Positions 1 to 64,000 of a stretch of 64,000 nt of DNA are shown here, piece by piece. Below the pieces are notes generated by a model. It did not search any database and was not told where the DNA came from. It saw only the letters and a list, made by a program, of their open reading frames with translations. The stretch comes from Lycocorax pyrrhopterus obiensis (lineage: Eukaryota; Chordata; Aves; Passeriformes; Paradisaeidae). The first letter of the stretch is position 1. Each line of letters opens with the position of its first letter. Location: the NCBI GenBank assembly GCA_014706295.1, contig JACSVZ010000016.1, positions 3,081,168 through 3,145,167 of the forward strand. The letters run 5' to 3'. Made by a program: the position numbers and the translations under genes.

Positions 1-555
1 GCTCCCTGACAACATGGGGAGGGCGCTAGGAGGGCTCTCCAGATCTGCCGCACATGTGGGGAAGGGGGGAACAGGGTGGAAAGGCTGCAGGCTGAGCAGC
101 CCCAGGACTCAGCACCAGGCTCGTGTCCTCATCTCAAACACGGACCAGCTGCCCCCTACCCTAAGGACATTTCACAGCAGGCCGTACCAGTCTGCTCTGC
201 CCAGCACTCCAAGGGATGCCTGCACAGCCTCTCCGACAGCAGTGTCATGACAAGTTTCTCAAGAGGACAGAACAACATGAATCCGGGTATTCTGAGTAAT
301 TCATACAGAAAAATCCATCAGTGCTTGAACCAACCATGAAGATTCTTGGAAGATTTCACAACCCAGAGCAGGTAGGATGTAGAGCACTGGCTCTTGATGG
401 CCTTTCCTCATGGTTTGTTTTGGCCATAAATCGCCAGAGCAAGCCTGCAGTGGTACCAGACACTGTCTACTGACCAGCATTCTTTGCTTTTATCAGTACA
501 TGGGGCTCCAGACTAACATTCCCTGAGAGGAGCACGTACAAAGGGGAGGGGGGCA
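1..555. other. upstream flank, no gene seen
   Basis: Unique-looking sequence with no splice-framed exon or long biased reading frame. The short open frames here show no recognisable protein family. Nothing further can be supported. Confidence 0.5.
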
Positions 556-985
556 ATGGAGCTGGGGCAGCATCTGGAGCACAAGTTTGATGAGGAGCAG
601 CTGAGAGAGCTGGTGGGGGCTCAGCCTGCAAGGAGCTCAAGCAGCACCTTCTCCCTCTTTATAACTGCCTGATAGGAGGGTGGAGTTAGGTGGGGGTCGG
701 GCTCTGGTCCCAGGGAAAAAGGGACAGGACAAGAGGAAATGGCCTCAAGTTGTGCCAGGAGAGGTTTAGATTGGATATTTAGGAAAAGTTTCTTCCCCAA
801 AAGAGTGGTCAGGCACTGGCACAAGCTGGCCAGAGTAGTGGTGAACTCACCATTCTGGAGAGAAAGTGTGGATGTGGCACTTGGGGACATGGGTTGGTGC
901 TAGACTTGGCAGTGCTGGGGGAACAGTTAGACTCAATGGTCTGAGTGGGCTTTTCCAGCCTATGGGATTCTGTGATTCTCTGTCT
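556..985 (+). mobile_element. CR1 LINE 3' fragment
   Basis: Matches the avian CR1 3' region: the 'ggtttagattggatatttaggaaaa' type block (about 765-790), the 'gtcaggcactgg' block and a terminal 'gattctgtgattctctg' at about 965-981. It is 5'-truncated, as most CR1 copies are. The left edge is approximate. Confidence 0.85.
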
Positions 986-1205
986 TACCACACATTTTCA
1001 TACCCACCCACCCCCTCACCCCTTTTCTCACCCAAGCAGGTATACAACAGATGGGAATACAGTAATACAACCACAGCATTTTACCTTCAAGCAGGGAGGC
1101 AACTCCGAGATATCTTGCTGAAAAGTTTCTTGTTCTCAAAAGCACAGGTAGAGGGTAGGGAGCATCAGGAGAGAAGGCTGATTCACTCCATACTTCCTAG
1201 GAAAA

Positions 1206-1282
1206 AGAAAAGCTGAGTTACTTTAGTGGGACATTTAAGAACATAGAAAAGCTGAGTTACTTTAGTGGGACATTTAAGAACA
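1206..1282. repeat. 39-bp tandem duplication
   Basis: Two copies of a 39-bp unit beginning agaaaagctgagttacttta lie head to tail (1206-1244 and 1245-1282). They are almost identical, so the event is recent. It lies in unique upstream flank. Confidence 0.9.
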
Positions 1283-4219
1283 CATCAGTCAAAGCTTCTT
1301 GTAACTATTCACACTCTTCTCTGGACTTCACAGAAGCAGAGACAGGTGTGTCAGCTCATTGGGCAAAAGCTGTAAATACCTGGGTCAAGATTTCTCTTTT
1401 ATGTGAGAATTATAGGGGTTATTTCCAGCAGTGTTTATTCCACACTGTCAGCAGAAAACATCATTTTTTTGAAAAAATTACCTTTTTATAGAGAGAATAT
1501 TTAGCAATTTTGACTAACATATCTCCCATAAAGGCTCCAGTTCTGCAGTCAGGAACAAAGCAGACTCCATGGGCACACAAAACTTGCCATGGGAATGGGG
1601 ACTGCAGCACAGCTTACTTGTAAGTAGCTTTCATAATTGATGTGGGGTTTAGGGGCTGGGTGTTGAGCAGATGACTTGTTTAAATACTACATTTTCATGT
1701 CACCAGCTTTTAACCTAATGTTTTGTTTATTCAGGAGGTTTATCCCTTTGCTTTAACAGGAAGAACTAGAAAAGGGAGAAGAAAAAAATTAACAATCTTC
1801 TCCTCTTGAAAATCATACCATAGAGAAGACATCTAAAAAGCAAGAAGAAACCCCAGCAATAGAAGAAATGCCATACAACAGATGCCTTTGGTTTTCAGCC
1901 TGATTTCCCCACAGCATCAAGGCTCAGGCAGCCACTCAGCATACACAGCAAATACGTGAGCTTACAGGTGTAGGTATTTGACTTGTCCCTACTCAAAGCC
2001 CTTGACCAATTTTAAAAAGCATTGGAAGAGGAGTAGGAATCCCAAAAGCGTGAAGATCCTAACATTTTGTGAAGCAAAAGATAAGAACAGGTAAGACCTT
2101 ACTAATACTGCCATGAAGGCAAAGGCTAACCAGCAGCATCAGAATTAGCATAGAAGAAAGGGACAGCAGCAAGGCTGGCTCAGCTCTGAAAGCCACCTGC
2201 TCCATCAGCAACGGGGGACTCCCTATCATCCCCACCTGCTCCAGGAACAAGGTAATCCTCCATACCACCCCAAGAGACCCAGGAGGAACTTACACTGACA
2301 GCCAGAGCCAGGAGACAACACAGTCCTGCCCAAAGCTCCCTTTCCCACAGCCCTGTTTCCCAGGGCCAGGTGAAAGCTGTAACCCTGAATACTCAGCGAC
2401 TGAAGTCTTGTAGGCTTGGGCACTCCAGCATGTAATTAACTCTCTGGTGCTTTCCTCTAGCTGAAATACCTCCTCTTTTGCACTTGCTTAGCTGGCTTTT
2501 TCCAAGCATAGATCTCCTTGAGGCGGGGACTGGGTTTCTTTCAGTGGAGGTAGATAGTGCAATGCGCAGGTAACTTTGGGGTACTGAAGTAAAATTTATA
2601 TATATATTTATAATTATATGTATACACACACAGAGCTCGTAGCGTGATTGTTCTCTAGTCACAATTGCTAATGTTAAAATAAATGAAAAAAAAAATAAAG
2701 AGAGAGAACTAGCCTGCTAGGAATACAGCACTGACTGAAAACCAGGGAGCAAGACTTTGGCTCCAGTTGATATATTCTGGGAATCAAATGGAGGTGGTGA
2801 TGGATACAATCATGGAGAAGTCAGGGACACCTGCTTCCCCAGGGTCAGCATTTGTTTCTGCATTCTTCTGAGCACATTAATAATCCTCTCCCCTACAAAA
2901 CAGGCCCAGAAATAGCTGCCTGACAACAGAGCAATCATCTCCAAGCCCTGTACCCCCAGCTTGTCTAAACCAAAGTGTCCAAAGTGACCAGCTACTGATC
3001 CATAAATGGTTTCTTTCAGGTGGTAGCCAGACCAAAACCCCACACACAATCTCTCCTGCCCATCCATGGAGCAACCGGCTGTCTGTGGATCACAGATGAG
3101 GCAAAACACCAGCCCACATTTGAAACCCTCTGTCTCCCATGCTCCTGAGCCAGCTTCAGCAATTTGAGAAGAAAATGCCATGCTAATCCCACATGACAAT
3201 CACCTTTATGAATGACTTATCCTGAACTGACAAAACTAATTGCTGCTCCTGTGTGTATGTTCAGACTTGGCACATTAATTAACACACACCTTTTTTGGTA
3301 AGACTTCTGCCCTTCGGCCTCATGCCAACAGTGGCTAAATTAATGACTGTCCCTGTGACGAGAGGTGGAGAGCTGAGGCATTGGGGTGAAATGATCACCA
3401 AGTAACACACACGGGAACTCAAACAGGGAACAGTTCACCCCTTGGTCCTTGCTACACTGGAACCAGAGCAGAACTTCATTCTCCTTCCTTTTCCCCTTCA
3501 CATGGAGCTTTGATTTCTCTGTCTGTTTATAGCTCTCCTAAGTCAAGGTGTCATGTTGGAACAGGGTTGTTTATGAGACAAGATGATCTGATTTTGTGGG
3601 GCTAGAAGGCTGGTCCTGCAGGTATAAACTCAAAGCTCCAGCAACCCAAGGATCCTACAGGGAAGACCTCTGTGAAAACTTTCCAGTGAGGTACAGTTGA
3701 TTTAAATACAAAACCAGAATCTCAGTGCAGGAGTTTTTGATACCTGTGCTCTATCTAATGGATGTTTTCACTCAAGTACCTCAAAGTGCTGGTTGATTTG
3801 ACCAGGGGCAGGGAAACAGAGGGAAGGGAGACGGATGGGGGAGGCAGTGCAGGGGGGAATAAGAGGAATGTGAGGGAGCTGCTGGCTGCTGCCCATACCC
3901 ATCTGTCCACGCAGCGACAGTTCCCAGGGTTGCTCCTCTTGCTACAACTCACCTGTGCTACAGAGCAGCACCAGCTCGCCATTAGAAGCACCAGGTTGTG
4001 ACAAAGGCGTTGTGTGTCAGCGCCCGGGAAAAACTGTGCCTGCTTTGTTCAATGCAGGGAAGAAATGCAGGGCCAGCTTTAAAGCTGCCTGGCAAGAGGC
4101 TGAGAAAATCGTTTTGTTTGTTTGTTTGTTTGTTTTCCTTTGAAAACGTCAATCAGTCACTGACATTACAGCACGTGAAGGGAAACCCAACCCCGCAGAT
4201 ACAGCGCTGAGAGCGAGGC
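1283..4219. other. upstream intergenic flank
   Basis: No exon or known element was recognised. The stretch holds a short TA/CA microsatellite near 2598-2632, a poly-A tract near 2684 and a GTTT repeat at 4111-4136. In human the next gene on this side is BOK, but no BOK exon is visible here. Confidence 0.5.
4111..4136. repeat. (GTTT)n microsatellite
   Basis: A short run of GTTT units just before the CpG island. Confidence 0.8.
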
Positions 4220-4649
4220 CATGAGGGAGCCTCCGTCCCCTCGCCTCTCCTCCTCCCGCTCTGCCGGCTCCCCCGAGGGCCCGGCGTCCCGCGGCGGGGT
4301 GGGGGGCACCGGCAGTCCCCGGGAGGGCGGGGACGAGACAGCCCCTCACCCTCATGAGGAGCACCGGGCAGGAGAAGAGCTGAGGGCGGGCCTGCCTGGC
4401 GTCACCCGGGGGACTCCAGGGCACAGTCCCGTAAACGCTGGCGAGAGGAAAGCCCCGTGAGGCGGGGCTGGGAGGACAAAAGCGACTCCTCCCGCCACCT
4501 CCCTGCCAGGGCGCGGGGGTCGCGGGGCCGCCCCGCCGCGGGGGCCGCTGGGCCGGGCAGCGCCCGCCCCCCGCGCCTCAGGACTCCCCGCCCCAGCCAC
4601 CCCCGCGCCGCCGGCCCGCCCTGCAGCTCCGCCCGCCGCTGCGCGCGCG

Positions 4650-4668
4650 GCATCCTGGGCATTGCAGT
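4650..4668 (-). promoter_or_regulatory. ZNF143/THAP11-type site, minus orientation
   Basis: The reverse complement reads ACTGCAATGCCCAGGATGC. This is close to the Staf/ZNF143 consensus core ACTACAATTCCCAGCATGC found near many vertebrate start sites. It lies in the CpG island. Confidence 0.7.
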
Positions 4669-4708
4669 CCAGGAACTCGGTCCCACTGCCGGGCGGAGCG
4701 GCGTGGAG

Positions 4709-4727
4709 ACTACATCTCCCGGCATGC
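4709..4727 (+). promoter_or_regulatory. ZNF143/THAP11-type site, plus orientation
   Basis: ACTACATCTCCCGGCATGC differs from the ZNF143 consensus at only a few positions. It points opposite to the site at 4650-4668, with about 40 bp between them. Confidence 0.8.
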
Positions 4728-4982
4728 GGCGCGGCGCGGCCTCCCCCGCCGCCGCGCCGTGTTGTTGCGCCCGGCCCGGCGCTCCCGCCCCCCCGCCGCG
4801 CCTGGTGTCCCGGGGCAGCCCGGGGCGGCGGCGGCTCCGTGCGCCAGGGCCCGGCATGGCGCTCCCGACGGCGGCGCAGCGCTGCCCGTAGGTGCGGCGG
4901 CGCTCAGGGCCGGGCGGGCCTGTGCGGGCTGGGCGGGGCGGCGATGCGCCACAGAGGGACTCTGAGGGTGCCGGGCGGGGCT

Positions 4983-5005
4983 GGGGGGGGGGGGGGGGGG
5001 GGGGG
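4983..5005. repeat. 23-base poly-G tract
   Basis: An uninterrupted run of 23 G residues inside the CpG island. It could form a G-quadruplex on the + strand. It is also a common site of length error or polymorphism. Confidence 0.85.
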
Positions 5006-5293
5006 CGCGCTGCGTAGCCCATGATGGCGAGGGGAACGCGGGAGGGGGGAGATGTCTGAGGTGCGAGGTGGGACGAGGTGTCCGTGACGGGAGTGTGGGG
5101 CCGCACCGTGACGGGGGATGCTGGGGTCGGGGGCCCCGAGGGGGCTGGGCTGGGGGGCCGGGCTGGGTTGGGGCTCAGCTGTTGCTGGGGTGGAGGGGAG
5201 GGCCGCTGAGGAGGACAGAACTGGGGAGCACCGGAGAGGGAGCGGCCGGGGTGGTGCAGGGTTGAGGCTCCCTGAAGAGGAAGGTGTGTGCTG

Positions 5294-5327
5294 AGCGGCT
5301 GAGCTTTGCCAGCGGCTGAGCTTTGCC
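5294..5327. repeat. 17-bp exact tandem duplication
   Basis: The unit agcggctgagctttgcc occurs twice in a row at the downstream edge of the CpG island. Confidence 0.85.
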
Positions 5328-5839
5328 AGTGGCTGTACCGGAGACAGTGGGAGCGGAGGAGTGCTCTCAGTGAGAGGATGGCTGAGGAGGAGCGGGAGTA
5401 GGCGATGCTGTGGGCAGTGCTGGGGAAGATGCTGGGGGTGGTGGTGAGGGAATAGAACTGTGGGGTTAACTATGATACTGGGGAGCGTGCTGAGGTGATG
5501 GTAGGGAAAATGGAGCCTGAGACTTGGTCAGTGTATAACATTAGAGTGAGGTTCCTTGACACATCTGGAAGGCATTTCTGTAAAGAATTGAGAAATGCGG
5601 TGTGCAAGGAGGGCCTAGCATACTTAGAACGTGTTGGCAGGTTCAAGGAGAACTTCAGATCAAGGAGAGAAAAAAGATGCAGGTAACTCTTCAGGGGAAT
5701 GAGCCAATTTCCAAGAACCTCACATGAGAGCTATGTGTTCTTGCTTGTCACAGTTGACCAGTTGAGAAATCATCACTTTCCTGCTGTGCTGCGACATCCT
5801 AATCCTCCCTGATTTTGCAAAAAAACCCGTCGTGTAGGC

Positions 5840-24111
<18,272 letters not shown>

Positions 24112-26215
24112 CACTCACATTCCCTGCTGTTGTCATGAGGGGGGAAGGATTTTTTCCAGCTTCATAAGAACTACATCTCTAATCCAGACCACCATCTGCC
24201 GTTGGATGTGACATTGTGATGGACTCCAGGACATTTCAGAGCCTTCATGTTAGCCGTGTTTCCATGATAACCCAGGGTGGGGTTTGCAATGCAAGTACAA
24301 TTTAGACCTTTTGCAGAACCCGAGATGGGTGGTCTAATTGTTTTTACAATGTAATCAATGCAGTTTTTAATTGTTTTCCTACAATGGTTGTGTCCATTTT
24401 GGCTTGGTTTGATTCACAGCTTGTTTCTGGTAAATGCCTGGCTGCTGGAAAAAGGGAGATTCTCTTCCATTGATGTATGTTTCACAGGCAAGTCTGATAG
24501 GTTTAGTCTCCTGCCCTTCCTAAAGAAGTGTTTGTGAGCAGTTGTGTGTGAGTACAGGGATGTTGGGAAGCTCTCCAGACATTTAGGGCCTCTGGGAGAG
24601 TGAGACCTGCTCTCCAGTTGTTCTGGAGGATCACTTCAAGCCCTTCACACACGAGTAACAACACTTTCCAGTGCTGCAGCAGCTGAGCTGATACAGGGTT
24701 GGTCTTTCCCAGCCTGTCATTTCATAGGAGGATGGGTTTGCTGATTGTTCTTTTTTTGGCTCTGGGACATCGTTTTGTATTAGGCTTTAGTTCATCTACT
24801 TCAGGCAACAGCAGAACTTGCCTTGGGTCTCCAGGGAGCAGAAGGCAAAGTGGGTATGTTTGCTGTGGGAGCTGGTGGAGTTCCTGTCCTTGGCACTTCT
24901 GGCAGCTGATGCAGCTCCACAGGCAGGCTGGGCAGTGCTGGTCTGAGCTGAGCAGGCCCACGTGAGGCAGAAGGGTTAAAAAGGGGAGTGGGGGGAACAC
25001 AACAGCTGCAGACATCAGCAGGGCTTTGGTTCACAAGGCAGAGGGACACTACAGGGCAGGTTTTGATGCAAGAACCTGTGCTCTACAGGAAGGCACAAAC
25101 TGGATGGCTCATATCAGTGTGGTAGGGCTGGGGATTCCCAAAAGCTGCTCTAGGCCTCCCTCTCCTTCTCAGCCTTCCCTTTCTGGCTCCTCCTTCAGCC
25201 TGGGATCTAGACTCACTGCAGCCAGGGCTCTGCTCCAATTGACAAGCTGGGGTGGTGTTTGGTAGCAGAGAAGGTAAAGCATCTACTGCTGTGTTGGCTG
25301 CTTAAGGTATTCCAGCAGAGCCATCCCCAGGAGCTTTGCTCTCTGTATCATACTAGTGTATAAAGCAAATCTTTAATTCAGGTAAGCACACAGATCTTAA
25401 ATCTATACTTCAAAGGTCTAGAAAAATAGACTTAGGAAAATAACCCCTGACAGCTGGTTGCTTAGAGAGCTGCTCTCTAACTGAAAAGAGATTCCCATGA
25501 AGTCAGCAAGAACTCAGTTACCCAGACCTTTCTGTCTGGGTGTTTGTTATGTGGATGATACGGCTCACCCCAGAGCCACTGAGAACAAAGGCTGGAGCTG
25601 TTCAGCATTTTGTTAATGACAGGCCCCTTGGGTAGAAACAAGGCTTGATTTTTGGTACTTAGATTCAGACCTGCAGACTTCAAGTGCTGGGCTGCAAGTA
25701 GCTCAGGAGGACCATACGTTCCCTCATCCTGGTGTGTGGTGTTCACTTTACCTTACGCCTGTCCTTTATTTGTCCTGATGGACAAATCCAGGCTCAGCAA
25801 CACTATGAACTTGTACAGTAGAGAAGAGGTGCTGCTGTTGGATCTCTGCTGCAGAGCAGTGTTCTGTGGGGAGAGCCAGCTCAGAGCTTGCAGTTAGGAA
25901 GAGCAGAACAAACCCACTTTTCCCTCGGGAGGAGAAGTTATTATAGAGACAGGACACTTGGAGAGGGGAAAGGCAGAGGCTGCAGGCCAGCACAAGGGCC
26001 CCTGCTGCTTTTAAAGTTGCTGTTCACAGAGGCAGCAAACCGTGTCGATAAGGTACCTGTATCGTTACGTGCTCTGCAGTGTAACGAGGAAACTTTTTAA
26101 AGGAAACAATCCCCACACCCTTCGTCCAGTATTCAAAGCAACAATGGGTTTAGTTTTCAAAAACGTTGAAAGGGATCTGCCACTTTCAATAAAGTAACAA
26201 AACAAATGAGGCTGG
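24112..26215 (+). other. STK25: probable STK25 3' UTR
   Basis: Follows the stop codon directly. The first clear AATAAA in the sense direction is at 26188-26193, followed by GT-rich sequence (ggctggtgtaactgtgtt). That would give a 2.1-kb 3' UTR, long for this gene. An earlier variant signal (TATAAA near 25360) could be used instead. Confidence 0.4.
26188..26193 (+). terminator. candidate STK25 poly(A) signal AATAAA
   Basis: A canonical hexamer with a GT-rich downstream element, about 2.08 kb after the STK25 stop. Not confirmed. Confidence 0.4.
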
Positions 26216-27384
26216 TGTAACTGTGTTATTAGGGGAAGAGGATTGGTTCCAGCTGCTTTTCTCTGCATTCTTGGTCTTCACCTGCATCTTCCTCATGCAT
26301 CCGTAACAGAGACCCCAGAGACAGAGCCAAGTACTTTATGTTGTAAGGATTACAGCTGCAGGCACATCAGCCTTTCCTGCTGGCACTCCAGGAAGCACAT
26401 GCTGTTGGCAGAGGTAGAGCTGTGCACTGGGGCACACTGCAGTGTGGTTTTTTACTGGAGTTTGTTCATTATCTGCAGTCTTAAGACTCAGGCTTAACTG
26501 GCAACGGGGTCTCTCTGCCTTCCTCTGTCTCACTTTGCAGCTGGGAGGGGGCCCGAGTGGTGGCACGGGTCACCCAGGGAGGTGGTGGAGTCTCCATCTT
26601 TGGTGATAATCCACTGCACAGATGCAGCCCTGCATGAGCAGGGATTGAACCAGACACCCCTGAGCCTGTGTGACCTCAGGGACAGCATGAACACTTTGGA
26701 GATGCCACTTTAATTGTGTTTAAACCCTTGTGACTGTCCTTCCCTGGGCATCAGCAGAGGCGAAGGGCACAGCTGAGGCTGTGACCAACTCTGCAGTGCT
26801 CCTCATCTGTTTTTCCCTTGGAGCCAAGAAGCGGAACTGATTCATGTACTTTTGACTGTGCTTTTTGGGGGGAATTTTGCTAAATGCCATGTGCTCAGCT
26901 CAGCTCAGCAGGCTGTTGCCAGGACAGTGGTGATGAGCCGGCCTCAGCAGCAGCTGGAGTGCAGAAGCACAAAGTCAGTGCACCAGGTGAGAAGGCAGAG
27001 AGCTGTGCAGGTGGGTGCAGCTTGTAATGGGAGTGGTGCCTGATGCCTTATAAAAATGAAAGTCTGACAGTTAATGTCTCCCCAGCAATCAGGCACTAAC
27101 CCTGCCCAGCAGAGGACTTGGCTCCTGGCACACCAGCCCTTGTCCCCTGGCACAGCTGCCTGGAGCCCATGCGCCTGCTGCTGCTTCAGCAGAGCTAAGG
27201 ACTTCACTGGTGTAACAGAATCACTGCTATGACCAGGGAGGAGAAGGTAGCAGTCATCAGAACAGCCCCAGTCTGCTGCATTAAATGTGTCAGGAGTTAC
27301 TGCACAAAGTCTGGTTTCTTAAGCAACGAAGCAGGACTGCATTACCCTGGATGAAGGTCAAGCATGAAGAGGAAAATCAGTAGT
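26216..27384. other. intergenic sequence between convergent genes
   Basis: No exon or mobile element was recognised between the two 3' ends here. Confidence 0.5.
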
Positions 27385-27665
27385 GTAGGGGTTGTTCAGC
27401 CTGGAGAAGAGAAGGCTCCAGGGTGACAAGGGGGGAATGGCCTCACACTGACAGGGCAGGGTTAGATGGGATTCTTCCTTTTGAGGGTGGGGAGGCCCTG
27501 GCACAGGGTGCCCAGAGAAGCTGTGGCTGTCCCATCCCTGGAAGTCCAAGGCCAGGTTGGACAGGGCTTGGAGCAACCTGGTGTAGTGGAAGGGGTCCCT
27601 GCCCATGGGGGAAAGGGGAGGGGAGGAGGTGGAACTGGATGGTCTTTGAAATAGTGAGACCATAG
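27385..27665 (+). mobile_element. CR1 LINE 3' fragment
   Basis: Reads gttgttcagcctggagaaga, gaggccctggcacagggtgc and ggtccctgcccatgg, the standard avian CR1 3' order. It ends near the 'tggtctttgaaatagtgag' block. Confidence 0.9.
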
Positions 27666-28870
27666 CTATTAAGCCACGCGGTCCCAACTGCATCTCCCCC
27701 TCACATACACCTTAGCTCCACAGCAAGAACCTAATGCCTAAGGACCTGTTTTAATTCTGTTCTTGCCTAATGGTCCTGTTAAGGAAACTTCTCATGCTTG
27801 TAGTTAAGACAAAAATAACATATTTCACAGAAGTGATACACCACTGAAATCCCCACCACTTTTAAAGTTCACTGAGGTAAAGGCATGTGCAGTTTTGCTT
27901 GGAATAGCAAAGCTTTTGGCTTTTCTAGCCTGAGCTCCTGCACTTTAAATGCACAGACATTGGAGCTCAGTATTCTCAAACCAAGAAGGGGCTTTTGTTG
28001 CCTGGTGTCCTTCCAGAGGCTTCTGGTTTAGAGACCCCACCTCAGCAGCTGCATCTTTAAGAGAGATGCTGAGCTGCAGGTTCAGCGCAGCAGCAACTAA
28101 AGGATCATTCACTCACCAGCCCGCAAACCTTAGGGAAAGACTCTTGCTCACTGTGGGGCAAGGGCACTCAAGCTCCACAAAGGCAGCTCTGCCACCTCCT
28201 CCACACCATCCCCACTCTGGCTGGAGAGCACTTGGTACAGGGTGAGCTGAGATCCAGAGTCGTGGAAAACTACTGAGTAACTTGAACATGGGATGGTGGG
28301 CCCAGGAATAAGAGGCTGAGAGAGTTTTATACCAAGATGCTATTTACTTTGAACAGTCATATTCAGCCACAGTATAACATGTCTAATCAATCCACATGGA
28401 TACACCTACAACAGGTAATTAAAAAAATAATAAATGAAGACGCTAATAAATTAAGTACATTTAACTTAGATGGGACAATGGTCTTTGTGACAGCGGCGGC
28501 AAAGGCTGGATCTGCAGTCACTCCTCTAGGATGCAAATGCCAAGCAAGAAAATCCCTCTGGACTCCCTCTCCCTTCAGTCCTCATCCCGCATATGCTTGA
28601 GACCATAACTGAACACTCGTGCTGGCCTCTGTCCTTCCCATTGTCCCATGGGATCTCCACATTCCTCCATCCTCACAGCATGCAACACTTTCCTTTTTCT
28701 TTCACTGCTTCACTGCATTGTTCCTTCTGTTAGTACACAAACACTTTTCTATCTAATATAAATCAGAGTCCCCTCAGCCCATCAAAGCCACGTCCAACAG
28801 CATCTTGTGGCACTTAGCGTGTGTCAGTCCTTCTGTGGAGGCACCCAAAGGTGACAGCTTTACAAAAGAG
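27666..28870. other. intergenic, with an AT-rich open stretch
   Basis: Mostly unclassified. A block at about 28337-28600 stays open for 87 codons on the + strand with AT-rich codons unlike its surroundings. I recognise no family in it. Confidence 0.35.
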
Positions 28871-29907
28871 AACAAGCTGCAAACATTTCAGATTTAATAC
28901 AGAAATTTAATAGAGTCCACAGACACTACTGCTCCATCTGGAATCCAGTGACTTTTACACCTTCATGAGAAACAGAAGATGGATCCCACCCCGAACTGAA
29001 ATAGAAGATTAGGGATTTTCAGAAGTCTTTGCATGACAAAAGCACAAGCAACAGTGACTTTCAGAGGCTTGTTCTCCTACAGTGCTTAAATGCCTTGAAA
29101 ACATCACCCACACCAGAGTGGAGAGTGTTTGCCATCCCGTGCCTTACTTAACTCCTACTACAGGATAAAGAAACTGGAGCTGTGATATGAGAATAGTGAT
29201 TGAGTTCAGAGGACAAACCATGCACCCCCCCTGCACCGATCCACAATACACCAACACCTCAACAGCTCAGCAGAGACTCAGTCCTCCTGCTTCCCTGGAA
29301 AACTGCTGCTGTGGCAGCTCCTGAGGAGCAGAGCTGCTCTGGGAGAGCTGCAGTGTCTGTTCAGAATGAGCTGTGGGTAAGCCAGCACACCACATGTTCC
29401 CGTTAGTCTGAGACAGCTGTGCCAGCAGGGTGGTGGTGACAGCAGCAGGACGGGTTGTGCCGCCAACCCCACGGAGCACCCGGGGCAGGGGGGGCCTGGG
29501 AGCCCTGGCACCCACTGCTGCCAGCCAACTACACCACTGGAAGCTGCTGCTTTTCTCCCATGTGTGCTGATCATCCAGTCAAAATGTAAAAACAAGGTGT
29601 ACCTGCCTTCAGGGCAGGCGAAGGTGTTACTGTACAGGTACAATGGAACGAGAACCCTTCCACGATGTGTGCGCACTGCAGCGCTGCTGTTGTTGGGTTC
29701 TCTCTAAGTAGGTTCAACTGGAACAGACTTGACCCTCTTCCACACCATCGGGAATGGATGTGATCCCTGTCTGCAGCCCCCTCACTCCCACTTTCCATCC
29801 TGGGGGGAATGAGCCTCCTGGGTCTTTGCTTTATCAACTCCAGACACTCCTGTTCCCACCTGCTTCTTTTGTTGGCATTGCTAGCAGAGATCCAGCTCTG
29901 CCTCACA
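28871..29907 (-). other. FARP2: probable FARP2 3' UTR
   Basis: Lies downstream of the FARP2 stop. Two ATTAAA hexamers on the minus strand, at 28906-28911 and 28893-28898, are the best signals nearby and would give a 3' UTR of about 1 kb. Confidence 0.4.
28893..28911 (-). terminator. candidate FARP2 poly(A) signals (two ATTAAA)
   Basis: Two copies of the common variant hexamer ATTAAA lie 13 bp apart on the minus strand, about 1 kb past the stop codon. Not confirmed. Confidence 0.35.
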
Positions 29908-29995
29908 TCAGTCTGTGTGAGTGTCCTTCTCCTTGGGAAGCAGCAGGCTCGACCTGGCCGGAGAGCTGGTGGCTCTTTTGATCACCTCCATCCAC
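29908..29995 (-). CDS. FARP2: FARP2 last coding exon (stop codon)
   Basis: After the split arginine it reads WMEVIKRATSSPARSSLLLP and KEKDTHTD, then TGA at 29908-29910. Human FARP2 has WMEVIQGASSSAGRAPS here; the extreme C-terminus differs and is about 10 residues shorter. Acceptor gtcttttcttggcag. Confidence 0.95.
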
Positions 29996-32900
29996 CTGCC
30001 AAGAAAAGACATGAGAAAAGCTTACCCCTCACTCACAGATAACCTTGTCCTTTGGTTATGAGCTGTACCCCTTTCCCAAACCTCCCAAAACAGCCATTTT
30101 CTTTCTTTTACAGGGCTTCTGCGAAATTAACTCTTCAAAGGAACAGCTTGAGATGTGGTAAATACCCTGCAGAACATGGTTGTCTGTCCAAGTAACAGGT
30201 CTACAGTGCTCTGAACTCCAGAGAACTCTCATGAGAGCTCACTGTGTTCTCTCCTCAATGTTATCAAGGATGGCAAGGTGACAATAATTATTGCTTTTCT
30301 TAACAGTAAATTAGGAAATAGGTAACAGCCTTGCCCACGTGGAAGAAAGCAAAGCAGCAGTGAAAAAAGCAAGACAAATCCACTGTGAATTAGACATTTT
30401 TCCCTTGAAATCACTACATGAGCCCAGTGCATTAAAGAGCACAACTTACAGCTCGGGTAGCTGATACCTAAGCTGTTCACAAGTGTGTGTCACTCTCCCA
30501 AGGAAGGGGGACATGTGACACCTCAGTAAAACCACATTCCAAAACAACCACAGCAGGACCCAGCACAAGGGTTCTCAATGTAGCAGCAAAGTTTTGTATG
30601 TGGTGCATTTCACACACAGTTTGGACCCTCTGTGGAACCCCCTAAGAGAAATTAATTGTAATTATAGAGGATAATAATAAAATGTAATCACAGAGACACC
30701 AGCCAAGTGAAAGGGAGCCCTGCACTTGTTGCTCTCAGCCTTGTGTTATAACTTCTGCTCCCAGAGATGGAAGATAAAAACCAAAAAACTCTTTACAGAA
30801 CCTGGAAATCTGACTCCCAAAGAGCTGGTGGAGCTGAGCACCCCACAGCCCTTCCTCCCACATTGCTCCAAGGAAGCCCCAGACTCCTGGCACAAAGCAG
30901 AGCTCACAGCTCTAGGTGTATCTCCAGCTCTCCTCACACAGAGGAGGGTTCTGTCAGAGGAGGGATCTCCAAATATCATCCGTGGGGCAAGGAAGGGAAT
31001 GTTACTCCTGAAAATGTGCTGGAAGATCACTCAGACTAGGAGGAAAGAGAGGATGGGATGACCAACCACTGAGTTAAGAGCAAGTTATACACCAAGACAG
31101 AGAAAACAGAAAATTACCTCTCAAAGGTGTATTTGCTCTCAGCCCTGAAGAAATACACGTGGGACTTGAACTGCAGCTTGAAGACATAATCCTTCTGAAT
31201 CCCGTCCGCCTCCACAGGGCAGCTGACCATGTAGCCGAGCAGTGGGAGGCTGGCCAGGGGATAATCATCCTGCAAGAGCCCAAGAGCCCAGCCCTCAGTG
31301 CAAGGCACCCCTGCCATGCAGCCCGTGTGCCACAGGTAAGGGCTGTGCACTCTTGTGCAGGAGACAACAGGAGGACTCTCCTGCAAGGCCACCAACAGTT
31401 TAAAAGGAAACCTTCCCCCAAACTCCTTTCATTTTTTTTTATAGTTATTTGCTTCTGCTCCTCTGCCCAACACTGCCTCCTGGGCTCCCTCCTCCCTCTC
31501 TGCATCCTCTCTATGGAACTCGAGGCACAGATCTGACAAAAAAGGTAAAGTAACCCTCACAAAAGAAATGTGCCCTCAAGGCAAGAAGCCAGAATAACCC
31601 AGTTACTGGGTTAATAAACACAGTTTGTTTGGTTCATAAGATGAAAAGATTGTGCTGCACCATGGTTCATTATCAAGCAGGTGCTGAATGTACCATGGGC
31701 AGAAAAACCCCTGGAGTCCATCAGGCTGAGCTGAAGCCCAGCAGAGAGAGAAGTGGGCAAAGGAGGCCCAGAGGCTGCTGCATCCCTCACATCCTTTAGT
31801 CACTGCATGAGGAGACGTTTCCCCCTCCCCCAGACAAGGTCAGTACCATCAGAACTGGAAATCCTGATTAAGTTCCACAAGAAGCGCCCACAGCCTTTCA
31901 GAGACCAGCTTCTTCATGAGCTACCTCCTCTTCCACTTGTTACTCTCCTTCAAACAGCAGTGATTTGCCCCTGGAGCTGAAAGTCAAGGATCCCCAGGTC
32001 CCCCCAACACCCCGACCATCATCCCCTCACCTACACCTGCCCACCTGGTGTGTCTTGTAGAAGAACAAGCAGAAGTTGGTGAAGACGACCCACAGTTTCT
32101 GCCAGCCATTGCTGTTCTTGAACTTCCTCAGCAAATACCCAGAGAGCTGGTTCTGGCACAGAAGGAAAAGAGGGTTCCCATGAAATCCCAGGTTGCCATC
32201 CTGCTGCAGGTGAACAGCCCAGCGCTGCTCCTGCTCTTGCTCCCTGGGGTCAAAGGCCTCCCAGGTATGGGGACAGCCACCAGGCTCCATCCCTTTCAGC
32301 CACCCTTTCTCACATGCACAACACCCACATGGAACACACTGTGTGAGAAGGGAAGTAAAGCAGGACAGGAAACAGAGGACTGCAGAGCTGGGAGATAACA
32401 ACATGTGGCAGCTACACAAAGCCAAGCCAGCGTGGAAGGGGGGCTGCAGGGAGGGGAGCACCACTGCCTTGGGGTCAGCCAGCAGGATAAGGAATCCTAT
32501 GGCATGGAATGACAGTGCATGAATTTTGTAATTTGATAAAAAGACAGGATACATGGCAGATTTACAGAGAGAACCATTTTCTGAGGCATAAACAGGAGGA
32601 AATCCTGTCTTAACAAGGCAATGGTACAAGTCTGTCTCTGAGGACGAGCATCCTCACGTGAGCAGTTAGGAAGCAGGACATTTTCCTGGGCATCCCATGG
32701 CTCCTCCCCACCAGCACAAAATGTGAGAGGCATCTTTACCTGGATCATGCACAAGTAATCAGACAGGGATAGGCTCTGGTTCCGGTACCAACATACATGG
32801 GTGATTGTGTTGGGCCGTTGGGCCTGGCCCAGCAAATAGCGAGGAGGAAGCTCTGGAGAAACAGCAAGAGAGCAGAAAACTGAGCATAGAAAGGGGGAGA

Positions 32901-35900
32901 GAAAGAGAAAAACAGAACGTTAAGGTGAGAGGAGTGATGCAAGAAAGGTGGCTGTCAAAGGAAAATGGATTGTGAAAAAAATGATGGTGTTAGAACACGG
33001 AACAGATCAGAGTGAGAGGGAGTGCAAGAGCTCACACATTCAATCCCAGAACCTGTAGCAGGGTGGGCTTGTTATCCATGCACAGAAGTATGAAATGGTC
33101 TCTTTCCCAAGGTGTCAGCAGGGAAAAGCCAGTCCCCTCCAACAGAAACCACAAGAGAAGCCATCTCGAGTGTCCAGTGTCTGTACCTCAAGCCCAGGTC
33201 ACATCTATAGCACTTCCCTTACCAAGCTGATCCACACAGGCTCTACATCAGAAAAATGCAGGAGCTCCAGTGCCCAAACTTTTAACTCCAGTTAAACAAG
33301 TGCCTCAAGAGCAGAGCAGGATAGGCAGGCACAGACACATGCTGCAGCCCCCTGCCCCATTGACCTTCTTTTTCTCTCCATGTCATTGAGGGTCCTTCCC
33401 ACTTCTGGAAGTCTTCCAGCCATGCCAGCCTCCAAGAAGGTGTCCTACCCTGCCAAACTGCTGCCTAAACTAAAACTGTAGAGCAGTGTAAGGAGTGCTG
33501 AGCTGATCTGTCTGGAAATCTGCAGGATTCAGCACCCCAATGTGCCACCAGTGCTGCCCTGCACTGTGAGTAACAGCAAGGCCACAGGTACCAGCGGCTC
33601 AAAGAATCCCAAAAAAGGTTTGGGTTGGAAGGGACCTTAAAGCTCATCTGGTTCCACCCCCTGCCATGGGAAGGGACACCTTCCACTATCCCAGGTTGCT
33701 CAGAGCCCCACCCAACCTGGCCTTGGACACCTCAGTGGGCACATAATAAACATCTCTGCTCAGCATCAAATGATGCTGCCATGGAAAGACACTGGACCGC
33801 TCAGTCCTGCCAGTGAGGGAAGGGCAGAGAATTCCAACTGAATTCCCTCTTCTTGATTCTGGGTGCAGTACAGCAGCTAACCAGAGCTCAGTACAGCACG
33901 GTCAACCTCTACAGGAATATATCATGGATAGGGAACTTACAATCATAGAACCATTAAGGTTGGAAAAGACCTCCAAGATCATCAAGTCCAACCTTTGACC
34001 AAATCCCACTGAACAATACAGCAAAGTGCCACATCCACACATTCTTTGAACATTTCCAGGGATAGTGGCCTAATCACTGCCGTGGGCAGCCTGTTCCAAT
34101 GCTTAACTACTCTTTCCATGAAGAAATTCTTCCTGATTCCCAACCTGAACCTCCACTGATGCAGCTTGAGGTCATTCCCTCTTGTCCTGCCCCTGTTCCC
34201 TGGGAGCAGAGCCCAACCCCCACCTGGCTGCCCCCTCCTGTCAGGGAGTTGTGCAGAGCCATAAAGTCCCCCTGAGCCTCCTTTTCTCCAGGCTGAGCCC
34301 CCCCAGCCGCTCCTGGTGCTCCAGCCCCTCCCCAGCTCCGCTGTCATTCTCTGGACACGCTCCAGCCCCTCAATGTCCTTCTTGTCATGAGGGGCCCAGA
34401 ACTGACCCCAGGATTTGAGGCACATCAGCAGTGCCCAGCACAGGGGGATGCTCAGTGCTCCAGCAAGCAGGATGAAACCCAAAGGAGCAATTCAATCCCA
34501 GGATATCCTGGGTTGCCTCTAAACTTTCCCTGCTTTGGTCCCGCCGCCGAAGCAAAGCCGTGCCGCACAGGGAGCGGAGCGTGAGTACAGACACACAGAG
34601 GAGCACAGAGGGGACAGGCATGCAGTGGTGTCGGATGGCCCACGCTCTCCCTGGACACAGAACCGCTGCCGAGGCGCAGTGGGAGACGGAGGCCAAGGCA
34701 GGGTGGACAGAGCGAGGCGAGCGCTGCGCCCTCGGTACCTCGACGGCCACACTGTGGTCGGCCATGGAGACGCTGGTGTTGCGGTACCAGCACACGTGCA
34801 TGGTTGTGTTGGCACGGTGGTGGCTCTGCCTGTCCAAGGAGCTACGGGAGGAGTGAATGTCATCTTCGGACTCCTGTTCTACAGAGACCTCATCAGAGGA
34901 TCCTGGGGGAGGAGAATTGGGTAGTGGTTTAAGAAAACCGTGCAATACAAAAAGCAGGAGAAGCTGGGGTTCCTGAGAAAGGCTGTTTTCTCTTGCCGTG
35001 GTCCAGTTTTAAGTCAAGCTGAACTGGTGACACAGCTCCTATGACCACTCTAAGCACATCAGTCTGGGTTTCATTACTCAGTTCTGCCTGGGGCAGCTGA
35101 CTCACAGGATCAAAGGATGATTTGGGTTGGAAGGGACCTTAAAGCTCATCGGGTTCCAACCCCCTGCCATGGGCAGGGACACCTTCCACTAGAATAAAAT
35201 CACAGAATGGTTTGAGTCAGTGCTGTGTCGAACAAACAAAAATGACCACATTTCATCTTGAGTCAAGGAACAGGACAGAGTGCTCCAAGAAGAAATCCTC
35301 CATGTTTCAGCACAGCCATAACACCACCAGACAGGCACAGGAATACTGGGCTGTGAAAGCTGACCTTCAGAGACACCACATTTTGGACAAAAAAAATTCA
35401 CCACATGGTTAAATTGAGAAAAATCTATGTAAAAGGTGACTTAAGGACACACTTAAGGACTTAAGTTGTTATAAAATTAACAACTCTGCAATGGGAGCAT
35501 CTCTGCTGCATTTAAAGCTACCTTGAACATCAGTCTAGGAAGACAAGCATATCTCTTTTGATTAAAACCAAAGCCCAATTAACTCTCCATTATCATATGA
35601 ATTATAAAAATATTTCATTTATGTCATCAAACTTGCAAAAGGAAAAGCAGAAAGGACAGGACAGCTGCTGCTTTCCAAGGAGGCAGGGAACAGCACTTAC
35701 TGTTGGAGCGGTTGCACACGGAGTTTTCCAGAAGCATCTCGGATTTCTCAGTAGATTTCTTGGCCATTTCAATTGCCACATTTAGGTCTTCCATCCACTT
35801 GCCCATCTCCAGGCGGGTACTGCAAGGGAAGAAGTGGGAGTGAGGATCCACCAGCCCAGAGCTGTGCCCGGGTGCTGAAGGCACAGGTCACTGCCCAAAA

Positions 35901-38900
35901 CAAGGGACAGTGTCCTTCCATTAGATAAATAAAAACAAAATTAGAATTCCTGAAAAGCAGGAGCTTTCCAGAAAGGAAACTGACCTCATACAGCCTCCAT
36001 CCCTATATTCAAGCCTTGAAACAAGACTAAACTAACAATTAAACACTTGGACTTTACAGCAAATAAAATGAACTGACAGCTGGCAGGGGTCAGGAGAGGA
36101 ACTCTGGAGATGGGGGATATGAGCCATGATGTTTTTGAAGGATAAACGGCAGCCTGAAGCACAGCCCATCTTTTCAAGGGCATCTGGGATGTACCTGACA
36201 TCTCAGGTGAGTAAAACCCAGAGCACAGGAAGAGGAGGCTTCCTTCACCCCTCCCAGGATCCACTACAGGGTGAGACCTTCACAGACCTTCAAGGTGTAT
36301 CAGTGTCCACAGGGATGCAGCAGTGGAAGGTTTGGCTTTAGACACAGCCACAACATTTCTTTGTTTTGGTAACCAACTCTTTTTTCTGAAAGTTTTTAAT
36401 TTAGACTGAAAATTCCACACATGGTCTAAGCCCAGCAGCAATTTTTATTTTTGACAGGTAACCTTTGAGCTATTTTTAAGTCATGACAAGGTAAAACTTA
36501 CATTTATTTTTTCAAATTTAAGAATCTTTCCAGCACTTATGACTCACAGCTGGCTGAGAAATGGTTGATCTTAAAAAAACCTGCATTTTCAGGTGTTAGG
36601 TTGGAATTAAAAAAAATACATCTGCATACCAAACATATTGGCTCCTGTGCCATTACACATCTGATTGATAAATATACTGTAGTAGTTATTTTACAAGAGC
36701 AGGTCATCAAGCAGTAAGAAACCCTATGATTTAAGGCTGAGATTTAGTGCTCCCACCCTGCATCGTTGGCATTCCTGATTACAGCTGCCTTTTTACAGCA
36801 GACTTGCAGAAAGACAAAAACTCCTAAAGCTGATCCTGAGACCAGGTGTAGGAGACATCCTAAGTACAAAAAGGCACCAAACTCACTGCACAGGGATAAT
36901 TTAGGCTGAAAAGAGATTGTTTTCATTGCCAAGTCAGCCTTTAATTTTTCCTCTCCCCAGCTTCCTCCATGAGATTCTGCAGGAACTCTCCCCTCCTCAC
37001 ACCAATTCACATGTTCTGAATTTTAATTCTTTCGAGTCTCTAAAATATTTGTATGCTTAGATTTTTGTCTCCTGAAGTGGTTTGAAGGATGACACTGGCA
37101 ACTCCCAAATAAACAAACAGAACAGCAAAATTATTGCTGCTGTTTGTGTTTTGGGTCAGATAGAGAATCACAGGATGGTTTGGGTGGGAAGGGACCTTAA
37201 AGCCCATCCAGTTCCACCCCTTGCCATGGACAGGGACACCTTCCACTAGCCCAGGCTGCTCCAAGCCCTGTCCAACCTGGCCTTGGACACTCCCAGGGAT
37301 GGGGCAGCCACAGCTTCTCTGGGCACCCTGTGCCAGGGCCTCACCACCCTCACAGGGAACAATTCCTTCCCAATATCCCACCTAACCCTGCCCTCTGGCA
37401 GTGGGAAGCCATTCCCCCTCATCCTGGCACTCCAGGCCCTTGTCCAAAGTCCTTCCCAGTTTCCTTGTTGGCTCCTTCAGTTCCTGGAAGGCCACAATGA
37501 AGTCACCCCAGAGCTTCTCCTCTCCAGGCTGAACAATCCCAGCTCTCCCAGCCTTTCCTCCCAGCAGAGCTGCTCCATCCCTCTGCTCATCCTGGTGCCT
37601 CCTCTGGGCTCTCTCCAGCAGCTCCACGTCCTCCCTGTGCTGGGCCCCAGGGCTGGGGCAGCTCTGCAGGTGGGGTCTCACCTGAGCGGGGCCGAGGGGC
37701 AGAATCCCAAACCCTTCCCTGCTGCCCACGCTGGGATCAGCCCAGGATAAACTACTCCTTCCCAAAATTCAACATTGAAAAAGGAGATGTGGGGAGTCCT
37801 GGGCTCGTTTTGAAGTCCAGAGGATGCATGAAACATCCCTCTGGCTCTGCAGCACTTGAGCAGTAACTTTCTGGAGAAGGAATCCATCAAAGCCACAGGC
37901 AACTGAGGAAAACTAGGATTACCTGGCTGCCACCACGATGGTTTTCTGTGCAGAATAGATAGTGAAGCAGTGTGGCACAGACCATTCATTCTCACTCTCC
38001 TCCACCTGCAGGAAAAGAAAAGATTTCTCTCATCAGTGCTCAGTCACCAATAAACACTAGAACTGTCCTGTGCTGGCTGGGACTGGAGACAAACAGGGTT
38101 CCAACCCGGTTGCAGAAGAGCAGAACAGCAACTCTTTGATGAATACTACCTACTTTCAAGTCTATTTTGGCTCTATACAAAAATCTATGGTGTGTTTCTA
38201 CTGCAGGAGCACAACACCACTTCCAACAGGGCAAGGAAAGGAAGGGGCTGGAGCAGATCTGGCTCATTACTCACCGGAGGGTCGAGCACTATCAGCTGCA
38301 AATCAAAGACAGAAAGAACAATCCTGTTAGAAAAGGTGTGGGGAGGCAGGAGGATTGGTTATAAGCCAAGGTGTGTGCAGGAGAACAAAACACCAGGATA
38401 AATAAATGCCTGTTTCCAGATCAGCCTCTCACAGCAGTGTGAAAATGAATGGACAAGAGGGTGTGTTCCAGCTGCTTTGCTAATGTGGAAGGAACAGACT
38501 CATCACCTGCAGATAAAGAAAGCTCTGCTTGACACACATCAAGGTCCAATTGCTGCTGAGACTGGCCTTGGAGCAGCTTGTGGCTTTGGTCCTCGTGCCC
38601 TGAAGGAATTCCTCAACCTGCCTTAGGCAAAGACATTTCCTTAACCCGGTGATGCAACATGGAACCACTTACCAACATGCCATGCAGGGAGAGGTGTCCG
38701 TGGATTTTGAACTGATTTGTCCCAGTGACCCCTTTGCTTGTGTACAGTAACATATCTGAGAACTGGAAAGGCAGGAAGAGAACAATCAGTGCTCAGAAAG
38801 CAGCAGGCAGGGCCAAGGATTTTTTGATATCTCATTAAAAAATCTGTTGTTTAAAGGCGACTGTAGATGCATGAAAAATGCCATTTCTCAGCTTGTCTCA

Positions 38901-41900
38901 GTCAGTTTGGCCAACTACCCTAAAAACCTCTCTCTTGTTTACTCATAAGAGAGGAAATTAAATTTTTTCATTCTATTAAAACTCCGGGCCATTAAGGAAC
39001 CAAGCTGACCAGAGAGTACTGCCACAGTCATGCCCTCTTAAAACATTGCTTAGAGTGAGTTTTCAGTCTCAGGTGCTGATTTTCAACACAAGCACATGAA
39101 AACACACTTCCCCAACAACTTTATCTTGAAGACTTTGGGTTTATAAAAGTCAGAAGCAACACCCACCAGAAAGAACATCCGCTGCTGTAAGCCCTTCTTA
39201 GTGAGCTTGTACAAGCAACCTTCCCGGATAAACTCCTGCAGTGGAAAAGAAAAAGTCAGACAATGTTGGATCCTTCCTGGCTCAAGGGAATTTTATTTTC
39301 ATCCCAGAGTACACAGATGTTGATTGGTGCCCAGCAATGATCACTAACAGATTCTTAGAGGCCCGATGACATTTTTCCTTCCTTTTTTGTGATGTGAATC
39401 ACCTCCTTGCTGCAGCCAGCATTTAAATCAGTGAAGGAAGAGAAGGGAAAGGAGCAGAATTCCTGTTGGACACCAGCAGTTCACCTATCACACTTACATC
39501 CCACTGCAGTGACTGCCATAGCATCCCCAAAGCACATGCGATGCTCCTGTATTTATGCCCAGTACATCTATCAAAAACAAAGAAACAAAAATCCAGGCAG
39601 GAACTGCACAAACTCCTGTAACACAGAGGCCCCCACACCAGCTGAGCCCAGTGCTGTGGCTCTCTCCATCCCTCCATTCTCTGAGGCTGCACCAGGCAGG
39701 CACAAGCAGAGCTGGGAGTGGATTTCCAGTACGACACACCAGTTCCCACTCACACACAGAGCACCACACCCCAGTATACCCAGTATCTGTACTGGAAACA
39801 TGAAACTGCAGCCAGAGGTTAAGCAGAAGCATTTCTGATCTATTCCTCTGAGTATCACCAAGGTGATGGTCCCATCATCCATGGCATTCACTAAGAGACA
39901 GTTACATGAAGCCTTTACAGTTGTCCCGTAGACCAGGGGGGCAGCGATGGCAAATCCACGCCTCAAAGGCACTTCCTTGGAAATAACACCAATAAAGGCT
40001 CTAAAAACTAAGCAGAGGCACTTACCCTGCCAGGTGCTGTGAGATTGTCTATCCCAATCAGGTCGTGCTGCAGCTCTGTAAGCTTCTGGAAATTCTCCAG
40101 GCGGATGAGGCTGTGCTGCAGCTGTGAGGTCATTTCTGTGACTTCCTTCAGCGCGTCTGTGTGGAGAACAGCACCAATGGGACCAGAGCAGAGCAACCCA
40201 GGCCACCCATTTCACCCCTGGAAAATTGAATCTGAAATTTAGATCTGAAATTTATAGCCAATTTTAGAACAGAATAGTTCAGTTGGAAGGGACCTACAAC
40301 GATCACCCAGTCCAGCTGCCAACTTCTTTAAGTGTATTTTAGAGCAGGGTAAATAGAGACTAGCAAGCGACTTCACAGCGTTTCCTATGCTTCTGGAGAT
40401 CATTGTGTATCTCAGATTTTGCTTAAACAAAAAGTATTTACCATGTGGCTGAAAGTAAATGAAAAAAAATCATATCCAACTATTTCTGCCAAAGATTACT
40501 TTGTCATGAATGGAATTTACTACACACGCTTTTGATGCTACAAAACAATCATTTTTTTGGTCATATTTTTACATCTAAATGACAAAGAGTTTGTAAAAAA
40601 ACCCACTTTTTTTTCCCCTGCTAAAACAGGAGACAAGAAAAGGACTAATTTTCCAGCTTTGGTTGAAACATTGGGATCCATTGTGAGAAAACCACTTCCT
40701 GGAATGCCAGGAGAAAGCAGCACTTCCATTAAGTTTGTGGACATAAGTGAACATAAGCGAACACAAGTGTTCAAGGCCAGGTTGGACGGGGCTCTGAGCA
40801 CCCTGGTCTAGTAAAAGGGTATCCCTGTCCATGGTGGAAGGGGAATGAGATGGGTTTTGAGTCTGTTATTCTTGTCTTCCCAGGGCACGGGCAGGATTTT
40901 GGATGTCCGTGGGAAGGGGTGCTGCCAGCAGGACACGGCTGGGTGCTCACTCACTCCGGCAGTCGGCGAAGTCCCGGTGCTCTGCTGTGTAGTGCTTGCA
41001 CAGCCTCCCCAGGATCAGCTTGTAGTGCATCAGTCTCTGGATGGGTTTGAGCAGGAAGGTGTTGAGGGGCAGGTAGCAAACCTTCTGCAGCTCAAACTCC
41101 TTATAAACCATCTCCAGCTTCTTGAGGCGTTTGGTCGCTTTCTCCAGTTCTGTCAGGACCTCGTCGTGCTTCTGCAGGTAACTGGTGAACTCCTGTGGAA
41201 TTGGACAAGAAGTTACTTGGATCAAAGGAAAACAAGTCTCTCATAATTAAAGAAGGTGGCAGGCAGCTCCCAGTCAAGGTCAAAATAGGGGTGTGCATAG
41301 CACTGTGCCTGTGCCTGCTGGGAATACCAAATGCTGGTAGTGGAAACAGCAGTCCCACACTCCTGCACTCCCATTCAAGCCACTGGTTTTGATTAAATAA
41401 TTACTCCACTACTACAGCACTAATGTAACTGTCCTACAATGGCACTCTGCTCCAAATAAAGTTGACTTCGTTTCAGAAGAAACTATTCTGCCTTTAAAAA
41501 ATACGTATATTTTTAAATTAAATAACCTTATGAATCAAGGCCTCAATAGGGGAGATAAATAAATAACTTTTGTTTTCTGCTGAATAACCAACAAACACCT
41601 TTCCTCAAGGTAAATGTAGGTGGCTAAATAAGCAACAGCGATTCAAAGCCTTCCTGCAATTATTTTACTCTGTTTTCTTTTTAAATTGTTTCTCAACAGT
41701 AATTGTCTGCAAGTTACTTCAAGATTGACTGAAACAGAATGGGTTTAGATGGGACACTGGAAAGAAATTCTTCCTTGTAAGGGTGCTGTCAGATACTGGA
41801 ATCTTATAGTGCATGGCTTGAACATTGTTATGAAACTTCTGCCTGTTATGGCAAAACTGTATAGAGCAGCTACAAGCACAGGAACCCAGCCCTCCCTGAA

Positions 41901-44900
41901 GATGCCTGACTGGAACTTTGGACTGTGAGTTAAGATGCCTTGATAAGATAAAGAGAACACTATTGTTCATCATCTCAGGCCTAGGGAGAAGTAAACAAGG
42001 CTGAGGGAAAGGAATGCATCCACAAGAGAGCCAAACCCAGCAGAAAATCATCCCTGGCTGGGTTTGGGGTGGGGGAGGCCACAGCCCAAGAGGCCAGGTT
42101 TGCACAGACCCCTGCAATGAAGGCGAGAGCAGGAGAGTTCTGGGTGCATGGCAAAACCTCTGGGCAGAGGCAGTGAACACCCATCCTTCCTTACACAAAC
42201 TGGACCAGTTGTTAAACCCCCCCACCCCAGGAAGGCCACATCCATGGGACAGTCACATGGGAGGCAGCTGAGGGGGTGTCATAGTCCATCAAAGACTCCC
42301 CAAAGTTCTCCCAAAATTTATTCCTGTGGCCTTGCACCACAGGACTGCACATGACGCAAAGTGATTCAGTCTGCTGCAAGAGACAGTGTCAAACTGCCCC
42401 CCCATCCAGGGAGGTACCTGGGCATTCCCACCTGGCCTGAGCATATATTAATCCATTGGATTCTATGGTTTTGGGGCTCTATGTTTTCCCACCACCAAGA
42501 AAGCCAGCTGGAGAGGATCATCAGGACCCTGGTGGGATCCATGGAGTGGTGATACTTTCTTTAATCTGTCTCTGTCACTCTCTTTCTGTCCCCCCACCTC
42601 TTTTCTTTCTCTTCCTTCTTCTCTCTCTCTCTCATATTTACTATCAAATAAAGCCCATACTGTTGACTTTGGCATATGGTCTCATTTGCACCTCAATTCA
42701 GGCAGAGGCATTTCTAATAATTTTAAGAACCAGACTATAACAGGTGGGGAGGCCCTGGCACAGGGTGCCCAGAGAAGCTGTGGCTGCCCCTGGATCCCTG
42801 GAAGTGTCCAAAGCCAGGTTGGACGGGGCTTGGAGCACACTGGGCTAGTGGAAGGTGTCCCTGCCCATGGCAGGGCGTGGGATGAGATGGGCTTTAAGGT
42901 CCCTTCCAACCCAAACCCTCCTGGGATTCTGTGATTAATGGAAATATTGACCCTGAGCTCTGATCCTTGACAAAACAAAACAAAAAAACCCTCAATAATG
43001 CCAAAATTCCATGTCTTTAATCCTGTATCTACCTTCAGAGTGCGCATGTTCCTGAGCATGACATCTCCAATGCGTTGGTAATCCCCTTTCACGTGAGCAT
43101 TGGTTCTGCCTTCCCTGGAACACACACAAGGAGGAAAGAAGAAGGCAACATACATATGAGGGATCAAGAAATTTCTGTTTTCCCCTTCCATCTTCCCCTG
43201 CAATTCAAGAGATAATCTTTAGCCACTTGATGTTCCTATTTCACCGTTCAGATTGAAAGCTTGGTATATTAAATATTAAATATTAAATATTAAATATTAA
43301 ATACTAAACATGGATGCAGCATAAAACAGCAAACACAAAGCCATGCTTAGAAAACTAAGAAAGGACTAGAAAGGAATTTGTGTGAAAGCCTGTTTGGGAG
43401 TTTTACGTTTCAGACCTCCAAATAAATGTCATAACATGACCCCACCTGATTTTGTGGATTTATTTTTGTTCATACTTTGTTTACGTTGACCACCTCCTTT
43501 TGAAAGGTACTTATACTGTAATATGTAACATGCCAGGTCAGGAGAAAATAACACAAAGGTTAAAAGACTAAAAACACGATCTGTGAAAAAAACTGCATTG
43601 CAAGAACGGAACTCCCACCTTAATCACAAAAATGTTTCCTAGATTTTCACCTGGCAATTCATTAACTGGAAGGTGTGGAGAAAACACACACACATTATCT
43701 TTTTGATCTTGTATTCCTTCTTTTTTCTAAGGCTTGAGAGACACTATCAGCTTGTATCAACAATTGGACTTGACAATCTTAAGGGTGTTTTCCAACCTAA
43801 ATGATTCTGTGATTACAAAACCCTCTGTCTGGTGCACAAATCATACAACCACATTATTATATACAAGGCAAAACTTGAAAAATGGGCTTTGTGCAAGGTA
43901 GTTGGTACTTTTTTAATAAGTTTAATTTCGTAAAAGATTTCTCCTTGCTTCTCTTGATGTGGAAATACCAGGTGTAGTCTGGTTTTGACATGAGGATATA
44001 GAAAAAGGTCCCCCCCTCACTTACCAGAGTGAGAGCCTTTGTTCAATCTCCTTCAGAAAGCCTCGATGGAACTCATAGATGGGGTCTATGTTGGAGAAGA
44101 GCAGTGTCATCAGGCCCTCTGGCATGGCATTCTCCTTGATCACAGCACTGCGGAACCACTGCCAGAAAACCAGAAATTCTCATCAATTTCCCTGTCTCAG
44201 AAATTCATTGTTAGTATGAAAATTCCTGCTCCTGCAGTGATGGGGGAGGAGAAAGTATGCACAGGGTAACAGCAGGAAGGAAGAAGAAATATTTAGGGAA
44301 GGCGTAATTCGTGAAAAATGAAAAGATGGGATTTTTTTTTTCCTTGCCAAATATTAGGAAGATGAGGCACATGGCTGGCTCTGGGCACAAGCTTGTTTCT
44401 GAATGCAATGATGGGATGGTTGGGGACAGCTGAGTGACAGTCAGTTACCCAGTGGCTGCCCCAGCTGCTGCCACTTCCACGCAGATACAACTGCTCTCAT
44501 ACACCTGGAGCCCTGTTACTCAGCTGAAGACATCTCGTTGCAGGTCACATTCCACACTTTATCTCTTCCAGTTCCCCGCTTTCTGCAGGGACGGGGATAT
44601 TACAAAAATCCTCTGAGGTACCAGGTATTCCCCCTTCTTTTAGGAGAAGTGCTGGGAAGCCTGTAGGAGGAATTGGAGTGAGATGGTGCTCAATGAGCTT
44701 GCAGAGAACACCTCGACTGAGGCCACGCAGCATTAAGGGAGTCAAGCTTTTCTTTGATGAAATTAAAACAACAGCTTATAGAAAGGCAACAGTCCCAGTG
44801 CTCAAACATGGAGTTCATGAACAAAAAAGCTCTTTTAGAAACACAGCTAAGAAGTTCATGCTGCCCTCCAAACCGGGACTCACTTGTCTGTTCTGGGTGA

Positions 44901-47900
44901 AAGGAGGAGGAAACAGAAGCAACAAAACAAGAAAAAACTCTTCAAATCCCCATGGGTTCGATGCCCTTTGCAACTGTCATCTGCTCTCAGATCCAAAGGC
45001 ACAAGGCTAAAAGCTTCCCAAGGAAAACCATGGAGAAGACGGCCAGGTTATAAGCAGAGCTGGCAGCTATCACTGAAACTGAATGCAAAACGTTTTTAGG
45101 CTGTCCCTGTTCACGGTTTTCAGACCAAAAGTTTGCCTAAGCCATCAGGATGGCACAGGATGTAGCTGCTGGAGCAACAATGGAAGCCCAGAGAAGGTAT
45201 CTGCTCTCCCACAGAAGGAGCTATGGAACAAGGAAGGGGACCAGCTACTTGGCTCATGGATTACTCTACATCACAGGAAGAAATTCCAAGCTTTTCCAAC
45301 CTAACAATCACAAATCTGTTAAAAAAAGGGAAAAGAAATAAAGTCAAACCCACTTACCACTGTAATAACCTCCAGGTCCTTTAAATAGGTGCGTTCTGTG
45401 GCAAGGATCTCCTTGGCTATGAAGTATGCCTTGTCGGTGGGGTAGCGCTGAAAGGACACACAGCCACCAGTCAGTGCTGAAATACAAACCTCTGTTTGCT
45501 ACTGGGCATCAGCTCAAACCTGACATCCACTTCCCCTTGCTGTGTGCAAAGGGAGCAGCTCCTTACTAACAGGACATCTCTTTGTTCAGTATCACATTCC
45601 CAAATACTGACTTTATTACAAAATATTCTTTGTATCGCAAGAGTATTAAAAAATTGTGTCAATTATATGTCAATTATCATAGAACCACAGATGGTTTAGG
45701 TTAGAAGGGACCTTAAAGTTTATCTCATTCCAACCCCCTTCCCACTATGGGCAGGGACACCTTCCACTACACCAGGGTGCTCCAAGCCCTGTCCAATCTG
45801 GCCTTGGACACTTCCATTACATGAACTTCCATCTCAGATCAAGGGAGCACTTTACAAAAACATGGAAACAGTTATTCCAAGATGCCTAGATTTTAAACAC
45901 TTCTCCAACCAAACACAGCACAACAGATTTGCAAACAGTCCTTTTCCAAAACTATTCATTTCCACTTACAGCTTTTACTCAAGCTTTTACTCCTTTGAAG
46001 ACCATATTAATTAAACTGCAGCAGTTGGTGGCTGCATGATTGCTCTGGGCTGCTATTTGAAGAGAAGACAGAATGGATATGGAAGAACAAAGGAGTGAAA
46101 TGGTGGTAAGAGATGTTCTGCAGCTGCAACAACACAAAATCAGCCTGAAAACATAGATTACTGAAAATAATGTAATATTAAGGAACTAGTCACTCTCCAA
46201 GGTAAGGGACTGCTCACTATGCTGTGCTGTAGTTCCATGCCAAATGCCACTGAGTTACATCAAAATTTGGTCTCCTCCATCTCTGCCCCGCCTGAGGGAA
46301 ACACTGCTTTGAAAATCCTTTCTTCTGTTTCCTTGTATGCTCTGAGTGAATTAAAAATTCTCTTTATAGAGTCACTTTGAGATGCTTCCAGTGCTGTCAG
46401 CACAGCTAGTGAGTGTTTCCCAATCCTCCAGCTCAATGCTGCCCACGGAGGAGACATTCTCCTGGCTGCTCAGTAACCTCTCTATTGAGTCCACAGAGAA
46501 CCCCTGGAGGTGTGTATCCTCAAATAATTAATTCTGAGGCTAAAAGCCACTGTGTAGTCTCTTTTCAGGTTATTTTATGCTAGTTATTGTAGCTCCACAC
46601 ATCAGCCCCCTCCCTGGAGGGACCAGAGGACATACTTCTACTGACTCCACAGCCATCCTCCTAACTTCAATGTACCTGTCTCAGGTATATGGTGTCAGGC
46701 AAAGTCCTACCTAACCTTGGCTTTTTCCCTTGGGCTATTTACCTGACTGCAGTCTCATATGCTGTCGAACCTCAGTGGGCATCCTTCTCAAAACAGCCTC
46801 TTCCCAAAGGAAACAACATCATTTTTGTGCCCTCCCTGGAGCCTGAGGTGACACAGTTTCACCATCTTGCTTACCAGCCTCAGCAGTGCCTTACATGACA
46901 GGAGAGTTTCTGCTATCAGGGATGTTTTTACACAGCTCTGGGTGCATCCCCTTCTGGACTATGTACAGGATCCTACTGCACTTCTTTGAAACCTTACAGA
47001 GCATGAAGGTGTGTGAAAACATGGGAGCATGACTTTTACACGGGCAGGTAGTGATAGGGGGAACTTTTTAAAACCTAAAACCACACCATGGTCATAACCC
47101 ATCACTTTTCATAGCCTGCATGGATCACGTTTTTCACCACCTCTGAGCATTTCTGCAGGTTTTAGCTTCATTCTCCAGCTGACTGTGTGCTAACCTGAGG
47201 CACAAGAGATGCTTTTCTTCTCCCAGGCATCTTCTCTTCCTTTCTCCCTCCCCAACACATCAGCCCTTTCTGTTTATTCTCAGAAGTTCCTGCTCTTTCC
47301 AAATTGCTCCCTGGTGGAATTTAGTGCCCTTAACTTGCTTTTTTCCAGCCTTGCACCAGGCCTAAGTGCATTCCTTGTGCTGAGTGCTGGCAGCAGCTGC
47401 TGGGCAGACCCTGCATCAGAGGAGTGGAAAGGCTGTCACAGTGCACAGGGGCCCTGCCAAAAACCTTCACTACTGCTCAGGCTCTGCAAGGGGAAAGAAA
47501 ATCAGCTCATGCCTCGAAAAACCAAACACTAGAACTCTCTGGGGTGGCAGTCTCCTTCTAGAGTCCAAAGAAAATGTTTCTACAACCACAGCAGGCATCA
47601 AGGCAAATATCCCCACTTGGAAAAAACGGGTGTTTCACCTATCATGTACCTGGAAACCTTCAACACTCACCAGATGCAGCAACCCCAGCTTGTGGTGAGT
47701 GAAAAGCTCTACTCTACTCTACATTATTTTTGTAATGGCCAAAAATGTTTAAATTTTCACTTCAAACACCAGGCTTCAGAAGTGTTAAAAATAACTCTGA
47801 GTGGGGAAACTCCCCCAAAAAGCCTAGCTTCAAGGCCCTTTTTTAAGTGGGTTGCTACATTCCATTAGAAAAAGGAACAGGGAGAAATCTACCAGTATGA

Positions 47901-50900
47901 TGAAAGAAAAGCACAGTGATTTAAAAAGAAAGAAAAAACCTCATATTTCTCAAGGTTTCAGTATAGGACCACCAGCACCATGGCAGCACAGAGCAGACAC
48001 CACACATTGTGAGGGCTGGAGAGTTCGCAGAACATGCCCTGATTAACCAAGTGTAACTACAGCAGTACCACCTTCAAATCAGAGCTCTAGTCAGAGAGAT
48101 ATTGCAGGATTACATTTTTCTTGTACAATAAAGTTGCAAAGCTCCTGTGAAATTTAACCAATTTAACACTGGTTTCCTCCTGGGTCTGTTTCACTTAAAA
48201 CAATGTCTCTGAATAGACATCTAAGCCTTGGAATGCTCAGGAGTTGATCAAGCTGAAGATCAATACAGTAAAGAAAAGTTCCCTTCTAAGGAGTCTCACT
48301 TTTACAAATTAATTTCAGCCTGAAGAACAACAGAAGCTGCCAAAACACCAGACCTTGCAGAATGCAGCAGAAAGGGTTGGGCTTCACGTTTGAGTCAGCT
48401 AACACAGACTCTGCTCATTATTTCCAAGCTGTAAGGATAAATGAGAGGAGTTATTTTTAAAATAACTATGGGAACTCATAGTAGAGTGATCAGCCAAAGT
48501 TATAAACTCCACCTCAAAAAGTCTAAATGAGACAGGGAAGCTGCCAGTTGGGTGGGTTGTCTGCAGCTCAGCTCCCAGTTACTGGTTAGACCTTCCTCTC
48601 TCTGGCAAGCACTTACACCACATCCACACCATGGGTGTTTCTCAACAGCATCACAGAAGCGCCTGGAGCTGCCCAAGAACGTGGTAAAGACACCAAAGAG
48701 CAGGGGCCTGTGACCTTCTTGCCTGAGGGTCCTGATCCTGACAGAGGTAAGACAACCAGAACACTGGATGAGGCAAGCAGAAGAGCAGAAGCAAAGACCA
48801 CACAAAGTGGTTTCTTCCTCTCTGTGACTGTATGGAAAACTGTAGATCCCAGTGTGGCCACTGACTCCACACAGAACTGAGTTTGGACAGTGGAGCCCTC
48901 CTTGCACTGCAATGGAAGGTCCTGGATCCCTCTCAAGCACCCAAGAGTCAACAAACCTCTCTGCAAGCAAGGCAAGGAGTGCAGAGAGTCTTCTAGAAAA
49001 ATGGTCATGGAACTCTACTGTTAGATGGACTTCTCTATCCTACTGGAAGAGATGCAGCAAATCCTGAGCTCTGCATGGCAGTGAGGAAAACCCCACATCA
49101 TGTGGCAGAGTCCCTGGTTAAAGCAAGCAGTGCTCACTGGTAGGCAGGAAGAAAGCATTCCAGGCACAGAGCAGTACCCAGACATAAGCACATCTTGAAG
49201 ACCCAAAGCTGTTCCTGGTTTGAGACTCACTGCACCTGCAAAAGTCAGGGGTATTTTTGTCCCCCTCTTTCCAGAAAGTGAGACTCAAGCTTCTGCAAGG
49301 CCAAAGCACTGTCCACCTCTCTCTGGACAGAAGGGTCAGCCATGGAAAGGACAACTTCGACAACACGGCCAGGTCTGCTGACCAAGCCCATGATGAAATG
49401 GGTGTGAGAGAATTCACACTGAGCTCAGGTCCTCCACAGTTCAAAGGGAACACTTCAGGACCTCTCCAAAGGTTCTGTTATGGTCAGAAGGCATTACCTG
49501 GAGGAACAATGTACGGTGAGATGGACCAACGAGACCATGACGAGACTGCATGGGAAGGAAGGAACCCAGGAAACACACAGCTTATACATTAACAAATAAG
49601 GATCTCTGAGGATCATTGTGTCCAGCTCCCCACTCCTTGCAGATCCACCCAAAAACAAACCATATGACCAGGGGCATCATCCAGATGTTCCTTGATCTTT
49701 GTTAGGCTTGGTGTCGTGATCACTTCCCTAGGGAACCTATTCCAGGGATCAGCCTCAGGGTGAAGAACCTTTCCCTAATGTCCAACCTGAACTTGTTTCC
49801 ATTCTGGGTACAACAGGTGGATTTTGAACACAGCTCCCTGACACACTGCTCCTGCTAAAACAGGGGGAGGTGGTCCCAGTGGCCATGCCAAGAAGACAAA
49901 GAAGATGCCAGGAGGGCACTGGGCACTCCTGCCACAACAGCACAACACATCCAACCAGCCTTCAGCACTGGAGTTTTACCACAGCCACCACAGAATAAAA
50001 CACAATCAGCATTCAGCACCCAGCAAGCACAGCTCCTCACCTGGCACCTTCAGTGCCCAGCACAGCTCCCACCTCACACCTTCAATGCCCAGCACAGCTC
50101 CCACACAGCACCATCATTCCCCAGCTACATCCTGATCTTACCTTCCGTTTCATTTCGTCATCCTCTTCTATCCTGGCCCCGCCAGCATCGCTGAGGACAG
50201 GGCTCAGCAGAGGGGATGAGCCCTGAGTGACTGCATTCAAGTTCACCTGAAACGCTGGGGTCAAGCCTAGGGGACTCTTCAGCACAAGGGAGGAGAGCTG
50301 GGGATGGTCCACGGGGAGGCCTGGGTGGGAAGACAACAAGGAAACGGAGTGGAAAAGGAGAGAAAATTATTTCAAAGACAGCGCAAATAACGTGATTATC
50401 CACTGTTACAGCAAACCAGAACTGCAATCTCATTTATTTTGAAAAAAGTAAAAGAAAAAGAGCAAAAAGGCATACAAATCCAAAGACTTCAGCGTGTATC
50501 TCAAAGTAAAGGGAGCGTTCCCTGCATCCCAGAGGTTGCATGGCAGTACAGTAAGGACAGACACTGCCACAACCGCAGCTGAGGGAAGCATAAACTGCTT
50601 ATTGTCAAGGAAAAAGTGCTGCTGAGTAGCAGCACAGTTCACAACACAGGGTTATACTGCAGGGACAAGAATACAGCTTTTAATTTTTGCTTTTCAATGT
50701 AAGAGTTACTTTTCAACACGGGGAAAAGCTAGGACAAATTATTCCATTACTTGCCACTCCAGAAGACAAAGTACATTAGAAATACATTCAGAAATCAGGG
50801 TATCTCCAAAACCAGTCCAAAGGGAAAGGAAAGCCTATTCCTATACAAAGAGGGAGCATGGAAAAAACTTCATTCCTGGCTTTTGTAAGTATGCGAGCAG

Positions 50901-53900
50901 AATAATCTCAAGGAAAACCATTTTGCAGCACTGAGTATTAAGTGGATGGACACAAGCCACAGCTAAACCTGTTAGAAGCAACAGGTACCACTTTGCTTTA
51001 GATTATTAAACATATTTTTCAAAAAATTATTAGTATTATTTTTTGTGGACCCTTTAGAGATTTCTGACACATCACAGTGAATTTAAGCCTCCTCTTTTCA
51101 GCATGTAGACCCCCCCTCAGGGGTGAAAATTACCATTCAAGATCAGCTTTTTTGGGCCAAAGGAAGGTGACAGACACACCACGCCCACAGAATTCCTCCT
51201 AACCTCACATACTATTTTTCTGATGTTCCCTGTGATAAACAAATGAGTTTTCTCAGAGCAGGCAACTAAACAGGTATCAGCACTTAAATATCTACAGCTC
51301 AAACACCCTCCCAAGCCTCCCCAGCAGGATTTGTTGTGCCACAAGTGCTAAACCACCCGCCCAAAGACAAATGGGGAAATCAACAGCCAACCCCAAACCG
51401 CCAAATCATCATTTCCCAGACTACTTAGAAATCATCACAAAAGGCTTTAAGAAAACCAGCCCTCACAGATATACAGTAACTCCTCACACCGTCACGGGTG
51501 CTGCAGGAGGAGCTGGGAGCTTTCGATTCCCAGCTGCTCCGGCTTGGAAAGCACACCCAGGGCGAGGCAGCCCCAGCCTGTAATTCCACATGGACAAACG
51601 CAGGAAGCTAAACAGTGCTGCACTCGGTCACCTGGAAGAGATTCAGATCATCCAGGCTGCCGAGTTAACTATTTGTACACTGGTCCAGCACCAATTCTGG
51701 AGCAGATTTTGGCTTCTCCCTGAGCATTTTGTCCATTCACATTGCTTTTAATATCACCCCAGGAAAGCAACGCTGAAGAAAGCATTTGTTTCACCTATCC
51801 AGGCACAGGATTCAAGTTTGCTTTTACATGCTAGGAATGCTGAAAAAACAGCTTCCAAACAAATGAGCTTGCAGGGGTGAGTGAGGAGCTTCTTTAAGTT
51901 CTTGGAATTTAACACGAAGTAGCGACAAATTCCAGAATCTCTAACTTGAATTGCTTCCAGACAGCCTGAAAGCTCGGATACAGTGGGAGCAAGTGGGATA
52001 TAAGTTGCTATAAACCACCCTGCTTTTTTAGTTGAGTTGTTCTACCTTTTATCTCCTCCAACAGAAGACGGCCGGTAAATTAATTTCAAACATAAAATCC
52101 AAAAGCAAGAACCTCTCCCTAAAGCCAGAGTGACTGACGGAAATGAGAGGCACATTCACAGAATCATAGAAGGGTTTGGGTGGGAAGGGACCTTAAAGAC
52201 CACCCAGTCCCACCCCCCTGCCATGGGCAGGGACACCTTCCACTAGCCCAGGCTGCTCCAAGCCCCATCCAACCTGGCCTTGCCACTGCCAGGGATGGGG
52301 CAGCCACAGCTTCTCTGGGCACCCTGTGCCAGGGCCTCACCATCCTCACAGGGAAGAATTTACTCCATCTAAAACTACCCTCCTGTCACTTCCCAATTTT
52401 TTTTTTCTAGAAGAGGCAGAAAGAAGTTTCTAAGAAGACTTTCTAAGAAGTCACAGAGCAGCTCAGGTTAGCTTTTTGGCTAACATTTGTTTAATTAAAT
52501 GTTTGATCTAAGCTCAGTGTGATGGTGTGTCTTGGCAGATGATATTACAAGTGAGGACTGAAATTTTCATTCTCATAACCCAAGTTTTCTCCACCAGAGC
52601 AGCACAGGAGGACTCCAGGCAAGCAGGTAGGATGTACAGCAATTCCTCATTCTCACGGAGAAGGATGGTAAAGGGACAAGCCATTTCAACTGCTGTTCAA
52701 TGTAGCAAACTCCTAATTACGTAGAAATATTGATGTGAAGATCAAAACATGTGAACGATTCCCTTTGACATCAAACCCTGGTGCTTCAAGGTCTTCCCTT
52801 CCCCACAGGCAGCATCCTCCAGTTATATTAAAAGGGATTATTCTTTCAGAGGGATGTTTCTGTGTTTCAACGTTCTGCATGAAGTGGAAATTTGTTCTCT
52901 ACAAATAAGTCACACAAACATCCCAAACTGATGTCTGTAAATGCTGTGAGCACAAGCCAGGCCTCCATGCAATGACGTGAATGAATTCAATGCTGTAGCC
53001 CAGACTGTCAGACACAGCTGCATTCTGTACACAACACATTTCTGCCTTCACATCACACACAAATTCACTTAAGGCAACATCCAAAAATGCATCAGCTCGG
53101 TGTAATACTCCACATACTCAAAGATCTTTAAGTATACTAATAGTTACATTACGTAGTGAGAAACACATATCCTTAAGCAAACAAACCCACAGTTTCATAA
53201 AGACCAGCACACACAGAATAGAAATGAAAACTAATCAATAAAACATTGCAAAAGCACTGTAGTATGCAAAAGCACAGCTACAGAATCTGGTGAGAATGCT
53301 GAGAATATCCTCCACAGCTACTGTGCAATATTGGTCACATAGAAGGAGGCTCTGTTTGATTTTCACTGAGATAACAAGCAGAATAATAAGATAACAAGCT
53401 TTTGGCACCACTTCCCCGTTATTTTTTCAGCAGGTATTTCCATTCTTCAATCTAAATTCAATTCCTACACCGAAAGCCAGATTTGAGAGTACAGGCTGGC
53501 CAAAACAAGAAGTACAGGTTCTGTAAGCTTTATGCCTGGACGCTTAAAATGATTCAAAGACAGACAACTAAAATAGTACCCCAATAATACTGAGCATTAT
53601 GGGATGGGCAAAAGCTATGTGAGGGTCAAATGTCAGCAACGGCTCCTTATCAAATGGAGCACCTCTTGCATTTCACAGAAAACATTTAAAGATACAACTT
53701 TATTATTATATCATTGCTGTTACCTACTTCAAAAGGCAAGATTATTTTCAGACTAAAACCCTGCAGGGGCTGACCAGAGGACGATGGGAGCCTGCTCAGA
53801 TCCTCCCTTCCACCCAATGCCCTGCTGAACCCATTGCATGCACAGACCAAATGATTATTTCTAGAGTGAAAGTACATAGTGTTACTTCTAGAGTGAAGTC

Positions 53901-56900
53901 ATTAGCAAGCTGATGTACTACAAGTAAAATCCTGGATATCTTCTCTATCTTCCTTATTTCAAAACGTCACTACTAGCAGATTTTTGCTCTGCAAATCTTC
54001 CCTTTAAAAAGATGAGAAATAGCTGGGAGATAAGAGAATCTTGAAAATTATCTAAGAGTCTAAAAAACCTAGGCAAGAGACTTTAAATTCAAACATCTCT
54101 TTTTTATCCTCAAACAGGTACAGGTCACGTGAAACATCAAAGCACATTTACAGCACTTGGCACGTGTCCCAGTGCTGCGTACCTGTGAAGTCACACCTAC
54201 AGTGGTACCAGCAGGATCCTAACGCTGGCCCTGGTTTTATAGTTACACCCATAAAACAGATGAAACAATCCCAAACAACCACCCTTCTTTTGCCACCTGT
54301 CCAACTTGTTAAAGCCCTGTTTGCAGGGCAGAGGATTTATCTAAACACTGGTCACAGACACCTGAAGGAGAATCTGCCAACTAGAAAACATGCAATTGCC
54401 TTCACATGCTACGTTTGCAAAAAAGGACAATCTTCCAATAAAAACAGATACACAGGAGAGAGAGTTCAAGGGACATACCCAGCTTAAAAGAAAAGGTCTC
54501 CACAATAAATATAATTCCTGCAAAGAAATCTGAGCTTCTAGTGCCATTTGTATCTCAAGCAAAAGATCTGCACAAACCAGGAATTTGAAACCCATACACC
54601 AGTGTTTGCCTACTGTGCTCTATTTTCAACAAAGTGGTACAGGGGGAAAACTGTGTGGAGAAAGCTGGGAATAAAACTGTAAGATGCCTTGGCTAGGAGA
54701 ACAAATATTTATTCTATTTCAAAGATAAGGGTAATGAAAATAAAGCTAAAAAGCCCATGTTGTCATTTATATCAAAGTTTTCCTTGTTTTATTGCATAAA
54801 CAATTAAAATTATGAATTAGTACAAATCTGTAGGTTCATAATTGGCAATCTGAACAGACATAAAGATACTCAAAACCCCAACATATAATTCAATAAACAT
54901 TTACCATATAAAAGATAAAGTTCAAGAGATCAATGTAAAAAATTCCAGCTCTCTTTGTTCGAATGTAATCTTTCCCTGGCAAGAGTAGCACCTATGGAAC
55001 TGGGGAGTCCCTCTAACCAAGGCACACGTACCCCTGTTCGTACCGATAAACGGGAATTTTGTGCTTCGAGCAACCCCGGAACGTTTTGACTTTGGAAAAT
55101 GTACAGGAACACCTTCCCACAGAGCAGGTTCAACGAATCACGTTCCAAATATGGACTCCCAAACCTCCAGCTCACCCACTGGAGTAATCCTACGGGAGCC
55201 CACGGGCAGGTAATTAATTAGGCGGATGTTATGATGCATTTGGAACTGTAAAGTCTCCCCATCTTCAGACAGAGAATGTATATGTACAGCCATACATATA
55301 CACACAGCCCTTGTGACAAGTGAGGTGTAAGAGCCCCTAAAAACGGCAGGCAATGACAGCTAAAGGACTGTATTGAGACCTGTGATTACACTCATTCAGC
55401 ACTGAGTAATTATGGCTTAGAACAGTTTGCAAAATGACAATAATGGGAATGACTTACCGACAGGTTTGCACCAAAAAAAGCATAAAATTATAACAACTTT
55501 TATTAGTGTCTTCACAAAATCTTAGCCCTACCAAGACTTGCAACTAGACAAATCCTACCACCACCAAAAAAAAAAAAAAACCCAAATAAAAACTCCCAAC
55601 ACCAAACCATAACCAAGCCACCAAAAAAAACCAAAATAAAAATCCCTTAAACAAAATCACCTATGACCACAATACAAATAAGCACAGGAAAAAAGAGATC
55701 AATACTTGGTATTATCCAGATTATTCAGCAACTCCGAAATATACTGGAAATTAAAGTGAAAGTTGAGAGTAGATTGATATATCACCCTATTCCACCCTAA
55801 GATAAAATATGGCAAGTCCTGGGAATACACAGCATGTATTATTTTACTAATGAATACTTTAAAATTACAAAGTCTACGCACAATAGATAACACAGGTTAG
55901 TAAATTTAACAAAGCTTAACCAGGTGGTGGATAGGTCAGAGAATATTCCATGACCCATGTTTTGTGCAAATTAAGTTTCATTAACTGCATAGATGATGAT
56001 CAAAAATGCTCTGATGTAGCGCTTTACATTTGATAAATGTGTTTAAGCATCAGAAGGGTTGTAAGTACACACATAGAGAAGTGCAGGTGGGGATTAAATT
56101 GCTCACTCAAAACACCCATTTTGCTTTCTTTCAGTCGCACTGCAACCTTCAGCTGAGCACTGCAGAGAGTTAAGCCCAGCAGCCTGACTCACTGGGAAAA
56201 GCCACTAACACTGGCATGCATCCTACAGCTGCATGTGTTTGCTAAAACAGAACAGAGAGACGTGGAAGGATGGAAAACAGCCCTGCTTCACCCTGGAGCC
56301 CTGGCACACTCCCTTTGCCGAGCCAGCGCTGCAACAGCTGCTGGGTGCACTGTGCAGAGCAGGAGAACACATCTGGAAAGCCCTGTGGTTCTCCTACTGG
56401 AACAGCACAGCACTAAAATCGGCGCACTGGCTAGAAATGTTCGTACCTGTGTGCGTCCCCAGCTCCCCACGGGGTGGGAGGCACAAAGCCAATGTGCGAG
56501 GATGTACCTGTGATGCCATTGTGGGTTTTACCCTTTTTTTCTTTTATATATTCTCTATATCCTTTACACATACACTTGTAGCTTTGTAGCTTCCTATTAT
56601 AGCTTAGCTTCAGCATTTTCCTAGGCAGAAAGACAAAAATTCCAGGATCTCTGTGCTGTCTTGGTTCTCCTTAGAAACCAAGGCTGAAACCAGCTTTCCC
56701 AGACATACTTTTGTAAGCAGGGCCTGGATCTCATCCTAAGGGGGGAGAACCTAGAATGTACTAGAACTGGGGAAATTACTTCACTGGGCAGGTTCCTAAT
56801 TGGGGGGTTCTTGTCAGATATGCTAATTTGCAGAATCTATATAAATTGTACGTGCATCACACGGGGCGTGCATCTTCAGCCTTTTCTACCTGATGAATTT

Positions 56901-59900
56901 GTGCACCTGAGGATCCTCATACAAAGGTACCCTTTTTATCACCCCAACTGTGCCTGACTCGTATTTTTAGGACCAGAGAAAAAGGCATCACCTGCAGAGG
57001 TGCTCACTGGGAGGAGCAGGGGGACGACTGCTCACTAGCCACGGACTCACAGAGTTTACACCCAGGTTTTATCTGCTCTACCACAGCTCCTCCACTGCTG
57101 CTTTCTTGCATGTGATACTTGACAAAGATCTTCTCGATCTTGTCATTTTTTCCTAAGGCATTTCCCCTGTTTCCCATGCCATGTGGTTCCCACAGCAGAG
57201 ATCACTGCCTAGGGTCTGCGAGGCTCCTGGCTGCCAGCTCACCACTCGCCTTCATGAAAGGAAAACTTGTGTTCTTAGGAAATAAACAGGAATCAGCACC
57301 AGGAACTAGGTTTTAGTATCAACACTGTAACAAGAAAGTAAAACAAACCACAGGGAATAGTGCTGGAAGTTAAGCGGCATCGCCAGGACTCAGGACACAC
57401 CACACGGCTCTCCAGTTCACCACTCCCCTCACCCCCAAAAGTAAATGAAGGGGACAGAGCAGAGAAAGACATTCCTTGTCTCACCTTCTCCTGCCACCTC
57501 AGGAGACAGCCAGGGGGGAAGAGGACAGCTCCACTGCACTGAAATAACCCACACATGGTGCTCGAGCTCCCTGAGAAGGTCTGAGCTGCCGCATTTCCTT
57601 GAGCGCTGCTGGTTTTCTCTCCATCTCTACTGGAAAGTGAATCTGAACTTATGTCTCTGAAGGAAATGATGAAGAACCTTTGCTCGCAGATTTCTTGCTA
57701 TAATAAAAACTCTACTTATGAATCAAATTTTCTGCTCTTTTGTGTCTGCCTGGGAAACCTTGAACAAAACACAGCTCAGCACACAAAGATATCCTCAGAA
57801 GCCATATGGCTTTGGAAATCAAGTGAAGCACAGAAGGAAACCATGACAGCTCTATCCTATCAGTCAGCCAGAGCACAGATAGAACTAACAGGGGCACAGC
57901 AGCAGCTCTGAACTCTCATTCTGTACCTAAAACCTTCATCTAAACAGATCTGTACCAGGGTCAAAGCTCCCCTCACCTCTTCCTCACCCGTGGATCCACA
58001 CAACTTGCCCTAAGATAGAAGACTGAAACCCTAGTCACTACCATTCCTCTGGAAAACAAAAGGAGCACTACACTAAAAATCTTATCGCTTCCTTTTCAAA
58101 AAAAAAAAAAGGAAAAAACAAAATCCCTGAGAGTTAGAACTGCCAATAAAAGATCTGCACAGTTGCAAAATAAGAAAAGAAGAGAATAAAATAAGAAGAA
58201 AAACATTGAAGATGCCTTTTCAAACTAACTGTGGTGCAATAAGGCAAATTGGCAAGCCTGCACATTGAAAATACAGGCAGCCTTTTACCAAGATCTTTAG
58301 AAAACTAGGAGAATTTCATTGGATTTATTCCCATCTTAAGCTATTCTAACACACTTAAATGAATGCTTATGACTGAGGAACAGGACATGAAACACAGTTG
58401 TATATAATAGCTGAATCCTGATTCTTTTTTTAAAAGATCAAAGACATCAACAGCCTTTCTCTACATCTTTATCTATATACTTGTCCCTGTTACAGGGTTT
58501 GCAGACAGAATTCTGTCATTTTGCTGATTTTCTTTTCCTTCCTTAGGTTACATAATGTAGTCCATTGGGAAGAAATCAGACAAACCACCTAAAAACATAC
58601 TTAAAGGCACCAGCTCTCTACACCACTGCAGATCTCCTCCAAGTCCTATTTCAAAATGTCACACCACATGCCCACGACATCATCTCCACAGGCCTGAATA
58701 AAGTCCCACAAACAGCCAGAACACACATTCAACAGGAAAGAAATAAAATAGAAGTGACATATAGCAAAAGAAAGAGCACCTTGCTGTGCATTACTGGAGC
58801 TCTGAGCTAATACTTTGTTCTGAATGTGCTTTGTGTTTCTGTGCTGCTGGCAAAGGGGACAGGTTTCTCGTGGGACAGCACACATTCCACTCAGACACAA
58901 GATAAAAGCAAGCACTGTGCAGAATAGTTATACCCTGGTAAAACTAAACTGGGAGAAATGGGTGACTAAAGGAGGTTTTACCTCCTTGTGTTCTGCCTCA
59001 TGTTGAAAAGTATTCCATTGAAGTTTTAGTTATCAGAATTTGAGAAATAATAGTATTTTTAAAATGTTTGAGTAAACAATGAAGGTCTTAAACGATATAT
59101 CAAGACCATATCTAAACTAAACCATATAAACTAGCTACCAATAACATTGACCATAAAGTTATGTTTGTAACTAAGCTGCTTATTTTGGAGGCATCAACTG
59201 TATTAGTACTGCACTCACTCTACAAAGCACTGAAAACTGGGCAGAAAGGAACCCCAGATCCAAATGGCTGAAGGAGATGATGCTTTCCATCACAAGATTT
59301 GGGTATTACGGATTTCCCATTCTTGCTTGGACATAGTCTAAAAAATGCTCTTACAAGCTGAAGCTCAGAATTTCACCCCCACAATCCATGGCAGTTGGGA
59401 AGGACATTTCACAACTTTTGTTGTTTTGCCTCAATAAATGTTGCTTAATTAAATGTGATCAGTTAAGCAACAATTTAATTGTCTTTTTGATTACACTTCC
59501 AAACTTACAGCTCAAGTCTCACATCAAAGCCACCTGTCTAAAAGAATTTACAAAAGCCCTGAAGCTCTGTTGTCTCCAGTATTTACCTCTCCTAACAACT
59601 CCATTTCTAAGAAAAATTACAGTATTTTTCTGAATGCAGTCCATATTTTAAAGAAAAAGTTAAAGCTAACACCAGGTTTACCACCAGCTGTCCGCCACGG
59701 ATACAGGACACTTTTCTGAATTAATTTGTAAGTATTTTTATGCAGAGTGATTAATAACAAGAAAGAAGGGAAACGTGATGGGGATTAAGTGCTTTTATAG
59801 TCTCTGTATATCTCCAAACTGTTGCAAAACGTTTGCTGCTGGACTGCTGAAGACATCTGGAAGTCAGAAAATAAGCTTGTCTTCACAAGAAGTTTGGAAA

Positions 59901-62900
59901 CTGCTATTTCCATTTGGTTGTATACACATTCCCTCTTCCAAACTACCTTCCAAAGGTAGGCATAGGCTATTTATTCTTCAAAGCATACCACAGACATGTT
60001 GCACAGGTCGGTATTTTAAAACTGTCCTTCAGAGATGATTTGAAGATTGTTCGGTTTTTTTGTTTATGGGAACGAAAACAAACCCAAAATGAGGATCTTG
60101 CTACAGCGCAGGAAAACAGGCAATTTAGTGGATGCAGCTGCTGGTTAACAAGCATGTGCAAAAGTGACTGTTTTATTTAGATTTTGGAGGAACAGCATAT
60201 TATATGACTCTTACAGATATGTTTACAGCTGAAGAAATCCTTCAGTAAGTTGTGATGTCTGCGTGAGCCAGTTGATAGTTAAAATTCTCTGAAATCAGTG
60301 TTTTTTCCTAAATGCAGTATTTTCCAACATTGCAGCCCATTATAACCCATTCTTGATGCAGTGTGATGCACAGAAACACAGCACCAAAACTTGCATTCTT
60401 TGAGGGACACTGAAGAGGCACATAAATTTAAAAAAAAAAAATTAAAAATCAACTATGTTATGTGATTTAAAATCCAGCCACTGGATTGACTGATCTCACA
60501 CCCTATTACTTCCGAGCCTGAACAGCATAGAGGAATCCACCACAAAAAATCAAGACAATCAATTGATTTGTGACTTCTCTGTCCAGTCTTCTTGCGTGAG
60601 GTTTTTTAAATTATTCTGAAAGTCAAAGGCACAGTTGTCCCCGGCGGTTTGAGCAAAGGGGTTACTAAAGAAAAGGTTTACATCCAGAGGCGCCGCCGTT
60701 CCCGAGTCCCAGGAGTCGGTGTCCGTGCTGCTGGAGTCTTCCGTGGTGGTGGGAGGACAGCTCAGCTGCTCCAGCTGGTCAATAATGTCCGTGAACTGGA
60801 AGGCTGAGCTGGACTCGGAGCGCACGGAGTAGGCGGGGAAGTTGAGCATGGAGCTGGCCTCGGAATGGTTGGCAGAGCCGTAGGTGTGCAGGGAGGAGGT
60901 CCCATTCAGCGGCAGGTTGTTGAGGGAGCTGCTCTCGGAGCGGTTGTTGATGAGGGAGCTCGTTTCCGAGGGGCTCAGGAGGCTTTGCATTCTGCTCGCT
61001 TGGGCCTTCACCTCAAACAGCTCTGAGGTGTCTGATGGCCTCTCGTTGCCATTGAAATCGCTCCCTTCTTCAAATTCAAACTCCTCTTCCATATTCATGT
61101 CCACGGCCTCGGTCGAGTACCTGTCAGGGCTCGACTGGGCAGAGACTGTGTTTTGCTGGAGGGCATCTGCAGTTAAACCAGCCGACTCTGACAGACACTT
61201 AGAAAACTCAGAACCCTTTAATTCTAACCCACTGTACACATAGGAAAATGCCTCAGAGCCCCCAGCAAAAAAGGACATTTCTGCTGGGTCATCATCAATA
61301 AACTCCTCCGACACCTGTAACTGGGAACTTGTCAGTGTGAAAAGAGGGGCACCTCGGCTGCCATGCTGCTGCTCTTTTTCAGCAACGAATACACCTGTGG
61401 TAAAGTCATCCTCATCATTGTCATTTTTACAACCAGCAACCCTGCTCTCCTTACTACTCCTCTCTACATCTACATCACAAGCACTCTCAACAACAGGACA
61501 AGACGGGTTACAGTTTCCTGCAACACTACCAAACCCAACACCTTGGAGCACGGGAGATCCAGGCTGCTGCATCAGCTTCCTCCCCGCTTCTTCCACTGGT
61601 GCTGCAGTGGTTTTGTCTGGAATCCTTGTGTACGGTGCTCGGGGGTCCAAGGAGGAAGGGCTGGGTTCAGCAAACATGGGCAGGATAGAAGCGGGACTGG
61701 CCAAGGAGTGAACCGAGTGGAAGGGGGCAGCAGTTGAGGCTGGAGACCCTGGAGTTCTCAAGCCCTCAGTGAATGGGACACTCTAAAAGCAAAAAAAAAA
61801 AGCAGAAATACAACAGATAAAAAGGTTTTTGTAATACATAAAAAACAAATGTAACATCCAGTTATATCCAGATGCAGAAGGAATATATGCTTCACAGGAG
61901 CTCACGTTACAGCAAACACTGCACAGAACCTGACAGCAGCCCATGTAAAAGGCAAGGTTTTTTCCTTAATTCTGATAACTGAATGGAAAATTAAATGCAT
62001 GTATTTTATAGCTGAACAAGCATCCACAGGGAAAAATAACAAAATGACAGTGAAATTCTGTGATCCTTCCTTAACCTCTCCCATGTGCATTCAGTGAAAT
62101 GATTGTTTCTTGCTGTGTCCTGCAGAAGGCATCTTGAGTCTGCCTTGAGACTGCCAGAGAGTAGTCAGAGAGTACCTGGAGATAAACTAATCCTCTGAAA
62201 TAACAACACACTAGAAAGTCCAACATTTCCTTTTCGGTTCAGAGGAACTTTGAGTAAAATATTACTCACTTTACACTCCACTGGCTACAACTATCAGATC
62301 AGTAACGCCAACAAAAAGAATCGTGCAGCCAGAGAAGGAGCAAACAGTGGAAGCAATTCTGCTGAGCTGATTCCTTCACTATGACCTCGGAAAGCTGTTT
62401 GTCAATGCCCCTGACCACACCACCGAGAGCGCTGCAGAACTGACCTGCTTTGGCACGTCTGTGTTCGAGGCGCGAGTGGATGCTCTGACCTTGCTGTGCC
62501 TCCTGTGGAACAGAGCAGCCTGTCAGCATCCAAGACATGCATCAGCCTCTTTCCTTGCCCCCTCACTTATTGCCATTCCAGTAGCCAACAGAAACACCTC
62601 AAGCTCTATTTTATCATGTTTTGTTAATAACTAGTTCAAGTTTTGAAAGGTCAAAAGAGTTGTAAATAAATGGTGCAAGAGTAAGAAATGTACAAAAATG
62701 GAATAAAGCAAGATCCAGATCATTCACAGAATCATTAAGGTTGGAAAAGACCTCTAAGATCATCAAGTCCAAGTGTTCCCCCAACACTACCCCATGTCCC
62801 CACGTGCTTTATCTCCATGTTTTTTGAACACCTCCAGGGATAGTGACCCCAATACTTCCCTGGGCAGCCTGTGCCACTGCCTGACCACCCTTTCAGTGAA

Positions 62901-64000
62901 GAAATTTCTCCCAGTATCCAACCTAAACTTCTCATGGCACAACTTGAAGCTGTCTCCTCTTGTCCTGTCACTTATTACCCGGGAAAAGAGCCTGGTCCCC
63001 ACCTGGCTCAGGGGGAACTCTTGGTACCACTGAAGAAGAACTCAAGAACAACTTGGGGCTGAATACTAACTGGATACTAAACAGCACATTTTAGTTTAAC
63101 TCCATCCTCTGTCATTATTATAAACATCTACAGAGGAATGGCTTCAGAACCAGAATGAGCAAATCTGCAACAATTGTACAGATTTTTACAAATGCAGTCA
63201 ATCATATAAAAGTCTGTATGTTAGACTCCAAAATGTGGTATCCTATCTAACATTCATGGTTAGATCCATTCTATGTCAATAATTAAACAGAAAACCAAAT
63301 TTTCATATAGAAAAGGAGCTCAACTGGAGTCTGAGACACTAAAAATATTTATTAATAGTAGATGAATACAAACTTTTTAAAATTCTTATTAAATTCTTAT
63401 AATCTTTTGGATTAGAAGTTTCCCACACATAGTTTGGATTAGGATTTGGAGTAGGAGGAGTTTCCCACTTGTAGACTGGACAGTTTTAGAGTCAAGCATG
63501 GAAAAAACAATTTTATAATGAAAAAGCATATTCTTAATTTATATATTTAGAAACAATTGAGTATTTAAGGTCACAGTTCCAAACTTGCAGAGCCCAAGTT
63601 CCATTATGTGCTCTGCCACTGGCTGATTGCACAGCTACAGTGGCACACAGACAGGTCCTCATTCACGTTATGGAATCTTGAGTACGTGCTGAACTTTCAG
63701 ACAGCTAAGCCACACATTGTCCACAGACACCAAAATGTGGTACCAAAACTTTCCTAAGCTTCTTACATCATCACAAAATAATACATTTTTTACATTTTAG
63801 TTTAGCTACCTTAAATTTGATAACTGAGGATGAGCCTGCCTCCAAGCAGCATGAAAACACTGAAATTTAGGCAATAAGGGCACAGTGAATGTCTCAGCTG
63901 TGTTTTGCCTTATGAAGCTATTTCATCTTACCTTTCATATGGGGTTCTCTTCATCCCACTGTCCTTAATATAATCCACTAGTTGCTTCTGTGTTCGTCCA
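29908..64000 (-). CDS. FARP2: FERM, ARH/RhoGEF and pleckstrin domain protein 2, 5' part beyond window
   Basis: FARP2 (FIR/FRG) is a cytoplasmic, membrane-recruited exchange factor of the Dbl family. It activates Rac-type GTPases downstream of plexin-A/semaphorin and integrin signals. Exons in transcript order are 63932-64000 (partial), 62445-62502, 61542-61782, 50142-50320, 45358-45447, 44025-44158, 43033-43114, 40955-41192, 40026-40156, 39167-39235, 38673-38762, optional 38275-38295, 37923-38005, 35701-35819, 34739-34902 or 32740-32852, 32045-32152, 31118-31269 and 29908-29995. All phases match, giving about 697 residues here, as expected from GRTQKQLVDY to the C-terminus in human FARP2 (1054 residues in all). 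Visible parts are the FERM-adjacent tail, a Ser/Pro linker, DH with LLKPIQRLMHYKLIL, PH1, the linker and PH2. FARP1 is the only close alternative. The GLRTPGSP linker, the SPLLSPVLSDAGGA block and the STK25 neighbour favour FARP2. Confidence 0.97.
29996..31117 (-). other. FARP2: FARP2 last intron
   Basis: 1.1 kb of unique sequence with no recognised element. Confidence 0.8.
31118..31269 (-). CDS. FARP2: FARP2 exon: PH2
   Basis: 50 codons plus AG: DDYPLASLPLLGYMVSCPVE, then KDYVFKLQFKSHVYFFRAES and KYTFE. Acceptor gggctcttgcag, donor AGAG|GTAATT. Confidence 0.98.
31270..32044 (-). other. FARP2: FARP2 intron
   Basis: 775 bp of unique sequence. Confidence 0.8.
32045..32152 (-). CDS. FARP2: FARP2 exon: PH2 start
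   Basis: 36 codons, NQLSGYLLRKFKNSNGWQKL and WVVFTNFCLFFYKTHQ, nearly identical to human FARP2. Acceptor tctgtgccag, donor CAG|GTGGGC, phase 0 on both sides. Confidence 0.98.
32153..32739 (-). other. FARP2: FARP2 intron
   Basis: 587 bp of unique sequence. A 200-codon open frame crosses it from the PH2 exon but the splice sites and homology end at 32152. Confidence 0.8.
32740..32852 (-). CDS. FARP2: FARP2 linker exon B (mutually exclusive candidate)
   Basis: 113 nt: acceptor ttgctgtttctccag, donor ATCCAG|GTAAAG. It enters in phase 1 (A + AG = K) and leaves in phase 0, exactly like exon A. It reads LPPRYLLGQAQRPNTITHVC, then WYRNQSLSLSDYLCMIQ. The core R.NT..HVCWYRN.S.S..D matches exon A, so the two are duplicates. 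Joined after exon A it shifts frame and soon meets a TGA, so it should replace A. It lacks the acidic EQESEDD part of A. Use is inferred. Confidence 0.8.
33603..33738 (-). mobile_element. CR1 LINE 3' fragment
   Basis: Reads ggtttgggttggaagggacc, ccctgccatgggaagggaca and caacctggccttggacacct. Confidence 0.92.
33941..34460 (-). mobile_element. CR1 LINE fragment, long copy
   Basis: About 520 bp, from aatcatagaaccattaaggt through gatcatcaagtccaa, cctcttgtcctgcccctgtt and catgaggggcccagaactga. The 166-codon minus-strand frame here belongs to the element. Confidence 0.92.
34739..34902 (-). CDS. FARP2: FARP2 linker exon A (mutually exclusive candidate)
   Basis: 164 nt entering in phase 1 and leaving in phase 0. 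It reads SSDEVSVEQESEDDIHSSRS, then HHRANTTMHVCWYRNTSVSM and ADHSVAVE. This is the exon used in the known human protein (EVSLEQESEDD, HRANTTMHVCWYRNTSVS). The acceptor is good (ctcctcccccag). The donor GAG|GTACCG is weak. Confidence 0.96.
34903..35700 (-). other. FARP2: FARP2 intron
   Basis: 0.8 kb. Contains the CR1 fragments at 35103-35216, otherwise AT-rich unique sequence. Confidence 0.8.
35103..35216 (-). mobile_element. CR1 LINE 3' fragments (two, adjacent)
   Basis: A short antisense CR1 (aggatgatttgggttggaag to acaccttccactag) is followed by the start of another (aatcacagaatggtttgag). Confidence 0.85.
35701..35819 (-). CDS. FARP2: FARP2 exon: PH1 C-terminal helix
   Basis: One base, 39 codons and a final A. 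It reads TRLEMGKWMEDLNVAIEMAK, then STEKSEMLLENSVCNRSN, the closing PH helix. It leaves in phase 1, which both linker exons downstream accept. Donor AACA|GTAAGT. Confidence 0.97.
35820..37922 (-). other. FARP2: FARP2 intron
   Basis: 2.1 kb. Holds the CR1 at 37163-37715. The remainder is AT-rich unique sequence. Confidence 0.8.
37163..37715 (-). mobile_element. CR1 LINE fragment, long copy
   Basis: About 550 bp, the most complete of the young copies. It runs from gaatcacaggatggtttggg through ttccacccc, aatgaagtcaccccagagct and gtggggtctcacctgagcgg. Confidence 0.93.
37923..38005 (-). CDS. FARP2: FARP2 exon: PH1
   Basis: 27 codons plus AG, VEESENEWSVPHCFTIYSAQ and KTIVVAA. Acceptor ttcctgcag, donor CCAG|GTAATC. 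The serine codon is completed by the next exon. Confidence 0.97.
38275..38295 (-). CDS. FARP2: FARP2 21-nt candidate microexon in PH1
   Basis: Seven codons, LIVLDPP, between a strong pyrimidine-rich acceptor (ttctgtctttgatttgcag) and a strong donor CCG|GTGAGTAA. It is phase 0 on both sides, so use or skipping keeps the frame. Human FARP2, as I know it, joins GML directly to VEES at this point. Insertion would lengthen a PH1 loop between HGML and VEESENEW. A TGC just before the acceptor AG fits the SRRM4 neural microexon pattern, weakly. Inclusion is not shown. Confidence 0.65.
38673..38762 (-). CDS. FARP2: FARP2 exon: PH1 middle strands
   Basis: 30 codons, FSDMLLYTSKGVTGTNQFKI and HGHLSLHGML. 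Acceptor ctttccag, donor TTG|GTAAGT, phase 0. The microexon and its 377-bp upstream intron follow. Confidence 0.97.
38763..39166 (-). other. FARP2: FARP2 intron
   Basis: 404 bp of AT-rich unique sequence. Confidence 0.8.
39167..39235 (-). CDS. FARP2: FARP2 exon: PH1 first strand
   Basis: 23 codons, EFIREGCLYKLTKKGLQQRM and FFL. Acceptor ccactgcag, donor CTG|GTGGGT, phase 0. Confidence 0.97.
39236..40025 (-). other. FARP2: FARP2 intron
   Basis: 0.8 kb of unique sequence. Long open frames cross it on both strands but none has splice framing or a recognised domain. Confidence 0.75.
40026..40156 (-). CDS. FARP2: FARP2 exon: end of DH, DH-PH1 junction
   Basis: 131 nt entering in phase 1. It reads ALKEVTEMTSQLQHSLIRLE and NFQKLTELQHDLIGIDNLTA, ending PGR. 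Donor AGG|GTAAGT, phase 0. Human has RDLVGIENLIAPGR here. Confidence 0.97.
40264..40320 (-). mobile_element. short CR1 LINE 3' remnant
   Basis: Reads agaacagaatagttcagttg and gaagggacctacaacgatca, a diverged CR1 tail in antisense. Confidence 0.65.
40768..40860 (+). mobile_element. CR1 LINE 3' fragment
   Basis: Reads caaggccaggttggacgggg and ccctgtccatggtggaaggg. Short and 5'-truncated. Confidence 0.8.
40955..41192 (-). CDS. FARP2: FARP2 exon: core of DH domain
   Basis: 79 codons plus one base, from EFTSYLQKHDEVLTELEKAT to EHRDFADCR. It includes KVCYLPLNTFLLKPIQRLMH and YKLILGRL, the conserved region 3 helix that contacts the GTPase in Dbl proteins. Acceptor attccacag, donor CGGA|GTGAGT. Confidence 0.98.
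41745..41810 (+). mobile_element. CR1 LINE fragment left of the LTR
   Basis: Reads gggtttagatgggacactgg, gaaattcttccttgtaaggg and gtcagatactggaa, the CR1 middle block in sense orientation. It stops before the LTR. Confidence 0.7.
41844..42742 (+). mobile_element. solo LTR of an endogenous retrovirus
   Basis: The right end is sharp (ctataaca at 42735-42742). TGTTAT at 41844 pairs with ATAACA as inverted termini, giving about 900 bp. A long pyrimidine tract (about 42560-42634) is followed by AATAAA at 42647-42652, as in an R/U5 region, so the element reads on the + strand, antisense to FARP2. The left edge is less sure. No matching target duplication could be fixed. Confidence 0.65.
42743..42938 (+). 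mobile_element. CR1 LINE 3' fragment abutting the LTR
   Basis: Starts exactly at the LTR end with ggtggggaggccctggcaca and ends ctgggattctgtgatt. It is either a separate 5'-truncated copy or the right half of a CR1 split by the LTR. Confidence 0.9.
43033..43114 (-). CDS. FARP2: FARP2 exon: DH domain
   Basis: One base plus 27 codons, EGRTNAHVKGDYQRIGDVML and RNMRTLK. Acceptor tgtgttccag, donor AAG|GTAGAT. Ends in phase 0. Confidence 0.97.
43266..43307. repeat. 7-bp tandem repeat (ATATTAA)6
   Basis: Six units of ATATTAA, the last with one change. Located in the intron at 43115-44024. Confidence 0.9.
43765..43815 (+). mobile_element. possible CR1 3' end remnant
   Basis: Only the tail block is left: ggacttgacaatcttaaggg and tgattctgtgattac. 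Old and short. Confidence 0.5.
44025..44158 (-). CDS. FARP2: FARP2 exon: DH domain
   Basis: 44 codons plus TG: WFRSAVIKENAMPEGLMTLL, then FSNIDPIYEFHRGFLKEIEQ and RLSL. The tryptophan codon is completed by the next exon. Acceptor ttctggcag, donor CTG|GTAAGT. Confidence 0.97.
44159..45357 (-). other. FARP2: FARP2 intron
   Basis: 1.2 kb of unique sequence with no recognised element. Confidence 0.8.
45358..45447 (-). CDS. FARP2: FARP2 exon: start of DH domain
   Basis: 30 codons, RYPTDKAYFIAKEILATERT and YLKDLEVITV, the first DH helix (conserved region 1). Acceptor tcctttcag, donor GTG|GTAAGT, phase 0. Confidence 0.97.
45677..45817 (-). mobile_element. CR1 LINE 3' fragment
   Basis: Reads atcatagaaccacagatggt, agaagggaccttaaag and ggacaccttccactac in antisense CR1 order. 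Confidence 0.9.
49598..49810 (-). mobile_element. CR1 LINE fragment, older
   Basis: Shows the CR1 antisense blocks cttggtgtcgtgatcacttc and gggtgaagaacctttcccta. It is more diverged than the young copies. Confidence 0.75.
50026..50122. repeat. 33-bp tandem repeat, about three copies
   Basis: Units begin agcacagctcc at 50026, 50059 and 50091. The array starts about 20 bp past the donor of the exon at 50142-50320. Confidence 0.8.
50142..50320 (-). CDS. FARP2: FARP2 exon: proline/serine linker before DH
   Basis: 179 nt entering in phase 1. It reads GLPVDHPQLSS, then SPLGLTPAFQVNLNAVTQGS, SPLLSPVLSDAGGAR and EDDEMKRK. Human FARP2 has SPAFQVPLGPAEQGSSPLLS at this point. Donor AAG|GTAAGA. Confidence 0.96.
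52157..52365 (-). mobile_element. CR1 LINE 3' fragment
   Basis: Starts cacagaatcatagaagggtt and continues with tgggaagggaccttaaagac and gccatgggcagggacacctt. Little diverged, so young. Confidence 0.92.
55560..55665. repeat. A/C-rich low-complexity tract
   Basis: Poly-A runs separated by CCC and ACC, with two caccaaaaaaaa blocks. No family was recognised. Confidence 0.6.
56511..56990 (+). mobile_element. solo LTR of an endogenous retrovirus
   Basis: 480 bp bounded by the inverted termini TGATGCC and GGCATCA and flanked by a 4-bp direct repeat CCTG (56507-56510 and 56991-56994). A TATA-like box, ctatataaat, is at about 56837. No internal viral sequence flanks it, so it is a solo LTR. Orientation is taken from the TATA box. 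A 4-bp duplication fits class I (gamma-like) elements; that class is inference. Confidence 0.75.
60172..60177 (-). terminator. candidate poly(A) signal for the short FARP2 isoform
   Basis: AATAAA on the minus strand, about 385 nt after the stop codon of the long terminal exon. A second AATAAA is at 59970-59975. Confidence 0.5.
60559..61782 (-). CDS. FARP2: FARP2 alternative terminal exon (short isoform, no DH/PH)
   Basis: From acceptor gcttttag at 61783 the frame stays open for 407 codons to TGA at 60559. The first 80 codons are the normal FARP2 linker SVPFTEGLRTPGSP. The normal donor at 61541/61542 (CAAG|GTGTTG) is weak. Reading through it adds 327 unique codons. The added tail is acidic and serine-rich. 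It has an MEEEFEFEEGSDF segment, five degenerate SE.SS repeats, an NPF motif at 60655-60663 (SNPFAQ) and a C-terminal FDF. A 1-kb random open frame next to a donor is improbable. The mRNA would encode FERM plus tail and lack the exchange-factor domains. Its use and its conservation are inferred. Confidence 0.8.
   Translation of the reverse strand, partial: SVPFTEGLRTPGSPASTAAPFHSVHSLASPASILPMFAEPSPSSLDPRAPYTRIPDKTTAAPVEEAGRKLMQQPGSPVLQGVGFGSVAGNCNPSCPVVESACDVDVERSSKESRVAGCKNDNDEDDFTTGVFVAEKEQQHGSRGAPLFTLTSSQLQVSEEFIDDDPAEMSFFAGGSEAFSYVYSGLELKGSEFSKCLSESAGLTADALQQNTVSAQSSPDRYSTEAVDMNMEEEFEFEEGSDFNGNERPSDTSELFEVKAQASRMQSLLSPSETSSLINNRSESSSLNNLPLNGTSSLHTYGSANHSEASSMLNFPAYSVRSESSSAFQFTDIIDQLEQLSCPPTTTEDSSSTDTDSWDSGTAAPLDVNLFFSNPFAQTAGDNCAFDFQNNLKNLTQEDWTEKSQIN
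61542..61782 (-). CDS. FARP2: FARP2 exon: Ser/Pro linker (full-length splice form)
   Basis: 80 codons plus one base, ending QQPGSPVLQ, then donor CAAG|GTGTTG. The leftover G joins GC of the next exon to give GLPVDHP. This mirrors the human linker, where PALQPGPGLSTKSP precedes SPSSRKSPLSL. Confidence 0.85.
61783..62444 (-). other. FARP2: FARP2 intron
   Basis: 662 bp of unique sequence. A poly-A run on the + strand at about 61791-61801 forms the polypyrimidine tract of the next acceptor. Confidence 0.8.
62445..62502 (-). CDS. FARP2: FARP2 exon: basic stretch after FERM
   Basis: 58 nt: one base plus 19 codons, RHSKVRASTRASNTDVPKQ, matching human RRHSKTHTSVRALTADLPKQ. Acceptor ctgttccacag, donor CAG|GTCAGT. 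Ends in phase 0. Confidence 0.95.
62503..63931 (-). other. FARP2: FARP2 intron
   Basis: 1.4 kb. Apart from the CR1 at 62724-63010 it is AT-rich unique sequence. Confidence 0.8.
62724..63010 (-). mobile_element. CR1 LINE 3' fragment
   Basis: Antisense view shows cagaatcattaaggttggaa, gatcatcaagtccaa and cctgggcagcctgtgccact. It lies in the FARP2 intron 62503-63931, in the same direction as the gene. Confidence 0.9.
63932..64000 (-). CDS. FARP2: FARP2 exon: FERM-adjacent region (partial at window edge)
   Basis: The last 69 nt of the exon read GRTQKQLVDYIKDSGMKRTP and YE, ending in phase 2 at a donor GAAAG|GTAAGA. Human FARP2 has GRTQKQLVDYFKDSGMKRIP here. The FERM domain exons lie to the right, outside the window. 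Confidence 0.95.

Follow-up and report, generated by a model that had tools for sequence, protein, structure and literature searches.

A tandem pair of alternative linker exons in FARP2 with a counterpart in FARP1

Here we describe two adjacent and homologous exons, A and B, in the FARP2 gene of the bird Lycocorax pyrrhopterus obiensis; FARP2 regulates cell movement and has the domain order FERM-FA-DH-PH-PH. The two exons would encode the final part of the linker between the two PH domains (PH1 and PH2) of the protein. We put at about 0.8 the probability that they constitute a tandemly duplicated, mutually exclusive pair, with exclusivity enforced mainly by the reading frame, and that this linker switch predates the separation of FARP1 and FARP2. 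The anatomy of the pair, its frame logic, its conservation and, in one genome, the pairing in both paralogs are direct observations.

The window, a stretch of 64,000 nucleotides of contig JACSVZ010000016.1, contains the features listed in Table 1, with the outermost, first FARP2 exon truncated at the window edge. The identity of the gene is given by scores of 158 bits for FARP2 versus 151 bits for FARP1, and the FARP1 gene of the same genome is a distinct locus on C1085. The window also holds an exon of an STK25-like kinase on the plus strand at about 15.9 kb, STK25 being the known neighbour of FARP2 in human; Rfam at gathering scores gave no match in the window. The Pfam domain scan was applied to the duck isoform P0031 as a stand-in for the window protein, whose B-form it matches with 91.6% identity over 694 aligned positions. 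In this isoform the scan recovered the RhoGEF domain and, at 761-854 and 930-1023, a pair of PH domains; B occupies 881-927, which places it between the PH domains, just before PH2. The coordinates, phases and splice sites originally given for the two duplicated FARP2 exons of matching phase were confirmed.

Table 1. Coordinates of FARP2 and of the alternative exons in the window
Feature	Position	Strand	Length	Phase (entry to exit)	Remarks
FARP2 portion in window	29908..64000	-			A, B and 16 further exons, the last of which holds the stop codon
e13, exon upstream of A/B	35701..35819	-		exits in phase 1	PH1 end; last base 35701
Exon A	34739..34902	-	164 nt	1 to 0	Acidic Ser-rich arm and HVCWYRN core
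Exon B-long	32740..32879	-	140 nt	1 to 0	Acceptor tatgctcag/TTTTC; peptide begins IFCSLAVSPELPPRYLL
Exon B-short	32740..32852	-	113 nt	1 to 0	Exon B of the original prediction
Candidate third B acceptor	32740..32850	-	111 nt	0 to 0	Acceptor cagag/CTT
e14, exon downstream of A/B	32045..32152	-		enters in phase 0 at 32152	PH2 start

Exon A is bounded by the acceptor cccccag/GA and the donor GAG/gtaccg, and B-short by the acceptor ttctccag/AG and the common exon B donor CAG/gtaaag, with the B-long acceptor lying 27 nt further upstream. On a donor matrix, the A donor scores 3.1 bits (weak), the B donor 7.8 and that of e3 of the same gene 1.2. Joining e13 to A or to B leaves the frame open through to the FARP2 stop in each case, and B-long behaves as B-short in this respect, with the same phases. 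Inclusion of A together with B-short leads to a stop after 35 frame-shifted residues, A with B-long is likewise frame-breaking, and skipping of both exons results in a premature stop. Because the frame is lost with both exons as well as with neither, the two main acceptors would impose the use of one exon per mRNA, and transcripts with both or neither, ending at a premature stop, would presumably be cleared by nonsense-mediated decay. The frame argument, as originally put, holds for these acceptors but fails for the one at 32850, 2 nt inside B-short, which puts A+B in frame, so that one exon per mRNA is not true of every possible acceptor. A proposal that exclusion is brought about by crowding across a short intron was ruled out, the introns around A and B being 587 to 1,886 nt long. 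As a separate observation from this window alone, the hexamer TGCATG, an Rbfox-like motif, occurs four times in 35700-32153, with 1.0 expected from the window density.

The peptides of A and B share a core of 27 residues that leads into PH2, with the pattern R.NT..HVCW.RN.S.S..D; 13 of the 27 are identical (BLASTP E 2e-11 in a single comparison), which bears out the common HVCWYRN-containing core that had been claimed for them. Comparison of exon B with FARP1 uncovered a counterpart in the same bird genome, where the FARP1 exon pair has the layout and phases of the FARP2 pair: A is 164 nt and B 137 nt long, each goes from phase 1 to phase 0, either one alone is open through e14, and both or neither runs into a stop. 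On the minus strand of C1085, the predicted FARP1 junctions lead from 40360915 to 40360409 for A and to 40358860 for B. A tblastn search of a 6-kb target picked out FARP1-B, a predicted exon known from one genome, with E 6e-8 and 65% identity across 23 residues, and its score of 80 compares with a maximum of 49 in 200 intron shuffles. The FARP1 A and B cores share 9 of 27 residues, FARP1-B is closer to FARP2-B than to either A, and in a core tree of 27 columns the split of A from B was recovered in 500 of 500 bootstraps, as against 0 of 500 for that of FARP1 from FARP2. Given this resemblance of the B exons and the parting of the A and B cores, the exon duplication seems, on sequence grounds, to predate the FARP1/FARP2 split, and the presence of the same pair in FARP1 likewise argues that the switch itself is older than the separation of the two genes; the choice between A and B looks very old. 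No FARP1-B protein was seen among the matches listed from protein databases (best 120 of 153, 140 and 542), where the lowest listed row of the 542-match search has 97 bits and a FARP1-B protein could score below it.

Exon B was itself the query for the set of 147 FARP2-type B proteins, drawn from the best 120 of 153, 120 of 140 and 120 of 542 matches, so that the set reflects spread and not frequency, with A-only forms unsampled except for the solved chains; its members are gene models, nearly all of them predictions. Among the matches listed, every one of these 147 proteins carries exon B, and their sources are birds, squamates, turtles, axolotl, sturgeons, paddlefish, Polypterus, teleosts and sharks. 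Both B-long and B-short occur in bird proteins, and the B-short peptide is identical in annotated proteins of duck, swift and falcon. The B protein P0051 is encoded on a contig of 4,013 bases, too short for a genomic FARP2, and is most simply understood as an assembled transcript. Mammals with exon B were absent from the matches listed (best 120 of 153, 140 and 542), beyond which there are 33, 20 and 422 further unlisted matches, and a loss in mammals is thus neither shown nor excluded. The initial view that exon B is undescribed applies at most to the literature searched, where no published description of the A/B pair appeared among the open-access matches listed; the exon itself is present in public gene models from sharks to birds.

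These models also bear on an alternative that we consider unlikely, namely that B acts as a cassette exon which as a rule accompanies A rather than replacing it, via frame-restoring acceptors, either extended ones, as in some fishes, or cagag/CTT. A and B do occur together in frame in 17 of the 147 models (14 from ray-finned fishes and three bird models named hypothetical protein); seven of the 14 fish models are numbered isoforms in which intron-derived sequence extends B, and a join of the type left open by the window acceptor at 32850 is used in P0022 and P0026. However, e13 is joined directly to B, with A absent, in 123 models (105 B-long and 18 B-short), no acceptor AG at 32880-33100 in the window yields an open A+B, both B-long and B-short break the frame after A, and the FARP1 pair is frame-incompatible as well. 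Odd sequence precedes B in seven other models, one of which, P0060, apparently has a frame-shifted A. At the level of gene models, one exon per mRNA fits the 123 that lack A and, in its strict form, is contradicted by the 17 with both, which suggest that exclusivity may be leaky in fishes.

Relatives retain exon B, for which stop codons or loss had been considered: identity of B-long to the window is 100% in Anas and Rhea, 98% in Pogona, 87% in Danio and 79% in two sharks. It exceeds that of the preceding exon in Danio (87% versus 62%) and Chiloscyllium (79% versus 54%), while several other exons are better conserved than B, among them e10 and e14 (96-100% in all ten species compared). Exon A of the window matches four fish models at 45-46 of 54 positions, a level similar to that of B. 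We regard as very improbable the reading in which B is a poison exon, whose inclusion with A triggers decay and whose protein is irrelevant: A+B with either main acceptor does give an early stop, but B residues are conserved from shark to bird about as well as those of A from bird to fish, e13+B is open in both paralogs, and a pure poison exon needs no conserved peptide. Least probable of all is a decaying relic or prediction artefact, against which stand the B-long identities, the open frame and splice sites of the FARP1 counterpart, and the apparent transcript contig of P0051; both this and the poison exon were rejected on the conservation of B and its FARP1 counterpart.

The arms ahead of the core differ between the two exons, that of A having 29 residues and being acidic and Ser/Thr-rich, and that of B having 12 or 21 residues and being Leu/Pro-rich with a charge about neutral. 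A basic start, originally ascribed to exon B, fits the B-short arm (net +2) and was rejected as a common property because the B-long arm is neutral. A PPxY motif, a WW-domain ligand, is found in 134 of the 147 FARP2-B proteins among the matches listed; it was rejected as the general function of B, being absent from the six shark proteins, six of seven turtle proteins, one flatfish protein and FARP1-B. Under the mutually exclusive reading, either exon would supply the core leading into PH2, and the arm would be the part that is swapped: A would bring a phosphorylatable acidic arm, and B would drop it while retaining the docked core. The switch may thereby tune the closure of PH2 over the DH domain, or the response of this closure to kinases. 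Beyond the decay of A+B and skip products, we infer a choice by tissue, docking of the core and an effect on GEF activity. The solved DH-PH-PH structures of FARP1 and FARP2 are described as autoinhibited (PMC6041286, PMC7005035), with blocking by PH2 (PMC6041286), and FARP1 activation is termed poorly understood (PMC6041286, PMC7005035). PMC6041286 also relays the idea that FARPs could be pseudo-GEFs; if so, the proposed tuning of GEF activity would lose its footing. A second linker form, which is conserved in FARP2 between sharks and birds and also belongs to an exon pair in FARP1, offers a natural control on the autoinhibition question, since the B form leaves the domains unchanged and differs from the A form, which the solved chains match, in the arm before PH2. 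We advance only tentatively the fuller proposal that the FARP1/FARP2 ancestor had an either/or linker exon, kept by both genes, that toggles an autoinhibited Rac/Cdc42 activator between two forms, with an acidic, phosphorylatable arm in A and none in B, and that the solved structures, matching A, capture one state.

Mutually exclusive tandem exons are known in vertebrate genes, such as FGFR2 IIIb/IIIc, PKM 9/10 and similar cases. Like these, the FARP2 exons are adjacent, homologous and of the same phases at both ends, inclusion of both or of neither disrupts the frame, and a short protein segment would be exchanged. Unlike them, FARP2 B has tandem acceptors at a distance of 27 nt, with possibly a third, some fish models combine A and B in frame, and the pair is present in both paralogs, FARP1 and FARP2. 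The kind of event is already known, and the FARP pair is a new and apparently ancient instance of it. Alternative splicing of FARP2 also features in the ASCOT paper, which tested a novel mouse Farp2 exon with RT-PCR primers (PMC6952364); the reverse primer appears to match the start of the e13 equivalent, which would place that exon upstream of A/B. The closest comparison is with the solved A form in PDB chains 4gzu, which is FARP2, and 4h6y, which share with the B form the same gene or paralog, the same FERM, RhoGEF and two PH domains and the same pre-PH2 core; both chains match exon A over its full length, whereas exon B matches them through the core only.

A and B, alternative exons lying between e13 (the end of PH1) and e14 (the start of PH2) of FARP2, are a real, old and phase-locked exon pair that is common to two paralogs. 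The bird FARP2 gene was identified on the minus strand of the window (G000:C1112:3081168-3145167 of the 1.10 Gb assembly), where its exons were placed with a FARP2 protein sequence and their boundaries fixed by splice sites and phase; 16 exons other than A and B lie between the window edge and the stop codon. A kinase exon on the opposite strand resembles STK25, the neighbor of FARP2 in human. Elsewhere in the window, overlapping long open frames occur on both strands in what is possibly a GC-rich promoter region, and the longest of them has no Pfam match.

Positions of the A/B exons and associated features (window coordinates unless a contig is named)
Feature	Position	Strand	Details
FARP2 exon A	34739-34902	minus	164 nt; phase 1 to 0
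FARP2 exon B, long form (B-long)	32740-32879	minus	140 nt
FARP2 exon B, short form (B-short)	32740-32852	minus	113 nt; phase 1 to 0
FARP2 stop codon	29908	minus	
TGCATG motifs (four)	34624, 33082, 32751, 32318	minus	around A and B; one within exon B
STK25-like protein kinase exon	15769-16113	plus	best PDB match STK25, 107.4 bits
Overlapping long open frames	4150-5530	both	
FARP1 exon B (L008)	G000:C1085:40358724-40358860	minus	137 nt; phase 1 to 0; acceptor gtggtag/AA; donor GAG/gtaaca

As the original prediction held, the two exons share their phases and the frame enforces a choice between them: the reading frame to the FARP2 stop is open when e13 is joined to either A or B, and broken by inclusion of both or of neither. 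The 27-residue core common to A and B is identical at 13 positions (E 2e-11, one comparison). In the duck isoform P0031, B occupies residues 881-927, after one Pfam PH match (761-854) and before another (930-1023). The solved chains 4gzu (FARP2) and 4h6y (FARP1) match exon A over its length and B via the core only. Exon B can start at either of two acceptors separated by 27 nt, with pyrimidine fractions of 0.84 (B-long) and 0.80 (B-short) in the preceding 25 bases; in B-long IFCSLAVSPE stands in place of the K of B-short, and annotated proteins of duck, swift, falcon and painted turtle include both. The main acceptors predicted originally stand, but the single start of exon B does not, and the one-exon-only rule is qualified by a candidate acceptor 2 nt into B-short that would keep A+B in frame if used. 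From B-long up to position 33100, no AG yielding an open A+B was found in the window bird, in which exclusivity is frame-enforced. TGCATG, an Rbfox-type motif, is found near A and B four times, where its density across the whole window would predict 1.0.

Three protein searches gave the best 120 of 153, of 140 and of 542 matches, and among the matches listed all 147 distinct proteins have a recognizable B segment, counts that are not frequencies, as B was part of every query, each row stands for a 90% identity cluster and teleosts make up an outsized share. The set spans birds, squamates, turtles, axolotl, sturgeons, paddlefish, Polypterus and many teleosts, with six proteins from sharks; most are named FARP2, and some are named hypothetical or PH-domain proteins. 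The nameless P0051 fits a transcript rather than a gene, because its 4,013-base contig encodes 1,055 residues. P0144 from Solea is labeled solute carrier family 13 member 3, yet has PH domains and exon B, and is probably a fused gene model. B-long follows e13 directly in 105 models, B-short does so in 18 (tetrapods in 18/18, among the matches listed), A+B is seen in 17, and odd sequence precedes B in seven (two from Junco, four from Astyanax, and P0060, which seems to bear a frame-shifted A). In the Junco models P0040 and P0041 the sequence before exon B was, by reading, similar to the intron after e9, and their entry into B is likely a model error. Several teleost isoform models (P0005, P0008, P0009, P0010, P0012, P0015 and P0016) carry A+B in frame via an intron-derived extension of B. 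This extension is possibly a lineage-specific escape from exclusivity, which may be leaky in some fishes.

Per-exon identity between the window and ten species, given for B-long and e13 respectively, was 100% and 90% in Anas, 100% and 92% in Rhea, 98% and 87% in Pogona, 89% and 79% in Chrysemys, 66% and 67% in Ambystoma (whose protein has B-short, the absent residues lowering the score), 87% and 62% in Danio, 83% and 59% in Pagrus, 85% and 67% in Acipenser, and 79% and either 54% or 62% in two sharks. The segment is kept in relatives from sharks to birds, which favors the exon predicted originally. Exons e10 and e14 are tighter than B (96-100% in 10/10 species), and exon A of the window is identical to four fish models at 45 or 46 of 54 positions. 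Therefore, B is constrained about like A, and no more strongly.

Alignment of exon B to FARP1, as proposed originally, recovered a counterpart with the same phases and an open frame. FARP1 lies on the minus strand of another contig (C1085) of the same genome, and its exon B is located between its A exon and PH2 exon. Its e13 exits in phase 1 and its A is 164 nt long, both matching FARP2. With joining taken as far as e14, e13+A+e14 and e13+B+e14 stay open to the end of that exon, and inclusion of both A and B or of neither runs into a stop. A tblastn search of the FARP1 intron with bird FARP2-B scored 80, against a maximum of 49 in 200 mononucleotide shuffles of the intron. The FARP1-B core, QRPVSISYVCWYRMQSLSFYD, is identical to FARP2-B at 15-16 of 27 positions, to FARP1-A at 9 and to FARP2-A at 9-10. 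Neighbor-joining of 12 cores recovered the A/B split in 500/500 bootstraps and the FARP1/FARP2 split in 0/500, a clear result from a small sample (27 columns, a single FARP1-B). Therefore, the exon duplication seems to have preceded the gene duplication; the two paralogs are probably products of the vertebrate genome duplications.

Among the open-access literature matches listed, none describes the A/B pair. A human FARP1 isoform carries a 31-residue insert. An excerpt of a review (PMC11876696) cites a variant changing splicing of human FARP1 'exon 20', in the source's numbering.

As judged from sequence, the segment exchanged in both FARP1 and FARP2 is the arm, namely the exon residues preceding the core. 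The A arms of both have 29 residues, a net charge of -5 and nine Ser/Thr each; the five B arms counted have 12-21 residues, a net charge of -2 to +2, 0-5 Ser/Thr and more hydrophobics than the A arms. The linkers between the domains were reportedly ordered in a 2013 structure study. B would retain the docked core and drop the acidic, phosphorylatable arm. In FARPs, according to an excerpt of PMC6041286, the GTPase-binding site is occluded by PH2 together with other elements, and these proteins are possibly pseudo-GEFs.
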